Source: Bradyrhizobium sp. ORS 285
GTDB taxonomy: Bacteria; Pseudomonadota; Alphaproteobacteria; Rhizobiales; Xanthobacteraceae
Assembly (NCBI RefSeq): GCF_900176205.1
Contig: NZ_LT859959.1
Span: 5,105,001-5,169,000 of the forward strand
Reading direction: 5' to 3'
Length of the DNA: 64,000 bases
This document shows positions 1-64,000 of this stretch, in pieces (position 1 is the first letter of the stretch; each line of letters opens with the position of its first letter). A program made the translations under genes and the position numbers. The notes beneath the pieces were generated by a model. It was not told the origin of the DNA. It searched no databases and worked only from the letters and a program-made list of their open reading frames with translations.

Positions 1-1
1 G

Positions 2-232
2 CCAGCCTCCTTTCTGATGTATGAGAGCGCCTCCGGCGAGCGCTTCACGGTGTATGCGACCAAGGTCGGGATCGAAGCGGCACAGATGCGCTACACGGCG
101 CAGGGCAATACCTCCGCGCTGTCCTGGGCGGAGCGCGGGGTCAGCTACGTCGTCAGCGGCGGCAGCGACCGGACACGTCTCACTCAGGTTGCACGCCTTG
201 TTTATGACCAGTCCGAACGTGCGGGCGGCTAG
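2..232 (+). CDS. anti-sigma factor, C-terminal fragment (5' truncated by window edge)
   Basis: An open frame runs in from the window start and ends at a TAG. It shows the last 76 or so residues of a protein. The visible part (LMYESASGERFTVYATK, then SALSWAERGVSYVVSGG, then LARLVYDQ-like ending) resembles the extracytoplasmic C-terminal domain of the membrane-anchored anti-sigma factors that sit next to ECF sigma genes in rhizobia. The zinc-binding N-terminal domain, the membrane segment and any adjacent sigma gene lie outside the window, so the identification rests only on the tail pattern. There is no internal start worth preferring, because the frame stays open to base 2. Confidence 0.6.
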   Translation, partial: PASFLMYESASGERFTVYATKVGIEAAQMRYTAQGNTSALSWAERGVSYVVSGGSDRTRLTQVARLVYDQSERAGG

Positions 233-905
233 CGGTCTGCCATCGCCGGGCTTCCGCTGACGCCGGCCTCTTCGGGATTTTCAGCATCATCAGAAGCATT
301 TGCAGCCGAGCTGGAAGCGATACCCCTGAGGGCGGGCCTCTTCTCATCTCATGGGCGGAGGACACGCTGAGGTCGACGCCGCAATTCCGTCACCGAAAAT
401 CTGGAATCAGGGCACGGACCCGTCTCAATATCGCTCCGAAACTTCACGAAAAAATGAGGAGTGTTCGATCCGCCGATCGACACGGAAGCGGCCTCGACTG
501 GGGTTTTGTACCGCGCTGGTCCCCCTTTCGAGGCCGCACTTCTTTCTCGTTCTCTTTGACGATGGCCAGCGCTTGCGTTGGCGCTCAGGTCCACGCACCG
601 CGTGAGTCCGATAGACCCGCGCTCCGGGTTGCCTATGTGCCATGCCCCTCACCGGATGGCTGCGCCACCCGACCTCTCCCGCAAAGCGCGGGGAGAGATT
701 GCACCGCGCGTGTTGAATGAGATTGCCCAATATCTTTGTTGGTTAAGGCCCACGGTGGACGTGACGCAGGGCATCACCGCGGGCGCGGTGCGCTCCCTCT
801 CCCCGTTCTTCACGGGGAGAGGGCTGGGGTGAGGGGCAGCCGCACGGGTGGTGCAATCCAACCTATCCCCGAAGGGCGCCAGAGGTTTTGCAGCCGGCAA
901 TCCTG
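233..905. other. 673-bp intergenic region without a convincing gene
   Basis: Both flanking genes end here (anti-sigma + strand, DnaJ-type - strand), so this is a convergent gap. Open frames in it are short, overlap on both strands and show no family pattern. The right half (about 640-845) holds an inverted pair of dispersed palindromic repeats, listed separately. I see nothing identifiable in 233-630. Confidence 0.6.
640..845. repeat. inverted pair of REP-like palindromic elements
   Basis: The left half reads GCCCCTCACC...CTCTCCCGC..GCGGGGAGAG. The right half, about 90 bp on, reads CCCTCTCCCCG..CGGGGAGAGGG...GGGGTGAGGGGC, which is the same unit in opposite orientation. Each half has its own hairpin (about 674-696 and 794-822), and the two outer GCCCCTCACC/GGTGAGGGGC arms pair with each other. 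Similar units recur at 31701-31862, 35993-36080 and 52920-52976, which makes this a dispersed family in this genome. It may also act as a bidirectional terminator between the convergent genes. Confidence 0.65.
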
Positions 906-1868
906 TTACGAAAGATTGCTGCGCGGATTGTAGGGATGCTTGTCGCGCCACTTGGTCATCAGCGCCTCCAGCTCGGCGTCGTTGCCGTCCGGCAGCACGA
1001 TCTTCGTCGTGACGAACAGATCGCCCGCGGAGCCGTCGCTCTTCGGCAGCCCCTTGCCCTTCAGCCGGAAGGTGCGGCCGCTGGACGTGTTCTTCGGGAT
1101 CGACAGCTCGACCGCGCTGCCGAGAGTCGGCGCGCGCACCTTGGCGCCGAGCACCGCCTCGTACAGCGTGATCGGCAGATCCAGCCTGACGTCGCTGCCC
1201 TCGACCTTGAAGAACGGATGCGGCGCGATCTGGATCGTGATCAGGAGATCGCCGGGCCGATGTCCCGGCGCGCTCTCGCCCTGCCCCTTCAGTCGGATCT
1301 GCTGACCCGCGGCGACGCCCGGCGGAACCTTGACGTTGAGTTCCTTGCCTGAGGGCAGGCGCACGCGCTTCTCGCCGCCCTTGACGGACTCCTCGAGCGA
1401 CACCGACATCGCGACCTTCAGGTCGAGATCGACGCCGACACCGCCGGTATCGAACTCGAACGGGCTGCCGCCGCCGCGCCCGCCACGGGCCGCGCCGCCG
1501 AACATGCTGTTGAGAATGTACTCGAAGCCGCCGCCTCCGCCGAAGCCGCCACCCGGCCCGCCGCCGCTGCGGAAGCTGTAATTCTCGAAGCCGCCGCCAG
1601 GGCCGGCCCGGCCGGCGCCGCCGCCAGGAAAGCCCTGGAAGCGCGGCTTGCCGTCGGCGTCGATCTCCCCGCGATCGAACTGCTTCCGCTTCTCCTCGTC
1701 GCCCAGGATCTCGTTGGCTGAATTGATCTCGGCAAACCTGGCCGATGCCTTCGGGTCATCCTTGTTGCTGTCGGGATGATGCTTCTTGGCGAGCTTGCGA
1801 TAGGCGCTCTTGATGGCCGCAGCGCTGGCGCTTCGCGGCACCCCCAAGACCTCATAGGGGTCGCGCAT
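906..1868 (-). CDS. DnaJ C-terminal domain protein (CbpA-type J-protein)
   Basis: A 320-residue cytoplasmic co-chaperone that would stimulate DnaK ATP hydrolysis. The J domain occupies residues 1-70 ([16 protein letters not shown]..., with the essential HPD at 31-33). A Gly/Phe-rich linker runs from about 75 to 150, and a DnaJ C-terminal substrate-binding domain follows ([36 protein letters not shown]). The CxxCxGxG zinc finger of true DnaJ is absent, so this is a class B/CbpA-like J-protein and not the main DnaJ. The ATG at 1868 starts directly at the J domain, which fixes the start. It is a single gene facing a short intergenic region. Confidence 0.9.
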
Positions 1869-1980
1869 CCGTCACGTCTCCTTACAGAAAGTCAGATACT
1901 AACCTATGGGCTCCCCGCCCGCTTTGCATTTCATCTGGGGAGTCCGTTGTATTTTTGCAACGGGTTCCGGTGCGATCCCG

Positions 1981-2490
1981 TTAGCTTTGCTGCCAGGGTT
2001 TGAGCGTCTGGATGTCCCAGCGTCCCCGCTCGATCCGGCAGGCCGAGCCCTGCAGCCACCGCTCGGTCTTGCCGTTGACATAGCTCGCCAGGAAATCCCG
2101 GCAAGTGCGGCCGTTGTCGGCCGTGTAGGATTTGGCGATCGGCGTCACCGAGCCGCGGGCGCCGGTCTGCGGATTCTGCCAGGGCTGGCTGGAATCCTTG
2201 GTGCCCTTGGTCAGCACGTCCGATGCGGCGTTGCGGGCGAAAGCGAGATCGGCCTCGGTCGGCTCGCGTTCGGGCGGCGGGCTGATCGTGCCGGTGATCT
2301 CCGCATCCTCCATCTTGGCGAATGCCGTCTCGGGACGCGACAGGCTGCAGCCGCCGCCGGACAGGCCGATTAGAATGAGTGTCAAAGCGGTGCCGGCATG
2401 ACCGATCGCGGATAGGCCAAGCCGGACCGATGCCCTATATAGGACCGGACCAGACTCGACTTGCACGCGCTTGGCCGCGGGTGAACGCAA
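1981..2490 (-). CDS. RT0821/Lpp0805-type surface lipoprotein
   Basis: A predicted secreted or outer-membrane protein of up to 169 residues. It resembles the rickettsial 17-kDa/RT0821 surface antigen group: after a hydrophobic segment and a Cys (about residue 48, LSGGGC), the conserved part reads [17 protein letters not shown]...TCRDFLASY. The lipobox is imperfect (Gly at -3), so lipidation is uncertain. The start is unclear. The longest form begins at a TTG at 2490, only 20 bp from the divergent pdxH ATG, and no ATG precedes the signal region. A GTG at about 2466 is an alternative. Function unknown. Confidence 0.7.
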
Positions 2491-2510
2491 AACTCGGACT
2501 CCCCAAAGAC

Positions 2511-3161
2511 ATGACCGACCCCACGAGCATCAAACACCAGACAACCTTAACATCCGGTACATCGGCCGATTTTACCCAGGCCGGCGAGCCGTTTGCGCTG
2601 TTTGCGGAGTGGTTCGCGGAGGCCACCAAGAGCGAGCCGAACGATCCGAATGCGATGGCGCTGTCGACGGTCGATGCTGAGGGGCTGCCGGACGTGCGCA
2701 TGGTGCTGATGAAGGGCTATGACGCTGATGGCTTCGTGTTCTACAGCCACAAGGCCAGCCAGAAGGGCCAGGAGCTCGCCGCCAATCCGAAGGCTGCGCT
2801 GCTGTTTCATTGGAAGTCGCTGCGCCGGCAGGTGCGCATCCGCGGCCTGGTGACGCCGGTGACCGACGCGGAGGCCGACGCCTATTTCGCGAGCCGGCCG
2901 AAACAGGCGCAGCTTGGCGCGTGGGCCAGCAAGCAGTCGCAGCCGCTGGAGAGCCGCTTCGCCTTCGAGCAGGCGATCGCCAAGGTCGCCGCGCAATACA
3001 TCATCGGCGAGGTGCCGCGGCCGCCGGGATGGAGCGGCTGGCGCATCACGCCTGTTCGCATGGAGTTCTGGCACGACCGGCCATTCCGTCTGCACGACCG
3101 CATCGAATTCCGCCGCGACGCCGCCGGCCAGCCATGGGCGAAGGTGAGGATGTATCCGTAA
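2511..3161 (+). CDS. pdxH: pyridoxamine 5'-phosphate oxidase
   Basis: An FMN-dependent cytoplasmic oxidase that converts pyridoxamine or pyridoxine 5'-phosphate to pyridoxal 5'-phosphate, the last step of vitamin B6 synthesis and salvage. The 216 residues carry the family pattern: [20 protein letters not shown] (FMN site), [25 protein letters not shown], and a C-terminal [13 protein letters not shown]...WAKVRMYP ending with the substrate-binding Arg. The frame is open further upstream, but the ATG at 2511 gives the usual family length, while the upstream extension (GTG/ATG from 2379) would run into the divergent lipoprotein. It shares a short divergent region with that gene. Confidence 0.93.
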
Positions 3162-3293
3162 GCACGGGACAGCACGACGCCTCGTCAGGCCAACGTCAAA
3201 CGCGTCGTTCGACATCGATGCGCAGGATTAGCGCAGCGAACACGCAACCATTGTGGTAAGTTGATCCCTCAGGGATCGTGAGAGACCCAGCCC

Positions 3294-4046
3294 ATGCCGA
3301 CCTCTTCCAACCAGCCGCGGCGCACGATGCTGCTGACCGGCGCCAGCCGCGGCATCGGCCACGCGACGGTGATCCGCTTCTCGTCCGCGGGCTGGCGCGT
3401 GCTGACCTGTTCGCGGCATCCGTTTCCGGAGGAATGCCCGTGGGGAGCCGGTCCCGAGGACCACGTCCAGGTCGACCTCGCCGATCCGCAGGATACGCTG
3501 CGCGCGATCGCCGAAATCAAGCAGCGCATCGACGGCGGCGAACTGCATGCGCTGGTCAACAACGCCGCGATCTCGCCGAAGGGATCCGGCGGTGCGCGGC
3601 TCGGCACCGTCGACACCGATCTCGACACCTGGAATCACGTCTTCCGCGTCAACTTCTTCGCGCCGATCATGATGGCGCGCGGCCTGATCAACGAGCTCAA
3701 GGCGGCCAAGGGTTCGGTGGTCAACGTCACCTCGATCGCCGGCTCGCGCGTGCATCCCTTCGCCGGCGCCGCCTACGCGACGTCCAAGGCGGCGCTCGCG
3801 GCGTTGACCCGCGAGATGGCTTCGGATTTCGGCCGTGTCGGCGTGCGCGTCAACTCGATCGCGCCGGGCGAGATCGATACCTCGATCCTGTCGCCCGGCA
3901 CCGAGAAGATCGTGCAGGAGCAGATCCCGATGCAGCGGCTCGGCACACCCGACGAGGTCGCCAAGATCATCTACGTGCTGTGCACCGAGACCAGCTCCTA
4001 CGTGAACGGCGCCGAGATCCACATCAACGGCGGCCAGCACGTCTGA
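3294..4046 (+). CDS. SDR family NAD(P)-dependent oxidoreductase
   Basis: A classical short-chain dehydrogenase/reductase of 250 residues. It has the nucleotide-binding TGASRGIG at 15-22, NNAA at 89-92, and catalytic Ser147, Tyr161 and Lys165 (YATSK). The C-terminal region has IAPGEIDTSIL and a YVNGAEIHINGG ending, as in FabG-like enzymes. The substrate cannot be read from the sequence. The gene stands alone after pdxH (132-bp gap) and ends in a convergent region with a strong hairpin. Confidence 0.9.
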   Translation: MPTSSNQPRRTMLLTGASRGIGHATVIRFSSAGWRVLTCSRHPFPEECPWGAGPEDHVQVDLADPQDTLRAIAEIKQRIDGGELHALVNNAAISPKGSGGARLGTVDTDLDTWNHVFRVNFFAPIMMARGLINELKAAKGSVVNVTSIAGSRVHPFAGAAYATSKAALAALTREMASDFGRVGVRVNSIAPGEIDTSILSPGTEKIVQEQIPMQRLGTPDEVAKIIYVLCTETSSYVNGAEIHINGGQHV

Positions 4047-4188
4047 CACGATTGGCAGGGAGCCTGACGACCGATCCCGTTGTGGTTCACAGCGGCTTGC
4101 AGTCGTCGATCAGTCCCGGATGGACGGACGAAGGCCAAATTAACGCCACTTGAGAAGAATGCCCTCCCCGAGGGGCGTCGCAAACGAA

Positions 4189-4214
4189 GAGCGCCCCGTC
4201 GAGGGGGCGCTGCG
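4189..4214. terminator. GC-rich hairpin between convergent genes
   Basis: The stem AGCGCCCC/GGGGGCGCT with a short loop lies between the stop of the SDR gene and the stop of the small zinc-binding protein gene. No long T run follows, so it is a possible bidirectional hairpin terminator and not a textbook one. Confidence 0.4.
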
Positions 4215-4289
4215 CTGCACTTGCATTCGGGGTTTCGGATCGTGCGCCCGGCAGGACTTACCGAACATGCGGCAAGTCGAACGTTCCGT

Positions 4290-4526
4290 TCAGCCTTCAC
4301 ATACCAAGCCACGCAGTATCTGCGCGGCGCGCCAGCGCAGACGATCGGTCTCGACGTTCAGCGCGCTGGAGCAATCGTCCTCGCGCTCGTCCTCCTCCAG
4401 CTCTGCGCCGCAGTAGCTGCAGGTCCGCGGCGACAGCGCATGGGCCACGACGATGCCGGCGCGGCCGCGCTGATAGCTGGCGAGCTCGACCACGTTGTTC
4501 GATGCCGTTATGCGTTTCTCAACCAT
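4290..4526 (-). CDS. small CxxC-containing hypothetical protein
   Basis: A 78-residue predicted cytoplasmic protein. The central CSYCGAELEEDEREDDC looks like a small zinc-binding or redox motif. The N-terminus (MVEKRITASNNVVELASYQRG) and the rest resemble short conserved hypothetical proteins I associate with Bradyrhizobium. The start at the ATG at 4526 is chosen because residues upstream of it look like non-coding low-complexity translation. No function can be given. The neighbours (SDR, CorA) offer no clear link. Confidence 0.5.
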   Translation of the reverse strand: MVEKRITASNNVVELASYQRGRAGIVVAHALSPRTCSYCGAELEEDEREDDCSSALNVETDRLRWRAAQILRGLVCEG

Positions 4527-4943
4527 TGCCGCCTCTTCGCCCCGGGTGCGATCAACGCCCCCTCCAGCTTCGCCTTGCATGCCAAGCGCCGAAGCGCTCG
4601 TCGTCGGTCATGCCTACGTGCTGACTTATCGCAGAGAAGTTTCGATCAAACGTTCAGTGTTCCCGTCAAATTTTACCTGAGGAATTGAGGCGCCTTTGCA
4701 GCGGCGTTGCGGCGGACCTAACAACTATTTGCCGGCATGTTTTGCCGCGTGCCGTTTGTGTCGGCTGAAGTGCATAGCGCTATACCAGCGACCGGGATTT
4801 CGATGAGCGAACATGCCCTGAGCTGCTAATAACACCGTGCCCATGAGGCCACCACAAGCGTGTGGCGCGGGGCTCCGAGCACTCGATCTTGCAGACGAGA
4901 GACGTCGATCAGGCTCGCCAGGAAATCGGCGATGGCCACTGTA
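4527..4943. other. 417-bp gap between small CxxC gene and corA
   Basis: Open frames here are short and without family signal. It lies upstream of the small CxxC gene (minus strand) and downstream of corA (minus strand), so it should contain the promoter of the former. I see no clear -35/-10 pair or hairpin. Confidence 0.5.
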
Positions 4944-5921
4944 TTACAGCCACTTCTTCAGCTTGAAGATGTAGTACGGCACGATCGCGCAGATCAGCAT
5001 CAACACCAGCGCCATCGGATAGCCGTGCGCCCATTCGAGCTCCGGCATCATCTTGAAGTTCATGCCGTAGATCGATGCGATCAAGGTCGGCGGCATCAGC
5101 ACCACCGCCATCACCGAGAACAACTTGATGATGTTGTTCTGCTCGAGATTGACGACGCCGAGCATCGCGTCGAGCACGAAGGTGATCTTGCCGGCGAGAT
5201 AGGACGCGTGGTCCGTCAGCGAAGCGACGTCGCGCTGCATGGTCTTGAGCTGCTCGCGCATGTCCTTCGACCACTTCACGCCTTCGACCACAGCCGAGAG
5301 GAAGGTGACGAGGCGGCCGATCGAGACGAGGCTTTCCCGCACCTTCGAGGTCAGGTCTCCCTTGCGGCCGATCGCGATCAGGATCTGCGAATATTGCTTG
5401 GCGTGGCCGTGCCGCTCGTTGTTGGGCTCGAAGATCTCGTGGCTGACCTGATCGATGTCGGCGCCGACCCGTTCGAGAATGTCGGCACAGCGATCAATCA
5501 CAGCGTCGAGCAGCTCCATCAGCACCATCTCGCCGGTGATGCCGGGCGCACAGTTGCGGGCGAGCTTGGCCTCCACCACCGCGAACGGCCGCGGCTGATC
5601 GTAGCGCACCGTCACCAGGCGGTGGCCGGAGAGGATGAAGGTCACGGCCGTGGTCCTGGGCATGTCGGTGTCGGAATGACACATCAGGGTCGCAGTCATG
5701 TAGCGGGCGCCGTTCTCGATGTAGAGCCGGCTGGAGATCTCGATCTCCTGCATGTCCTCGCGCGTCGGCACCGCAATCCCGGCCAATTGCTCGACCGCCC
5801 GATCCTCGGCGCTGCTCGGGTTCACAAGGTCGACCCAGACCGCATTGTCCGGCAGGGCTGCGGGATCGGTGACGGCCGCCTTCTTGAGCGAGGACTCCGA
5901 CGGGACGAACACCGAGAACAT
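4944..5921 (-). CDS. CorA-type magnesium/divalent cation transporter
   Basis: A 325-residue inner-membrane CorA-family channel for Mg2+ or related cations. A long cytoplasmic, largely helical region is followed by two C-terminal transmembrane segments. The signature Gly-Met-Asn lies at 286-288 (YGMNF), at the end of the first segment, followed by an MPELEW-type periplasmic loop and a short basic C-terminus (KLKKWL), all as expected. Length and motif are normal. The gene is alone and divergent from the L,D-transpeptidase gene across 332 bp. Confidence 0.92.
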   Translation of the reverse strand: MFSVFVPSESSLKKAAVTDPAALPDNAVWVDLVNPSSAEDRAVEQLAGIAVPTREDMQEIEISSRLYIENGARYMTATLMCHSDTDMPRTTAVTFILSGHRLVTVRYDQPRPFAVVEAKLARNCAPGITGEMVLMELLDAVIDRCADILERVGADIDQVSHEIFEPNNERHGHAKQYSQILIAIGRKGDLTSKVRESLVSIGRLVTFLSAVVEGVKWSKDMREQLKTMQRDVASLTDHASYLAGKITFVLDAMLGVVNLEQNNIIKLFSVMAVVLMPPTLIASIYGMNFKMMPELEWAHGYPMALVLMLICAIVPYYIFKLKKWL

Positions 5922-6253
5922 AGAGAAACTCCGAATCGCGAGACGTGGTTTTCGGCGGATTTACCGGCGGGGTGCTGCCGCCTTGTGACGCAGCTTGCCG
6001 GCAGGGTCCATCGGCTTTTTGCGATCGCGCGGCAGCACGCATAGAACGGTGCGACCGTGCCATTCGGAGCACAGCTGTGGATGGTCCGCCGGATTCTTGC
6101 GACAAAAAAGCAACAATCACGGCGCTGCAGCGTGACTTGTGCGTGTATCGGCTGGAATCGAGATCGATTCTGACGATAATGGGACATCTGGAATCGCGAT
6201 GCAGTGGTGCGGCCGCGGCATTGCAACGTCAGCTATCAATTGGAAGTGGTGAG
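5922..6253. other. 332-bp divergent intergenic region (corA / L,D-transpeptidase)
   Basis: It must hold promoters for both divergent genes. Some A-rich stretches are present (near 6104-6120), but I cannot assign promoter elements with confidence. No gene is seen. Confidence 0.5.
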
Positions 6254-6934
6254 ATGTCGCTGAAGGTGAAACTCGGACTCCTGGCCGCCGGCCTGATGTT
6301 GTCGGGCTGCATGCAGGCCACGACCTATGAGGCGACCAACACCCAGGCTTTCAAGCCGAAGGACAAGGAACTTCTCGCGAAGATCCGCTATACCAACACC
6401 CCGGTGGCCGAGCCGTATCGCCGCGCGATCGTCGACTATCACCGCAAGGAAGCTCCGGGATCCATCGTCGTCGATTCCGACGCCCATTACCTCTATTATG
6501 TGCTCGATGGCGGCAAAGCGATCCGCTACGGCATCACCGTCGGCGAAGAGGCCATGGCCTGGTCGGGCATCGCCAAGGTCGGCGCCATGACCGAGTGGCC
6601 GGCTTGGCATCCGACCAAGAGCGAGATCGAGCGCCTGGGCGTGCCGACCTTCGTGGCTGCAGGCCCGGATAATCCGATGGGCTCGCGCGCGATGTACCTC
6701 TATGCCAACGGCAAGGACACGCTGTTCCGCATCCACGGCACCAACCAGCCGGAATATATCGGCGCCTCGATTTCCTCGGGCTGCATCCGCCTGACCAACG
6801 AGGACGCGATCGATCTCTACAACCGGGTCAAGGTCGGCACCATCGTCGTCGTGTTGGATCCGAAGAAGGGCGATTCGCCCTACAAGCCGCAGATGGCCCT
6901 CCAGGGCGGCGGCACCTACGCAGCGATGCAGTAG
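6254..6934 (+). CDS. L,D-transpeptidase lipoprotein (YkuD/ErfK family)
   Basis: A 226-residue envelope enzyme expected to form or remodel 3-3 peptidoglycan cross-links or to anchor proteins to peptidoglycan. The signal peptide ends in a good lipobox (LMLSGC, Cys19). The catalytic domain shows HGTN (161-164) and SSGCIRLTNED with catalytic Cys177. The start is the ATG at 6254, preceded by a GGAAGTGG-type ribosome site. The open frame extends upstream but would bury the signal peptide. A rho-independent terminator follows about 55 bp after the stop. Confidence 0.92.
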   Translation: MSLKVKLGLLAAGLMLSGCMQATTYEATNTQAFKPKDKELLAKIRYTNTPVAEPYRRAIVDYHRKEAPGSIVVDSDAHYLYYVLDGGKAIRYGITVGEEAMAWSGIAKVGAMTEWPAWHPTKSEIERLGVPTFVAAGPDNPMGSRAMYLYANGKDTLFRIHGTNQPEYIGASISSGCIRLTNEDAIDLYNRVKVGTIVVVLDPKKGDSPYKPQMALQGGGTYAAMQ

Positions 6935-6989
6935 GCTTCGCCCGCGCGCACGAGATCAAAAGCCGAGAAACGCGTTTAGCATCCTTTTC

Positions 6990-7018
6990 AAAGGCGCCGG
7001 TCATCCGGCGCCTTTTTG
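6990..7018. terminator. rho-independent terminator, probably bidirectional
   Basis: The stem AAAGGCGCCGG/CCGGCGCCTTT with a TCAT loop is followed by TTTTTGG on the plus strand. It lies between the stops of the convergent L,D-transpeptidase and extensin-like genes, and the A-rich left side could serve the minus strand. Confidence 0.85.
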
Positions 7019-7096
7019 GTTTGCAGCTTTGCCGAAAGCGCCCGCCGTTCGCCCGTCGAGCGATCTCGCGGGCGATCGAGGAGCCGAACTGCACGC

Positions 7097-8242
7097 TCAG
7101 GATCGGCTCTTGTGCTTCTTCTTGCTGGCCTTGGGATGCACCGGTGGCGGTGCAGGTGCAGGCGCTGCAGGTTCGCTGTCATCAGCTTCGGCTGCGTCGC
7201 TGGGGGCCGGCTCGGAATTCGGCTTCTCTGCCTCCGCCGCACCCGATGAGCCGGTTCGGGCCGCGGCCTTACCGCCCTTCCCTGCCTCATCGGCCTCCGC
7301 CGTCTCCCGTGGCGGCGCATCGTCGGGCCGCACCGCCGGCATCAGCGGCGCGACCTTCGGCAGGGGATCGAGCACGTCCCATTGGCAGATGCGGTAGTTG
7401 CTGCGGCGCTCGGCGAGATCGAGGTGGATGTGATCCTCGTGATACCAGTCGGAATCCGGGCCCAGCACGGTCGTGAAATACGTGCACACCGAATGAAGCA
7501 CCGTCTCGCGCAGGTCGCGCGGCTGCGTTCGATCCGTCAGCTCGATCATGCGGCCGTCCGCGAGCTTGAAGCCGCGCACGTCGAGCGCATTGGCGCGGCC
7601 GTGCTCCGACATCTGCGCGCCCGCGATGTTGTTGCGGCCGCGGCATTGGTACGAATCATAATTGTCGAGCGCAGCAATCGGGCTGCCCAGCCTGGCGGCG
7701 AGCGGGACCAGATCGCTGCGGACCCAATTCGCCACGGCAGTGGCCATCGTGCAGCGCATGGTCGCGGCCGGCGTCAGCGCCACGCGCCGCTTGTCCGGCA
7801 GCACCACCGCCTCCAGCCGCACCAGGTCGTCGCCACCGCAGGCGCCGGGACCCTTGATCGGCGGGATGGACGGCGCGATCGCGATCTCCTCGGTCAGAGC
7901 TTGCCGGCAAGCGGAAAGCTGCGGCGCAGGCGGGGCCTTCGCCTCGCGATTGGCCTCGCTTGGCTGCTTGCCAGGCTCCCCGGTCTCCTTGTCAGAATTG
8001 GCCGGTCTGCCGGCACCGTCAGCCGAATCAGCCGGCGGATTGGCCTTGGCGCCGGTCCGCGGCGGCGCCGTGTCCGGCCGCGGCTGCGGCATCGGGACAG
8101 CGGCCACCGGATGATCGCGCCGCGCGGCCGATTCGAAGCCGGCGTGCGTATGGGGCTGGCCGCCGTCCCGGGAGCGTGCCGCAGCCGGCGGGGCAGCCAT
8201 GAGCCAGCTCAATGCAATGGTCACGGCGGCCACGCTAACCAT
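7097..8242 (-). CDS. extensin-like protein with LAS-type metallopeptidase signature
   Basis: A 381-residue predicted exported protein. A signal peptide (MVSVAAVTIALSWLMAAPPAAA) leads into a Pro/Ala-rich low-complexity region. The extensin-like C-terminal domain follows, with conserved Cys (ACGG, MRCTMA, YQCRGRNN, RICQWD). The C-terminus is again Ala/Pro/Lys-rich. Within the domain, SEHGRANALD gives HxxxxxxD and WYHEDHIHLD gives HxH, the metal-ligand pattern of LAS/VanY-type D,D-peptidases. A role in peptidoglycan is therefore plausible but inferred. The ATG at 8242 is chosen because longer forms overlap the divergent ligase gene and lack a signal peptide. Confidence 0.8.
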   Translation of the reverse strand: MVSVAAVTIALSWLMAAPPAAARSRDGGQPHTHAGFESAARRDHPVAAVPMPQPRPDTAPPRTGAKANPPADSADGAGRPANSDKETGEPGKQPSEANREAKAPPAPQLSACRQALTEEIAIAPSIPPIKGPGACGGDDLVRLEAVVLPDKRRVALTPAATMRCTMATAVANWVRSDLVPLAARLGSPIAALDNYDSYQCRGRNNIAGAQMSEHGRANALDVRGFKLADGRMIELTDRTQPRDLRETVLHSVCTYFTTVLGPDSDWYHEDHIHLDLAERRSNYRICQWDVLDPLPKVAPLMPAVRPDDAPPRETAEADEAGKGGKAAARTGSSGAAEAEKPNSEPAPSDAAEADDSEPAAPAPAPPPVHPKASKKKHKSRS

Positions 8243-8368
8243 CGCGCCGGGCGCGACGGTATGGCTGCCACAAGGCCATTTGCGCGCGCTGCGGCGCGCG
8301 CTAAAATTCCCGCAACCGACCAAAAGACCCTCGCTGCCTAAAGCGAACACCACCGGAGGAACGACCTG

Positions 8369-9997
<1,629 letters not shown>

Positions 9998-10021
9998 CAG
10001 GTATTGCAGGACTCGGATCCG

Positions 10022-10053
10022 AACGGCCCCTCCAGAGATGGCGGGGCCGTTTT
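10022..10053 (+). terminator. rho-independent terminator of the acyl-CoA ligase gene
   Basis: The stem AACGGCCCC/GGGGCCGTT is followed by TTTC, 25 bp after the ligase stop codon. Confidence 0.8.
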
Positions 10054-10229
10054 CGGTCTCGATCCTCCCCGCGCCGCGATCAGGCCGCGCGCCCCGCCTT
10101 TGAGATGTATCGTCCCGTTCATGAACCCTGAGGATGCCGGCAAAGGCCTTGAATTTGCATCTTCGCCATGGTCTCTCAGACGGCGACGGCCATCGCCCGT
10201 GATGGTCCAACCCGGCAGTTCCTGACACG

Positions 10230-11090
10230 ATGGCCCGCAGGTTTCACGCCCCCTATCTGTCGGAGCCGACCTCGAGCCTCGCGACATGGACCCGCAACCT
10301 CGCGGTCTTCTCCGTCGTCGCCGTGCTGGTCTCGATCCTGATCCTGCGCTTCGACTTCCTGGAGATGAAGCCGGCGCTGGCAACGTTCTTCGGCGCCCTG
10401 GGCCTGGCTATGCTGTCGATCCTGCTCGGGCTCGCCGCCTTCGTGGCGATCTGGCGCAATGGCAGCCGCGGCATGAGCCGGGTGCTGCTCGCCTTCATGA
10501 TCGATGCCGTGGTGCTGGCCTACCCGGCCTATCTGGCGCTCCAATACCGCAAGCTGCCGAAGATCTACGACATCACCACCGATCCGATCGATCCGCCACG
10601 CTTCGAGGCACTGGCCGCGTTGCGCAACGGCGACGGCACCAATACCGCGGTCTATGCCGGGCTCTATTCGGCCGAACAGCAGCAGAAATTCTATCCGGAT
10701 ATCGAGCCGGTGCAGATCGAGCTGCCGCCGGATCGCGCCTATGCGATCGCGCTGAAGCTGGTCAACCGGCGCAAATGGTTCGTGGTCGACGAGCGCGCGC
10801 CGCAGCCGCCGCGCCGGGTCGGCCGCATCGAGGCCGTTGCCCGCACGCCGATCATGGGCTTCCGCGAGGACATCTCGATCCGCATCCAGCCCGACGGCGA
10901 GGATTCCCGCATCGATGTTCGCTCCGCCTCGCGCTATTTCGATTCCGATCTCGGCAGCAATGCCGCGCGGGTGACCAAGCTGATCGAGGATCTCTCGAAC
11001 GCCGGCGAGGCCGAGGCGCAGAAGCCGGTGAAGAAGATCACGCCGCCGCCGGTGGCGGCGAAGGGCAATGCGAAGACAGTGAAAAAGTGA
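10230..11090 (+). CDS. DUF1499 membrane protein
   Basis: A 286-residue protein. Three hydrophobic segments lie in the first 105 residues (about 24-44, 50-75 and 83-104). A soluble DUF1499 domain follows (YPDIEPVQIELPPDRAYAIALKLV...GRIEAVARTPIMGFREDISIRI...DVRSASRYFDSDLGSNAARV). The tail is Pro/Lys-rich. The function of DUF1499 is not known to me. The start ATG at 10230 matches the first membrane segment. The downstream gene is convergent. Confidence 0.85.
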   Translation: MARRFHAPYLSEPTSSLATWTRNLAVFSVVAVLVSILILRFDFLEMKPALATFFGALGLAMLSILLGLAAFVAIWRNGSRGMSRVLLAFMIDAVVLAYPAYLALQYRKLPKIYDITTDPIDPPRFEALAALRNGDGTNTAVYAGLYSAEQQQKFYPDIEPVQIELPPDRAYAIALKLVNRRKWFVVDERAPQPPRRVGRIEAVARTPIMGFREDISIRIQPDGEDSRIDVRSASRYFDSDLGSNAARVTKLIEDLSNAGEAEAQKPVKKITPPPVAAKGNAKTVKK

Positions 11091-11158
11091 AGGGGCGAAT
11101 GGGCAATAGCGAATAGGACGACGTTTTCCGATCGCCTCTCTTCCCTCTCTGCCCTTCC

Positions 11159-12076
11159 CTACACCAGCCGATACGTCCCGCCGATTACCGGATCGCCTTC
11201 CGTCGCGACGACGCCGCGGGCGACGAGATCCTCCAGATGCGCCAGCACGGAGTAGCCGGCCGCCGTCGTGAGCCGCGGATCGATGCCGATATAGATCGCG
11301 CGCACCATGGTCGGAATGTCCGCCTCGCCCTTGGCCAGACGATGCAGGATCGAGGCTTCGCGGGCCTGCCGGTGGCGCATCAGGAACCGCGTGTAGCGTG
11401 GGCCTTCGGGAATCTCCGGGCCGTGACCTGAGAAATACAGTTCCTCCGGCCGGCCTGCGAGCCGCTCCAGCGAGGCCATGTAGTCGACCATCGAACCGTC
11501 GGGCGGCGCCACGATCGAGGTCGCCCAGCCCATGACGTGATCGCCCACGAAGGTCGTGCTGCGCTCGCCCCAGGCGAAGGCGAGATGGTTGGCGGTGTGC
11601 CCCGGCGTCGCCACCGCTTCGAGCTGCCAGCCCTGCCCCTCGATCACGTCGCCGTCGGCAACCGCCACGTCGGGCGCGAAATCGCGGTCGACGCCGGACT
11701 CCGGGCTGTGCTTCTCGCTCTCGTAGCGCGGCCGCGAGGCGCGATGCGGTCCCTCGGCATAGACGGTCGCACCGGTCGCGGATTTCAGCCGGCCGGTGTT
11801 CGGCGAGTGGTCGCGATGGGTGTGCGTGACGATGATGTGGGTGACGGTCTCGCCCCTGACGGCATCGAGCAGCGCCTGCGCATGCGCCTCGTTGTCCGGG
11901 CCGGGATCGATGATCGCGACCTTGCCGCGGCCTACGATGTAGCTGACGGTGCCGGTGAAGGTGAATGGGCTCGGATTGTTGCAGAGGACGCGACGGATGC
12001 CCGGTCGCACTTCGTCCACGACCCCCGCTTGAAGCGGAAAGTTGCGGTTGAAGGGAACGTCGTCATTGTCGGCCAT
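11159..12076 (-). CDS. MBL-fold metallo-hydrolase (LACTB2-like)
   Basis: A 305-residue metallo-beta-lactamase-fold hydrolase. The metal site THTHRDH is at 84-90, with further ligands in ATPGHTANH, FVGDHVMGW and FSGHGP. The C-terminal 60-70 residues (RQAREASILHRLAKGEADIPTM...LAHLEDLVARGVV) form a winged-helix-like tail as in LACTB2/GloB-related enzymes. The substrate is unknown; the fold covers thioesterases, nucleases and lactonases. It is a single gene, separated from the glutaryl-CoA dehydrogenase gene by a dispersed repeat. Confidence 0.88.
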   Translation of the reverse strand: MADNDDVPFNRNFPLQAGVVDEVRPGIRRVLCNNPSPFTFTGTVSYIVGRGKVAIIDPGPDNEAHAQALLDAVRGETVTHIIVTHTHRDHSPNTGRLKSATGATVYAEGPHRASRPRYESEKHSPESGVDRDFAPDVAVADGDVIEGQGWQLEAVATPGHTANHLAFAWGERSTTFVGDHVMGWATSIVAPPDGSMVDYMASLERLAGRPEELYFSGHGPEIPEGPRYTRFLMRHRQAREASILHRLAKGEADIPTMVRAIYIGIDPRLTTAAGYSVLAHLEDLVARGVVATEGDPVIGGTYRLV

Positions 12077-12100
12077 GGCGTGCTCGTCGCTTGGTTACTC

Positions 12101-12225
12101 CGTCATGCCCGGGCTTGACCCGGGCATCCACGCTTCGTGCCCCGCTAAGACGTGGATGGCCGGGCCTTCGCCGCGCCGAAGCGGCTTCGGCCGCGCAGGC
12201 GGGACGAGCCCGGCCACGACGACGT
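12101..12225. repeat. dispersed palindromic repeat (GTCATGCCCGGGC family)
   Basis: The left unit GTCATGCCCGGGCTTGACCC forms a hairpin with GGGCAT. The right unit ends GGGACGAGCCCGGCCACGAC and is its inverted partner. CATCCACGC / CGTGGATGGC pairs in the middle. This arrangement is one I recognise as a common intergenic repeat of Bradyrhizobium. The centre has an extra imperfect palindrome (GCCGAAGCGGCTTCGGC, about 12175-12191) that may be a secondary insertion. Confidence 0.7.
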
Positions 12226-12245
12226 CTGACAGCGTTCCGTCTCAA

Positions 12246-13460
12246 TCAGAAGAACGCCTGAATGCCGGTGATGGCGCGGCCGAGGATCAGGGCGTGGACG
12301 TCGTGCGCGCCCTCATAGGTGTTGACCGTCTCAAGGTTAGCGGCGTGACGCATCACGTGATACTCGATCTGGATGCCGTTGCCGCCGTGCATGTCGCGAG
12401 CGACGCGGGCGATGTCGAGCGCCTTGCCGCAATTGTTGCGCTTGACGATCGAGATCATCTCCGGGGCCATCTTGCCCTCGTCCATCAGCCGGCCGACCCG
12501 GAGCGAGCCCTGCAGGCCGAGCGCGATCTCGGTCTCCATGTCGGCGAGCTTCTTCTGCACCAGCTGGGTGGCCGCAAGCGGCTTGCCGAACTGCTTGCGG
12601 TCGAGCGTGTACTGGCGGGCGCGATGCATGCAGTCCTCGGCGGCGCCGAGCACGCCCCAGGAGATGCCGTAGCGGGCGCGGTTGAGGCAGCCGAACGGAC
12701 CCTTGAGGCCGGAGACGTTGGGCAGCAGCGCGTCTTCCGGCACCACCACGCCGTCCATCACGACCTCGCCGGTGATCGAGGCACGCAAGGACAGCTTGCC
12801 GCCGATCTTCGGCGCCGACAGCCCCTTCATGCCCTTCTCGAGGATGAAGCCGCGGATCTGGTTATCATGCGCGGCCGACTTGGCCCACACCACGAACACG
12901 TCAGCGATCGGCGCGTTCGAGATCCACATCTTGCTGCCGGTCAGGCGATAGCCGTCGGCAACCTTTTCCGCGCGGGTCTTCATGCCCGCGGGATCGGAGC
13001 CGGCGTCCGGCTCGGTCAGCCCGAAACAGCCGACCCATTCTCCGCTGGCGAGCTTCGGCAGATATTTCTTGCGCTGGTTCTCGTCGCCATAGGCATAGAT
13101 CGGATACATCACCAGCGAGGACTGCACCGAGTTCATCGAGCGATAGCCGGAATCGACGCGCTCGATCTCGCGCGCGACGAGGCCGTAGGCGACGTAGCTC
13201 GCATTGGCGCAGCCATATTCTTCAGGCAGCGTGATGCCGATAAGGCCGAGCTCGCCCATCTCGTTGAAGATCTCGCGGTCGGTCTTCTCTTCCAGATAGG
13301 CCTTGGCCACGCGCGGCAGCAGCTTGTCCTGGGCATAGGCGCGCGCGGTGTCACGCACCATGCGCTCGTCTTCGGTCAGCTGCTCGTCCAGCAGGAAGGG
13401 ATCGTCCCACTGGAAGCTCGACTGGGCCGGCTTGTCCTTTGCCTGAGGGCGCGCGCTCAT
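12246..13460 (-). CDS. gcdH: glutaryl-CoA dehydrogenase
   Basis: A 404-residue FAD-dependent acyl-CoA dehydrogenase. It would oxidise and decarboxylate glutaryl-CoA to crotonyl-CoA in lysine, tryptophan or glutarate breakdown. It has [35 protein letters not shown], the substrate-proximal region [15 protein letters not shown], and the catalytic Glu383 in [15 protein letters not shown], the spacing typical of glutaryl-CoA dehydrogenases and not of generic acyl-CoA dehydrogenases. The ATG at 13460 (MSARPQ) gives the normal length. The enzyme could be the far end of the nicotinate route found later in this window (via glutarate), but it is 17 kb away and also has general roles. Confidence 0.88.
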
Positions 13461-13524
13461 GAATGGTCCTTTCGCGTCTTGCTGCGCACAAGTCGCAGCC
13501 ATCTAGAGGTTAAGTCCTGGGAGT

Positions 13525-14601
13525 TCAGCCTTCAAGCCGCTCATTGGCGACGATCTCGATACCGAAACCCGAGAGGCCCTTATAATCATGGACTGACGAG
13601 GTCAGGTTCCGGATCGACGTCACGCCGAGATCGCGCAGGATCTGCGCACCGACGCCGACCTCGCGCCACTGGCGATGGCGATCAGCCTCCGCGGTATGCG
13701 GCTCCGTGACGGGCTCGACCGGAACGCCGGCGGCGCCGTCCCGTAGATAGATCAGCACGCCGCGACCGGCCTTCTTGAAATGCTGCAGCACGGCTTGAAT
13801 ACGCTGCGGACCCGCAATCAGATCCTTCACGATGTTGGGCTTGTGCAGCCGCGTCAGCACGTTCCGGCCATCGCCGATGCCGTTGTAGACGAAGGCGGCA
13901 TGGGTGATCGGGTCGAACGGTGAGCGATAGGCGTAACCCTGCAGCGGGCCGATCGGGCTCTCGGTCGTGAACATCGACACGCGCTCGATGAGCTTCTCGC
14001 GCGCCTGCCGATAGGAGATGAGGTCGGCGATCGTGACGTGCTTGAGATTATGCGCGGCGGCGAAGCGGACGACCTGCTCGCCCTTCATCACGGTGCCGTC
14101 GTCGTTCATCAACTCGGAGATGACGCCGACCGGCGGCAGCCCCGAGAGCTTGCAGAGATCCACCGCCGCCTCGGTATGTCCCGAGCGCAGCAGCACGCCG
14201 CCATCGCGTGCGATCAGCGGAAAGATATGGCCGGGGCGCGCGAAATCATTGGCGCCTGCATTGGGGTTGGCGAGCGCGCGGCAGCAGGAGGCCCGCTCCT
14301 CGGCGGAAATGCCGGTGCCGCCGTCCGGCTTGTAGTCGATCGAGACCGTGAACGCGGTGGTGTGGTTGGAATCGTTGTGCGCGACCATCGGATCGAGGCG
14401 CAGCCGCCGCGCATCGTCAGCCGTGATCGGCGCGCAGACGATGCCGGAGGTGTGGCGAATGATGAACGCCATCTTATCGGGCGTGCACAGCGAGGCCGCA
14501 ACGATCAGATCGCCCTCGCCCTCGCGATCGTCGTCGTCGGTCACGACCACCATCTCGCCCTTGGCGAAGGCGTGCAGAACTTCCTGGATCGAGTCGGCCA
14601 T
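13525..14601 (-). CDS. ribB: 3,4-dihydroxy-2-butanone 4-phosphate synthase fused to a degenerate GTP cyclohydrolase II domain
   Basis: A 358-residue riboflavin-pathway enzyme. Residues 1-205 are a full DHBP synthase, which makes the four-carbon unit of riboflavin from ribulose 5-phosphate (TDDDDREGEGDLIVAA, DFARPGHIFPL, RSGHTEAAVDL). Residues 206-358 have the outline of a GTP cyclohydrolase II domain (SPIGPLQGYAYRSP, GVLIYLRDG, SSVHDYKGLSGFGIEIV) but contain no cysteine at all, so the three zinc Cys of active RibA are missing. Only the RibB reaction is supported. The start is the ATG at 14601. No FMN riboswitch is seen upstream. Confidence 0.9.
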   Translation of the reverse strand: MADSIQEVLHAFAKGEMVVVTDDDDREGEGDLIVAASLCTPDKMAFIIRHTSGIVCAPITADDARRLRLDPMVAHNDSNHTTAFTVSIDYKPDGGTGISAEERASCCRALANPNAGANDFARPGHIFPLIARDGGVLLRSGHTEAAVDLCKLSGLPPVGVISELMNDDGTVMKGEQVVRFAAAHNLKHVTIADLISYRQAREKLIERVSMFTTESPIGPLQGYAYRSPFDPITHAAFVYNGIGDGRNVLTRLHKPNIVKDLIAGPQRIQAVLQHFKKAGRGVLIYLRDGAAGVPVEPVTEPHTAEADRHRQWREVGVGAQILRDLGVTSIRNLTSSVHDYKGLSGFGIEIVANERLEG

Positions 14602-14779
14602 TGCAAAGTCTCGCTGCTTTTTCCGGGGCTGCTTTAGCCGGGATCGCAGGCGCGCGCCAGAGCAGCGGAACCGCCGCTCGAAGGTCGCCCTCCCCGGGAA
14701 AAGAACCTGTCCTGCCGGGACAAGCACCCTGGTATCTGTTTAAAGTCGCGCCAATTCGAGAACAAGGGAGCCGCGCCTC

Positions 14780-16018
14780 ATGGCCGCATTCGATTTTGCA
14801 CCACTGCTGGCGGCTGGGCTTCCCGCGCCGGCCGGCCGCTGGACGGGGCTGGCCAAGTACAGCTTCGTCGGCGGCAACAATGACGCCGATGCCGTCCCCG
14901 TGGACGATCTGCGCGCCGCCGCCGATGCCGTGCTCGCCCGCGAGGGGCGCTCGCTCGCCACCTATGGCCTTGCGCATGGGCCGCAAGGTTACAGGCCGTT
15001 GCGGGATTTACTCGCTGCAAAATTGTCGCGCGAGGCCGGCATGTCGGCGCGCGCCGACGACATCATGATCCTCTCAGGCTCGCTTCAGGGGCTCGATCTC
15101 GTCAACCAGGCGCTCCTCGCGCGGGGCGACACCGTGATCGTTGAGCAGGACAATTATCAGGGCACGCTGACGCGGCTGGCGCGACTCGGGGTCAAGCCCA
15201 TCGGAATTCCGCTGGACGGAGACGGCATGCGGACGGATGTCCTGGCCACGGTGCTGGCCGACCTCAAGGACCGCGGTGTCAGGCCGAAATACATCTATAC
15301 CATCCCGACGGTGCAGAACCCGACCGGCACCATCATGCCGGAGAACCGCCGCGCCGAGCTGCTGTGGCTGTCGCGCGCCTATGGCGTGCCGGTGTTCGAG
15401 GACGATTGCTATGCCGACCTGATCTGGGACGGCAAACGGCCGCGCGCGATCCATGGCATGTCGGATCATGGCGGCGTGATCCATCTCGGCTCGTTCTCGA
15501 AGTCGGTCGCCCCGGCGCTGCGGGTCGGCTTCCTGGTCGCGCCCTGGGAAATCATGTCGGTGCTGCTCGCGCTCAAGACCGATGCCGGCTCGGGCGCGCT
15601 GGAGCAGATGGTGCTGGCGGAATATTGCAAGCAGCACTTTACCAGCCATGTGCCGCAGCTCGTGCGCGGGCTGCGCACCAAGCTGGAGACCTTGATGGAG
15701 GCGCTCAGTGCCGAGTTCGGCACATCAGCCGAGTTCGAGGCGCCGAAGGGCGGCATCTTCCTGTGGGTCAAGCTTCCGGACCAGGTCGACGCGATGAAGC
15801 TGTCGCAGGCCGCAATGAAGCGCGGCGTGTCGATCAATCCGGGGCCGGAATGGTCGACCGACGCCGCGCATGCGCGCAGCCGGCTGCGGCTGTGCTTCGC
15901 CAGCCCCTCGCATCAGGAGATCCGCGAGGGCATCGCCGTGCTGGCCGAAGTCTGCCACCAGGAGTTCGGCGTGCCCCAACGGTCGGCCAACAAGGCGCGC
16001 GGCAGCGCGGGCGAGTAA
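14780..16018 (+). CDS. PLP-dependent aminotransferase (class I/II, 2-aminoadipate aminotransferase-like)
   Basis: A 412-residue fold-type I aminotransferase. The PLP-binding Lys241 is in SFSKSVAPALRVG. NPTG is at 180-183, PVFEDDCYADL provides the cofactor Asp/Tyr, and RLRLCFASP carries the carboxylate-binding Arg. It looks like the aminotransferase half of MocR proteins and like LysN-type 2-aminoadipate or kynurenine aminotransferases, but has no helix-turn-helix. Substrate undetermined. It is divergent from ribB across 178 bp and convergent with the following amidohydrolase gene (11-bp gap). Confidence 0.85.
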   Translation: MAAFDFAPLLAAGLPAPAGRWTGLAKYSFVGGNNDADAVPVDDLRAAADAVLAREGRSLATYGLAHGPQGYRPLRDLLAAKLSREAGMSARADDIMILSGSLQGLDLVNQALLARGDTVIVEQDNYQGTLTRLARLGVKPIGIPLDGDGMRTDVLATVLADLKDRGVRPKYIYTIPTVQNPTGTIMPENRRAELLWLSRAYGVPVFEDDCYADLIWDGKRPRAIHGMSDHGGVIHLGSFSKSVAPALRVGFLVAPWEIMSVLLALKTDAGSGALEQMVLAEYCKQHFTSHVPQLVRGLRTKLETLMEALSAEFGTSAEFEAPKGGIFLWVKLPDQVDAMKLSQAAMKRGVSINPGPEWSTDAAHARSRLRLCFASPSHQEIREGIAVLAEVCHQEFGVPQRSANKARGSAGE

Positions 16019-16029
16019 ACCGCGCTTCT

Positions 16030-17310
16030 TCAGCGTACCGAGAACGGCGACTGATACGGCCGCCCGAACGGCACGCCGTTGATGACGGTCTGCACCGGCT
16101 TGAGCTGCAGCTTGCCGTCGCGCTTGTTGCCGCGGGTGTCGACGAAGGTCACGGGGCCCTCGACCAGATCGACGATCGCGAGATCGGCTGGCGCTCCCAC
16201 CTGAAGGGTCCCGAGCTTCGGCGTACGGCCGATGATCTTGGCCGGAGCCGAGGTGGTCATGCTCACCACCTGCTCCAGCGAGAATCCCATCGCCAGGAAC
16301 TTGCCCATCACGTTGGGCAGGAACGGCATGCCCGGCGTGTTGCCGGAGAACACGTGAATGTCCGAGGAGATCGTGTCCGGGCCGCAGCCGCCGGGGATCG
16401 CGACCTCGGCGACCGTATAGTCGAAGCTGCCACCGCCATGGCCGACGTCGAACAGCACGCCGCGCTGCTTGGCGGCGAGCGCTGACGGCAGCAGCTTGCC
16501 ATCCTGCACGATGTTGGTGAAGGCACCGCCGATATTCGGGGCGCCGGAATAGGCGTGGGTGAGGACATCACCCGGCCGTAGCAGGTCGAGGATCTGCGAC
16601 ATCAGTTCGCCGGTCTCGACGCCGCCGATATGCACCATCATCCGCGCCGGCCAGCCGCACAGCTCGCAGGCCTTGATGCCGCGCTTCAACGGCTCGAGAC
16701 CGTGCTTGAAGATCACGTTCTCCGACATCCGCACCTTCACGCCGAGCAGGAAGTCCGGGTTCTCGGCCAGCGCCATGGCGCAGGCATCCACCTGCGCATT
16801 GTCGATATTGTAGAGCTCGGCCACGGGGAACGCCGAGAGGCCGTTATTGGCGATGTGGACGAAGGCATAGATGCGCGCCCGCGACTGGGCCACGATGAAA
16901 CGCCGCAACGCAGCGATATTGTTCACGCCGGCGTCGCCGGCCGACACGACCGTCGTGGTGCCCTGGAATTGGACGAGTTCATCCGGCGGGATGCCGATCG
17001 CCGACCCATAGGGATAGACGTGGCTGTGGAGATCGATCAGTCCCGGCATCACCAGCCGGCTGTTGGCATCGATGGATCGCAGCGCACGCTCGGCCGGTAT
17101 TTCCGGCTCGATCGCCTCGACGACGCCCCAGCGAATGCCGATGTCGCGCTTGCCCCGCAGCGACTGGCTGGGATCGATGACGTCGCCGCCCTTGATGACC
17201 AGGTCGTACTTGTCGGCAGGCCCCATCGCAGCATGAGCAGGCTCTGACAGAGCGGCGACCGCGGCTGCTCCGGACGACAACAGGAATTTGCGGCGCGACA
17301 ACGCGAGCAT
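16030..17310 (-). CDS. Tat-exported amidohydrolase/deacetylase family protein
   Basis: A 426-residue predicted periplasmic amidohydrolase. The N-terminus LSRRKFLLSSGAAAVAALSEPAHA is a Tat-type signal. The metallo-hydrolase body shows DLVIKGGDVIDP, PGLIDLHSHVYP (metal HxH), KVRMSENVIFKHG (carboxylated Lys region), MMVHIGG, and SSDIHVFSG. The pattern matches the deacetylase/dihydroorotase-like group (EF_0837 type). The ATG at 17310 places the twin Arg at the proper distance; longer frames are not needed. The natural substrate is unknown. Confidence 0.8.
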   Translation of the reverse strand: MLALSRRKFLLSSGAAAVAALSEPAHAAMGPADKYDLVIKGGDVIDPSQSLRGKRDIGIRWGVVEAIEPEIPAERALRSIDANSRLVMPGLIDLHSHVYPYGSAIGIPPDELVQFQGTTTVVSAGDAGVNNIAALRRFIVAQSRARIYAFVHIANNGLSAFPVAELYNIDNAQVDACAMALAENPDFLLGVKVRMSENVIFKHGLEPLKRGIKACELCGWPARMMVHIGGVETGELMSQILDLLRPGDVLTHAYSGAPNIGGAFTNIVQDGKLLPSALAAKQRGVLFDVGHGGGSFDYTVAEVAIPGGCGPDTISSDIHVFSGNTPGMPFLPNVMGKFLAMGFSLEQVVSMTTSAPAKIIGRTPKLGTLQVGAPADLAIVDLVEGPVTFVDTRGNKRDGKLQLKPVQTVINGVPFGRPYQSPFSVR

Positions 17311-17486
17311 GAGCAGTCTCCCCCTTTGATTGTTTGTAGTTGTGGGCAGCATGCGCCTGGTCTCTTGAGCCGGCAAGGCGGTCTCGCAAAGAATGAGACT
17401 TTGTGCCAACGCCGAAGCGCGGGTCCATCGTTGCGCCGTTGACGCAGTGCATTAAGATGACGCGGCAGTCATCTGTGCGAGTCCTG

Positions 17487-17933
17487 ATGTCCTCGATCTC
17501 CCGCCTCCTGCTCGCGATCATCCTCTGCGCATCCTTCGCCGCTGTCGCCGCGGCGGACGAAACTGCCGACGTCGCGCGCGCCTGGGGTCTGATCGGGACC
17601 TGGGCGGCCGACTGCAGCGCACCTGCCGTGAAGGGCCGTGGCGCCATCATTTCCTACGAGGTCACGCCCGACGGCAGCTTGATCTATCGCCGCGACCGCG
17701 ATCCGTCCGACCTGAACGCGGTCGCAAACGCCCGCGTCGAGTCCGATCAGACGCTGGTGCTGTCGATCGTCCTGCCCAAGGCGAAGCAGACGCGGGAAAA
17801 CGGAATCACGCGGACGCCCGACGGCAGCATCCGCGCGCTGTTCAATCGCGGCGAGGACGACAGCTACAGCATTCGCGACGGCCGCTTCGTCGCCAACGGC
17901 AAGCCGACGCCTGTTCTCAGGAAGTGCGACTGA
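17487..17933 (+). CDS. hypothetical exported protein
   Basis: A 148-residue protein with a signal peptide (LLLAIILCASFAAVAAA) and a mature domain beginning DVARAWGLIGTWAADCSAP. That opening resembles small lipocalin-like secreted proteins of rhizobia, with Cys residues near both ends (ADCS, LRKCD) that could pair. ATG codons at 17457 and 17487 are both possible; the second gives a compact signal peptide. Divergent from the Tat-exported amidohydrolase gene. No function assigned. Confidence 0.6.
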   Translation: MSSISRLLLAIILCASFAAVAAADETADVARAWGLIGTWAADCSAPAVKGRGAIISYEVTPDGSLIYRRDRDPSDLNAVANARVESDQTLVLSIVLPKAKQTRENGITRTPDGSIRALFNRGEDDSYSIRDGRFVANGKPTPVLRKCD

Positions 17934-18080
17934 CGACAGGCGTCCTCTTGCTCCAACTGCTGCTGGTGCAGCGGCCGCAAATTCAAATCTTAACGTCCGT
18001 TCAGCAACTTCGCGGAAGTTCCTGCGGAACGTTATCGCACACTTCAAGTTGACCTCGCGCAATTCATCCTGGAGGACAAC

Positions 18081-18311
18081 ATGAAGAAAATCGCTCTTGC
18101 ACTCGCGTCGCTCTCTGTCATCGCGCTGGCGGCGCCGTCGATCGCCAACGCCGAGACCGTGGTCATCAAGCGTGGCGGCCACCACTATCATCACGGCTGG
18201 GATCGCGGCCATCGCGGCTGGGACCGCTCGCGCGCCGAATACCGCATGCACCGCGAGTTCAGGCCCTATCACCGCCATCACGACCGCACGGTGGTCATCA
18301 AGCGCTACTGA
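18081..18311 (+). CDS. small secreted His/Arg-rich protein
   Basis: A 76-residue protein with a clear signal peptide (residues 1-24, ending SIANA) and a mature part rich in His, Arg, Trp and Tyr. The mature part contains two copies of GWDR and begins and ends with TVVIKR (26-31 and 70-75). A GGAGG ribosome site precedes the ATG, and a strong terminator follows, so expression as a single small transcript is likely. Similar short proteins are common in Bradyrhizobium as far as I recall. Metal or anion binding is only a guess from composition. Confidence 0.75.
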   Translation: MKKIALALASLSVIALAAPSIANAETVVIKRGGHHYHHGWDRGHRGWDRSRAEYRMHREFRPYHRHHDRTVVIKRY

Positions 18312-18328
18312 TCTGCCACGCAGACAAG

Positions 18329-18355
18329 GAAATGGCCCCGGAAGGGGCCATTTCT
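18329..18355 (+). terminator. rho-independent terminator of the His-rich gene
   Basis: The stem AAATGGCCCC/GGGGCCATTT with a GGAA loop and T run ends 44 bp after the stop codon. It may also serve the convergent aldo/keto reductase gene. Confidence 0.85.
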
Positions 18356-18385
18356 CTGTCACCTCTCGTCATGAGCTGCTCGACG

Positions 18386-19207
18386 TCAGCGGTCCCAGTC
18401 CGGTGCGAAGCCCGGATTGACGAAGCGCTTGTCCTTCGGAAGCGCCGCGATCGTCTTGCGGTCCTCATCATCCAGCTGAACTTTCATCGCGTCCCAATTG
18501 GCCTGCTGGCTTTCCTTGCGGCCAGCCTTCGGGATCGCCGCGACGTTGTCCTGGTCCAGCAGCCACTTCAGCGCGACCTGTGCAGCGCTTGTGCCGTGCT
18601 TCCGGCCGATCTCCGCCAGCGTCTCGTCGGCGGCAGCGCGGCCCTGCGCGAGGGGACAATAGGCGACCAGGGGGATAGACCGGCTCTTCATGTAGGCCAT
18701 CAGCTTCGACTGGTCGAGCATCACGTGATACTCGACCTGATTGCAGGCGACAGGCGCCTGGATGTCCTCGACCGCTTGCTTCAACAGCGCGACGGTGAAA
18801 TTCGCCACGCCAATGGCCCGCGTGCGCCCCTCTTCCTTCAGCTTGAGAAGGGTCTCCAGCGCAGCCGGAAGATTCATTCCCTTGGCCGGCCAATGGATGA
18901 GATAGAGGTCGACGAAGTCCAACCTGAGCTTCTTCAAGCTCGTGTCGAACGCGCGCTGGATCGCGTCGGGCGCGAGGTTCTCCGGCCACACCTTTGTCGT
19001 GACATGCAATTCTTCGCGCGGCACATCCGCCGCCGCGAGCGCAGCGCCGATCGCATCCTCATTGGCATACATCTCGGCGGTGTCGATGTGGCGATAGCCG
19101 AGTGCGAGCGCGCTCTCCACCGCCTCGCGGCACACGGTGCCCTGCATGCGAAACGTGCCGAGCCCGAGCTTGGGCAGACGGATACCCTGGGTTTCGATGA
19201 CGTTCAT
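18386..19207 (-). CDS. aldo/keto reductase (2,5-diketo-D-gluconate reductase-like)
   Basis: A 273-residue NADPH-dependent TIM-barrel reductase. The catalytic tetrad is visible: Asp42, Tyr47 (DTAEMY), Lys72 (TTKVWPEN) and His105 (LIHWP). IGVANF and a C-terminal AIPKAGRKES stretch bind the cofactor phosphate. Most similar in style to DkgA/DkgB-type enzymes that reduce 2-oxo-aldehydes and keto-sugars. The ATG at 19207 is preceded by a GGAGAAT site and gives the normal length; upstream residues are not family-like. Confidence 0.88.
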   Translation of the reverse strand: MNVIETQGIRLPKLGLGTFRMQGTVCREAVESALALGYRHIDTAEMYANEDAIGAALAAADVPREELHVTTKVWPENLAPDAIQRAFDTSLKKLRLDFVDLYLIHWPAKGMNLPAALETLLKLKEEGRTRAIGVANFTVALLKQAVEDIQAPVACNQVEYHVMLDQSKLMAYMKSRSIPLVAYCPLAQGRAAADETLAEIGRKHGTSAAQVALKWLLDQDNVAAIPKAGRKESQQANWDAMKVQLDDEDRKTIAALPKDKRFVNPGFAPDWDR

Positions 19208-19393
19208 GGATTCTCCTGGGAAGCGCGGACCGCCGGCGAGCGGCGACCGGCGATAGCGTCGATCAAACAAGACCTTGGCGGAATGCGCTAAGTCTGCCTG
19301 CGCTGTGCTTGCGAGTTCAAGCGAGCCCGTTGCCGACCTCAATCAAGATGTCGGCAGATCGGTTCCGGAAAGTGGGATGCGGTCGAGGCGCGC

Positions 19394-19810
19394 TCAGCGC
19401 CAATTGCAGATGCCGCCGCTGCCCGGCTTGCATGGCCAGGTCTGGATGCGCGTGTCCATCGCCTGCGCATCCAAGGGATTGCTGCGGCGCTGGGCGAGCT
19501 TGGCGCGGGCGCCGCCGCGGGGCCGCTCCGCCAGTTTCGCCGCGTGGCCTCGCCGCGTCGACGCGGCATGCGGAGTCACCGAGCCCACATCGTCCACAGG
19601 CGAACGCGAGGCGAGTGCGGGACGGTCGGTGCGGGCTTCGATCGGCACAGGCTCAAAATGCGCTTCCGGGCCGAGCGGCTCCGGCGACAAAACTGCCTTG
19701 GACAGATCGAGCCGCAGGAAGTCGCCGCGCTCATAAGGGGTCGCGACGGCCTGGCTGGCCGTGAGCAACACGGCGCATGTGATCGTGCCAACCAAACCTC
19801 TCAAGACCAT
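19394..19810 (-). CDS. hypothetical exported protein with WPCK..GGICNW ending
   Basis: A 138-residue protein with an N-terminal signal peptide (to about SQAVA), a Pro/Arg/Ala-rich middle, and a conserved-looking C-terminal segment TRIQTWPCKPGSGGICNWR with two Cys. I recall similar tails in Bradyrhizobium hypothetical proteins. A GGAGG site precedes the ATG at 19810. Function unknown; envelope location inferred from the signal. Confidence 0.6.
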   Translation of the reverse strand: MVLRGLVGTITCAVLLTASQAVATPYERGDFLRLDLSKAVLSPEPLGPEAHFEPVPIEARTDRPALASRSPVDDVGSVTPHAASTRRGHAAKLAERPRGGARAKLAQRRSNPLDAQAMDTRIQTWPCKPGSGGICNWR

Positions 19811-20136
19811 CTTGTCCTCCCGTCGTCCCGCGCGATCCCAATCGCGCGCCCCTGCTGCGAGATCCCTGGCTGCGGCGGATCATGGCTTCGACAAAAGCCT
19901 TCGGCACTCTCATCCGCGCCCCATGATGTTCGTTGATCGACCGTTATCAGTCCGGAGAAAAAGCTCCGGATCAGCCGGCCGTTACGAAGATCATAACCAA
20001 AGTTCCGCTGACGTCTCTCATGTAGGACACACGGCCGCCATGTCCAGGCCCAAAACCGCGAGTCACGGTTACCGCTGTGCACGGCGCTGGGCGCAAGCCG
20101 GATAAGTCATACTTATATTAAGTCATACTAATCAGA
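19811..20136. other. 326-bp intergenic region with a hairpin and tandem direct repeats
   Basis: Upstream region of the minus-strand gene ending at 19394. It contains a perfect TCCGGAG/CTCCGGA hairpin at 19951-19970 and two copies of TAAGTCATACT at 20103-20113 and 20119-20129. No gene is seen. Confidence 0.5.
20103..20129. repeat. 11-bp tandem direct repeats TAAGTCATACT, 16-bp period
   Basis: Two exact copies are separated by TATAT in a locally AT-rich patch, 8 bp beyond the stop of the aldose epimerase gene and upstream of the next minus-strand gene. A tandem operator is possible but distance to that gene is about 290 bp. Confidence 0.5.
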
Positions 20137-21009
20137 TCACCCGATCCGGATCTGGCAGCGCAACGTCTCGGCGGCGCCCGGTGCGATATGCATCAGCCCC
20201 GGCTTGTCGGTGAACTCTCCATCGAAATCACTTGGACTGGCAAAGCCACACCACGGCTCGATGCACAGGAATGGCGCGCCGCCGGGCTTCGACCAGATGC
20301 CGAGCTGGCGTAAATTATCCCAGGATAATTCCAGCGACGGGCCCCTGGTTCCGGCGAAGAGAACCGCGCGACTGGCCGGCTGATCGAGAATGACCGCATC
20401 GTCTGCAAACAGACTCTCGTTCAGTGACAGAACGCGTCCCTCGATTGGCGATGGCTCGGGCCGCTCGCGCAGCAACCCACCCGCCAGGCGCCGGATCGGC
20501 GCTGGCTCCGGCTCAGCAAAGATCAGCCGGTAGCTGTCCTTCGCCTCGCCGGGGAGCAGCGGCCAATTGAATGCCGGATGGGCGCCAAACGAGGCCGGCA
20601 GCATGTCGGCGCCGGGATTGGCGATCTCGATCTGCATGTCGAGCGCGTCAGCCGTGATCCGGTAGGTCAGGGTCAGGCTGAAAGCGAACGGGTACCGTGC
20701 GCGCGTGGTCTCGTCATCGGTCAGCCGCAGCACGCAGACCTCGGCGCTGCGCTCCAGCCAAGTGAAACGCATGTCACGGGCAAAGCCGTGCTGGGTCATC
20801 GGATAGGTTCGGCCGCGATGCTGCAGATGGTCCGCCTTGAGCCGGCCAACGATCGGAAACAGCCAGGGCGCGTGGCGCGGCCAGGCGGGACCCGCCTGCC
20901 AGATGAGCTCCAAGCCATCGGCCGTCTTCAGCGAGCAGAGCTCGGCGCCATCAGCCTTGATGCTGGCGGCGATGCCGCCGGCAGTAATCCTATGGAGGTC
21001 GTCACTCAT
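20137..21009 (-). CDS. aldose 1-epimerase family protein
   Basis: A 290-residue mutarotase-fold protein expected to interconvert sugar anomers or act on a related sugar (hexose-6-phosphate). The family His residues are seen in YPMTQHGFARD and SFGAHPAFNWPL, and the C-terminal part has PFLCIEPWCGF. The ATG at 21009 (MSDDLHRITAGGI) is chosen; an open frame further upstream is antisense to the permease end. It lies downstream of the ribose-type ABC transporter genes on the same strand (75-bp gap), so co-transcription with a sugar uptake system is plausible. Confidence 0.88.
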   Translation of the reverse strand: MSDDLHRITAGGIAASIKADGAELCSLKTADGLELIWQAGPAWPRHAPWLFPIVGRLKADHLQHRGRTYPMTQHGFARDMRFTWLERSAEVCVLRLTDDETTRARYPFAFSLTLTYRITADALDMQIEIANPGADMLPASFGAHPAFNWPLLPGEAKDSYRLIFAEPEPAPIRRLAGGLLRERPEPSPIEGRVLSLNESLFADDAVILDQPASRAVLFAGTRGPSLELSWDNLRQLGIWSKPGGAPFLCIEPWCGFASPSDFDGEFTDKPGLMHIAPGAAETLRCQIRIG

Positions 21010-21083
21010 GTCGCATATCCGTGCCGGGAAATCCCGACCGGTGATGCCGGATTGCGGCGGAGACGTCCAGAGTGGTCCCGGGA

Positions 21084-22130
21084 TCAGCGCTCGCCGACCA
21101 ACAGGCGGTAGCGGAACTGATCGAGGATGACGGCGAGTACCAAGAGCGAGCCGAGCAGCACCATCTGCATGTAGGAGCCGATCTGCGCGATGTTCATGCC
21201 GTTCTGCAAGAGCACGATGAAGAAGCCGCCAAGCACGACGTTCTCGACCCGGCCGATGCCGCCATGCAGCGACACGCCGGCGATCACGCAGGCTGCAATC
21301 GATTCCAGCGCAATCGTGCCGCCGAGATTGGTCTCGCCAGAGCCGACGCGCGCCGTCAGCAGCAGCCCCGCCACCGAGGCCAGGAGCGCACACATGATAT
21401 AGGCGATGAACAGCACCCGGGTGGTGTTGACGCCCGAGAGCCTGGCCGCCTTGACGTTGCCGCCAACCGCCTGGATGTGCTTGCCCAGCCGGGTGCGGTT
21501 CATCACCAGCCAGATCGCGGCAGCCGCGACGATCGCGACCAGCACCGGAACAGGGACATCGAAGACGCGGCCGAAACCGAGGATATCACCGAACTCATAG
21601 GGCACGCCGGAGACCGGCACGCCACCGGTGAGGAACAGCGCGATGCCGGCGCCGACCGACTGCACGCCGAGCGTCATGATGAAGGGCGAGACGCCGAACA
21701 CGGCGACGCCGAGCCCGTTGATGCTGCCGATGACGAGGGCGGCGGCGAGCCCGGCGCAGCAGCCGAGCACGATGACCAGCCACAGCAAGTCCGGCGGCAG
21801 GATGTGCGACAGCGCGACCATCGCGAGCGCCGACACCACCGAGGTCAGCGCGATCGCCGTGCCCACGGAGAGGTCGAAACCGCCGGTGACGAGCGCCAGC
21901 ATCTGACCGAGTGAGACCAGGATCAGGTAGACCGACTGCCGCGCGACGTTGGTCAGGTTCTGCAGCGCCAGGAATTCCTTGGACACCAGCGAGAACGCGA
22001 TCAGGGTGGCGACCAGGAAGAACGGCAGCACGCCGACGCGGAGAAACACCGCACGCAGGCCGGCGAGCAGCGCATTGCCGCGGCTTGGCCTCGAGGTGTC
22101 CTCGGCGATTGTCGTCGTTGGCATGCTCAC
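21084..22130 (-). CDS. ribose-type ABC transporter permease (RbsC/BPD_transp_2 family)
   Basis: A 348-residue inner-membrane protein with 8-10 hydrophobic segments. The family pattern is GFDLSVGTAIALTSVV, FGVSPFIMTLGV, TRLGKHIQAVGGNVKAARLSGVN (the EAA-like cytoplasmic loop) and GGTIALESIAACVIAGVSLHGG. It would pair with the ATPase immediately upstream, whose stop it overlaps by 4 bp. The imported substrate is not readable; position after a TorT-like binding protein and lactam-type enzymes makes a sugar assignment doubtful. A second ATG at 22124 is also possible. Confidence 0.9.
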   Translation of the reverse strand: MSMPTTTIAEDTSRPSRGNALLAGLRAVFLRVGVLPFFLVATLIAFSLVSKEFLALQNLTNVARQSVYLILVSLGQMLALVTGGFDLSVGTAIALTSVVSALAMVALSHILPPDLLWLVIVLGCCAGLAAALVIGSINGLGVAVFGVSPFIMTLGVQSVGAGIALFLTGGVPVSGVPYEFGDILGFGRVFDVPVPVLVAIVAAAAIWLVMNRTRLGKHIQAVGGNVKAARLSGVNTTRVLFIAYIMCALLASVAGLLLTARVGSGETNLGGTIALESIAACVIAGVSLHGGIGRVENVVLGGFFIVLLQNGMNIAQIGSYMQMVLLGSLLVLAVILDQFRYRLLVGER

Positions 22131-23644
22131 GCCGAGCCCTCCGTTTCAGCAAAGAAATGTTTCAAGACGTTCTCTTCCGTGATCGCGCTGCCGGACAGCT
22201 CGGCGGCGATGCGGCCCTTGGCGAACACCAGGAGACGATGCGACAGGTTCATCACCTCCGGCAGATCCGAGGAGATCACGACCACGGCCTTGCCGGCCTC
22301 GGCGATCGCCTTGATCAGCTGGTACAGCGCCATGCGTGTGCCCATGTCGACGCCGACCGTCGGCTCGTCGAAGATGTAGATGTCGCGGTCGTCGGCAAAG
22401 CCCTTGCCGAACAGCACCTTCTGCTGATTGCCGCCGGACAGCTTCGAGACCGCGCGGTCCATCGCGGCCTTGGCGATCCCGACCTTGTCGCCGATTGCAT
22501 CCGTCAATGCGCGGCTGCGCCGCGGCCCCACGAAGCCAAGGGGACCGGCCACGTCGTCGCGGTCCAGCAGGCTGAGCTCGATATTGCCGCGGGCACTGGC
22601 CGTCATCTGCAGCCCCTCGCTCTTGCGGTCCGACGGCAGGAAGAACACGCCGTCCATGAGTAGCGCGCGCGTCGAGGCTCCGGCGACGTCGCGGCCCTTC
22701 AAGGTGACCTTGCCGGCCTGCAACGGCTGCAGTCCCATCGCCGCGCGCCAGATCCGCGACTTGCCGCTGCCGACGAGGCCGGCGCAGCCGAGCACCTCGC
22801 CGGCGCGGACGTCGAGGTCGGCGCCATGAACGCCCGCGGTGCGGATGCCCTCCAGCGTCATGACGACCGGGCCATCGGCGCGATGCGCGATCTTCGGATA
22901 GACCTGGTCGACGGCGCGTCCCGTCATCAACTCGATCAACTCGCGTTCCGAGGTGTCGCGCGCCGGAACGGTAGCGATCAAGCGACCGTCGCGTAGAATC
23001 GAGATGCGGTCCGCGATTTTCTGGAATTCCTGGATCCGGTGCGAGATGTAGATGATGCCGACGCCTGACGCGGCCGCCTTGCCGATGAAGCCGAACAGGC
23101 GCTCGGTCTCGCGCTCCGTGAGTGAGGCCGTCGGCTCGTCGAGGATCAGCACGCGCGCATTCGACAGAAAAGCCTTGGCGATCTCCACCATCTGCTGCTG
23201 CGCCCGCGACAGGCTCGACGCCGGACGCGTCACGTCGATGTCGAAATCGAGCTCGGCAAACAGCTTTCGCGCGCCGGCCAGCATGGCGCGGCGATCCGTC
23301 AGCGGTCCGCGCATCAACTCGCGGCCGAGATACAGATTCTCGAACACCGGCAAGGTCGGCACCAGCGAGAATTCCTGGAACACGGTGCCGATGCCCGCCT
23401 TGGCCGCTTCATGCACGGAGTGGAAGCTCACCTCGCGGCCTGCGATGCTGATCGCGCCGGAGGTCGGCCGGAACACGCCGGAGAGAATGGAGATCAAGGT
23501 CGACTTGCCGGCGCCGTTCTCGCCGAACAGCACGTGCACCTCGCCGCGCTCGACCTTGAGATGGACGCCGCTGAGCGCCTTGACGCCGGGAAACTCTTTG
23601 GTGATCCCGGTCATCTCGACCAGCGGTGCAGCCACGCTATTCAT
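22127..23644 (-). CDS. ribose-type ABC transporter ATPase (RbsA family)
   Basis: A 505-residue protein with two fused ATP-binding cassettes. The N-terminal half has Walker A GENGAGKST, signature LSRAQQQM and Walker B ILDEPTA. The second half has GLVGSGKSRI, LSGGNQQKVLFGKG and FDEPTVGVDMG, as usual for RbsA/MglA. The ATG at 23644 (MNSVAAP) gives normal family length. It lies 66 bp downstream of the binding-protein gene and overlaps the permease gene by 4 bp, so the three form one operon. Confidence 0.92.
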   Translation of the reverse strand: MNSVAAPLVEMTGITKEFPGVKALSGVHLKVERGEVHVLFGENGAGKSTLISILSGVFRPTSGAISIAGREVSFHSVHEAAKAGIGTVFQEFSLVPTLPVFENLYLGRELMRGPLTDRRAMLAGARKLFAELDFDIDVTRPASSLSRAQQQMVEIAKAFLSNARVLILDEPTASLTERETERLFGFIGKAAASGVGIIYISHRIQEFQKIADRISILRDGRLIATVPARDTSERELIELMTGRAVDQVYPKIAHRADGPVVMTLEGIRTAGVHGADLDVRAGEVLGCAGLVGSGKSRIWRAAMGLQPLQAGKVTLKGRDVAGASTRALLMDGVFFLPSDRKSEGLQMTASARGNIELSLLDRDDVAGPLGFVGPRRSRALTDAIGDKVGIAKAAMDRAVSKLSGGNQQKVLFGKGFADDRDIYIFDEPTVGVDMGTRMALYQLIKAIAEAGKAVVVISSDLPEVMNLSHRLLVFAKGRIAAELSGSAITEENVLKHFFAETEGSA

Positions 23645-23710
23645 CGCCTGCCCCCTGCGATGCGGCCCTGCCCCGTCAGGGAGCGAAGGCAGAGCCGCAC
23701 GTTCCCGCAC

Positions 23711-24772
23711 TCAGTTGAAGACGGGTTTGAAGCCGTCCGGGGGAAGGATGTTCGCCTGCGGCACCTTGCCGATATTGGCGGAGTCGACCACGAAGATCTT
23801 CGGGCCGACGTGCTTGACGTAGTCCTTGCCTTCGAGGATGCGCACGGCCTGATCGACGGCGATGCGGCCCTGGATCACCATGGAGTCCGCGGGCGCTGCC
23901 ATGATCAGGCCGCGCTTGATGCCTTCATAGACACCCGGCGTCATGTAGAAGGCGAGCAGATCGACCTTGCCCTTCAGGCCGCGCTCGCGGATCAGGCCCT
24001 GCGCCGCCTCGGCGGTGACGGCGGTGCCGGCGACATAGCGGATGTTCGGCGCGGCCTGCAACGCATCCTCGACGAGCTTGGCCTGCAACTCCTTGCCGGT
24101 GTCGCCATATTTCGGCTCGAGCACCTTGATCGCAGAGCCCTTCACCGCATCCATGAAACCCTTGTTGGCGGCCTCGACCCAGCCGGCGCCGGCCGGGCCC
24201 GGGAACCAGCCGACCACGACCTCGGGCGTGCCGGCCGGATGCTTCTTAGCGAGATAGCTGCCGGTCTCCGCGCCCATCGTGTAGAACGACACCAGCGACT
24301 TCGCCGAGATGTCCGGCGAGGAGATGCCGTTGACGAGATCGATCACCGGAATCTTCTTCTTGGCGATCTCGCCGATCACCTTGTTCAGGCCATCGGCCGA
24401 GATCGCACCGATGATCACAGCATCGGTGCCCGAAGCGACACAATCCTCGATCTGCGAAATCTGCTTGTTGAGCTCGGTGTAGCCGCCGGCTTCGACCAGG
24501 TTCATCTTCACGCCGAGGCGCTTCGCCTCCTCCGCGACGCCGTAGTCGACGCCGAGCCAATAAGCGTCCTTCATGTGCGGGAACGAGACGCACAGCTTCC
24601 ACGGCTTGGAAGCCTTCTCCAGCGGGACATACTTGACGTCCCACGGCTTGCCGTCCGCCGCGAACGGCGGATCGATCTTGGATGCATCATATGGAAACCA
24701 ATCGGCGGCGTGGGCACCGGCCGACAGCACCAGCGCCGAGGACGCCAGGAGAACACGAACCAAACTCTTCAT
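23711..24772 (-). CDS. periplasmic substrate-binding protein, TorT-like (Peripla_BP_4)
   Basis: A 353-residue exported binding protein with a signal peptide ending at GAHA. The body is a periplasmic binding protein of the ribose/TorT group (KLCVSFPHMKDAYWLGVDYG, EDCVASGTDAVIIGAISADG, PVIDLVNGI, VVVGWFPGPAGAGWV). TorT proteins sense TMAO in other bacteria; here the neighbours are ABC transporter genes and not a sensor kinase, so transport is more likely. The ligand is unknown. It follows the KipA-like gene by 60 bp on the same strand, so import of the compound processed by those enzymes is a reasonable inference. Confidence 0.85.
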   Translation of the reverse strand: MKSLVRVLLASSALVLSAGAHAADWFPYDASKIDPPFAADGKPWDVKYVPLEKASKPWKLCVSFPHMKDAYWLGVDYGVAEEAKRLGVKMNLVEAGGYTELNKQISQIEDCVASGTDAVIIGAISADGLNKVIGEIAKKKIPVIDLVNGISSPDISAKSLVSFYTMGAETGSYLAKKHPAGTPEVVVGWFPGPAGAGWVEAANKGFMDAVKGSAIKVLEPKYGDTGKELQAKLVEDALQAAPNIRYVAGTAVTAEAAQGLIRERGLKGKVDLLAFYMTPGVYEGIKRGLIMAAPADSMVIQGRIAVDQAVRILEGKDYVKHVGPKIFVVDSANIGKVPQANILPPDGFKPVFN

Positions 24773-24832
24773 TGAACTACCCCTTTGTCATTCAGTCTTG
24801 GAAACCCGGCATCCGCCTGCCCGCTTGCGCGG

Positions 24833-25804
24833 TCAGGCCAATGCCGCCCGGATCTTCTGCAGAAGAGCTTTGCGATCGGCGCGCGCGGCCAACGCGCCGT
24901 CCATGTCGATCTCGACGAAGCGGGTCGGCATATTCGGCTGCAACTGGCCGATCAGGTCCATGTCGGCCGAGATCACCGTGCCGACCATGAAGTAGCCGCC
25001 GCCGGAGACGGCATCGCGATGCAGGATGATCGGCTCCTTGCCGCCGGGCACCTGGATCGAGCCATAGGGATAGCAGCTGTCGACGATGTTGGAGGGATCG
25101 GAGCCGGCGCCGAACGGTTGCTCGCGCTCGACGAATTTCAACGCCTGGCCGCCGCGGAAGCGATAGCCCATGCGATCCGCCTCGGGCGCGACCTTCCACT
25201 GATCGCCGAAGAAGCTCTGCTGCGACTCCGGCAGGATGCGATGCCAGTACAGCCCCGGCAGCACGCGCAGCTCGGCGGGATGGCCGGGCTTGCAACGAAG
25301 AGCCTCGGGCACGCTCGCGCCAGCCTTGCCACTTGCCTCGGCACCGACGGGCAGCTCATCACCGGCCGCGATGGCGCGGCCCTTGAAGCCGCCGAGCGCG
25401 CCGATCGGATAGGTCGAGCGGCTGCCCAGCGCCAAGGGCACGTCGATGCCGCCGGCGATCGCGATGACGATGCGCGCGCCGCTCTTCAGATAGTCGAAGC
25501 TGAGCACCTGCCCGGCCTTGACCTCGAGCGCGGTCCAGCCGGGCTGCTCGACGCCGTCGAGCTTGATCGGCATCTCGGCGCCGGTGACCGCGATGCGCGT
25601 GGGCGTGGTGAATTCCAGTTGCGGCCCGATGAAGACAGCCTCGAGACACGCCGCGCCCTCGTCATTGCCGACGAGCATGTTTGCCGCGCGCAAGGCGAGC
25701 CGGTCCATGGCGCCGCCGACGGGAATGCCGAGATGGAAATAGCCGGGACGGCCGAGGTCCTGCACGGTGGTCGACAGGCCCGGATGAAGCACCTTGATGG
25801 TCAT
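24833..25804 (-). CDS. biotin-dependent carboxyltransferase family protein (KipA/PxpC, AHS2 domain)
   Basis: A 323-residue protein of the family that forms 5-oxoprolinase subunit C and the second half of the urea carboxylase carboxyltransferase domain. The opening IKVLHPGLSTTVQDLGRPGYFHLGIPVGGAMDRLALRAAN is the standard AHS2 start, and ELRVLPGLYW and FRGGQAL follow. It overlaps the KipI-like gene by 4 bp, so the two are co-translated. With the biotin carboxylase and BCCP genes upstream, a biotin-dependent carboxyl transfer is more likely here than plain oxoprolinase action. Confidence 0.88.
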   Translation of the reverse strand: MTIKVLHPGLSTTVQDLGRPGYFHLGIPVGGAMDRLALRAANMLVGNDEGAACLEAVFIGPQLEFTTPTRIAVTGAEMPIKLDGVEQPGWTALEVKAGQVLSFDYLKSGARIVIAIAGGIDVPLALGSRSTYPIGALGGFKGRAIAAGDELPVGAEASGKAGASVPEALRCKPGHPAELRVLPGLYWHRILPESQQSFFGDQWKVAPEADRMGYRFRGGQALKFVEREQPFGAGSDPSNIVDSCYPYGSIQVPGGKEPIILHRDAVSGGGYFMVGTVISADMDLIGQLQPNMPTRFVEIDMDGALAARADRKALLQKIRAALA

Positions 25805-26669
25805 GCCAGCGCTCCCTGAAGCTTGGCGTTGTAGCCGGTCATGTCCTTCTGGAAATCGCGGAAGTCGAAGGTGACGTCGCGGATGAGGGGGGCAAAACGG
25901 CCGGAGGCAACATCGCCCAACGCGTGATCATATTGGTCCTGGCCGATCGGCTTGAACTTGACGATGTCGCCGGGGCGGAAGAACACCATGAAGTCGCGCA
26001 AATAGGAGATGCTCTGCTCGGGATCGAAGATCGGCATCGGCGTGATGCCGAACATCTGGTAGCCGCCGGCGCCGCGCACCGAATAGATGCAGGAGAAGCA
26101 GCCGCCATGGCCGATCGTCAGCTTCGGCGTGTCGGTGCGCGGGCGCAGATATTTCGGCACCTGGAGCTGCTTGGCGCGCTCGACCATCTGGTACATGAAC
26201 GGCAGACCGGCGACGAAGCCGACCATCGAGACGAACCAGGGCGAGCCGCTATGCGCCTTGATGAAGGCGTCGACATCGGCGAGGCCGTTGACGCGCGCGG
26301 CATATTCGAGGTCGGTCGCGGTCGGGTCCTGATGCCGCTCGCGGAAGCGCATCAGGGTCTCGTGCGTCCACGGATCCTGGTAGAACACGGGGATCTCGAT
26401 GATGCGGGTCTTGATGACCGGCTCGGTCTTGGCCGCCGCGCTCTCGATGCCCTGCACCTCTTTCAGGATATCGTTCGGCTTGATCACGTCGGGATCGAAC
26501 TTGATCTGGAACGAGGCGTTGGCCGGGCAGATCTCCGTGACGCCCTTGATGCCGGCGTCGCGGATCGCATTGGTCATCGACAGGCTCTTGAAGAAGGCAT
26601 CGAGCGACATCGCCTCGTCGCATTCGACGAAGAGATGCTCGTCACCCCCAAACGAGTAGCGGGTGGTCA

Positions 26670-26670
<1 letters not shown>
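25801..26670 (-). CDS. KipI/PxpB-like protein (AHS1 carboxyltransferase subdomain)
   Basis: A 289-residue divergent member of the allophanate hydrolase subunit 1/KipI family, longer than the usual 220-240. Recognisable family points are SLDAFFKSLS...GIKGVTEICPANASF, PVFYQDPW, VGFVAGLPFMYQM, KYLRPRTDTPKLTIGHGG and MFGITPMPIFDPEQ, which align with GF.PGFPYL...P.PR..VP.GSVGI. The ATG at 26670 overlaps the stop of the biotin carboxylase gene (TGATG). It would make the carboxyltransferase with the KipA-like partner. Confidence 0.82.
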
Positions 26671-28048
<1,378 letters not shown>

Positions 28049-28052
<4 letters not shown>

Positions 28053-28288
28053 GCCTCGACCTCGGCGATCACCTGGCCGGCCATGATGGCATCCGCGTCA
28101 TCGACGCTGAAGCGGATGTTCTTGCCGGCAACGCCGGCCTTGACCTCGTGGAACGACTTCATCACCTCGACGAGGCCGATCACGTCGTCAGCAGCGACCG
28201 TATCGCCGTCGTTCTTGAACGGCGCCCTCTCCGGCGAGGGCTTGCGGTAGAACACGCCAGGCAGCGGGGACTTGATCTCGGTGCTCAT
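28049..28288 (-). CDS. minimal biotin carboxyl carrier protein
   Basis: A 79-residue biotinyl domain with essentially no extra sequence: IKSPLPGVFYRKPSP, then the biotin attachment site EVMKSF with Lys44. Ordinary AccB is about twice this length because of an N-terminal linker, so this is a stand-alone carrier for the adjacent biotin carboxylase. Four-base overlap with the carboxylase gene and a 3-bp gap after the LamB/YcsF gene indicate one operon. Confidence 0.9.
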
Positions 28289-28291
28289 GGG

Positions 28292-29089
28292 TCAGGCTTC
28301 GCTTTGCGGTTTCTGGGGAACGATGTCGGACGGCGGCGCGATGCGGATGCCATTCGCGATCAGCGTCTGGCGCATGGCGCTCGCGATCTCGTAGGCGCCG
28401 GGCGTATCCGAATGGAAGCAGATCGACTCGAATTCGATGTCGATGTCATCGCCCTCGATGGTGCGGACCTTGCCGGTCTGGCATGCCCGCAGCACCTTGT
28501 CGGCGACGCCCTGGGGATCGAGCCTCTTGCCGTGGCGGGTGAACACGATCGAGCCGGAGCGGTCGTAGTCGCGATCGGCATAGAATTCGCGGATGACAGG
28601 CTGCCCCGCCTCGACGGCGACGCGATAGGTCACCGAAATGTCCATGCAGAACACGAAGGAATTCGGCGCCACGGTGCGCATCAGCTTGATGAAGGAGCGC
28701 GACAGCTGCTCGTTGGCGGCGAGCTCCATGTAGAGCGCGCCATGCGGCTTGACGTGCTGCAGGGTGCCGCCATGGCGGCGGGCAAACTCTCTGATGGCAC
28801 CGACCTGGTAGACGATATCGTTGATCAGCTCGTCGGCCGAGCCGTCGATGCGGCGGCGGCCAAAACCCTGGAGATCGCGATAGCCAGGATGCGCGCCGAT
28901 GCCGACGCCATGCTGGGTCGCGAGCCGCACCGTGGTGTCCATCAGGTTGGGGTCGCCGGCATGAAAGCCGGCGGCGATGTTCGCCGAGCTGATCAGCTCC
29001 ATCAGCTTGGCATCCTCGGCATCGCTCAGCCGCCACGAGCCGAACGCTTCGCCCAGGTCGCAATTGATATCGACAGTCTTCAGCGGCAC
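28292..29089 (-). CDS. pxpA: LamB/YcsF family protein (5-oxoprolinase subunit A-like)
   Basis: A 265-residue PxpA-like protein: in 5-oxoprolinase it works with subunits B and C to open 5-oxoproline using ATP. The signature is [78 protein letters not shown]. The start is the GTG at 29089 because AAGGGGAG lies 6 bp before it and the DINCDLGE motif is then near the N-terminus, as usual; the longer frame enters the divergent promoter region. First gene of the operon, facing a LysR gene. Confidence 0.88.
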
Positions 29090-29173
29090 GGATGCTCCCC
29101 TTACCTGCTCCGTTCCACCGCGCTGATCAGCGGCGGGCCGGCGGAGCTGGACGTTAGGGGGATCACCTCCCAT

Positions 29174-29205
29174 TGAAAATTATTATTGTTGGAAATTCAT
29201 TTTCT
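29174..29205. promoter_or_regulatory. AT-rich candidate LysR binding region between divergent lysR and pxpA-type operon
   Basis: Within the 251-bp divergent gap, an AT-rich block has GAAAAT (29175-29180) and ATTTTC (29199-29204) as inverted arms and a second GAAATT inside. The location between a LysR gene and its divergent operon is the usual place for such an operator. The exact site is a guess. Confidence 0.35.
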
Positions 29206-29340
29206 CTTTTTTGGATTGCCGAGCGACCACGCTTTGTGCGACGCAATTAATTAAGCCCTTGTTTTTGTTTCTTGAATCGTGCCGCCTGTTTGCGTTGCAG
29301 CGTGCACAAGGAATATTCGATTTGCTTTCCAAGAAAGAGA

Positions 29341-30282
29341 ATGGCTCTATCATCTGATATTCAGATGGAGCGTCGCGTGGCCGTCAGTCTTCGCCAAATC
29401 CGCTATTTCGTCGCCACGGCCGAGCAGGGCCAGATCACCCAGGCCGCCTCCGCGCTGTCGATCTCGCAATCTGCGATCACCACCTCGATCAAGGAGCTCG
29501 AGGAGATTGTCGGCGCCGAGCTGTTCAGCCGCTCGCCGCAGGGCATGGAGCTCACCCCCATCGGACGACAATTCCTGTTTCACGCCTACGACATCCTCAA
29601 CAAGGTCGAGGAAGCGACCTCGCTGCGCGTGCCCGCCGGCGACGTCGAGGGCAGCCTGACGCTCGCGGCCACCTACACCGTGATCGGCTACTTCCTGCCC
29701 AATCATCTCGAACGGCTGAAGCGCCATTATCCGCGGTTGAAGATCCAGTTGTTCGAGCTGACGCGCGAGGCGATCGAGGAAGGGCTGCTGTCGAACCGCT
29801 ACGACATCGCGGTGCTGCTGACGTCGAACGTGCAGAATCCGGACCTCACCATGGAGACGCTGATCGGCTCCCGGCGGCGGTTATGGGTGCCGTCGAAGCA
29901 CCGGCTGCTCCAACGCGAGTCTGTGTCGCTGCAGGACGTCGCCGCCGAGCCCTACATCATGCTGACGGTCGACGAGGCCGCACACACCTCGCTCAAATAC
30001 TGGAACAAGACGGCGTTTCAGCCAAACGTGGTGCTGCGGACGTCCTCGGTGGAAGCCGTGCGCTCGATGGTCGCGAACGGCCAGGGTGTCGCCATCCTCT
30101 CCGACATGGTGCTACGTCCGTGGTCGCTGGAGGGCCGGCGGATCGAGACCATCGTGCTCAGCGATCCCGTGCCGGCGATGGATGTCGGTCTCGCCTGGCG
30201 GCGAAACATCGAGTTCACCCCGGCCATGGAGGTGTTCCGCTCCTATTTCCGTCAGGCGTTCTATATCCCGACGCTGCGGTAG
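29341..30282 (+). CDS. LysR-type transcriptional regulator
   Basis: A 313-residue DNA-binding regulator. The N-terminal winged helix reads SLRQIRYFVATAEQGQITQAASALSISQSAITTSIKELE, followed by LFSRSPQGMELTPIG and a two-lobe effector domain (GSLTLAATYTVIGYFLPNHLERL). The ATG at 29341 follows an AAGAAAGAGA site; a later ATG at 29365 is possible. It is divergent from the LamB/YcsF-carboxylase operon, which is its most likely target. The enamidase gene starts 175 bp downstream but has its own palindromic operator. Confidence 0.9.
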   Translation: MALSSDIQMERRVAVSLRQIRYFVATAEQGQITQAASALSISQSAITTSIKELEEIVGAELFSRSPQGMELTPIGRQFLFHAYDILNKVEEATSLRVPAGDVEGSLTLAATYTVIGYFLPNHLERLKRHYPRLKIQLFELTREAIEEGLLSNRYDIAVLLTSNVQNPDLTMETLIGSRRRLWVPSKHRLLQRESVSLQDVAAEPYIMLTVDEAAHTSLKYWNKTAFQPNVVLRTSSVEAVRSMVANGQGVAILSDMVLRPWSLEGRRIETIVLSDPVPAMDVGLAWRRNIEFTPAMEVFRSYFRQAFYIPTLR

Positions 30283-30360
30283 AGGGGGCGAAGGAAGCCG
30301 TCCGCGGCGTAGGCAATCCGCGCCTCATCTTCGTGCAGGTCGTGCGCTTGCCGGTCACGA

Positions 30361-30378
30361 TCATTCGTGTACGAATGA
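30361..30378. promoter_or_regulatory. 18-bp palindromic operator upstream of the enamidase gene
   Basis: TCATTCGTGTACGAATGA: perfect 8-bp arms (TCATTCGT/ACGAATGA) around GT, 79 bp before the enamidase start codon. A copy differing at two positions lies at 40412-40429 before the 6-hydroxynicotinate reductase gene. Size and symmetry fit a MarR-family site, and a MarR gene ends the reductase operon. Confidence 0.75.
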
Positions 30379-30456
30379 CCAGAACCGGCTTGATGCTGCG
30401 CCGCGTGCAGGCGCAACATGCCGCAAAATGCTTCGCCAGGAGAGAAGGACACCCCG

Positions 30457-31653
30457 ATGGCTCACGACGCGCCGCAAGCGACCGGTCCCAGCAAGCTGGT
30501 CATCCGCAACATCGGCTTGATGCTGTCAGGCGCGCTGGAACGGCCGATCCTGGATGCGGACACCATCGTCGCCGAGAACGGCAAGATCACCGCCATTGGC
30601 CGCTATAAGGATGTCGATACCTCGGGCGCGACCACCATCGTCGACGCCCATGGCACGACCGTCGCACCCGGCCTGATCGACAGCCACGTTCATCCCGTCG
30701 CCGGCGACTGGACGCCGCGGCAGAACCAGAGCAACTGGATCGACTCCTACCTGCATGGCGGCGTCACCACGATGATCTCCGCCGGCGAGGTGCACATGCC
30801 CGGCCGTCCGCGCGACGTCGTCGGCCTGAAGGCGATGGCGATCTTCGCGCAGCGCGCGTTCTGGACGCTGCGTCCCGGCGGCGTGAAGGTGCATGCGGGC
30901 GCGCCCGTGATCGAATGCGAGATGGTCGAGGACGACTTCAAGGAGCTCGCCGCCGCCGGCGTCAAGCTGCTCGGCGAGGTCGGTCTCGGCGGCGTCAAGG
31001 ACGGCCCGACCGCGCGCAAGATGGTCGGCTGGGCGCGCAAATACGGCATCCAGAGCACCATCCACACCGGCGGCCCGTCCATCCCCGGCTCCGGCCTGAT
31101 CGACAAGGACGTCGTGCTGGAAGCCGGCACCGACGTCATCGGGCACATCAATGGCGGCCACACTGCCCTGCCCGACGATCAGATCCGCTGCATCTGCGAG
31201 GGCTGCAAGGCCGGGCTCGAGCTGGTGCACAACGGCAATGAGCGCTCGGCGCTGTTTACGCTACGCACCGCGCGCGAGATGAACGAGCTCAACCGCGTCA
31301 TCCTCGGCACCGACGCCCCCGCCGGCTCCGGCGTGCAGCCGCTCGGCATCCTGCGCATGGTGTCGCTGCTGTCCTCGCTCGGCGACATCCCCGCGGAGAT
31401 CGCGTTCTGCTTCGCCACCGGCAACACCGCGCGGATGCGCGAGCTCGATTGCGGTTTGATCGAAGTGGGCCGCTCCGCCGACTTCGTCATCATGGACAAG
31501 GCGCAGCATTCGCCGGCGAAAACCCTGCTCGACAGCGTCCAGCTCGGCGACCTCCCGGGCATCGGCATGACCATCATCGACGGCATCGTCCGCACCCAGC
31601 GCAGCCGGAACACGCCGCCGGCAACGAAGATCCCGGAGATCGTGGCGAAGTAG
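30457..31653 (+). CDS. ena: enamidase (1,4,5,6-tetrahydro-6-oxonicotinate amidohydrolase)
   Basis: A 398-residue amidohydrolase. In Eubacterium barkeri nicotinate fermentation the enamidase opens 1,4,5,6-tetrahydro-6-oxonicotinate to 2-formylglutarate and ammonia. Visible parts: metal HxH at 77/79 (GLIDSHVHP), LLGEVGLGGVKDG, STIHTGG, DVIGHINGGHTALP, LGTDAPAGSGVQPLG. Assignment depends on this pattern plus the adjacent 6-hydroxynicotinate reductase and nicotinate dehydrogenase genes. AGGAGAG precedes the ATG at 30457. It is convergent with the marR-ending operon across 370 bp of repeats and carries its own palindromic operator. Confidence 0.85.
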   Translation: MAHDAPQATGPSKLVIRNIGLMLSGALERPILDADTIVAENGKITAIGRYKDVDTSGATTIVDAHGTTVAPGLIDSHVHPVAGDWTPRQNQSNWIDSYLHGGVTTMISAGEVHMPGRPRDVVGLKAMAIFAQRAFWTLRPGGVKVHAGAPVIECEMVEDDFKELAAAGVKLLGEVGLGGVKDGPTARKMVGWARKYGIQSTIHTGGPSIPGSGLIDKDVVLEAGTDVIGHINGGHTALPDDQIRCICEGCKAGLELVHNGNERSALFTLRTAREMNELNRVILGTDAPAGSGVQPLGILRMVSLLSSLGDIPAEIAFCFATGNTARMRELDCGLIEVGRSADFVIMDKAQHSPAKTLLDSVQLGDLPGIGMTIIDGIVRTQRSRNTPPATKIPEIVAK

Positions 31654-31700
31654 TTGCCCACGTCTCTCGACGCCGTGACTGCGAGTACAGTGTCTGTGAA

Positions 31701-31862
31701 TGCGCCCTCTCCCCTTGTGGGAGAGGGCATGTTGGACAGAGCAGCATACTCGGTTGGGTGAGGGGTTCTCAGCGCGAGCGTCACTCGCGGACAGGACCCC
31801 TCACCCAACCGCACGCATGGATGGGCCGTCGATGCCCTCTCCCACAAGGGGAGAGGGCGCTG
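31701..31862. repeat. large inverted pair of REP-like units
   Basis: The left unit GCCCTCTCCCCTTGTGGGAGAGGGCAT...GGTTGGGTGAGGGGT and the right unit ACCCCTCACCCAACC...GCCCTCTCCCACAAGGGGAGAGGGC are mirror images over more than 60 bp each with a short centre, so the whole stretch can fold into a long cruciform. Each unit also has its own hairpin. It separates the convergent enamidase and marR genes. Confidence 0.75.
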
Positions 31863-31909
31863 TATCTGACAGCCAATCACAACGACGCAATGAGTTTGGC
31901 GAAGAACTG

Positions 31910-32007
31910 TAGGGTGGGCAAAGCGGCGCCGTCAGGCGGCGCGTGCCCACCGTTGGCAGAGGTGGCCTTGGTGAGAATGGTGGGCACGCTTCGCTTTGCC
32001 CACCCTA
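31910..32007. repeat. 98-bp MITE-like element with 16-bp perfect terminal inverted repeats
   Basis: It begins TAGGGTGGGCAAAGCG (31910-31925) and ends CGCTTTGCCCACCCTA (31992-32007). The interior has GCGTGCCCACC and GGTGGGCACGC as further inverted arms. No coding capacity. Related GTAGGGTGGGCAAAG units are common in many proteobacterial genomes as far as I recall. It ends 19 bp from the marR stop codon. Confidence 0.7.
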
Positions 32008-32025
32008 CGAGAGCTGCCCGCTGGA

Positions 32026-32535
32026 CTACCGCAGCCGGCTCAACAACGACAGCAACGTCTCGCGCTCCTTCGCGTCCAGTGGCGCAAGTGTTCCCTTCGA
32101 TATCGCAAGCGCCAGGGGTGCGGTCTTTTCTGCGAGTTGTTGCCCTGCGCGCGTCAAGCTCACCAGCAGTCGCCGGCCGTCTTGCGGATCAGCGCTTGTC
32201 TCAGTGAGACCGCGCGCGGTCAGCCGATCGATCACGCCCTTGATGGTCGCGACATCCATCGCCGTGAGTCGCCCGAGCTGGTTCTGCGAGCACGGCCCCG
32301 TTTCGACCAGCTTGGACAGCGCCGCCCATTGGGTCGGCGTCAGGTTGCTGCCGATGTCGCGGGCGAAGATCATGGTGTGGCGCTGCCAGACCTGGCGCAG
32401 GATGAAGCCGATCTGGTCGTCCAGCACGTAGTTCGATTTGGCCGGCTTGGCGGCGGTCTTCACGACAGCTTTCGCCGGCTTCGGTGCAACCTTGGTCGCT
32501 TTTGTCGATCGCTTCAGCGCGGCCGTCTTCGCCAT
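32026..32535 (-). CDS. MarR-family transcriptional regulator with Lys/Ala-rich N-terminal tail
   Basis: A 169-residue regulator. Residues 1-35 are a basic Ala/Lys/Pro-rich tail (KATKVAPKPAKAVVKTAAK) unlike normal MarR proteins. The rest is a winged-helix MarR domain: LTPTQWAALSKLVETGPCSQNQLGRLTAMDVATIKGVIDRLTARGL, then DPQDGRRLLVSLT. It is the last gene of the reductase-transporter operon, 12 bp after livF, and is the natural candidate to bind the 18-bp palindromes at 30361 and 40412. In Pseudomonas putida the MarR protein NicR controls aerobic nicotinate genes with 6-hydroxynicotinate as effector, which makes such a role reasonable here. Confidence 0.88.
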   Translation of the reverse strand: MAKTAALKRSTKATKVAPKPAKAVVKTAAKPAKSNYVLDDQIGFILRQVWQRHTMIFARDIGSNLTPTQWAALSKLVETGPCSQNQLGRLTAMDVATIKGVIDRLTARGLTETSADPQDGRRLLVSLTRAGQQLAEKTAPLALAISKGTLAPLDAKERETLLSLLSRLR

Positions 32536-32547
32536 TGTCCCCTCGCC

Positions 32548-33252
32548 TCAGATCGACAGATGCGCGTCGCGGATATCCGGCCGCGCGTCAAGCTCGGCCA
32601 TGGTGCCGGCAAAGCAGATGCGGCCACGCTCGATGATATAGGCGCGATCCGAGATCAGCTTCGCGAAATGCAGGTTCTGCTCGGACACGACCAGCGACAC
32701 GCCTTCCTTTTTCATCGTCAGGATGGCATCAACCATCTGCTCGACGATCTTCGGCGACAGCCCCTCCGACGGCTCGTCGAGCAGCACCAGCGACGGATTG
32801 CCCATCAAGGTGCGGGCGATGGTCAGCATCTGCTGCTCGCCGCCGCTCATGCGTCCGCCCGGCCGGTTTCTCATCTCGCCGAGATTGGGAAACAGCTTGT
32901 ACAGCTTCTCGCGCGTCCATTGCGGCGCGCCCGGCCGCGGCTTCTGCCGGCCGACTTCGAGATTCTCCTCCACCGTCAGATCGGTGAAGATGCGCCGCTC
33001 CTCCGGCACGTAGCCGAGACCGGCTCGGACGATCTCATGCGTCGGCGCGCTCGAGATGTCCTTGCCTTCGAACATGATCTGCCCGTCGCGCAACGCGACG
33101 AGGCCGACGATCGAGCGGAAGGTCGTCGACTTGCCGGCGCCGTTGCGGCCGAGCAGTGCTACCACCTCGCCCTCGCCGACCTCCAGCCCGATATCGAACA
33201 GGATGTGCGCCGGGCCGTAATGGCTGTTCAGATTGGAAACGGACAGCTTCAT
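32548..33252 (-). CDS. branched-chain-type ABC transporter ATPase (LivF)
   Basis: A 234-residue ATPase of the LivF group: Walker A GRNGAGKST, signature MSGGEQQMLTIART, Walker B VLLDEPSEGL, plus the LivF-type VPEERRIFTDLTVEENL. It pairs with LivG, whose stop it overlaps by 4 bp. Part of the minus-strand nicotinate operon, so its substrate is expected to be nicotinate, 6-hydroxynicotinate or a related acid and not leucine. That is inferred from context only. Confidence 0.9.
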   Translation of the reverse strand: MKLSVSNLNSHYGPAHILFDIGLEVGEGEVVALLGRNGAGKSTTFRSIVGLVALRDGQIMFEGKDISSAPTHEIVRAGLGYVPEERRIFTDLTVEENLEVGRQKPRPGAPQWTREKLYKLFPNLGEMRNRPGGRMSGGEQQMLTIARTLMGNPSLVLLDEPSEGLSPKIVEQMVDAILTMKKEGVSLVVSEQNLHFAKLISDRAYIIERGRICFAGTMAELDARPDIRDAHLSI

Positions 33253-34040
33253 GCCGAGGCTCCCTCGCGATGCCGGGCATCGTACAGCAGGCCTTCGCCG
33301 AGATAGATCGCCTGTACCTCGCGGTTGGCGCGCACCTCGGCCGGCGAGCCCTGCGTGATCAGGCTGCCGCGGTTGAGCACGAGAATGCGGTCGGCATGCT
33401 CGAACACCACGTCCATGTCGTGCTCGGTGAACAATACGCCGATCGACTGCTCGCGCGCGATCTTCGCCGTCAGCCGCATCAGCTCGACACGCTCGCGCGG
33501 CGCCATGCCGGCGGTCGGCTCGTCCATCAACAACAGCTTGGGTTGATTGGCCAGCGCGATCGCGAGCTCCAGCCGCTTGAGATCGCCATAAGCCAGTTCG
33601 CCGCAGGGACGCTCGGCATAGCCGGCCATGCCGACGAGATCGAGCAGACGATCAGCTTCGCCGCGTTCGATGCCGATCATCGGGCTCCAGAAATCGAACA
33701 GCCGGCGATGGTGCGACACCAGCGCAACTTGAATGTTTTCGCGCACGGTCATGGTCGGGTAGGTCGCGGTGATCTGGAAGGTGCGCCCCACACCCAGCCG
33801 CCAGACTTCGCGCGGCTTGCGGCCGGTGGTCTCCTGCCCCATCACGGTGATGCGGCCGCTGTCCGGCACGTTCTGACCGTTGAGCATATCGAAGCAGGTG
33901 CTCTTACCCGCGCCGTTCGGGCCGATCAGCGCGAGGATCTCGCCGGCCTGCAGCATGAACGACACATTGCGTACGGCATGAATGCCGCCGTAGGATTTGG
34001 TCAGGCCCTCGACCGAGAGCAGCGATACACCGAGACTCAT
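33249..34040 (-). CDS. branched-chain-type ABC transporter ATPase (LivG)
   Basis: A 263-residue LivG-type ATPase: GPNGAGKSTCFDMLNG, GRTFQITATYPTMTVREN, LAYGDLKRLELAIALANQPKLLLMDEPTAGM, FTEHDMDVVFEHADR. The ATG at 34040 overlaps the permease stop by 4 bp. The frame continues open upstream inside the permease gene, but that extension is only shadow translation. Works with LivF, the LivHM fusion and the LivK-like binding protein. Confidence 0.92.
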   Translation of the reverse strand: MSLGVSLLSVEGLTKSYGGIHAVRNVSFMLQAGEILALIGPNGAGKSTCFDMLNGQNVPDSGRITVMGQETTGRKPREVWRLGVGRTFQITATYPTMTVRENIQVALVSHHRRLFDFWSPMIGIERGEADRLLDLVGMAGYAERPCGELAYGDLKRLELAIALANQPKLLLMDEPTAGMAPRERVELMRLTAKIAREQSIGVLFTEHDMDVVFEHADRILVLNRGSLITQGSPAEVRANREVQAIYLGEGLLYDARHREGASA

Positions 34041-35923
34041 TGCGCGCCCTCCATCTTCGCCGAGAGCGCCGCCGGCTTGGGCGCCGCCGCACGCCGCCGG
34101 TGCATGACGCTCTCGACGACGCCAACGATGCCCTTCGGGAACACCACGACGATCAGCACGACGAAGATGCCGAGTACGAGCTTCGACCAGTCGGTCTGGC
34201 TGACCAGCCAGATGTTGAGCGCCTTGTAGACGATGGCGCCGAAGATCGCGCCGGGCACCGTCTCGACTCCGCCGAGCAGCACCATGACCAGCGCATCGAC
34301 CGACAGCGAAATGCCCATGTTGTCCGGGAAGACGCTGCCCTTGAGATAGGCGAACAGCGCGCCGCCGATGCCGGCCGTGGTGCCGGCGATGATGAAGGCC
34401 GTCCACTGGATGCGCTTGCCGTTGATGCCGATGGACTCGCTGCGCAGCGGCGAGTCGCGCATGCCGCGCAGGGCGTAGCCGAACGGCGAGAAGGTGATGA
34501 GGCGCAGCACGCTGACGACGAAGGCGGAGACGCCGAGCGCGAGCCAGTAGAAATGCGACGGCGAGGCCGCCCACTTCTCCGGCCAGAGCCCGAGGATGCC
34601 GTTGTCGCCGCCAGTCACGGCGACCCATTGGAACGCGATCGACCAGACGATCTGGGCAAAGGCCAGCGTCAGCATCGCGAAGTACACGCCGGAGAGCTGC
34701 ACGGCGAAGGCCCCGAACACGGCCGCGCCCGCCGCACCCAACAGAGGTCCAAGCAACAGACAGGCGATCATCGGCAGTCCCGCCATCTTGGCGAGGAACG
34801 CGACGCCGTAGGCACCGAGGCCGAAATAGGCGGCGTGGCCGAACGAAGCGAGGCCGCCGACCGCCATGAGGAAGTGGAGGGAGGCGGCAAAGATCACGAA
34901 GATCGCGATCTCAGAGCCGACGGTCAGCGCGTAGTTGCCGGCAATGAAGGGCAGCATCGCGGCGAACGCCAGCGCGACCAGAGAGGCAAGACGCTCGACG
35001 GAGCTCAGCGGACGCCAGGGAATGACGGTGAGACCCGGCGTGCGGCGCGCCGGCGCCTCCTTCTTGCCGAACAGGCCCCAGGGGCGCACGACCAGCACGA
35101 CCGCCATCACCAGGAAGACCAGGATGAGCGAGATCGTCGGGAAGATCAGGATGCCGAAGGCGTTGAGCTCGGACACCAGCACCGCGGCGACGAAGGCGCC
35201 CAAAATGCTGCCGAGGCCGCCGATCACGACCACGACGAACACCTCGACGATGATGCGCAGGTCCATCGCGTGATGGACGGCATCACGCGGGATCTGCAGC
35301 GCGCCGCCGAGCGCGGCGAGGAAGACGCCAACCGCGAAGACCGAGGTGAACAGCCACTTCTGATTGACGCCGAGCGCCGCGACCATGTCGCGGTCCTGTG
35401 TCGCCGCGCGCACCAGGATGCCCCAGCGGGTACGCTGGAACAGCAGCCACAGCGCGCCGAGCACGACGGGCCCAAGCACGATCAGGAACAGGTCGTAGCT
35501 GGGAATGTTCTGGCCGAAGAAATCGACGGCGCCCTTGAAGCCCGGCGCACGGCGGCCGACGAGATCGTCGGGCCCCCAGATCAGCACGACGAGGTCCTCG
35601 ACCATCAACGTCAGGCCGAATGTCCCGAGCAATTGGAACAGCTCCGGCGCATGATAGATCCGGCGCAGCAGCACGATCTCGACCAGCACGCCGATCACGG
35701 CGACCGCAAGTGCGGCGACGACAATGCCGCCCCAAAAGCCGAGCGGACCGGACAGCCGCTCGGTCAGCGAGAACGCCACATAGGCGCCGAGCATGTAGAA
35801 CGCGCCGTGCGCAAAATTCACGATGCGGGTGACGCCAAAGATGATCGACAGTCCCGACGCCACCAGGAACAGCGAAGCCGCGCTGGCAAGGCCGGTCAGG
35901 AACTGGACGAAGTAAAAGGCCAT
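34037..35923 (-). CDS. fused branched-chain-type ABC permease (LivH-LivM fusion)
   Basis: A 628-residue inner-membrane protein that joins both permease subunits in one chain. Residues 1-290 are LivH-like (SGLSIIFGVTRIVNFAHGAFYMLGAY, VVVIGGLGSILGAFVAA). After a hydrophilic linker (ARRTPGLTVIPWRPL), residues about 310-628 are LivM-like (GGLASFGHAAYFGLGAY, MRDSPLRSESIGINGKRIQWTAFIIAG, GGVETVPGAIFGA). Start at the ATG at 35923. It is followed with 4-bp overlap by livG. A 180-bp gap with a REP-like unit separates it from the binding-protein gene. Confidence 0.92.
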   Translation of the reverse strand: MAFYFVQFLTGLASAASLFLVASGLSIIFGVTRIVNFAHGAFYMLGAYVAFSLTERLSGPLGFWGGIVVAALAVAVIGVLVEIVLLRRIYHAPELFQLLGTFGLTLMVEDLVVLIWGPDDLVGRRAPGFKGAVDFFGQNIPSYDLFLIVLGPVVLGALWLLFQRTRWGILVRAATQDRDMVAALGVNQKWLFTSVFAVGVFLAALGGALQIPRDAVHHAMDLRIIVEVFVVVVIGGLGSILGAFVAAVLVSELNAFGILIFPTISLILVFLVMAVVLVVRPWGLFGKKEAPARRTPGLTVIPWRPLSSVERLASLVALAFAAMLPFIAGNYALTVGSEIAIFVIFAASLHFLMAVGGLASFGHAAYFGLGAYGVAFLAKMAGLPMIACLLLGPLLGAAGAAVFGAFAVQLSGVYFAMLTLAFAQIVWSIAFQWVAVTGGDNGILGLWPEKWAASPSHFYWLALGVSAFVVSVLRLITFSPFGYALRGMRDSPLRSESIGINGKRIQWTAFIIAGTTAGIGGALFAYLKGSVFPDNMGISLSVDALVMVLLGGVETVPGAIFGAIVYKALNIWLVSQTDWSKLVLGIFVVLIVVVFPKGIVGVVESVMHRRRAAAPKPAALSAKMEGAQ

Positions 35924-35992
35924 GGGCGGTCCGCGTGAAGAGATCGTCTGTGTCGAATGAGCCGCGTGGAAGCTTGCATGATGAGCCGCAAG

Positions 35993-36080
35993 CGTGGGGT
36001 GAGGGTCCTCGGCCTGAACCTGTAGATCAGGCGTCAAAATCCCTCACCCCGCCCGCTCTCCTCCGCGGGAGGAGGAGGCA
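35993..36080. repeat. REP-like palindrome inside the transporter operon
   Basis: GTGGGGTGAGGG (35994-36005) and CCCTCACCCC (36041-36050) are inverted arms, followed by a CTCTCCTCCGCGGGAGGAGG hairpin. It lies between the binding-protein stop and the permease start. Such a hairpin after a binding-protein gene can protect the upstream mRNA and lower downstream expression, giving excess binding protein. Confidence 0.6.
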
Positions 36081-36103
36081 GGAAGGCGTCGAGAACGCGT
36101 GGC

Positions 36104-37306
36104 TCAGTCCTTTGGACGGAGCTTGGCGACGTCCGCGTCGCTCGGGAGATAGTCCGAGCCCTTGCGGTAGACGGTGTCGACCATGATGCCCTTGCCGTCC
36201 TTCAGCGCGGTCTTGCCGACGAAGGCGCCGAGCGTCGACTGGTGGTCGTTCTTGCGGAAGGTGATCTCGCCGAACGGCGACGGCACGGAGAGCCCTTCCG
36301 CGGCGGCGATCAGCTTGTCGGCATCGGTCGAGCCGGCCTTGGCGAGAATGGCGGCCGCCGACTTGATGGTCTGGTAGCCGACGATCGAGCCGAGGCGCGG
36401 ATAGTCGTTGTACTTGGCCTGATAGGCCTTCAGGAACGCGTCATGCTCGGGCGTCTTGATCGAGTACCAGGGATAGCCGGTGACGATCCAGCCTTCCGGC
36501 GTCTCGTCCTTGAGCGGATCGAGATATTCCGGCTCGCCGGTCAGGAAGCTGACGACCTTGCGATCCTTGAACAGGCCGCGGGTGTTGCCCTCGCGGACGA
36601 GCTTCACGAGGTCGGCGCCGAAGGTGACGTTGAGGATCGCTTCCGGATTGGCGGCGGCAACGGCCTGTACGACAGGACCAGCGTCGATCTTGCCCTGCGG
36701 CGGCCACTGCTCGTCGACCCACTGGATGTCCGGGCGCTTCTCCGACAAGAGCTTCTTGAACACGGCAACGGCCGACTGGCCATACTCGTAGTTCGGCGCG
36801 ATCGTCGCCCAGCGCTTGGCGGGCAGCTTGGCGGCTTCCTCGACCAGCATCGCGGCCTGCATGTAGTTCGAGGGACGCAGGCGGAAGGTGTATTTGTTGC
36901 CCTTCGACCAGGTTATGGCGTCGGTCAGCGGTTCGGCCGCCAGAAAGAACACCTTCTTCTGGTTGGCGAAGTCGCTGACGGCAAGCCCGATGTTCGACAG
37001 GAAGGTGCCCGCGAGCATCGCGACGTTCTCGCTCGACACCAGCTCGTTGGCCGCGGTCTGGGCGTCGGCCGGCTTGCCGCTGTCGTCCTTGGAGACGACG
37101 ACGAGCTTCTTGCCGTTGATGCCGCCGGCCGCATTGACCTCCTCGACCGCGAGCTGCCAACCCTTGCGGTAGGGCTCGGTGAAGGCCGGCAGCAGCGAGT
37201 AGCTGTTGATCTCGCCGATCTTGATGACGTCCTCGGCGCGAGCCGCGCCCGCCAGTCCCGCGACGGCAAGGCCCAAGCCTGCCGCAAGCATCGTTCTCCG
37301 TCGCAT
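36104..37306 (-). CDS. LivK-type periplasmic substrate-binding protein
   Basis: A 400-residue exported binding protein of the branched-chain amino acid/aromatic acid type. A signal peptide starts RRRTMLAAGLGLAVAGLAGAARA. The mature part has IKIGEINSYSLLPAFTEPYRKGWQLAVEEVNAAGGINGKKL, SSENVAMLAGTFLSNIGLAVSDFA, and GSIVGYQTIKSAAAILAKAGS. GGAGG lies 8 bp before the ATG at 37306. Proteins of this family bind amino acids, amides or aromatic carboxylates; in this operon a pyridine carboxylate is the best guess. Confidence 0.9.
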   Translation of the reverse strand: MRRRTMLAAGLGLAVAGLAGAARAEDVIKIGEINSYSLLPAFTEPYRKGWQLAVEEVNAAGGINGKKLVVVSKDDSGKPADAQTAANELVSSENVAMLAGTFLSNIGLAVSDFANQKKVFFLAAEPLTDAITWSKGNKYTFRLRPSNYMQAAMLVEEAAKLPAKRWATIAPNYEYGQSAVAVFKKLLSEKRPDIQWVDEQWPPQGKIDAGPVVQAVAAANPEAILNVTFGADLVKLVREGNTRGLFKDRKVVSFLTGEPEYLDPLKDETPEGWIVTGYPWYSIKTPEHDAFLKAYQAKYNDYPRLGSIVGYQTIKSAAAILAKAGSTDADKLIAAAEGLSVPSPFGEITFRKNDHQSTLGAFVGKTALKDGKGIMVDTVYRKGSDYLPSDADVAKLRPKD

Positions 37307-37340
37307 CCCTTCAGCCTCCAGTTTTGATTTCACTATTCTT

Positions 37341-37389
37341 GAGCATGCTCTTGTCGGAAAACCGGTACCCACTTTTCCGGAGCATGCTC
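37341..37389. repeat. 49-bp complex palindrome (GAGCATGCTC ends)
   Basis: It starts and ends with the self-complementary GAGCATGCTC (37341-37350 and 37380-37389), with inner arms CGGAAAA/TTTTCCG. It fits exactly between the DUF1185 gene stop (37392) and the livK ribosome site. I recognise near-identical units (GAGCATG...CGGAAAACCG...TTTTCCGG) as dispersed in Rhizobiales intergenic DNA. Intra-operon position suggests an RNA-processing or attenuation role. Confidence 0.7.
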
Positions 37390-37391
37390 GA

Positions 37392-37976
37392 TTATCGTAG
37401 ACCGTCGTCGCCCTTGATTTCAGCGACCGTGAGCCCGCCGACCCGCGGAAGCGGACGCCCGCTGTCGGTGACGGCGAGCGCGACCATGATCTCGTTGGCG
37501 CGCGGCGCATCGTTGATCTGCACCTCCATGCCGTCGAAATGACTGCGCACGAAGGCGGCGTCCTTGTGCCCCAACGGAATGTCGAGCGTGCAACCGACGC
37601 CGCCGCGCTTCTTCGAAGACGGGATCAGCGCCGCGCCCTTGCCGAGCACCTTGCGCACCGGCGCGCCCATCTTCGGATGCAGGATCGCCGCGGCATGCTC
37701 CAGCTCGCCGTCGCTGCCGACGGCGGCGGCCTTGCCGTAGCTGTGCGCGGCGGGCCCTTCGATTCCGAGTGCTGCGACCGCGCGCTTCGCCAGCATCTCG
37801 CCGAGTTCCTCGCCGATCGCGATCAGCGGCGAGAGATCCTCGACATAGCGGCCGGCGAACGGGTTCTCGATCACGGCGACCGCCGCGGCGCGGCGCGTCG
37901 GCGGCGAGACGGCCTTGCCCATCTCGTGATGGACTTCTTCGACCACGGTCACGATCTTGCGGATGACGGCGCTCAT
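37392..37976 (-). CDS. amino acid synthesis family protein (DUF1185)
   Basis: A 194-residue protein of the DUF1185/'amino acid synthesis' family (RKIVTVVEEVHHEMG, AAVAVIENPFAGRYVEDLSPLIAIGEELGEML, AHSYGKAAAVG..GELEHAAAILHPKMGAPVRKVLGKGAALIPSSKKRG). Its biochemical role is not known to me; the family name comes from genome annotation. It lies between the UPF0280 gene (42-bp gap) and livK in the nicotinate operon, so a step or accessory function in pyridine breakdown is likely. Start chosen at the ATG at 37976. Confidence 0.8.
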   Translation of the reverse strand: MSAVIRKIVTVVEEVHHEMGKAVSPPTRRAAAVAVIENPFAGRYVEDLSPLIAIGEELGEMLAKRAVAALGIEGPAAHSYGKAAAVGSDGELEHAAAILHPKMGAPVRKVLGKGAALIPSSKKRGGVGCTLDIPLGHKDAAFVRSHFDGMEVQINDAPRANEIMVALAVTDSGRPLPRVGGLTVAEIKGDDGLR

Positions 37977-38018
37977 CGTCGGCAGTTCCTCATGTTCCTG
38001 TCCATCACGGATCAAACC

Positions 38019-38906
38019 TCACGCCGCCGCCGCCCGCAACCGCGACGGATTGACGATTTCGATCGGGCGCGGACCGACGACGCGGATGGCCCCGCCAAGC
38101 TGGAGGACCGCGCCTTCGATCAGGCCAGCCGCCAGCAGGGCCCGCGCAGAGCACTCGCCCGACGTCAGGGCCGTCCCTACATCAGTATCGCTGAGGTCGC
38201 CGACCTCGCGTGTGACGAGCCGCTGACCGAGGTCGCTGTCCGGCTGAAGTTCGCAGGCCGGACGGCGGATGACGGCGGGATGGCCGGGCAGATCCACCGC
38301 GTTGCCGATGACGGTCGCCGCGGCGTCTGCCTGCGCGGCGGTTTTGGCCAGCACCGTGACAGCATCGGCGATGCCGAGCGAAAAGCTGCGGCCGTGACGG
38401 CCGGACGTGGCAACGCCGCCGATTTCGTCGTTCGCGCGCAACGTCATTCGGCGCATGGTTCCGGCGCTGTCCGGCCGATCCATCAGCCCCACGCTGAACG
38501 TCGCGGCGTCGCGCAAATGCAGCGCGATATCGCCGCCATTGTTGACATAGGCGCGTGTCAGTTTCGCCTTGCTCACCATCGCGCCGAGGATTTCTTCCGC
38601 CACCGCACCAGCGACCGCCGCCATCGGCGTGATGAACATCTCGGCCGCAAACGGCGCCACAGCTGCATGCATGCGACGGGCAACGACACCGTTCAGCGAA
38701 CAAAAATCCAGGTCGGCGGCCTTGCGCAGCTCCCGCAGTTCCGAACAGAGCTCATCGAGCAGACCCGTAAAGCGCCCCGCGGCAGCCTGATAAGCGGCGC
38801 GGATCTCGGCCTCCGGACCGTCAGCGCCGATGATCAGATCGATCGGGCCGTCCTGCAAATGCAGCCGCCGATCCGACAACAGCGCGATCTGAGGCTGACG
38901 GCTCAT
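38019..38906 (-). CDS. UPF0280 family protein (ApbE-like fold)
   Basis: A 295-residue protein of the UPF0280 family, which is structurally related to ApbE flavin transferases (established, to my knowledge, from structural genomics). Typical stretches: ADLDFCSLNGVVARRMHAAVAPFAAEMFITPMAAVAGAVAEEIL, RAYVNNGGDIALHL, GGVATSGRHGRSFSLGIADAVTVLA. The last two resemble the ApbE NxGGD and SG..GR..SHGI..A motifs. The ATG at 38906 overlaps the stop of the reductase gene (ATGA). Since E. barkeri 6-hydroxynicotinate reductase holds covalently bound flavin, a role in loading that flavin is inferred. Confidence 0.85.
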   Translation of the reverse strand: MSRQPQIALLSDRRLHLQDGPIDLIIGADGPEAEIRAAYQAAAGRFTGLLDELCSELRELRKAADLDFCSLNGVVARRMHAAVAPFAAEMFITPMAAVAGAVAEEILGAMVSKAKLTRAYVNNGGDIALHLRDAATFSVGLMDRPDSAGTMRRMTLRANDEIGGVATSGRHGRSFSLGIADAVTVLAKTAAQADAAATVIGNAVDLPGHPAVIRRPACELQPDSDLGQRLVTREVGDLSDTDVGTALTSGECSARALLAAGLIEGAVLQLGGAIRVVGPRPIEIVNPSRLRAAAA

Positions 38907-40351
38907 GCGCCCTGTCCCGGCCAAGGCAACTGGCGGATATCCTTGCTGACATCCTTCAACGACGCGAGCGGCTGGACGTAGTCCATGTGGCCGCCGAGCG
39001 CCTCATAGTCCGACAGCTTCATCGTGAATTCGATCGGCGCCACCAGCGCCGGCGTCGGCACATAGCCGAATGCGCCCGCCGGCATCTGCGTCACGTCGAC
39101 CATGTAGGTGATGCCGCCGCCCGGCCAGACATAGACCGGCGCGCCGCCCGAGGTGACGCGCGTCAGCGCATCCTTGACCGAGCGCGTCAGCCGCACAGGA
39201 TTGTCGGTGACCCCTGCGCGCAGCGAACCGCCGGCGCCGGCCATGAAAAGAACCGTACACAGCGCCGGCTCGCAATTCTCCTGAATGCGATCGACCGAGA
39301 ACTGCAGCTCCGGAGGCATCTCGCGCTGCACCGGCTTAAGCGTTTCATCGAGCACGTAGTAACCGGCATGCTCGCCGGTGGTCGACACCATCAGCAGAGT
39401 CGTCCCGGGCTTCGCCGTCTTCGGATCGAACGGCCCGAGAATCGACAGCGGATCGGAAATGTCGGTGCCACCCCAGCCGGTGCCGGGCTGCGCGACCTGG
39501 AAATACCGGCCCGGCGTCGAACGCCGGCCCTTCATCTTGATCCCCGTCGAGGGAATGTCGAGCAGCTTGCCGGCCTGGTGCTCCGACAGCACCCCCGTGA
39601 TGTGGTCGTCGACCACGACGACCTCGTCGACCTTGCCCTGCCACTGCTTGGCGAACATGCCGATCGTGGCCGAGCCGCAGCCGACGCGCATGCGCTCTTC
39701 CTTGACGCCGTTGACGATCGGAGGCTGCCCAGCCTGCACGATCACGCTGGCGCCGCCGTCGATGGTGAGCTCGACCGCCTTTCGGTTGCTGAGATCCATC
39801 AGCGCGTCGCAGGTGACGCGCCCCTCCTTCTTCGACCCGCCGGTGAGGTGGTGCACGCCACCGAGCGACAGCATCTGCGAGCCGTATTCGCTGGTCGTGA
39901 CGTGCCCCACGGCCTCACCGTCGACACGCACGGTCGCCGCTTCCGGCCCGAGATAGCGATCGGTGTCGATCTTCACCTTCACGCCGCAATAGCTGAAGAT
40001 GCCTTCGGTCACGACGGTGACCATGTCGACGCCTTCCACCTGCGACGACACGATGAACGGCGCAGGCTTGTAGTCTGGATAGGTCGTGCCGGCTCCGATC
40101 GCGGTGACGAACAGCTCCGGCTGATGCACGATCTTGCCGTCCCAGTCGCCGCTCGCCTGGAACAGCACAAGCTTGCCGCCATGGGAGACGGTGCGCTCCA
40201 GCAGGATGTGCGGATCGACGCGCACCAGCACGCCGTCCTGATTGGCGTAGCGATCGCACGCGCCCGCCGCGCCCGGCTTGATGTAGCACATCACCGGACA
40301 GGCATCGCAGCGGATCTTGTCCCCTGCAGCGTCGCTCGCCGTCTCAGTCAT
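38903..40351 (-). CDS. hnr: 6-hydroxynicotinate reductase
   Basis: A 482-residue iron-sulfur flavoprotein. In E. barkeri it reduces 6-hydroxynicotinate to 1,4,5,6-tetrahydro-6-oxonicotinate. The N-terminus has a CxxCxxxC..C cluster motif with Cys15, 18, 22 and 32 (IRCDACPVMCYIKPG..GACDRY). Other Cys that may serve clusters occur in SYCGVKV, RVGCGSAT and ENCEPALC. Tandem ATGs at 40354 and 40351; the second gives MTETASD. First gene of an eight-gene minus-strand operon, divergent from the nicotinate dehydrogenase genes, with an 18-bp palindrome about 60 bp upstream. Confidence 0.88.
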   Translation of the reverse strand: MTETASDAAGDKIRCDACPVMCYIKPGAAGACDRYANQDGVLVRVDPHILLERTVSHGGKLVLFQASGDWDGKIVHQPELFVTAIGAGTTYPDYKPAPFIVSSQVEGVDMVTVVTEGIFSYCGVKVKIDTDRYLGPEAATVRVDGEAVGHVTTSEYGSQMLSLGGVHHLTGGSKKEGRVTCDALMDLSNRKAVELTIDGGASVIVQAGQPPIVNGVKEERMRVGCGSATIGMFAKQWQGKVDEVVVVDDHITGVLSEHQAGKLLDIPSTGIKMKGRRSTPGRYFQVAQPGTGWGGTDISDPLSILGPFDPKTAKPGTTLLMVSTTGEHAGYYVLDETLKPVQREMPPELQFSVDRIQENCEPALCTVLFMAGAGGSLRAGVTDNPVRLTRSVKDALTRVTSGGAPVYVWPGGGITYMVDVTQMPAGAFGYVPTPALVAPIEFTMKLSDYEALGGHMDYVQPLASLKDVSKDIRQLPWPGQGA

Positions 40352-40411
40352 CATGCGGAGAAGCCCATCCTGGAGCGGTGGCAGCGGCCGTCGCCAGCAC
40401 GCCACGGCAAT

Positions 40412-40429
40412 TCGTTCGTATACGAATGA
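40412..40429. promoter_or_regulatory. 18-bp palindromic operator in the hnr/nicotinate dehydrogenase divergent region
   Basis: TCGTTCGTATACGAATGA matches the site at 30361 at 16 of 18 positions, and its core TTCGTATACGAA is a perfect palindrome. It sits about 60 bp before hnr and 210 bp before the dehydrogenase small-subunit gene, so it fits best with control of hnr but could affect both. Confidence 0.75.
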
Positions 40430-40638
40430 TGTCGCGCCGCTTCGCCGACTGTCAAGCGCCGCCGCGAGCGAAAAGCAGGTTTGCCGGATAATCGATCAGT
40501 TTGCCCTGCACAATGGCGACAAATCGTGCACACGCTGCAATGCGAAACGCGGTACTTGCATGTTAGTACACAAACGATAGGCTCCGGTCGACGCGATCGC
40601 ATCCTCGTTAACAATATCATAGCGGACGACAGAAGGGC

Positions 40639-41121
40639 ATGACGCGAGCTCCGATTCGGCTGACCGTGAACGGACAGACGCATGACGTCGCCGCCGCGCC
40701 GGACACGCCCCTGCTCAACGTGCTGCGCAACGACCTCGCTCTGAACGGCCCGAAATACGGCTGCGGCCTCGGCGAGTGCGGCGCGTGCACCGTGCTGATC
40801 GACGGCCGCGCCGCGCGCTCCTGCGTCATCCCGATCGAAGGCTGCGCCGGCCGCAGCGTCACCACACTGGAAGGGCTCGGCTCGCGCGAAACACCAGATC
40901 CAGTGCAGCAGGCCTTCATCGCCGAGCAGGCCGCCCAATGCGGCTATTGCCTGAACGGCATGATCATGACGACCAAGGCGCTGCTGGCGATCAAGCCCGA
41001 TCCGTCGCTCGACGAGATCAAGCAGGCGCTGCGCTACAATCTCTGCCGCTGCGGCGCCCATGTCGAAATTCTCCGCGCGGCGATGCGCGCGGCCGGCCAC
41101 ACGCTCGAGGCGCTGGACTGA
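40639..41121 (+). CDS. nicA: nicotinate dehydrogenase, [2Fe-2S] subunit
   Basis: A 160-residue small subunit of the xanthine dehydrogenase family carrying two [2Fe-2S] clusters: plant-ferredoxin type GCGLGECGACTVLIDGRAARSC and the C-terminal type QCGYCLNGM...LCRCGAH. It passes electrons from the molybdenum centre to the cytochrome part of its partner. AGAAGGGC precedes the ATG. Its stop overlaps the large-subunit start by one base (TGATG). Assignment to nicotinate comes from the partner's architecture and the adjacent hnr; isoquinoline 1-oxidoreductase-type enzymes share the same fold. Confidence 0.85.
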   Translation: MTRAPIRLTVNGQTHDVAAAPDTPLLNVLRNDLALNGPKYGCGLGECGACTVLIDGRAARSCVIPIEGCAGRSVTTLEGLGSRETPDPVQQAFIAEQAAQCGYCLNGMIMTTKALLAIKPDPSLDEIKQALRYNLCRCGAHVEILRAAMRAAGHTLEALD

Positions 41122-44100
41122 TGACCGAGCGCCTCACTCCCACGGCCGATGATCCGCGCGGCATGCTGAGCATCGAGCGCCGCGTTGCCGACGGCTCGTC
41201 CGAAACCTTCATCAGAATCACTGCGGCCGGCGAGGTCTCGGCCTTCAACGGGCACGTCGATCTCGGCACCGGCATTCGCACCGCCCTGGGACAGATCGTC
41301 GCAGAAGAGCTCGACGTCTCGTTCGCGCGTGTGGTGGTCGTGCTCGGCGATACCGCCGTCGTGCCCAACCAGGGCGCAACGATCGCCAGCGAGACCATCC
41401 AGATCACCGCGGTGCCGCTGCGCAAGGCGGCGGCGCAGGCGCGCGCGTTTCTGCTGGCGCGGGCTGCGGTGCAGCTCGGCCTTGCCGTCGAGGATCTGAC
41501 CGTCGAGGACGGCCTGGTTCGCGGCCCCAACAATCGCGTACTCAGCTACGGCGAGCTGATCGGCAACGACACCATCCGCCTCGAATTGGCCGAAGATGTC
41601 GCCGTCAAATCCGTCGACAACTATCAGGTCGTCGGCCGCTCAGTGCCGCGCGTCGACCTGCCGGCGAAAGCGACCGGCGAGCCGACTTACGTCCATGACG
41701 TGCGCGTTCCCGGCATGCTGCATGGCCGCGTCGTGCGTCCGCCGTATGTCGGCGTCGATGCCGGTCCCTTCATCGGCACAAGCCTGATCGGCGTCGACAA
41801 GGACTCCGTACGCGACGTGTCCGGCCTGGTCGACATCGTCGTAATCGGTGATTTCATCGGCGTCGTCGCCGAGCGCGAGGAGCAGGCGATCCTTGCCGCC
41901 GAGCGCCTCCAGGTGAACTGGAAGCCGGTGCCAACGTTGCGCGATCTTGACGACGTCGAGAACGCGCTACGCGCCAATCCGTCCGAACCTCGCCGGCTGC
42001 TCGACAAAGGCAACGTCGATGCCGCCATCGAAGGCGCCGCGAAGCCGATGCGGCGGACCTATCTGTGGCCGTATCAGATGCACGGCTCGATCGGGCCGTC
42101 CTGCGCGGTCGCCGATGTTCGCGACGGCCACATCCGCATCTATTCGGGGACGCAGAACCCGCACCTCCTGCGCGCCGATCTCGCCAAGCTGATCGACTGC
42201 CCCGAGCACCAGATCGAGCTGATCCGGTTGGAGGCCGCCGGCTGCTACGGCCGTAATTGCGCCGATGACGTCACCGCCGATGCGCTGCTGCTGTCGCGCG
42301 CGGTCGGCCGTCCCGTGCGCGTGCAGCTCACGCGCGAGCAGGAGCATGTGTGGGAGCCGAAGGGCACCGCGCAGCTGATGGACGTCAATGGCGGCCTCAA
42401 TGCCGACGGCTCGGTGGCGGCCTATGAGTTCGCCACCCGCTATCCCTCGAACGGCGCGCCGACCCTAGCGCTGCTGCTGACGGGACGCATCGCGCCGGAG
42501 CCGGCCGTGTTCGAGATGGGCGACCGCACGGCGATCCCACCTTACGATTATGACCATATGCGCGTGACTGCGCATGACATGCCGCCGATCGTCCGCGCCT
42601 CCTGGATCCGCGGCGTCTCGGCGCTGCCCAACACCTTTGCGCACGAATCCTATATCGACGAGCTCGCCGCCGAGGCGGAGGTCGATCCGATCGAATACCG
42701 GCTGCGCTATCTGAAGGACGAACGCGCGCGCGACCTCGTCAACGCCGTCGCCGAGCGCGCCAGCTGGACGCCGCGCCCGGTGCGCCAGGAGAAGACGCCC
42801 GAGAATGGCGTCGTGCACGGCCGCGGGTTCGCCTACGCGCTTTACGTCCACAGCAAGTTTCCCGGCTACGGCGCGGCTTGGTCGGCGTGGATCGCCGACG
42901 TCGCCGTCAACACCACGACCGGCGACGTCAGCGTCACGCGCGTGATCGCCGGCCAGGATTCCGGCCTGATGATCAATCCGGACGGCGTGCGCCATCAGAT
43001 CGAAGGCAACGTCATCCAGTCGACCAGCCGGGCGCTGATGGAGGAGGTCCCCTTCTCCCGCGGCAAGGTGGCGGCACGGGAATGGGGCGCCTATCCGATC
43101 ATCACTTTCCCCGACGTGCCCAAGATCGACGTGCTGATGCTGCCGCGGCCGGACCAGCCGCCGCTCGGCGTCGGCGAGTCCGCGTCAGTACCGAGCGCCG
43201 CCGCGATCGCCAATGCGGTCTATGACGCCACCGGCGTGCGCTTCCGCGAGCCGCCATTCACGCCGGAGCGCATCCTGAAAGGTCTGCGCGGCGAACAGCT
43301 CGAGCCAGCCAAGCCACAGCCGCTGCCCGCGCCGGACAAGCCCGCGGCCACTTGGATCAAGCCTTTCGCCAGGCGCGGCGGCCTTATCGCCAGCGCGGTT
43401 GCGGCCTGTGCCGCGGCCATCGGTGTCGCGACGGCCGTGCTGCCGTGGCGCGCCATCGCACCGATCACCCGTCCCGATCCCTCGGTCTATTCCGCAGCGA
43501 CCATCGCACGCGGCGAGTCGCTCGCGGCGCTCGGCAATTGCGCTGTCTGCCACACCTCCGATGGCGGCTTGATCAATGCCGGCGGCCGCGCGCTGGAGAC
43601 GCCGTTCGGCACGATCTTCAGCACCAACATCACGCCCGACGTCGAGACCGGTATCGGCGCGTGGTCCTATCCGGCCTTCGAGCGCGCGATGCGCGAGGGC
43701 GTGCATCGCGACGGCCGGCAGCTCTATCCGGCGTTCCCCTACACTCATTTCGCGCGCACCAGCGACGCCGATCTGCAGGCGCTCTACGCCTATCTGATGG
43801 CGCAGTCGCCCGTGCGGCAACAGACGCCTGACAATGCACTGCGCTTCCCATTCAACCTGCGGCCGCTGGTTGCCGGCTGGAATGCGCTGTTTCACAGTAC
43901 TGAAACCTTCAAGCCCGATCCGACCCGATCCGAGCAGTGGAATCGCGGCTTCTATCTGGTCGAGAGCCTCGGCCATTGCAGCGCCTGCCACTCGCCAAGA
44001 AATGCGCTCGGCGCCGAGCAGCGCGATGCCTATCTCGCTGGCGGCTTCGCCGACGGCTGGGAAGCGCCGGCGCTCACCGCGCTCTCTTCAGCGCCGATCC

Positions 44101-44660
44101 CGTGGACCGAGGACGAACTCGCCATCTATCTCCGCACCGGCCAGTCGCGCTTCCACGGCGTGACCGCCGGACCGATGGCGCCGATCGTCAAGGATCTCGC
44201 CACGCTGCCCGATGCGGATATCCGCGCGATGGCGACCTATCTTGCTTCATTTCAGCAGACGGCACCCGAGCCGGCAAAGCTGGAAGCGATCGCCAGGGAG
44301 TTGGAAACACGGACGAAGGTGACCTCCGCGTCGTCTCCCGCCGCGCGGCTCTATCTCGGCGCCTGCGCCGTGTGTCACGAAGTCGGCGGACTGCCGCTGT
44401 TCGGCAGCCGGCCGTCGCTCGCGCTCAACAGCAATCTGCACAGCGCCACGCCTGACAATCTGATCCAGGTGATCCTGCACGGCATCATGAAGCCGGCCTC
44501 CTCCGACCTCGGCTACATGCCGGCGTTCAAGGACCATCTGAGCGACGCGCAGCTCGCCGAGCTCGTCTCCTATCTCCGAGGTCAGTTCGCCCCGGACAAG
44601 CCGGCCTGGACCGACGTGGATGCCGCCGTCAGCCGCATCCGGTCGGCCACGCCGCATTGA
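41121..44660 (+). CDS. nicB: nicotinate dehydrogenase, molybdopterin/tri-haem cytochrome c subunit
   Basis: A 1179-residue fusion. Residues 1-725 are the molybdopterin part: an N-terminal VDLGTGIRTALGQIVAEEL segment, a hammerhead domain (GEPTYVHDVRVPGMLHGRVVRPP), and the catalytic Glu686 in LGVGES. A single membrane segment follows at about 753-782. The C-terminal 400 residues hold three CxxCH haem-c sites, at Cys807 (CAVCH), Cys953 (CSACH) and Cys1082 (CAVCH). This is the layout of Pseudomonas NicB, which hydroxylates nicotinate at C6 and sends electrons to the respiratory chain. The ATG at 41121 is coupled to the small subunit. Substrate inferred from architecture and neighbours. Confidence 0.88.
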   Translation: MTERLTPTADDPRGMLSIERRVADGSSETFIRITAAGEVSAFNGHVDLGTGIRTALGQIVAEELDVSFARVVVVLGDTAVVPNQGATIASETIQITAVPLRKAAAQARAFLLARAAVQLGLAVEDLTVEDGLVRGPNNRVLSYGELIGNDTIRLELAEDVAVKSVDNYQVVGRSVPRVDLPAKATGEPTYVHDVRVPGMLHGRVVRPPYVGVDAGPFIGTSLIGVDKDSVRDVSGLVDIVVIGDFIGVVAEREEQAILAAERLQVNWKPVPTLRDLDDVENALRANPSEPRRLLDKGNVDAAIEGAAKPMRRTYLWPYQMHGSIGPSCAVADVRDGHIRIYSGTQNPHLLRADLAKLIDCPEHQIELIRLEAAGCYGRNCADDVTADALLLSRAVGRPVRVQLTREQEHVWEPKGTAQLMDVNGGLNADGSVAAYEFATRYPSNGAPTLALLLTGRIAPEPAVFEMGDRTAIPPYDYDHMRVTAHDMPPIVRASWIRGVSALPNTFAHESYIDELAAEAEVDPIEYRLRYLKDERARDLVNAVAERASWTPRPVRQEKTPENGVVHGRGFAYALYVHSKFPGYGAAWSAWIADVAVNTTTGDVSVTRVIAGQDSGLMINPDGVRHQIEGNVIQSTSRALMEEVPFSRGKVAAREWGAYPIITFPDVPKIDVLMLPRPDQPPLGVGESASVPSAAAIANAVYDATGVRFREPPFTPERILKGLRGEQLEPAKPQPLPAPDKPAATWIKPFARRGGLIASAVAACAAAIGVATAVLPWRAIAPITRPDPSVYSAATIARGESLAALGNCAVCHTSDGGLINAGGRALETPFGTIFSTNITPDVETGIGAWSYPAFERAMREGVHRDGRQLYPAFPYTHFARTSDADLQALYAYLMAQSPVRQQTPDNALRFPFNLRPLVAGWNALFHSTETFKPDPTRSEQWNRGFYLVESLGHCSACHSPRNALGAEQRDAYLAGGFADGWEAPALTALSSAPIPWTEDELAIYLRTGQSRFHGVTAGPMAPIVKDLATLPDADIRAMATYLASFQQTAPEPAKLEAIARELETRTKVTSASSPAARLYLGACAVCHEVGGLPLFGSRPSLALNSNLHSATPDNLIQVILHGIMKPASSDLGYMPAFKDHLSDAQLAELVSYLRGQFAPDKPAWTDVDAAVSRIRSATPH

Positions 44661-44780
44661 GGCCGACGATGCTACCGGCGCTGGCGCCAAGACCACCACC
44701 CTGACGCGCAATCGGGCATCTTTCTGCCCCCAATTTCGTCTTGCGGCAGATGCCTTGCCGCTTCTAGAATTTGGCACTAC

Positions 44781-44797
44781 GTTCCGAAAAATGGAAC
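44781..44797. promoter_or_regulatory. inverted repeat GTTCC-N7-GGAAC before iclR
   Basis: Perfect 5-bp arms around GAAAAAT end 13 bp before the iclR start codon. IclR-type proteins bind short inverted repeats of this kind and often repress their own promoter. No -10/-35 pair is assigned. Confidence 0.55.
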
Positions 44798-44810
44798 AAA
44801 CGGTATCATC

Positions 44811-45593
44811 ATGAGCGCCCTGACCAACGCAATCGACATCCTTCGCTGCTTCTCGACGACGCGGCCCGACCTCTCCTTCGCCGACGTCCAGGGCCTGACC
44901 GGCAAGCCGAAGAGCTCGACCTCACGCCTGCTCCGCTCGCTGCGCGATTGCGGCCTGCTCGAGCAGGACCCGCACACCCGCCGCTATCGCCCGGGCCTGC
45001 TGACCTTCGAACTTGGCCGCCTGCACCGCGCCCATGACGACCTGCTCGCCATTGCCGAGCGCGAGCTTCGCGACGTCTGCGCGCGCACCGGTCACACCGG
45101 CTACATCGCGGTGCTCGACGGCTATCAGCAGGTCGTGCTGCGCATCGTGCCGGGCTCCAACCCGCTGCGCGTCGTCAATCCGCCGGGCCAGCGCACGCCG
45201 GCGATCGTCACCTCCAATGGCCGCGCGATGCTGGCCCGCCTGTCGGATCAGGAGATCCGCGCGCGCGTGCCGCTCGACTATCCGAAGGTCCCAGCCAACT
45301 CGCCGCAGAACTTCAATGAGCTGATGGCGCGGCTGAACGAGATCCGCCGGACCGGCATCTCGGACGCGGCCGATGAGGCCATCGAAGGCGTGGGCTCGCA
45401 GGGCTTTGCGCTGTCGAGCGGCGAGAGCGGCGAGCTGATCGGCATCGCCGTGTCGTATTCGGTGCAGGCCACGACCGAGATCGAGCGCGCCAATGTCCGC
45501 CGCGAGCTCAACGCCATGGCCACGAAGCTGCGGCGCATGACCGGCGATCCGCTGGGCCAGACCATCGAGCAGTTGGCCGGGCTGGCCTCCTGA
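44811..45593 (+). CDS. IclR-family transcriptional regulator
   Basis: A 260-residue regulator: an N-terminal winged helix (ALTNAIDILRCFSTTRPDLSFADVQGLTGKPKSSTSRLLRSLRDCGLLEQD) and an effector domain (AERELRDVCARTGHTGYIAVLDGYQQVVLRIVPG, NGRAMLARLSDQEIRARV, ISDAADEAIEGVGSQGFAL). First gene of a plus-strand operon of eight genes; its stop overlaps the first permease start by one base. It probably controls that operon in response to the imported compound, using the inverted repeat upstream. Confidence 0.92.
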   Translation: MSALTNAIDILRCFSTTRPDLSFADVQGLTGKPKSSTSRLLRSLRDCGLLEQDPHTRRYRPGLLTFELGRLHRAHDDLLAIAERELRDVCARTGHTGYIAVLDGYQQVVLRIVPGSNPLRVVNPPGQRTPAIVTSNGRAMLARLSDQEIRARVPLDYPKVPANSPQNFNELMARLNEIRRTGISDAADEAIEGVGSQGFALSSGESGELIGIAVSYSVQATTEIERANVRRELNAMATKLRRMTGDPLGQTIEQLAGLAS

Positions 45594-46468
45594 TGCCGAC
45601 GACCAGTGCGCCGCGCGTCAACAGCCTTGCCCTGTTGATCCTGCCAAGCGCGCTGCTGTTCGCGTTGTTCTTCTTCCTGCCGATCGGGCTGATGGCCGTC
45701 ATGAGCGTGCTGACGGGAAATCCCGTCGTCATGCCCAATGTCGGCTTCACCACCAAGCACTATGCCCGCATGGGCAACGACAGCTATTATCTCGAGGTGA
45801 TCTGGACCACGCTCCGGATCGGCCTCTGGACGACCTTGGTCGCGCTCGTGATCGGCTATCCGCTGGCGCATTGGATGGCGCGGATCAAGAGCCGCACCGG
45901 CCATGCCTTGCTGCTGATGGCCGTGCTGGCGCCGATGCTGACCGGCATCGTCGTGCGCACCTTCGCCTGGATGACGCTCCTGTCCGACAAGGGCGTCATC
46001 AACCAGACGCTGATCTCGCTCGGGCTGATCACCAAGCCCCTGCAGCTGATGTACAACGAGACCGGGATCGTCATCGGCCTCGTCCACATCTACGTGCCCT
46101 TCATGGTGCTCACTCTGACGGGCGTGATCGGCCGCATCGACGAGCGGCTAGAGCAGGCCGCGGAAAACCTCGGTGCGAGCCCCTGGCGCGCCTTCCTCGA
46201 AGTCACCCTGCCGCTCAGCCTGCCCGGCATCCTCGCCGGCTCGCTCCTGGTGTTTGCGCTCGCGATCAGCGCCTATGTCACGCCGATCCTGCTCGGCGGC
46301 TTCCAGATCATGACCCTGCCGATCCTGATCTACCAGCAGATCTCGGCGAACTTCAACGTCGGCTTCGCGGCGGCGCTCGGCATGGTGCTGCTCGTGATCT
46401 CGCTCTCGCTGGTCATTGCCTATAATCACGTGCTCGGCCTCGTCTCCGGCCAGCGCGAGCTGCAGTAG
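45593..46468 (+). CDS. ABC transporter permease (PotB-like)
   Basis: A 291-residue inner-membrane permease of the spermidine/putrescine type, with six hydrophobic segments. The EAA loop reads EQAAENLGASPWRAFLEVTLPLSLPGILAG. Coupled to the iclR gene (TGATG). It forms a heterodimer with the next gene product. Transporters of this class carry polyamines, opines, phosphonates and other cationic or amide compounds, so the class does not give the substrate. Confidence 0.9.
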   Translation: MPTTSAPRVNSLALLILPSALLFALFFFLPIGLMAVMSVLTGNPVVMPNVGFTTKHYARMGNDSYYLEVIWTTLRIGLWTTLVALVIGYPLAHWMARIKSRTGHALLLMAVLAPMLTGIVVRTFAWMTLLSDKGVINQTLISLGLITKPLQLMYNETGIVIGLVHIYVPFMVLTLTGVIGRIDERLEQAAENLGASPWRAFLEVTLPLSLPGILAGSLLVFALAISAYVTPILLGGFQIMTLPILIYQQISANFNVGFAAALGMVLLVISLSLVIAYNHVLGLVSGQRELQ

Positions 46469-46476
46469 GGCCGGCG

Positions 46477-47352
46477 ATGACAGGTCTCGCGTCCCCGCAG
46501 CAAACGCCGCTGGCTCGCCCGATCGAGCTTGCCGCAATGTCTGAGCGCAGCCAGGCGACGCCGCCGCGGTGGGGACGCCGATTGTATCTGGCAGCGAACA
46601 TCGCGGTCCTGATCTTCTTGCTGACGCCGATCGCGATCGTGATCGTGTTCGCTCTCAACCCCACGCCGTTCATCCAGTTTCCGCCGGTCGGCGTGTCGCT
46701 GCGCTGGTTCGAGAAGTTCTTCGCCTCGCGCGACTTCATGCATGCGCTGCTGTTCAGCCTGGAGGTCGCGGCGATGACGACGGTGGCGGCCACTGTCCTT
46801 GGCGCGTCCGCGGCGCTCGCCATAGCCCGCGGCAACCTGCCTGGTTCGCGGCTGATCGTCGCGACCATGCTGTCGCCCTTGATGCTGCCGGCGATCCTCA
46901 CCGGCCTCGCGCTGTTCCAGTCCTACGTGCTGCTCGACGTCGGCCGTCCCGTCTGGGGCCTCGTCGCCGGGCACACGCTGGTGACGATCCCCTACGTCGT
47001 CCGCACCACGCTCGCCGTGTTGCATCATTTCGACGTGCGATTGGAGGAAGCCGCGCAGAACCTCGGCGCCAGCCCGACCAGGACGTTCTTCGAAGTGACG
47101 CTGCCGCTGGTGAAGCCCGGCGTGATGGCCGGCGGAATCTTCGCCTTCATCGTCTCGTTCGACCAGTTTCCGGTTTCGCTGTTCCTGGTCGCGCCCGGCA
47201 GCGAGACCCTGCCGATCACGCTGTTCAACTACCTCAAATTCGATCTCGACGGCACCATCGGCGCCGCCTCGGTGGTCTCGATCCTGCTCTCCTTCATCGT
47301 TGTCATCGCGCTCGACCGCACCGTGGGCCTGCGCTCCACCGTCAAACTCTAA
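46477..47352 (+). CDS. ABC transporter permease (PotC-like)
   Basis: A 291-residue second permease of the same importer, six hydrophobic segments, EAA loop EEAAQNLGASPTRTFFEVTLPLVKPGVMAG. Starts 8 bp after the first permease stop. A hydrophilic N-terminal stretch of about 35 residues precedes the first membrane segment, longer than in PotC; a downstream start at about 46537 (AMSERSQ) is possible. Confidence 0.88.
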   Translation: MTGLASPQQTPLARPIELAAMSERSQATPPRWGRRLYLAANIAVLIFLLTPIAIVIVFALNPTPFIQFPPVGVSLRWFEKFFASRDFMHALLFSLEVAAMTTVAATVLGASAALAIARGNLPGSRLIVATMLSPLMLPAILTGLALFQSYVLLDVGRPVWGLVAGHTLVTIPYVVRTTLAVLHHFDVRLEEAAQNLGASPTRTFFEVTLPLVKPGVMAGGIFAFIVSFDQFPVSLFLVAPGSETLPITLFNYLKFDLDGTIGAASVVSILLSFIVVIALDRTVGLRSTVKL

Positions 47353-47366
47353 CGGAGATTTTTGGC

Positions 47367-48431
47367 ATGACCGCCTCATCGCGTCGCTTTCCCCTGAGCC
47401 GCCGGCGCCTGCTGACCGCGGCGGCCTCGCTCAGTGCCGGCGTCATCACGGCGCCCTATGTCGCGCGCGCCGAGGAGCCGGTGCTGAACATCACCGGCTG
47501 GGGCGGCAAATGGGGCGACGTGATGAAGGCCGAGATCGGCCCGGCGTTCGAGGCCGAGTTCAAGTGCAAGCTCAAGACCGACACCGCGCTGCCGTTCCTG
47601 CCGAAGCTGCAGGCGAGCTCGCGCTCGGCGCCGATCTACGACGTGCTGCACACCAACTCCAACGAGCAGTGGGCGGCCGTCGAGATGGGCCTCGTCGAGC
47701 CCAAGGTCGATCCGAAGCTCGTGCCCAACATGGCCGACGTCTATCCCTACGCCGTCAGCGACAAGATCGTCGGCGTCTGCATCTTCACCAGCGCGATCGG
47801 GCTGGGGATGCGCACCGACAAGGGCTATTCCAACATCTCCTCCTGGAAGGAGCTGTGGGACGCGAAGTACAACGGCGTGCGCGGCGGCTACGTCATCCCG
47901 GTCAACAGCCTCGGCCAGGCCTTCCTGATGATGTGCGGCACGCTCTACGGCAAGGGCCAGACCGATCTCGACGCCGCCTATGCCGCGCTGGAGAAGCTGA
48001 AGCCGATCAAGCTCGTCGATTTCACCGGCGCGATGGAGAAGCTGTTCCTGTCCGGCGAGGTCGGGCTCGGTGTGATCCACGATTCCGGCATCTATCGTTA
48101 CGACGGCCAGAACCAGCCGATCGACTTCATCACGCCGAGCGAAGGCGTGCTGTCGCTGGAGCAGGTGCTCAGCATCACGCCCGGCAGCAAGATGAAGGAG
48201 CTGGCCAACGCCTACATCAACTACATGCTGCGCCCGGAGGTTCAAAAGCGCCTCGCCGAGACGGTGTGGTACTCGCCGGCCAACAAGAAGGTGAAGCTCG
48301 ACGCCAAGTATGACGCCAAGCTTTTGACAACGCCGGAGAAGGTCAGCAAGCTGATCCAGGTCGACTGGAAGTGGTACAACGCGCAGAAAGACGAGATCGA
48401 CAGCCGGGTGAACCGGATCTTCCGCGCATGA
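47367..48431 (+). CDS. periplasmic substrate-binding protein (PotD/spermidine-type)
   Basis: A 354-residue exported binding protein. The signal is Tat-like (RFPLSRRRLLTAAASLSAGVITAPYVARA). The mature protein has VLNITGWGGKWGDVMKAEIGPAFEAEFKCKL and later WKELWDAKYNGVRGGYVIP, the usual extracellular binding protein family 1/8 pattern. A CGGAGA site precedes the ATG at 47367; longer frames belong to shadow translation of the permease. Its last base pairs overlap the ATPase gene by 4 bp. Confidence 0.9.
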   Translation: MTASSRRFPLSRRRLLTAAASLSAGVITAPYVARAEEPVLNITGWGGKWGDVMKAEIGPAFEAEFKCKLKTDTALPFLPKLQASSRSAPIYDVLHTNSNEQWAAVEMGLVEPKVDPKLVPNMADVYPYAVSDKIVGVCIFTSAIGLGMRTDKGYSNISSWKELWDAKYNGVRGGYVIPVNSLGQAFLMMCGTLYGKGQTDLDAAYAALEKLKPIKLVDFTGAMEKLFLSGEVGLGVIHDSGIYRYDGQNQPIDFITPSEGVLSLEQVLSITPGSKMKELANAYINYMLRPEVQKRLAETVWYSPANKKVKLDAKYDAKLLTTPEKVSKLIQVDWKWYNAQKDEIDSRVNRIFRA

Positions 48432-49510
48432 GCGCTGCCATCGAGATCGCCTCGGTCAGCAAGATCTATGACGGCGGCGTGCGCGCCGTCGACACGGTTG
48501 CCATGGACATCCGGCCGGGCGAGTTCTTCTCGCTGCTCGGCCCCTCCGGCTGCGGCAAGACCACGACATTGCGCATGATCGCGGGCTTCGACAGCCCGAG
48601 CACCGGCGAGATCCGGCTCGACGGTGCCGACATCACCCATGTGCCCGCGCACAAGCGCGACATGGCGATGGTGTTCCAGAACTACGCGCTGTTCCCGCAT
48701 CGGACGGTCGCCGAGAACGTCGACTTCGGCCTGCGCATGCGCAAGGTCGACAAGGCGACCATCGCCGCCAAGGTGAAGGCCGCGCTGGCGATGGTCGAAT
48801 TGTCGGGCATGGAGGATCGCAGGCCGGCGCAGCTGTCTGGCGGCCAGCAGCAGCGCGTCGCGCTCGCACGCGCCATCGTCATCTCGCCGCGCGTCCTGCT
48901 GTGCGACGAGCCGCTCGGCGCGCTCGACAAGAAACTGCGGCAGCAGATGCAGTTCGAACTGAAGCAGTTGCAGAAGAACCTCGGGGTGACGCTCGTCTTC
49001 GTCACCCATGACCAGGAAGAGGCGCTGGCGATGTCGGACCGCATCGCGGTGATGAATGCCGGTCGCGTCGAGCAGATCGGCACGCCGGTCGAGATCTACG
49101 ATCAGCCGCGGACGCGTTTCGTTGCCGACTTCATCGGCGACACCAACATCTTCCGCGGCCAGCGCGTGACAGTCGACGGTGGTTCGGGCATCGCGGTCGG
49201 CAATGGTCTGGTGCTGCCGCTGTCGCGTGCGGTGGCCGCAGCCGACGGCGAGGTTCTGTCGGTCGCGTTGCGGCCGGAGAAGATCACGGTGTCTCCAGCC
49301 GATCAGGCCGTCGCCAAGAGCACGTCGGCCCGCGGGACGGTCGAGAGCACGAACTTCCTCGGCGGTGCCGTGCTGTATCGCATCGTGCTCGACGGCGGCC
49401 AGCGCGTGCTGGCGCAGCAGCCGAATTCCGGAGCCGGACCACTTCATACGCCGGGTCAGACCGTTGCGCTCGGCTGGCGGCCGGCCGATCTCGTCATTCT
49501 CGAGGATTGA
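48428..49510 (+). CDS. ABC transporter ATPase (PotA-like)
   Basis: A 360-residue ATPase: GPSGCGKTTTLRMIAGF, QNYALFPHRTVAENVDFGL, LSGGQQQRVALARA, LLCDEPLGALDKKL, VTHDQEEALAMSDRIAVM, and a C-terminal TOBE-type regulatory domain (VDGGSGIAVGNGLVLPL...LSVALRPEKITVS). It energises the importer formed by the three preceding genes. Start at 48428 in an ATGA overlap with the binding-protein gene. Confidence 0.93.
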   Translation: MSAAIEIASVSKIYDGGVRAVDTVAMDIRPGEFFSLLGPSGCGKTTTLRMIAGFDSPSTGEIRLDGADITHVPAHKRDMAMVFQNYALFPHRTVAENVDFGLRMRKVDKATIAAKVKAALAMVELSGMEDRRPAQLSGGQQQRVALARAIVISPRVLLCDEPLGALDKKLRQQMQFELKQLQKNLGVTLVFVTHDQEEALAMSDRIAVMNAGRVEQIGTPVEIYDQPRTRFVADFIGDTNIFRGQRVTVDGGSGIAVGNGLVLPLSRAVAAADGEVLSVALRPEKITVSPADQAVAKSTSARGTVESTNFLGGAVLYRIVLDGGQRVLAQQPNSGAGPLHTPGQTVALGWRPADLVILED

Positions 49511-49523
49511 TATTTTGAACGTC

Positions 49524-50225
49524 ATGGTTTCATCCCCGCCCCCGGCCCAACTCTCGCAACGGCGCATGGGCGTCGTCGTCATCGGCCAAAGCCCGCGCCC
49601 AACAACGGAGGCCGAGATCGCGGCCGTGCTGTCGCCCGGCATGACGATCGAGCTGCGCGGCGCGCTCGACGGCATGAGTCGGGCCGAGATCGATCAGATT
49701 CCGCCGGTCGATGGCGCCGACTCGTTGTTCACCTTGCTGCCGAACGGCGACAATGTGCGGCTCAGCAAGAAGGCCGTCGAGACCCGCGCCAATGCGCAGC
49801 TCGCAAAGTTTCGGCAGGAGGGCATCGACGTCGTCATGCTCGCCTGCACCGGCGAATTTCCGAACATCGCGCCAGAAGGTTTGGTGATCCTGCCCTCGGC
49901 CGTGCTGCACAAGCTGGTCGAGGCGGTGCTGCCGAAGGGCCGGCTCGGCGTATTCTCGCCACTACCGGAGCAGACCGCGCTGATTGCCGGGAAATGGCAA
50001 CGCGAGGGCGTCGATGTCGTCGGCGTCACGCTGCAGCCGGGCTCGGATGACGCCACCGTCGATGCCGCCGCGCGCGAGATGGCGGCCAAGCAGCCCGACC
50101 TCGTCGTGCTCGACTGCATGAGCTATTCCAGCGCCAACAAGGCCCGCGTGCGTCGGCATCATCCGGGCCCCGTGATCCTGTCGATCGCCGCGGCCGCGCG
50201 CGTGGTCGAGGAGTTGGTGTCGTGA
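49524..50225 (+). CDS. AroM family protein
   Basis: A 233-residue AroM-like protein (MGVVVIGQSPRPTTEAEIAAVLSPG, DSLFTLLPNGDNVRLSK, GIDVVMLACTGEFP, KGRLGVFSPLPEQ, PDLVVLDCMSY). AroM of E. coli has no established function. The fold, with conserved Cys in LACTGEFP and LDCMSY, resembles Asp/Glu/hydantoin racemases, so racemisation of a ring compound is one possibility. Starts 13 bp after the ATPase stop and overlaps the DUF917 gene by 4 bp. A TTG 9 bp upstream is an alternative start. Confidence 0.82.
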   Translation: MVSSPPPAQLSQRRMGVVVIGQSPRPTTEAEIAAVLSPGMTIELRGALDGMSRAEIDQIPPVDGADSLFTLLPNGDNVRLSKKAVETRANAQLAKFRQEGIDVVMLACTGEFPNIAPEGLVILPSAVLHKLVEAVLPKGRLGVFSPLPEQTALIAGKWQREGVDVVGVTLQPGSDDATVDAAAREMAAKQPDLVVLDCMSYSSANKARVRRHHPGPVILSIAAAARVVEELVS

Positions 50226-51322
50226 GCGAGGTCGAGATGAAGACGATCAGCCTCGACGACATCGAGGCGCTCGCGGTCGGCGCCTGGATCCTCGGCACCG
50301 GCGGCGGCGGCAGCCCCTATCTCGGCCTGCTCAATCTCCGTCGGCTGTATGCGGACGGGCATCGCGTGCAGCTGATGTCGCCGCTCGATCTCGCCGATGA
50401 CGATTGGGTTGCGGTGGTCTCGAACATGGGCGCACCGCTGGTGGGTCAGGAGCGCCTTGCCGACAGCCGCAGCATCGCGCGCGCGGTGCGGATGCAGGAG
50501 GAGATCAACAACATCAAGTTCCGTGCCGTGATGTCGGTCGAGATCGGCGGCGGCAACGGCATGCAGGCGCTGATGGCGGCCGCGCATCTGAACATTCCCG
50601 TGGTCGACGCCGACTGCATGGGCCGCGCCTTTCCCGAGGCGCAGATGACGTCGGTGGCGATCGGCGATCTCAAGCCCTATCCCTGCACGTTGTATGATCC
50701 GCGCGGCATCGAGGCTGTCGTGACCAAGGTGCCCTCGTGGAAGTGGATGGAGCGCGCCAGCCGCAAGATCTGCGTCGAGATGGGCTCGATCGCCTCGACG
50801 AGCAAGGCGCCGCGCACCGGGCGCGAGGTCAAGGACTGGGGCATCCATTTCACCACCACCAAGGCGATTGCGATCGGCCGTGCCGTGAACGCCGCCAACA
50901 AGAACCACCAGGATCCGATCGCGGCGATCCTCGACTGCGAGGGTGGCCAGCGGCTGTTCACGGGCAAGATCGTCGACGTCGAGCGCCGCACCACCGAAGG
51001 CTTCCTCCGCGGCTCTGCCGTCATCGAGGGCAGCGACGCCGATCGCGGCACGCAGCTCAAGCTGTCGTTTCAGAACGAATGGATCGTGGCCTGGCGCGGT
51101 GATGAAGCCATCGCGATGTCGCCCGACCTGATCTGCGTGCTCGACAGCGTCAACGGCCACGGCATCGGCACCGAGACCGTGCGCTACGGCCAGCGCGTCA
51201 CCGTGATTGCCCTGCCCGCGCCCGCGGTGCTGACCAGCCCGCGCGGACTGGAGTTCGTCGGCCCCCGCGCCTTTGGTTACGACCTCGATTTCCGGTCGCT
51301 GTTTGCGACCGCTGGAGCCTAG
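50222..51322 (+). CDS. DUF917 family protein (S-methyl thiohydantoin desulfurase-like)
   Basis: A 366-residue protein of the DUF917 family: LAVGAWILGTGGGGSPYLG, DWVAVVSNMGAPLVGQERL, AVMSVEIGGGNGMQALMAAAHLNIPVVDADCMGRAFPEAQM, and a C-terminal NEWIVAWRGDEAIAMSPDLICVLD domain. As I recall, Pfam now names this family S-methyl thiohydantoin desulfurase, after enzymes that remove sulfur from (thio)hydantoins. GTG start at 50222 overlaps aroM. The next gene encodes a hydantoinase, which supports a hydantoin-like substrate. Confidence 0.82.
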   Translation: MSEVEMKTISLDDIEALAVGAWILGTGGGGSPYLGLLNLRRLYADGHRVQLMSPLDLADDDWVAVVSNMGAPLVGQERLADSRSIARAVRMQEEINNIKFRAVMSVEIGGGNGMQALMAAAHLNIPVVDADCMGRAFPEAQMTSVAIGDLKPYPCTLYDPRGIEAVVTKVPSWKWMERASRKICVEMGSIASTSKAPRTGREVKDWGIHFTTTKAIAIGRAVNAANKNHQDPIAAILDCEGGQRLFTGKIVDVERRTTEGFLRGSAVIEGSDADRGTQLKLSFQNEWIVAWRGDEAIAMSPDLICVLDSVNGHGIGTETVRYGQRVTVIALPAPAVLTSPRGLEFVGPRAFGYDLDFRSLFATAGA

Positions 51323-51325
51323 TGA

Positions 51326-52879
51326 ATGAAGCGGATTGGTATTGACGTTGGTGGCACCAACACCGACGCGGTCTTGATTGCCGACGACAAGGTCGTCCAC
51401 TCCGTCAAGGCCGCGACCACCGCCGACGTCACCTCCGGCATTCTCGCGGCGCTGAAGGCGTTGCGCGAAAATCCCGCAGCGGCCGTGCCGGTCGATGCGG
51501 TCGTGATCGGCACCACGCATTTCATCAATGCGGTGGTGCAGCGGCGGCATCTGCAGAAGATCGGCGCTGTCAGGATCGGCATGCCCGCCTCCGCCTCGCT
51601 GCCGCCGTTCTGCGACTGGCCGGCGGATCTGGCCGAACTCGTCAGCGGCGAGACGTTCATGCTGGAGGGTGGCCATGACTATGACGGTCGTCCCTTCATG
51701 CCGCTCGACACCGACGGCCTCAAGGCCGCCGCGCGCGCGATCAAGGCCAACGGCCTGCGCTCGGTCGCTGTCGCCTCGTCGTTCTCGCCGCTCGATCCGA
51801 GCTGCGAGATCACGGCGCGGGAGATCTTCGCCGAGATCTGCCCCGACGTCGCGGTCACGCTGTCACACGACCTCGGCCGCATCGGACTCCTCGAGCGCGA
51901 GAACGCCGCGCTGCTCAATGCCGCGCTCCACGACCTCGCCGTCACCACCGTCGCTGCCTTCCGCAAGGCCATCGCCGACTCCGGCATCGATGCGCCGCTG
52001 TTCCTGACGCAGAACGACGGCACCGTGATGCAGGCGGAGATCGCGACCGCCTTCCCAGTCATGAGCTTCGCCTCCGGCGCCACCAATTCGATGCGCGGCG
52101 CTGCGTATCTCTCCGGCCTCGACGACGCCATGGTCGTCGATGTCGGCGGCACCACCTCCGACATCGGCCAGCTCCGCCACGGCTTTCCGCGCGAGGCCAA
52201 TGCCGTGGTCGAGGTCGGCGGCGTGCGCACCCTGTTCCGCATGCCCGACCTGCTCTCGATCGGCCTCGGCGGCGGCAGCCACGTCGCGCGCGAGCCGGTC
52301 CGTGTCGGCCCCGTCAGCGTCGGATATCGGCTGACATCCGAGGCGCTGGTGTTCGGCGGCGACCAGCTCACCGCGACCGATATCGCGGTGGCGGCCGGGC
52401 TGATCGACATCGGCGAGCGCGCGCGCGTCGCGCATCTGCCGAAAGCGCTCATCGATGCCGCGCTCGCCGACGCGCACAAGCAGCTCGAGGGCGACATCGA
52501 CCGCATGAAGACCGAGGCCGGCGACGTGCCGCTGCTCGCGGTCGGCGGCGGTGCCTTCCTGGTGCCGGAGCGGCTTGCCGGCATTTCGAACATCGTCCGC
52601 GTCCCGCATGGCGACTGTGCCAACGCGGTCGGCGCGGCGATCGCCCAGGTGTCGGGCGAGGCCGACCAGGTGTTCCGCGACCTGACCCGCGACGAGGCCA
52701 TCGCGGCGGCCCGCGGCATCGCCGAGGACCGCGCGGTGCAAGCGGGCGCCGAGCGCGGCACGCTCAAGACGGTCGACGTCGAGGACATGCCGATCGCCTA
52801 CCTCCCCGGCAATGCGCTCCGCGTCCGTGTCCGCGTCGCCGGCGCCATCGCTGAGCCTGATATTGGCGCGGCGGCGTAG
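51326..52879 (+). CDS. hydantoinase/oxoprolinase family protein (HyuA-like)
   Basis: A 517-residue ATP-dependent ring-opening enzyme of the HyuA/oxoprolinase family. It has MKRIGIDVGGTNTDAVLIADD at the N-terminus, IGTTHFINAVVQR, and a second nucleotide-site motif MVVDVGGTTSDIG, followed by SIGLGGGSHV. It ends the operon 3 bp after DUF917. The short single-chain form lacks a HyuB partner in this window. Likely substrate: a hydantoin or cyclic amide imported by the upstream transporter. Confidence 0.88.
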   Translation: MKRIGIDVGGTNTDAVLIADDKVVHSVKAATTADVTSGILAALKALRENPAAAVPVDAVVIGTTHFINAVVQRRHLQKIGAVRIGMPASASLPPFCDWPADLAELVSGETFMLEGGHDYDGRPFMPLDTDGLKAAARAIKANGLRSVAVASSFSPLDPSCEITAREIFAEICPDVAVTLSHDLGRIGLLERENAALLNAALHDLAVTTVAAFRKAIADSGIDAPLFLTQNDGTVMQAEIATAFPVMSFASGATNSMRGAAYLSGLDDAMVVDVGGTTSDIGQLRHGFPREANAVVEVGGVRTLFRMPDLLSIGLGGGSHVAREPVRVGPVSVGYRLTSEALVFGGDQLTATDIAVAAGLIDIGERARVAHLPKALIDAALADAHKQLEGDIDRMKTEAGDVPLLAVGGGAFLVPERLAGISNIVRVPHGDCANAVGAAIAQVSGEADQVFRDLTRDEAIAAARGIAEDRAVQAGAERGTLKTVDVEDMPIAYLPGNALRVRVRVAGAIAEPDIGAAA

Positions 52880-52919
52880 TTGAATCACATCGGTGTTCTA
52901 CTCTTCATGAGCACCTGAA

Positions 52920-52976
52920 CCCCTCACCCGGATTGCATCTTGCGATGCAATCCGACCTCTCCCTTCGGGAGAGGTG
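52920..52976. repeat. REP-like double hairpin after the hydantoinase operon
   Basis: CCCCTCACCC followed by hairpins GGATTGCAT/ATGCAATCC (52930-52952) and CTCTCCC/GGGAGAG (52957-52973). Same family as the elements at 640, 31701 and 35993. It lies between convergent genes and may end transcription. Confidence 0.65.
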
Positions 52977-53019
52977 ATCGTCGAACACGCTCACCGGGTG
53001 AAAGCCTCACGATCCGACC

Positions 53020-53643
53020 TCACGCCAGCTCCGGCAGCCTGATCACGCCGGCCTCGGCGCCTTCGGCCTTGGCGGCGGCCATCGAGCCGCCGAGATCGAT
53101 GCCGCGGCAGGCGCTGTCGATCACGATCGCCTCGAAGCCGAGCCGGCGGGCGTCGACCGCCGAGTAGTGCACGCAGAAATCGGTCGCGAGCCCGACCAGG
53201 AAAACCCGCGTCAAACCGCGCTCGCGCAAATAGCCGGCGAGCCCGGTCGGCGTGGTCTTGTCGTTCTCGAAGAACGCCGAATAGGAATCGATGCTGCCGC
53301 GAAAACCCTTGCGGATGATCATCTGCGCCTTGTCGGTCGAAAGCCCTGGATGAAACGCCGCGCCCGGCGTGCCCTGGATGCAGTGGTCCGGCCACAGGGT
53401 CTGCGGCCCATAGGGCATCGTGACGCTCTCGAACGGCGCCTTGCCGGGATGGCTGGAGGCGAACGAACTGTGTCCCGCCGGATGCCAGTCCTGGGTCAGC
53501 ACGACGTGATCGAACATCGCGCTCAGCCGGTTGATCACCGGCACCACCGCGTCGCCCTCGGCGACCGCAAGCGCGCCGCCCGGGCAGAAATCGTTCTGCA
53601 CATCGATGATGAGCAGCACATCCTCGTTGGTCTTGATCTGCAT
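53020..53643 (-). CDS. pncA: nicotinamidase (isochorismatase-fold amidase)
   Basis: A 207-residue amidase that hydrolyses nicotinamide to nicotinate in NAD salvage. The catalytic triad is visible: Asp14 (LIIDVQNDF), Lys112 (RKGFRGSIDSYSAF) and Cys157 (GLATDFCVHYSA). Metal ligands fit Asp52, His54 and His87 (QDWHPAGH, WPDHCIQG). Start at the ATG at 53643 with AGGG just upstream; a GTG at 53664 is the alternative. Nearby nicotinate-degradation genes could use its product, though they are 8 kb away and separately transcribed. Confidence 0.92.
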   Translation of the reverse strand: MQIKTNEDVLLIIDVQNDFCPGGALAVAEGDAVVPVINRLSAMFDHVVLTQDWHPAGHSSFASSHPGKAPFESVTMPYGPQTLWPDHCIQGTPGAAFHPGLSTDKAQMIIRKGFRGSIDSYSAFFENDKTTPTGLAGYLRERGLTRVFLVGLATDFCVHYSAVDARRLGFEAIVIDSACRGIDLGGSMAAAKAEGAEAGVIRLPELA

Positions 53644-53823
53644 CCCTGTCTGCACCCGTGTCACAAAGCCCCATTCAGGATGGCCTCAGCCTGCGGCGAT
53701 CTCAAGCGGCAAGCGCGGAGACATCCGCCAAAACCCAGCCCCTCCATTTTGGAATCCCTGCCCTGCAGGCGGAGCCTGGAAACGCATGAGGATTCGTGGA
53801 TTCTCCCAGGCTGGAGAGAGCCG

Positions 53824-54117
53824 ATGCCCCTTGTCCATCCACGCAGCCAGGCGAGCCCAAATCTAGAGCGCTGGGCGATCAGCATCCTGCGCGACGCCGG
53901 CGCCATCAGCGAATGCGAGGAGCATGGCTGGATGCGGGAGCGCGGCGATCCAGATGCGGTGGCCCGCGCGCGTCGCGCGGCCAGCGACGATCCGCCGCGC
54001 GGCGTTTGCAGTTCGGAGGCAATCGCTGCGATCGAGGATGTCCTGGCCGCGATCGGCGACAGCTGTCCCGACTGTTCGACGCCAGACGAACCGGAAGATT
54101 TGCCGCGATTCAAATAA
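53824..54117 (+). CDS. small conserved hypothetical protein
   Basis: A 97-residue protein (RSQASPNLERWAISILRDA, ECEEHGWMRERGDPDAVARARR, SSEAIAAIEDVLAAIGDSCPDC). GGAGAGAG precedes the ATG at 53824. Two Cys in CPDC may bind metal. I recall similar short proteins in Bradyrhizobium but no function. Upstream in-frame translation is a shadow of pncA. Confidence 0.65.
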   Translation: MPLVHPRSQASPNLERWAISILRDAGAISECEEHGWMRERGDPDAVARARRAASDDPPRGVCSSEAIAAIEDVLAAIGDSCPDCSTPDEPEDLPRFK

Positions 54118-54176
54118 GTGATTCCGCGTCGGCCCGAAGATGTCCTAGCCTGAATACTCAACCGGGAGACGTCGTC

Positions 54177-54425
54177 GTGCTGAAACGTCCTGCCCAATGG
54201 CTCATCCGTAAGCCTTGTCCGACCTGCGGCCGCCCGCTCGCAATCAGCGAACGGCAGCATGATGCGATCTCCGACGGACAGGCCGATGTCGGACTCGGCG
54301 CGACAGCCAAGCCGCGTGAGTCGATCTGTCCGGTCTGCGACGGGCCAGATCCCTTGCATTCGCCGAAGGCGCTCGGCTGGGCGAGAGGATCGCTCCGGCC
54401 GCCGCAGCGGCCGAAGACGACCTGA
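54177..54425 (+). CDS. small zinc-ribbon protein
   Basis: An 82-residue protein with two CxxC pairs (KPCPTCGRPL and SICPVCDG) spaced as in a zinc ribbon, and the ending DPLHSPKALGWARGSLRPP. The GTG at 54177 with GGGAG upstream is the best start; no ATG is available. Convergent with the DUF3606 gene. Function unknown; such proteins are common small Rhizobiales ORFans. Confidence 0.65.
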   Translation: MLKRPAQWLIRKPCPTCGRPLAISERQHDAISDGQADVGLGATAKPRESICPVCDGPDPLHSPKALGWARGSLRPPQRPKTT

Positions 54426-54430
54426 CGATC

Positions 54431-54628
54431 CTAACGCGCGAGCTTGCGCTCGACCTTCTTGCGGCTGTTGCCCACCTTCTTGACCGCCTTCTTCACGGCC
54501 GATGCCGAGCGGCCGCTCTTCTTCGCTTCGTAACGCACTTCGTAGTCCTGACCGCTTGCGACGCGGGAGCGATCCTGCTTGCGTCCGCGCGCCGACTTTG
54601 CTGTCGAGGTCTTCTTCTTTGCTGCCAT
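54431..54628 (-). CDS. DUF3606 family small basic protein
   Basis: A 65-residue Lys/Arg-rich protein. The core GRKQDRSRVASGQDYEVRYEAKKSGRSASAVKKAVKKVG matches the short DUF3606 pattern (QDRSR.....YEV.Y.AKK.G.S...). GGAGAAG precedes the ATG at 54628. Its composition suggests nucleic-acid binding, but no function is established. Stops 6 bp from the convergent zinc-ribbon gene. Confidence 0.75.
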   Translation of the reverse strand: MAAKKKTSTAKSARGRKQDRSRVASGQDYEVRYEAKKSGRSASAVKKAVKKVGNSRKKVERKLAR

Positions 54629-54703
54629 GATGCTTCTCCTTGTCAGCGCGCAACGCACGAATCGGCGCAGTAGTTCCGCTGATGACCAGAAGCATCGAAC
54701 GCC

Positions 54704-56248
54704 TCACCCGATGTCGAACTTCACGCCCTGCGCCAGCGGCAGGCTACGCCCGTAGTTCACTGTGTTGGTGGCGCGGCGCATGTACGCCTTCCACGAATCC
54801 GAGCCTGACTCGCGGCCGCCGCCGGTCTCCTTCTCACCACCGAACGCGCCGCCGATCTCGGCGCCCGACGGCCCGATATTGACGTTGGCGATGCCGCAGT
54901 CGGAGCCGCGCGACGAGACGAACAATTCGGCTTCGCGCAGATCGTTGGTGAAGATCGACGACGACAGGCCCTGCGGCACTGCGTTGTGCAGCTCGATCGC
55001 GGCATCGAGATCGCGATACGGCATCACATAGAGGATGGGCGCGAAGGTCTCGCGCTCGACCGGCCCAGCCTGTGTGGCGATCTCGACCAGCGCCGGCCGC
55101 ACGTAGTAGGCATCCTCGAAGCCGCCGACGCTGACGCGCTCGCCACCGAACACGCGGCCGCCGTGATCCTTCGCAGCGCTCAGCGCATCCTGCATGGCGT
55201 CAAAAGCGCCGCGGTCGATCAGCGGACCGATCAGCGTGCCCTGCTCCAGCGGATTGCCGATCGCCACCGAGCCATAGGCCTGCTTCAGGCGCGGCACCAA
55301 CTGATCGTAGACATCGGCGTGGACGAACAGCCGACGGAGGCTGGTGCAGCGTTGACCGGCGGTGCCCATCGCGGCGAAGGCCACCGCACGCAGCGTGAGA
55401 TCGAGATCGGCGGTGGGCGTGACGATCGCGGCATTGTTGCCGCCGAGCTCGAGGATGGCGCGGGCAAAGCGGCCGGCGAGGCAGGCGCCGACCACGCGGC
55501 CCATCGCGGTCGATCCGGTCGCCGACACCAGCGGCACCCTTGCGTCGTCCACCAGCATCTCGCCCACGGCGCGGCCGCCGAGCAGCAGGCCAGCGAGCCC
55601 GTCCGGCGCCTCGCCACCCTCGCGGCGATAGCGGGCGATCGCCCGCGCCAGCAGCGCGTCGGTCGCCAGCGCCGTCAGCGGAGTCTTCTCGGAGGGCTTC
55701 CACACGACGCTGTTGCCGCACACCAGCGCAATCGCCGCATTCCAGGCCCAAACGGCAACCGGAAAGTTGAATGCCGAGATGACGCCGATCACCCCCAGGG
55801 GATGCCATGTCTCCATCATGCGGTGCTCGGCGCGCTCGGTCGCGATCGTCAGGCCGTAGAGCTGGCGCGACAGGCCGACGGCGAAGTCGCAGATGTCGAT
55901 CATCTCCTGAACCTCGCCGAGCCCCTCAGAGACGATCTTGCCGGCCTCGATCGAGACCAGGCGTCCGAGCGCCGCCTTGTTGGCGCGCAGCTCCTCGCCG
56001 AGCAGCCGCACCAGTTCGCCGCGCTTCGGCGCCGGCAGCAGTCGCCACTGCAAAAAGGCGCCATGGGCGCGGGCAATCAGCGCTGTGGCGTCCGCCTGCG
56101 TGTCATCGTGCAGCTGCGCCAGCACCTCGCCGGTGATCGGGGACCGCGCGGCACGCGGGCCGCCGCGCAGCCGCTCCGGGGCAACGCCGAGCGAGGTCAG
56201 GATACCGATCGTTTCGGTAGCGAGGCTGAGAGAATGTGCTTGCGCCAT
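54704..56248 (-). CDS. amaB: aldehyde dehydrogenase, antiquitin/ALDH7 type (L-piperidine-6-carboxylate dehydrogenase-like)
   Basis: A 514-residue NAD-dependent aldehyde dehydrogenase. Catalytic Cys301 is in GTAGQRCTSLRRL and the general base Glu267 in LELGGNN. The C-terminal ESGSDSWKAYMRRATNTVNYGRSLPLAQGVKFD is characteristic of the ALDH7/antiquitin group, which oxidises 2-aminoadipate semialdehyde in lysine/pipecolate breakdown. It could also act on other short semialdehydes. The ATG at 56248 follows GGAG. Stands alone; no aminoadipate partner is adjacent. Confidence 0.85.
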   Translation of the reverse strand: MAQAHSLSLATETIGILTSLGVAPERLRGGPRAARSPITGEVLAQLHDDTQADATALIARAHGAFLQWRLLPAPKRGELVRLLGEELRANKAALGRLVSIEAGKIVSEGLGEVQEMIDICDFAVGLSRQLYGLTIATERAEHRMMETWHPLGVIGVISAFNFPVAVWAWNAAIALVCGNSVVWKPSEKTPLTALATDALLARAIARYRREGGEAPDGLAGLLLGGRAVGEMLVDDARVPLVSATGSTAMGRVVGACLAGRFARAILELGGNNAAIVTPTADLDLTLRAVAFAAMGTAGQRCTSLRRLFVHADVYDQLVPRLKQAYGSVAIGNPLEQGTLIGPLIDRGAFDAMQDALSAAKDHGGRVFGGERVSVGGFEDAYYVRPALVEIATQAGPVERETFAPILYVMPYRDLDAAIELHNAVPQGLSSSIFTNDLREAELFVSSRGSDCGIANVNIGPSGAEIGGAFGGEKETGGGRESGSDSWKAYMRRATNTVNYGRSLPLAQGVKFDIG

Positions 56249-57345
56249 ATGCAACTCCGGATTTGTGCTGCGCGCCGGTGCGCGCGAGACGTCAGGATCG
56301 GTCCGTCGAGATGGCTCCCATCTAGATCATAATCCGCAGCAGTGCGAGTGCCGGGCGCTGGGCGATCGGCCGGTGGTGGCCAGGCGCTGGCAACTCGGCT
56401 TCCCCCTGGCAAGCCAGCTTCCAAAAGGCCTCTCGCCATTGCGCTTGAAATCCGACCGCAAGGGTCGACGCGTGTCCCATGGAGATCTTTGCTCCATCAT
56501 CAAATCTGACGGGTCGATGCCCTCTGGCACGATTTCCGTCCTCACGCACCGGTTCGATCCCGCGACGCTGAAGCGCCCGGGCTGATAGGATCGACGGTTC
56601 CTCGGAGGATCACGAGGGCGCAGGGAATGCCGGGCGCTGGCCGCAACCCATGGCCCGCCTGCAGCAAAAAAAGCAGGCGGCAGTCACCACAGGTTCAGCC
56701 GAACTCCGGCATTCCCTGCGCGATGGTCTTCACGCTTATATCGTGATCTCCCCGGTGTACGGCTCTTTAGCCCCCGTCGCCGTCGGGATCATCGCCCGAC
56801 AGCTTGGCGCCAGCGTCGCGGCGCCAGGACCACACGACTTCGCGTCCGCCGACTGCCGTTCGTCCGCGCACGGATATGCGCTGCGGCAAATCAGCGGCCA
56901 TCGCCTCCCCGCCTCACGTGTCGTGACGATCGCGATACGCCCCTCGTGGCGAAGCAGGATGGAGACAGTAAAGCATACTTTCTGGAAAAGCGAAAGCTAT
57001 TTTTGGGGGCCAGCCTAAGTGTCATGCGTCAGCCCAGAATGCAATCGGCCATGAATAGCCATGGATGGAGTATTACGCCTATCCGTCCGCAGCAAATCTT
57101 GAACGTCCCGTTGAGAAAATTACACAGATTGTTGGCCATGGCTTGGGGACGCGACCACGGCATCCGACGCGTGCAGAGAGCAAACGCCTGATGTCGTGGC
57201 ATGCATACACCCAGCCCTTTGGTTTCCCCCAAACGACTAGGATGAATGCAGACGCCCCTGTGGAAAACACACAAATGAAAAAATCGCGCTATTGCTTCGA
57301 TTCAACTAGAACGAGACGATACCCATATTGCTTGGGGGACGACCA
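56249..57345. other. 1.1-kb region without a supported gene, partly decayed repeat
   Basis: Frames here overlap on both strands and carry no family signal. 56655-56965 looks like a decayed dispersed repeat (listed separately). From about 56970 the sequence becomes AT-richer and leads into the island genes; the last 100 bp should contain the promoter of the lipoprotein gene. Otherwise I see nothing. Confidence 0.5.
56655..56965. repeat. decayed dispersed Bradyrhizobium-type repeat
   Basis: It begins with a CCGCCTGC/GCAGGCGG hairpin around an A run (56655-56680), then continues through GAACTCCGGCATTCCCTGCG to CGTGACGATCGCGATACGCC and CTCGTGGCGAAGC. From memory, this order of segments recurs in many Bradyrhizobium genomes, where it is often mis-called as short proteins ending VTIAIRP. 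No open frame here looks real. Confidence 0.45.
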
Positions 57346-58344
57346 ATGCGTTTCTCAGTTCTTGGATTTGCGGTGCTTCTCGCTGGGTGCGGCACTAACG
57401 CAGACATAGGGAATCCATTTATTGAAAAGGTCAGCGCCTTCAGCACAGCGCTATCTGCGCAAGACAGTTTAGAAATCGACCTTATGAAGGACTTTGCACG
57501 CAAATCCGAACAACTCAGATTCATATCTTATGACACTTACTCGTGCGGCGACCCAGACGACAAGGTCGTACAAGACCTTGAGAACTATTACCGCAACGCG
57601 AGCATTCGTTTTCGCAAAACGGACTATTCCGTTCTCCTTGAAGCCCGGACCGACATAAGATCGAAAGATGCCATACTAGCTGCCCTCGCGAGCTATGGAG
57701 ATTTAATCTCGGATATCTCAAAGCAATACAAGGCAATCGACACCACAATTGCAAAAGCAGATAAGGTGATAGATACCTTCAAAAGCTCAGAACTAATTCC
57801 CGAGGCATCTCTTGTGCTGGGGGGCCTAAAATCCGTCATCACTATTGCGCAGACAATTGAAAGATATACCGCTGAGACCGCCATTCGCACCGCAGCTGTA
57901 TCGATGAGCGCACCGCTGTCGCAGACATTGAAAGCTCTCAGCAAGAAAAAGACGCTACTTTCCCTCACCGGGCCCGAAGCCTTGGCATTTAGCTATTGGG
58001 ATTCCTGCGCACTTGAACGCCTTCGGTTCATTCGCGACTACTATCCATCCATTCTTACAAGGACGGAAGCAAAGCAGAAGGAAATACTGAAAATGCACTT
58101 AGGCGGCACAACTCGCACGAGCGTAATTGACTTCGCCAGAGAGTATTCGGCCTACCTAAGCGAAAGAGAGGGTTTCGTTGGACGACGGCCAGACTACCTT
58201 AAGCTACTTAAACAGATAGCCGACGCAAACGCGGAATTAATAAATCTGTCCGGCAACGACCTACTCGACGTTGCGAACAACATCGGCACCATGACTACGT
58301 CGATCGCCAAAGCGTCAAATGATCTGCGCAAGGCAGGCTACTAA
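57346..58344 (+). CDS. novel lipoprotein with long helical body
   Basis: A 332-residue protein I do not recognise. The signal peptide ends in a good lipobox (FAVLLAGC, Cys15), so it should be membrane-anchored. The rest looks mainly alpha-helical, with heptad-like stretches (SKQYKAIDTTIAKADKVID, LSQTLKALSKKK, LKQIADANAELINLSG) and no known domain. TTGGGGGAC precedes the ATG at 57346. Base composition is clearly AT-richer than the rest of the window, which suggests recent transfer. It is 31 bp upstream of the GIY-YIG-like gene, probably in one transcript. Confidence 0.75.
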   Translation: MRFSVLGFAVLLAGCGTNADIGNPFIEKVSAFSTALSAQDSLEIDLMKDFARKSEQLRFISYDTYSCGDPDDKVVQDLENYYRNASIRFRKTDYSVLLEARTDIRSKDAILAALASYGDLISDISKQYKAIDTTIAKADKVIDTFKSSELIPEASLVLGGLKSVITIAQTIERYTAETAIRTAAVSMSAPLSQTLKALSKKKTLLSLTGPEALAFSYWDSCALERLRFIRDYYPSILTRTEAKQKEILKMHLGGTTRTSVIDFAREYSAYLSEREGFVGRRPDYLKLLKQIADANAELINLSGNDLLDVANNIGTMTTSIAKASNDLRKAGY

Positions 58345-58375
58345 AGAGTTCAGATCACTTTTTGTGGATATACGA

Positions 58376-58903
58376 ATGACTTCCGCTCCCTTTCACGTGT
58401 ACGGGCCATATCCGATAGACAGGACCAACGTGTTTTCCAGCAAGTGGCAATCCGAAGCTTGGGAGGCGGTGAATGACGAAGCGCCCGACCTCCCATACGC
58501 TCGGGGCGCCTACTTATTTTCGCTGCGAAACAAGAGCAACTATAAACCTTTGTATGTTGGTATCACCCACCGACAGGATTTTCGAAGAGAGGTGCTCAAC
58601 AAGAACAATCTCCTCAAAATCTCACACGATTGGCGCGCGATGAGGGGTACCATTTGTCTCCACTTACTAGCAAAGCCTAAGACGTCGCACAGCGGCTTTT
58701 CGACGAGAGTTACGGCTGATGAACTGCGCTGGCTAGAGGTGATGCTGATATTTTCTGGCCGAAAGAAGAATCCGGAACTTTTGAACAAGAAACATATGAG
58801 ATTTCTCGACTCTGTTCAGATCCAAGATGTGACGAGCAGCGAAAGACCCCGGGGCAAGCGGCCAGAGCGCGTAAGCAGCTTTATGAATGCCGTCGATTGG
58901 TAA
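58376..58903 (+). CDS. GIY-YIG-like domain protein
   Basis: A 175-residue protein. RGAYLFSL...KPLYVGITHRQDFRREV resembles the GIY-(X)n-YIG core with the following Arg. DELRWLEVMLIFSG...PELLNKKH could supply the catalytic Glu and the later Asn of that fold. The remainder is unlike anything I know. GIY-YIG proteins are nucleases of repair, mobile elements and defence. It follows the lipoprotein gene by 31 bp; both share AT-rich composition. Start at the ATG at 58376; an earlier overlapping start is less likely. Confidence 0.6.
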   Translation: MTSAPFHVYGPYPIDRTNVFSSKWQSEAWEAVNDEAPDLPYARGAYLFSLRNKSNYKPLYVGITHRQDFRREVLNKNNLLKISHDWRAMRGTICLHLLAKPKTSHSGFSTRVTADELRWLEVMLIFSGRKKNPELLNKKHMRFLDSVQIQDVTSSERPRGKRPERVSSFMNAVDW

Positions 58904-59238
58904 TTTATAACTGGATTAATTGGCTATCGCGTCATTCGCGACAGTTGGTAAATTGCACGGATTCGCCAATTTTGAAGCCAATCACGAGAGCTGGGCTTCT
59001 TTTTTGATGATACCGGTCGCCTCATTCCGCGGCGTCTTCATCGGAGAGGACGGCCAAATGCGGGCGATAAAGTTTTCCGTCCGAGACCTACGGACCTGCG
59101 ACTATCGATACTCCCTGTGCGAAGAGATCTCGCCAATCAACTCCGTACTCGGACTTCGAAGCCGCGGTGTGCGACAAAGTCGTGAACCGCAGATCGGAAC
59201 ATTCTCCTCGGCTCACGAGCCGCGTGTCCCGCACCGCG
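58904..59238. other. AT-richer stretch after the GIY-YIG gene
   Basis: It contains one candidate short frame (58920-59249, listed separately) and otherwise nothing identifiable. It marks the right border of the island before normal GC-rich genes resume. Confidence 0.4.
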
Positions 59239-59249
59239 TCACTCCGTAG
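58920..59249 (+). CDS. possible short island protein (weak)
   Basis: A 109-residue frame from a TTG with no clear ribosome site. The first 75 residues (KLHGFANFEANHESWASFLMIPVASFRGVFIGEDGQMRAIKFSVRDL) read like a protein, while the tail (RGVRQSREPQIG...) looks like run-on into the convergent gene, whose end it overlaps by 11 bp. It may be a truncated third gene of the island or chance. Confidence 0.25.
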   Translation: MAIASFATVGKLHGFANFEANHESWASFLMIPVASFRGVFIGEDGQMRAIKFSVRDLRTCDYRYSLCEEISPINSVLGLRSRGVRQSREPQIGTFSSAHEPRVPHRVTP

Positions 59250-59796
59250 ATGCCGTCATCGCCACCCGCTCCGCAAGCTCCTCGATCGGGCGTTCGCCGT
59301 CGAGGCGCAGCACGGGACATGGCAGCGTGGCCAGCCACGCCTCGTGCTTCGCGCGCGTACGGCTGATGGTGTCGCCCTCATCGTAAGCAGCGGCCCAGGC
59401 GACGAAGTCCTCAGTGTCGCGATGGCGCGCGCCGCCGGGCGCAACGGCTGCAGCACCGTAGCGCGTGGCTTCGCGAATCCGGACGCGCTGCAGCCGGAGC
59501 TCCTTGGCGATGGTGATGAAGACGACGAGGTCGAAGTAGGAGATCAGCGGATCGCCCCAGGCTGACAAAGATCCGCTCAGCACCCAGGCGGGACGCGGCA
59601 CGAACATGTCGGCCATCAGACGAAGCCGCTCGGACGCCGGCCGCATGTCGACATAGGGCGGATCGGTGGGCTTCCAGAAATAGTCGTCCGTGTCGTGATG
59701 CGGGATGGCGAGCAGCGAGGCAACGCGGCGGCCGAGCGTGGTGGTCCCAGAGCCGGAGGCGCCAGTGATGTGAATGCGACGGGGCAAGGCGATCAA
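59239..59796 (-). CDS. P-loop kinase-like protein (FlaR/adenylate kinase-like)
   Basis: A 185-residue P-loop protein. Walker A GASGSGTTTLGRRVA begins near residue 12, followed by LLAIPHHDTDDYFW and a lid-like region (REATRYG...RDTEDFVAWAAAYDEG). This is the pattern of small AAA/topology-modulation or adenylate kinase-related proteins whose substrate is not known. No ATG is present before the P-loop; the TTG at 59796 is the longest start, so the exact N-terminus is uncertain. Divergent from the acetyltransferase gene. Confidence 0.75.
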   Translation of the reverse strand: MIALPRRIHITGASGSGTTTLGRRVASLLAIPHHDTDDYFWKPTDPPYVDMRPASERLRLMADMFVPRPAWVLSGSLSAWGDPLISYFDLVVFITIAKELRLQRVRIREATRYGAAAVAPGGARHRDTEDFVAWAAAYDEGDTISRTRAKHEAWLATLPCPVLRLDGERPIEELAERVAMTASTE

Positions 59797-59889
59797 CGCT
59801 TGTCGGCCGGTCGTGGCCAGCAGGATTTTGATGAAGCTCCGTCCATGTTACAGTGCTCGCTCGTTGGTCGGCAACCGAGGAGCCTGATC

Positions 59890-60663
59890 ATGGTCGACCT
59901 CTCGAACGCGCTCAGCCGCTCGCTTTGGCAATCGATCCTGCGTGAGGCACGGTCGAGCGCGGCTGCCGATCCCGTGTTCGGCCGCGCCCTGTCGGCTGCA
60001 GTCCTGGACCATCCCGATCTCGGCAGCATGATCGCTCACCAGATCGGCGCACGGCTGGGCAGGGGTGATGCCGAACGGGTGCGGCTTTCCCGCATCGCCC
60101 GGGACGCGCAGCATGCTGCGCCGGCCCTGGCCGACGCGGCGGCGGATGATCTTCGCGCGATCGCGGCGCGCGATCCCGCCACCACGGCACTGCTGCCGCC
60201 GCTGCTGAACTACAAGGGCTATGTCGCACTGCAGGCCTATCGCGTCTCGCATTGGCTCTGGACGAACGAAAGGCCTGATCTGGCGCTGCTGCTGCAGGCG
60301 GAGTCCTCGACCTGTCTCCAGGTGAGCATCCATCCCTCGGCCCGGCTTGGAGCCGCTGTTTTCCTCGACCATGCCACCGGCATCGTCATCGGCGCCTATG
60401 TGGATGTTGGCGATGACGTCACCATTCTGCAGAACGTCACGATCGGACGGCAGGATGCGCTGCCCGGCCGCGCGCCGCGGATCGGCCGGGGCGTGCTGAT
60501 CTCCTCGGGCGCGACCATCCTGGGCGACGTCAGCGTCGGCGAGTTCGCCAAGATCGGCGCCGACGCGCTGGTCACCCGCGATGTCCCCGCCGGCTGCTCC
60601 GCTGTCGGCACGCCGGCGCGGCTGACGAACTGCCCGCAGACACCTGCACCCGCCGGAGCCTAG
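59890..60663 (+). CDS. serine O-acetyltransferase-like protein (hexapeptide family)
   Basis: A 257-residue acetyltransferase. The N-terminal helical domain (WQSILREARSSAAADPVFGRALSAAVL) and C-terminal left-handed beta helix (IHPSARLGAAVFLDHATGIVIGAYVDVGDDVTILQNVTIG, RIGRGVLISSGATILGDVSVGEFAKIGADALV) match CysE, which makes O-acetylserine for cysteine synthesis. DHATG carries the catalytic Asp/His. The typical GGTG after the VTLG stretch is replaced by RQDALPG, so it may be a divergent paralogue. The ATG at 59890 is preferred; an ATG at about 59845 is possible. Confidence 0.8.
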   Translation: MVDLSNALSRSLWQSILREARSSAAADPVFGRALSAAVLDHPDLGSMIAHQIGARLGRGDAERVRLSRIARDAQHAAPALADAAADDLRAIAARDPATTALLPPLLNYKGYVALQAYRVSHWLWTNERPDLALLLQAESSTCLQVSIHPSARLGAAVFLDHATGIVIGAYVDVGDDVTILQNVTIGRQDALPGRAPRIGRGVLISSGATILGDVSVGEFAKIGADALVTRDVPAGCSAVGTPARLTNCPQTPAPAGA

Positions 60664-60701
60664 CTCGCAGCGGCACAGACGAGACCAGTCCGCGCGACGG
60701 A

Positions 60702-61478
60702 TCACACGGCGCTGGTCCGCCCTGCACTGCCGTGAGCAGCCGACGAGCCGCAGGTGCACGCAGGTCCAGTGCTGTCCTCGTACTCGTCGTGCAGACGGAC
60801 CCAGTCCGAGAGGTTGCCACGGCCGGTCTCGTTGCGGCCCTTGGGCGTGAGGTCGAGATAATGATAGGCGCCGATCAGGGGATCGCCGCCGCGCGAGCGA
60901 ACCTGGAAGGTGCAGAAGATGTCGCCGGCCTCGTCCTTCGTGAACACGGTGAGGCCGGGAAGCTCGTGCGTTCCGCGCCGCAGCGGAGCAAAGTTGTAGA
61001 TCGCCTGTTCCGTCGCGATTTGCTCGTCGGAGAACGAAACCTGGAAGTCGAAATTGAAGTCGCTGCCCTCCGACGACACCCACTCGAACGCCCAGCCCAT
61101 GCGCGCCTTGAAGGGGAGAATCTCGGCGAGCGGCGCGCGCGACACGGCGACCAGGCTGACGTCATGATGACGAAGATGCTGGTTGGCGCCGTCGATATGG
61201 TCGCAAAGGAAGCTGCAGCCGGGACAACGGTGCGGATCGCCCGGCGCCATCATGAAATGATAGATGATCAGCTGGCTGCGACCCCGAAACAAGCCATCAA
61301 GGCTGCAGGGGCCCTCTGAGGCCTCGAACACGTAGTTCTTCTCGACCCGCAGCCAGGGCAACGCCCGACGGGCAGCCGCCAAGGCATCGCGCCGCCTCAT
61401 GAAGGCCTTTTCCTCGGCCAGGTGGGCACGGTGCGCTTCGGTCCATTCGGCTACGGTCACGATCCGGGGAGCGGCCAT
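60702..61478 (-). CDS. DUF899 family thioredoxin-like protein
   Basis: A 258-residue protein of the DUF899 family, related in fold to thioredoxins. VTVAEWTEAHRAHLAEEKAFMRRRDALAAARRALPW at the start, then HRCPGCSFLCDHIDG with a CxxC site, FNFDFQVSF and VFTKDEAGDIFCTF...YHYLDLTPKGR. The C-terminal 20 residues are Cys/Ser-rich. The ATG at 61478 has GGAGG 8 bp upstream and is preferred over the ATG at 61493. Function unknown. Convergent with the acetyltransferase gene. Confidence 0.85.
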   Translation of the reverse strand: MAAPRIVTVAEWTEAHRAHLAEEKAFMRRRDALAAARRALPWLRVEKNYVFEASEGPCSLDGLFRGRSQLIIYHFMMAPGDPHRCPGCSFLCDHIDGANQHLRHHDVSLVAVSRAPLAEILPFKARMGWAFEWVSSEGSDFNFDFQVSFSDEQIATEQAIYNFAPLRRGTHELPGLTVFTKDEAGDIFCTFQVRSRGGDPLIGAYHYLDLTPKGRNETGRGNLSDWVRLHDEYEDSTGPACTCGSSAAHGSAGRTSAV

Positions 61479-61709
61479 GTCGGGATCCTCCATTGTCCGG
61501 TCGAAGGACGATCGAGCCACACCCCGTCCGACATCGGTCGTCCGCTTTTCCTCTCTGCCTAAGGTCTGACGGAGGTTGCGGCCATCAGCCCTTGCCCATT
61601 GCCGGTTCCGCGGGGCAGCGTCAGACCTTTGGCGCAATCGGCACCGTATTATACCGAATTGCGTGGACGAACTGATCCGACGATTGATCTCGTGAGTTGT
61701 GGGATCGTG

Positions 61710-61898
61710 ATGTCAGACGTGTCAAAGACGAACAATAGCCTTTTCAGCGGCAATCGGGCCGATCCGCCGCCATGCCGGAAATGCGGTCAGCCCGCGGGGC
61801 CTCTGCTGAGCATCTTGAACCCGCGCACGGGCGACGCGGAGCGCATGTTCAAGTGCGCCGCCTGCGGAGTTCTGAACTGGATGGAACCCGGTCGTTAA
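61710..61898 (+). CDS. small zinc-ribbon protein
   Basis: A 62-residue protein with PPCRKCGQPAGPLLSILNPRTGDAERMFKCAACGVLNWME: two CxxC pairs 30 residues apart, a zinc ribbon. I recall such short proteins as frequent in Bradyrhizobium, function unknown. Start at the ATG at 61710; longer in-frame translation lacks family character. Confidence 0.7.
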   Translation: MSDVSKTNNSLFSGNRADPPPCRKCGQPAGPLLSILNPRTGDAERMFKCAACGVLNWMEPGR

Positions 61899-61972
61899 AC
61901 GCGACGGCGATCGGTCGGAGGAACCGATCGACCTTGGCCCCCGAAGCCTGGCGGTGCGGCCGCGCGGGCCGC

Positions 61973-62380
61973 TCAGCGCGGCCCGTGCATGAAGGCCTGC
62001 ATCTCCTCCGGCGTCAGCTTGCCGTCCTTGTTGCTGTCCATCGCCTTGAAGATGCGCTCATGCGCCGCCTGGAATTCCTGCAGCGAGATGGTGCCGTCGC
62101 TGTCGGTATCGACCAGCGCGAACACCATGCGCATCATGGCCGGCGCCATGGCGCGCCCGCCCATCGTGCCTCGCCCCATCATGCCCGGCATCTGCCCCAT
62201 CATGCCGCTGCCCATCATTCCACCCATCATTCCGCCCATGGGCGAGCCGCCGCCCGGGGTCATCGAAGGTGTCGTCTGCTGATCCGGCGAGGGCGTCGTC
62301 TGCCTCTGCGCCAGCGCTGCGGCCACGCCGCCGGCGAGCAACAAAGCGGAGATCGTAAGTCCCAAGATCGGTCGGCGCAT
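61973..62380 (-). CDS. exported EF-hand protein with Met/Gly-rich segment
   Basis: A 135-residue exported protein. A signal peptide (residues 1-24) is followed by a Thr/Pro/Gln stretch and then a Met/Gly-rich segment with repeated GGMM/GMMG units. The C-terminal half holds two EF-hand loops: DTDSDGTISLQEF and DSNKDGKLTPEEM. Ca2+ binding in the periplasm is expected; the Met-rich part may bind copper, which is a guess. Start at the ATG at 62380 after GGAGG. It is 71 bp downstream of the MscS gene on the same strand. Confidence 0.85.
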   Translation of the reverse strand: MRRPILGLTISALLLAGGVAAALAQRQTTPSPDQQTTPSMTPGGGSPMGGMMGGMMGSGMMGQMPGMMGRGTMGGRAMAPAMMRMVFALVDTDSDGTISLQEFQAAHERIFKAMDSNKDGKLTPEEMQAFMHGPR

Positions 62381-62451
62381 GGAAGCCTCCTCGAATGCGT
62401 CATCACGGCGCGACAATCCTGCCTGGCCGCGATCGATCCTATCGCCGCCCT

Positions 62452-63408
62452 TCACGTTTTCATGCCGTCGGAGGCGCCCCGCACGAGCGTCACCGGCGGC
62501 AGGCCGACGATCTCGAAGGTCGACGAGGCGATGTCGATCCCGCTGGCTTCGAACTCGGCCAGGATCTCACGGCTGATGGCGTCCTTGAGGCGGCGCACCG
62601 ACAAGGCATCGGCCAGGAAGCGCAAGGTCAGCTCGATCCAATTGTCCGTCAGGCGAATGAAGACCACGGGATCGACCTCGGCGCTGCGGACGAAATAACG
62701 CGCATGCATCTGCGCCAGCGCCTCGGCGCCGAGACGCGCCTGCGTGGCCGCATGCCGTTCCGCCGCCGCGAGCAGGATCTGCTCGGCCTTGGCCCGATCG
62801 GCCCTGTAGCCGATGGGGATGCGGATCTCCTCCCAGATGAAGGGAAAGTCGCGCGTGTAGTTGTAGATCGGCTCGTCGAAGATCTTGTCATTGGTGACGG
62901 TGACGATGCGGCCTGTGAACTGGCGGCTGCGCACCCACACCGCGGGCTCCGCCGACTGCACGTCGGGCGGCTCGCCCATCTCCATGATGGTGGTCTGGAT
63001 GAAGCCGAGCGCGATGACGTCGCCACGCACGCCGCCCATGGTGATGCGGTCGCCGACCGAGAAGGTGCGGCCGCGCAGGATCACGAGATAGCCGGCAATC
63101 GAGGTGATCACCTTCTGGAGCGCAAACGCAAGGCCCGCGGTGATCAGCCCCGCCGCCGTGGTCAGCCGCGCCGGATCGTCGAACCAGACTGAGAGGATGC
63201 TGAGGATCAGCAGAACGGCGATGGTCAAGCTCGCGGCCTGATGGCTCCAGAACGCGGCGCGCTCATGGTGGCGCTGCAGGAAGAACGAGATCGCAAGCGT
63301 GGCGATGCGGCGCAGCAACAGCGCGGCGAGCACCAGCACCACGGTCAGAATGAGCTTCTTGCCGTTCTCGGCGTTGAGGCCGATCAGCGGGACACCAAAC
63401 AGATCCAT
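62452..63408 (-). CDS. MscS-family mechanosensitive ion channel
   Basis: A 318-residue inner-membrane channel. Two N-terminal hydrophobic segments are followed by the MscS pore helix and beta domain: AGLITAGLAFALQKVITSIAGYLVILRGRTFSVGDRITMGGVRGDVIALG, and FTGRIVTVTNDKIFDEPIYNYTRDFPFIWEE. The C-terminal domain is mixed alpha/beta. It would open under membrane tension to relieve osmotic shock. ATG at 63408. Spaced 96 bp from the ZIP transporter gene. Confidence 0.9.
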   Translation of the reverse strand: MDLFGVPLIGLNAENGKKLILTVVLVLAALLLRRIATLAISFFLQRHHERAAFWSHQAASLTIAVLLILSILSVWFDDPARLTTAAGLITAGLAFALQKVITSIAGYLVILRGRTFSVGDRITMGGVRGDVIALGFIQTTIMEMGEPPDVQSAEPAVWVRSRQFTGRIVTVTNDKIFDEPIYNYTRDFPFIWEEIRIPIGYRADRAKAEQILLAAAERHAATQARLGAEALAQMHARYFVRSAEVDPVVFIRLTDNWIELTLRFLADALSVRRLKDAISREILAEFEASGIDIASSTFEIVGLPPVTLVRGASDGMKT

Positions 63409-63504
63409 GTCGTTCCGGCCTGTTCCTCGCACGTCTGAGCGGAAGACAAGATCTGCCGGCAAGCGGGCGTTCCAACGCGGCGCGCAGCTTGTGCCAGGAA
63501 CGGC

Positions 63505-64000
63505 TCAGGACGCACCGAGGTTCGACAGCGAGAACGCAACCAGCAATCCGAGCACGACGAGGCTGCCGGTGACATTCTGGTCGCCTTTCACGGCCTCGGG
63601 GATCATGGTGTTCACCACCATGGTCAGCAGCGCGCCGGCGGCGACGGCGTTGACCGCGGCGACGAGTTGCGGCGGCGCGCCGCCGAACGCCGCCGCTCCG
63701 ATCGCGGAGGCCAGCGCCGAGAGCACGACGATGGCGGCCCACAGGCCGAAGATGTAGCTCCTGCTGCGCCCAGCCGCCTTCATGCCGAGCGCGCTCGACA
63801 GCCCCTCCGGCAGGTTCGACAGAAAGATCGCCGCCAGCATCGCAAGGCTGACGCCCTGGCCGGCGAGCAGCCCGAGGCCGAGCACGATGCTTTCGGGAAT
63901 GCCATCGAGCAGCGAGCCGATGGCGATGACGAGGCCGCCGCCTTGCGCGGCGCTCTGCTGCTCGCCGTCGCCGGACTGCTTGCGATGATGCGCGCCGTTG
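63505..64000 (-). CDS. ZIP-family metal transporter, partial (5' end beyond window)
   Basis: The last 164 residues or so of a ZIP metal permease. The frame stays open to the window edge. Visible: a His/Gln-rich cytoplasmic stretch (NGAHHRKQSGDGEQQSAAQ), LVIAIGSLLDGIPESIVLGLGLL, LAAIFLSNLPEGLSSALGM, and three more hydrophobic segments. The paired DGIPES and NLPEG motifs form the binuclear metal site of ZIP proteins. Expected to move Zn2+ or related ions. The true start is outside the window. Confidence 0.85.
   Translation of the reverse strand, partial: NGAHHRKQSGDGEQQSAAQGGGLVIAIGSLLDGIPESIVLGLGLLAGQGVSLAMLAAIFLSNLPEGLSSALGMKAAGRSRSYIFGLWAAIVVLSALASAIGAAAFGGAPPQLVAAVNAVAAGALLTMVVNTMIPEAVKGDQNVTGSLVVLGLLVAFSLSNLGAS

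Follow-up and report, generated by a model that had tools for sequence, protein, structure and literature searches.

The locus around the 6-hydroxynicotinate reductase gene (hnr) of Bradyrhizobium sp. ORS 285 raises the question of whether it encodes a reductive route of nicotinate degradation headed by a cytochrome-linked dehydrogenase, and what the further genes lying within it would do. We analyzed a 64,000-nt stretch (NZ_LT859959.1, positions 5,105,001-5,169,000 of the forward strand; hereafter the window), and all coordinates are positions in it. A frame check over the window found every named gene to be an open frame at the coordinates given (Table 1). The genes for UPF0280, AA_synth, the ABC importer and the MarR-type regulator fall inside the region covered by an initial annotation of this DNA, but were unmentioned there.

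Table 1. Features of the nicotinate cluster and possible later-step genes in the window.
Feature	Position	Strand	Basis and remarks
Glutaryl-CoA dehydrogenase, possible later step	12246..13460	-	PDB 3gnc E 9.5e-187; about 17 kb from ena
RibBA-like, neighbor of the preceding	13525-14727		
LysR-type regulator	29272..30282	+	PF03466, PF00126; upstream of ena
Ena, enamidase, predicted to open tetrahydro-oxonicotinate	30457..31653	+	PDB 2vun E 4.5e-109
MarR-type regulator, NicR-like by neighbor annotation	32026..32535	-	PF01047
Importer genes, branched-chain-type ABC	32548..35923	-	PF00005, PF12399, PF02653
Importer ATP-binding protein 1	32548-33252	-	Domain matches
Importer ATP-binding protein 2	33249-34013	-	Domain matches; start picked by eye
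Fused branched-chain-type permease of importer	34037-35923	-	Domain matches; start picked by eye
Importer substrate-binding protein	36104..37366	-	PF13458 E 1.4e-69; start picked by eye
AA_synth (PF06684, DUF1185)	37392..38015	-	PF06684 E 4.3e-76; PDB 2qtp E 2.2e-82
UPF0280 (COG2122), proposed maturation partner of Hnr	38019..38924	-	NF003322 424 bits, cut-off 290
Hnr, 6-hydroxynicotinate reductase	38903..40351	-	Family assigned by homologues
NicA-type [2Fe-2S] subunit	40639..41121	+	PF01799, PF00111
NicB-type molybdopterin and tri-haem cytochrome c subunit	41121..44660	+	PF20256, PF02738, PF00034, PF13442
L-piperidine-6-carboxylate dehydrogenase	54704-56248		810 bits, cut-off 730

The initial annotation had placed an enamidase, Hnr and a NicA/NicB-type dehydrogenase together, and all three were recovered here through the 2vun match, the Hnr homologues, and the dehydrogenase domains with their three CxxCH motifs. 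Ena shared 46% identity with the E. barkeri enamidase (384 ungapped residues) and retained the enamidase motifs. Hnr had matches in neither Pfam nor NCBIfam (E <= 1e-5) nor among PDB sequences (E <= 1), and its predicted structure was of low confidence (pLDDT 54); all scored candidates of the homologue search (8000/8000) were homologues, and the named-source entries among the 120 matches listed were either 6-hydroxynicotinate reductase or hypothetical protein. In an alignment of 26 members, the mean column identity was 76% and Cys 15, 18, 22 and 32 were invariant, as were Cys 181, 225 and 360, position 181 being Val, by eye, in Comamonadaceae Hnr. The dehydrogenase comprised both a [2Fe-2S] subunit and a molybdenum subunit with three haem motifs (CxxCH at residues 807, 953 and 1082, with a hydrophobic segment near 755-774); its homologues bear the annotation nicA/nicB in loci L116 and L117, and those of the MarR-type regulator are annotated nicR in L115 and L117. 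A LysR-type regulator was found by tblastn close to ena elsewhere only in L002 and L076 (80 loci), and hydantoinase, oxoprolinase and DUF917-type genes also flank the cluster. The hnr, ena and nicotinate dehydrogenase genes are clustered in the window as in the Azorhizobium-type reductive cluster. Across 86 loci, hnr is combined with different first enzymes and ring openers, which act as interchangeable modules, with HyuA/HyuB occupying the place of the enamidase in rhizobial clusters. The gene identities, the architecture and the conserved clustering are established by these comparisons.

We infer the substrates and the electron path from homology and conserved clustering, which support the order of nicotinate, 6-hydroxynicotinate, tetrahydro-oxonicotinate and 2-formylglutarate read initially. 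Nicotinate would be taken up by the ABC importer and hydroxylated by NicA/NicB to 6-hydroxynicotinate, the electrons passing to the cytochrome c part of the enzyme and on to respiration; Hnr would then reduce the ring to 1,4,5,6-tetrahydro-6-oxonicotinate, and Ena would open it to ammonia and 2-formylglutarate. The steps onward to glutarate and glutaryl-CoA would be encoded elsewhere, and UPF0280 would most likely mature Hnr, perhaps by fixing a covalent flavin. An Azorhizobium-type aerobic reductive nicotinate cluster with UPF0280 as the maturation partner of Hnr is, as a whole, an explanation that we consider quite likely to be right. The hydantoinase, oxoprolinase and DUF917-type neighbors could point to an N-heterocycle other than nicotinate; however, the enamidase motifs are kept, and the same cluster occurs in nicotinate-degrading SG-6C and in Azorhizobium according to the available part of PMC3511419, which makes another substrate highly improbable.

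The combination of a tri-haem first enzyme with subsequent steps of an anaerobic type had initially been pointed out, and its genes are indeed present, but the novelty of this mosaic was not supported. The two-subunit architecture of a [2Fe-2S] protein and a molybdenum-cytochrome protein is that of P. putida NicA/NicB, and it is in this architecture that the window's enzyme resembles it; in P. putida, unlike in the window cluster, the subsequent steps are those of the oxidative nic route. The nicotinate fermentation of E. barkeri, reportedly described by Alhapel in 2006, has the Ena and Hnr families in common with the window, but its dehydrogenase contains FAD and has four subunits, and its lower pathway is fermentative. 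In Azorhizobium, Kitts reportedly found in 1992 a membrane-bound, cytochrome-linked hydroxylase ahead of the reduction. Because the cluster has already been described and a cytochrome-linked first step feeds the reductive route in Azorhizobium, a haem-linked first step joined to a reductive route is not new, and the window extends a known pathway to one further genome. The available part of the description (Shettigar 2012, PMC3511419) places the same cluster in A. caulinodans, B. japonicum USDA110, R. palustris HaA2 and Bradyrhizobiaceae SG-6C, with SG-6C degrading nicotinate through transient 6-hydroxynicotinate and its cluster Hnr being 42% identical to that of E. barkeri. As in that part of the description, the window encodes an ABC transporter together with two conserved hypothetical proteins, presumably the same two; unlike the cluster depicted there, it carries LysR and 5-oxoprolinase-type genes beside ena and gave no match to a ferredoxin-NADP reductase.

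Depending on its start codon, the UPF0280 gene shares 4 bases (ATG at 38906) or 22 bases (TTG at 38924) with hnr. In two genome samples (n=289, the window's genome included, and n=299), Hnr was present in 44/289 and 21/299 genomes, and a strong UPF0280 match was found in those same genomes; two of the 44 (G064 and G087), with a match below the family cut-off split over two contigs in each, were counted as UPF0280-positive, and G028 (two frames) and G231 (part) were counted as Hnr despite an imperfect match. Over both samples, all distinct Hnr-bearing genomes (61/61) had a strong UPF0280 match and none of the Hnr-less genomes had one, weak matches in G099, G109, G121, G143 and G758 (E 4.6e-7 to 6.5e-4, all below cut-off) not being counted. 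Nor were eight weak N-terminal Hnr matches (E 1.6e-4 to 9.0e-4) counted in the Acidobacteriota sample, the single true Hnr of which was located in the genome serving as sample center. The UPF0280 gene lay immediately downstream of hnr in 77/80 loci and about 8 kb from it in L046, and it was not found in the fetched stretches, the only parts searched, of L042 and L058. Among 72,556 plasmids, Hnr was found on 26 and UPF0280 on 27, and the extra UPF0280 plasmid, without an Hnr hit, retains an hnr tail (E 1.8e-5) adjoining IS1071; gene clustering was taken from the annotated plasmid records, longest-frame clustering having been dropped as misleading in GC-rich DNA. Strict co-occurrence of UPF0280 and Hnr is established by these counts.

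Co-occurrence and adjacency do not alone prove that UPF0280 matures Hnr. With the two genes adjacent, co-transfer by itself would account for the linkage of a mere passenger; however, UPF0280 is retained in every one of the Hnr genomes, is kept in L039, whose stretch lacks the other cluster genes, and is kept in L046 even at a distance, which leaves a passenger role only a very slim chance. Such a strict tie suggests that UPF0280 is probably a dedicated partner of Hnr, helping to build or mature it. We infer this role as well as the chemistry behind it. UPF0280 matched the Pfam ApbE profile at 26.8 bits (cut-off 25.6) over positions 124-207 of 266 only, and hhalign indicated a remote likeness to ApbE flavin transferases (probability 74, E 2.7e-5), in which the C-terminal part aligns and TSG and ADAxxT are kept. 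Given this remote likeness and the covalent flavin reported for the Hnr of E. barkeri, UPF0280 may flavinylate or otherwise mature Hnr. Speaking against a flavin transfer, the ApbE target motif D-x-x-[S/T]-G-A-[S/T] occurred in 0/80 Hnr frames, and the window's genome also carries two ordinary ApbE matches. Likewise against it, UPF0280 has a gap in the hhalign alignment where the catalytic His region falls (His257 in V. cholerae ApbE, according to the available part of PMC12052999). In its full form, the flavin proposal has UPF0280 attach a covalent flavin to Hnr; it would be a modifier in the cytosol that descends from ApbE, has an altered active site, recognizes a different target motif and is indispensable for reducing the ring; COG2122 would modify redox partners generally, Hnr in nicotinate users and the DUF39 system in anaerobes, and ATP-dependent rhizobial HyuA/HyuB would have replaced the enamidase in the same pathway. 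This combination is possible, but we hold it tentatively and somewhat short of an even chance.

UPF0280 could instead mature Hnr through delivery of sulfur or persulfide or through Fe-S assembly, the kind of role put forward for COG2122 together with DUF39. It belongs to the same broad family as COG2122 of Desulfovibrio and methanogens, matching PDB 2o34 at E 9.9e-9, and Hnr has its three further invariant cysteines besides the N-terminal four. The available part of PMC5764234 reports that homocysteine synthesis in D. vulgaris needs COG2122 and DUF39, suggests a persulfide role, and states that others did not find the ApbE flavin-binding region in COG2122. However, the DUF39 partner described there (PF01837) was absent from all 289 sampled genomes, the window's own included, while 3/14 control genomes were positive; no similarity was detected between DUF39 and Hnr; and the likeness of UPF0280 to ApbE covers the TSG and ADAxxT positions. 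We regard maturation by sulfur or Fe-S chemistry as rather unlikely. A role of UPF0280 as a server of DUF39 is ruled out here by that absence, and a DUF39-like nature of Hnr by the lack of such a Pfam match; the window's Hnr gave a sub-cut-off match to GCV_T_C, seen in 25/26 members at E <= 10.

AA_synth was matched in 75/80 loci, with two copies in 31/43 loci outside L001-L036 and L076. It was present in 39/44 Hnr genomes (missing from 5) and in 17 genomes without Hnr, so a linkage as strict as that of UPF0280 is ruled out. Its frequency and doubling near hnr would fit catalysis of a later step, for example the decarboxylation of 2-formylglutarate towards glutarate, and in Azorhizobium the C-7 carboxyl is reportedly removed before glutarate is reached; yet the same distribution over genomes speaks against such a step, which we consider unlikely. 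As for the later-step candidates named initially, the glutaryl-CoA dehydrogenase is genuine by its 3gnc match, whereas the aldehyde dehydrogenase passes the cut-off for piperidine-6-carboxylate dehydrogenase and is ruled out as a formylglutarate-type enzyme. The former reaches no NCBIfam cut-off (226 of 470 bits for the glutaryl-CoA model), but it may serve a later step of nicotinate degradation, since in 3/80 loci the fetched flank of hnr contains a close homologue (71-91%), namely in L039, in L074 and, at the limit of the flank, in L075.

For the families concerned, the name "amino acid synthesis" is probably wrong for the PF06684 proteins of such clusters, and HyuA/HyuB in the place of the enamidase would, if confirmed, provide another means of opening the reduced ring. 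The link of UPF0280/COG2122 to Hnr is a tight and testable lead on a family which anaerobes also require to make homocysteine.

An enamidase (Ena), a 6-hydroxynicotinate reductase (Hnr) and a NicA/NicB-type molybdenum nicotinate dehydrogenase had been read together from the window, which covers bases 5105001-5169000 of a source genome that is a single contig of 7.8 Mb, as a reductive nicotinate locus. All three genes were confirmed: Ena by its match to PDB entry 2vun, Hnr by its family, and NicA/NicB by its domains and three CxxCH motifs. The nearest named relatives by Hnr among the matches listed were from Bradyrhizobium (98% in STM 3809 and strain 83002), and mean column identity was 76% in an alignment of 26 chosen members. 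Pfam and NCBIfam searches assigned Hnr to no family at E ≤ 1e-5, and it had no match among PDB sequences. In NicA/NicB a hydrophobic segment lies near residue 755, between the molybdopterin and cytochrome parts; together with the domains and CxxCH motifs, this suggests, by inference from sequence, that the active site lies in the cytosol and the cytochrome in the periplasm. Kitts, in 1992, reportedly described the Azorhizobium route as a membrane-bound, cytochrome-linked hydroxylase followed by decarboxylation and glutarate. The pathway reading is sound but not new: PMC3511419 describes the nicotinate cluster from A. caulinodans, B. japonicum and R. palustris, and the transient appearance of 6-hydroxynicotinate during nicotinate breakdown by SG-6C. 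In E. barkeri and Azorhizobium, reduction to tetrahydro-oxonicotinate precedes ring opening to (S)-2-formylglutarate, according to PMC9304392.

Features of the nicotinate locus and its surroundings in the window
Feature	Position	Strand	Observation
Glutaryl-CoA dehydrogenase	12246-13460		PDB match
PxpB/PxpC (5-oxoprolinase-type), biotin carboxylase, PxpA genes	24833-29173	minus	adjoin LysR and ena
Ena	30457-31653		2vun, E 4.5e-109; 46% identity, 384 ungapped residues
MarR regulator	32026-32535	minus	after hnr
Importer	32548-37366	minus	after hnr
AA_synth	37392-38015	minus	after hnr
UPF0280	38019-38924	minus	after hnr
Hnr	38903-40351	minus	large conserved homologue family
NicA/NicB	40639-44660		[2Fe-2S], molybdopterin and cytochrome c domains
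IclR regulator, polyamine-type ABC transporter, AroM, S-Me-THD (DUF917), hydantoinase A genes	44811-52879	plus	3' of nicB

The dehydrogenase type and the ring opener were exchangeable among 86 loci scored by tblastn, namely the best 80 of at least 404 relatives from genome_contigs and six annotated plasmids. The cytochrome type occurred with Ena in 31 loci and with HyuA/HyuB in 8, and the FAD type in 14 and 2, respectively; one or both modules were missing from the stretch in 31, of which 11 had just the cytochrome type, 6 just the FAD type, one Ena alone, one Hyu alone and 12 neither. No locus combined Ena with HyuA at 45% or more, L118 having Ena with HyuA at 42%. A quickly built tree of 58 Hnr sequences, with branch support not seen, requires no fewer than 5 switches of dehydrogenase type and no fewer than 2 of opener. 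HyuA/HyuB genes occupy the enamidase position of other clusters in L115, L116, L117, L119, L120, L065, L072-L075 and L077. HyuA at 80% or more was present in all six genomes with HyuA/HyuB clusters and in none of four enamidase genomes (best 42%); enamidase matches were no more than weak in five of those six, and the sixth, G786, had a 58% match elsewhere in the genome. We infer that HyuA/HyuB opens the ring. The proteins are annotated as acetophenone carboxylase subunits in the L115 and L117 records, and the literature searched gave no mention of hydantoinase joined with nicotinic acid and 6-hydroxynicotin- compounds. In the marine clusters L118, L119 and L120, an aromatic ring-hydroxylating dioxygenase alpha-subunit gene lies close to the importer.

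As for later steps, the identity of the glutaryl-CoA dehydrogenase noted in the initial annotation stood. Its membership in the pathway is something that may hold, as close homologues lie within the flanking stretch covered around hnr in 3/80 loci (L039, 83%; L074, 71%; L075, 91% in a 91-residue match at the stretch's edge); against this placement, a RibBA-like gene adjoins it in the window. The aldehyde dehydrogenase scored over the piperidine-6-carboxylate dehydrogenase cut-off. A ferredoxin-NADP reductase, which may supply Hnr with electrons in aerobes, was matched in 39/86 loci, adjoining hnr in L119 and L120 and ena in L003, for example; the window held no match. PxpA was near ena elsewhere only in L002 and L076 of the 80 loci, and the genes 3' of nicB are possibly a second heterocycle cluster.

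The UPF0280, AA_synth, importer and MarR genes were absent from the earlier account of the locus. The window's AA_synth is close to SPO0826 (2qtp), for which amino-acid metabolism was argued partly from an adjacent branched-chain-type transporter (PMC2954203). Since the adjacent transporter of this type in the hnr cluster presumably imports nicotinate, the name of the family probably misleads in this setting.

UPF0280 begins at an ATG at 38906 that overlaps the hnr stop as ATGA, or at an alternative TTG giving a 22-base overlap. It was matched within the stretch in 78/80 loci and directly after hnr in 77; in L046 it lies ~8 kb away, and L042 and L058 had none within the stretch, profile search included. 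Hnr occurred in 44 of 289 alphaproteobacterial genomes, and the UPF0280 model NF003322 matched the same 44 (E 1.1e-39 or better; 42 above cut-off), with weak matches in four further genomes. In a phylum sample of 299, both occurred in the same 21 genomes, with one extra weak UPF0280 match. With four Hnr genomes common to both samples, UPF0280 was present in 61/61 distinct Hnr genomes. Fisher's test, counting weak matches as absent, gave 4e-53 and 1e-32, respectively, values that are not true probabilities because related genomes are non-independent and adjacent genes move together. Where one contig held both matches (42/44), they were 9-156 bp apart; in G231 and G087 they were scored on different contigs, and a further UPF0280 piece in G087 adjoins hnr. 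Among 72,556 plasmids, 26 carried Hnr and 27 UPF0280, those 26 included. On the remaining plasmid, Hydrogenophaga pBPS33-1, UPF0280 lies at four places without an Hnr hit; three of these fall within L168:11573-46919, in near-identical IS1071-associated units that each contain UPF0280 and, next to it, an hnr tail matching at 57% over 30 residues (E 1.8e-5). Of the 120 Hnr proteins listed, five exceed 560 residues, and one of these, P0065, is an apparent Hnr-UPF0280 fusion, representing one contig in which a frame error is possible. At G028:C1:2969814-2971252, Hnr is spread over two frames that overlap, as in a split or frame-shifted gene, and the adjacent UPF0280 is intact.

UPF0280 appears from its sequence to bear a remote likeness to ApbE: its Pfam score is 26.8 bits, where the cut-off is 25.6, and hhalign aligns 96 columns with a probability of 74 (E 2.7e-5), TSG and ADAxxT being conserved. 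The E. barkeri Hnr is said, from work by Alhapel in 2006, to carry covalent flavin and Fe-S clusters. That UPF0280 transfers flavin to Hnr is conceivable, if somewhat doubtful: the ApbE catalytic His has no counterpart in the hhalign alignment, the ApbE target motif was in 0/80 Hnr frames, the window's genome also has two ordinary ApbE matches, and others did not see the ApbE flavin-binding region in COG2122 (PMC5764234). A role in sulfur or cluster assembly seems rather unlikely. Homocysteine synthesis elsewhere requires COG2122 together with DUF39, according to the same paper, but DUF39 was in 0/289 sampled genomes. UPF0280 by name had no mention in the literature searched, where COG2122 occurs in four papers. 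Whichever its activity, UPF0280 is very probably linked functionally to Hnr, and their strict pairing is the new, useful lead of this locus.
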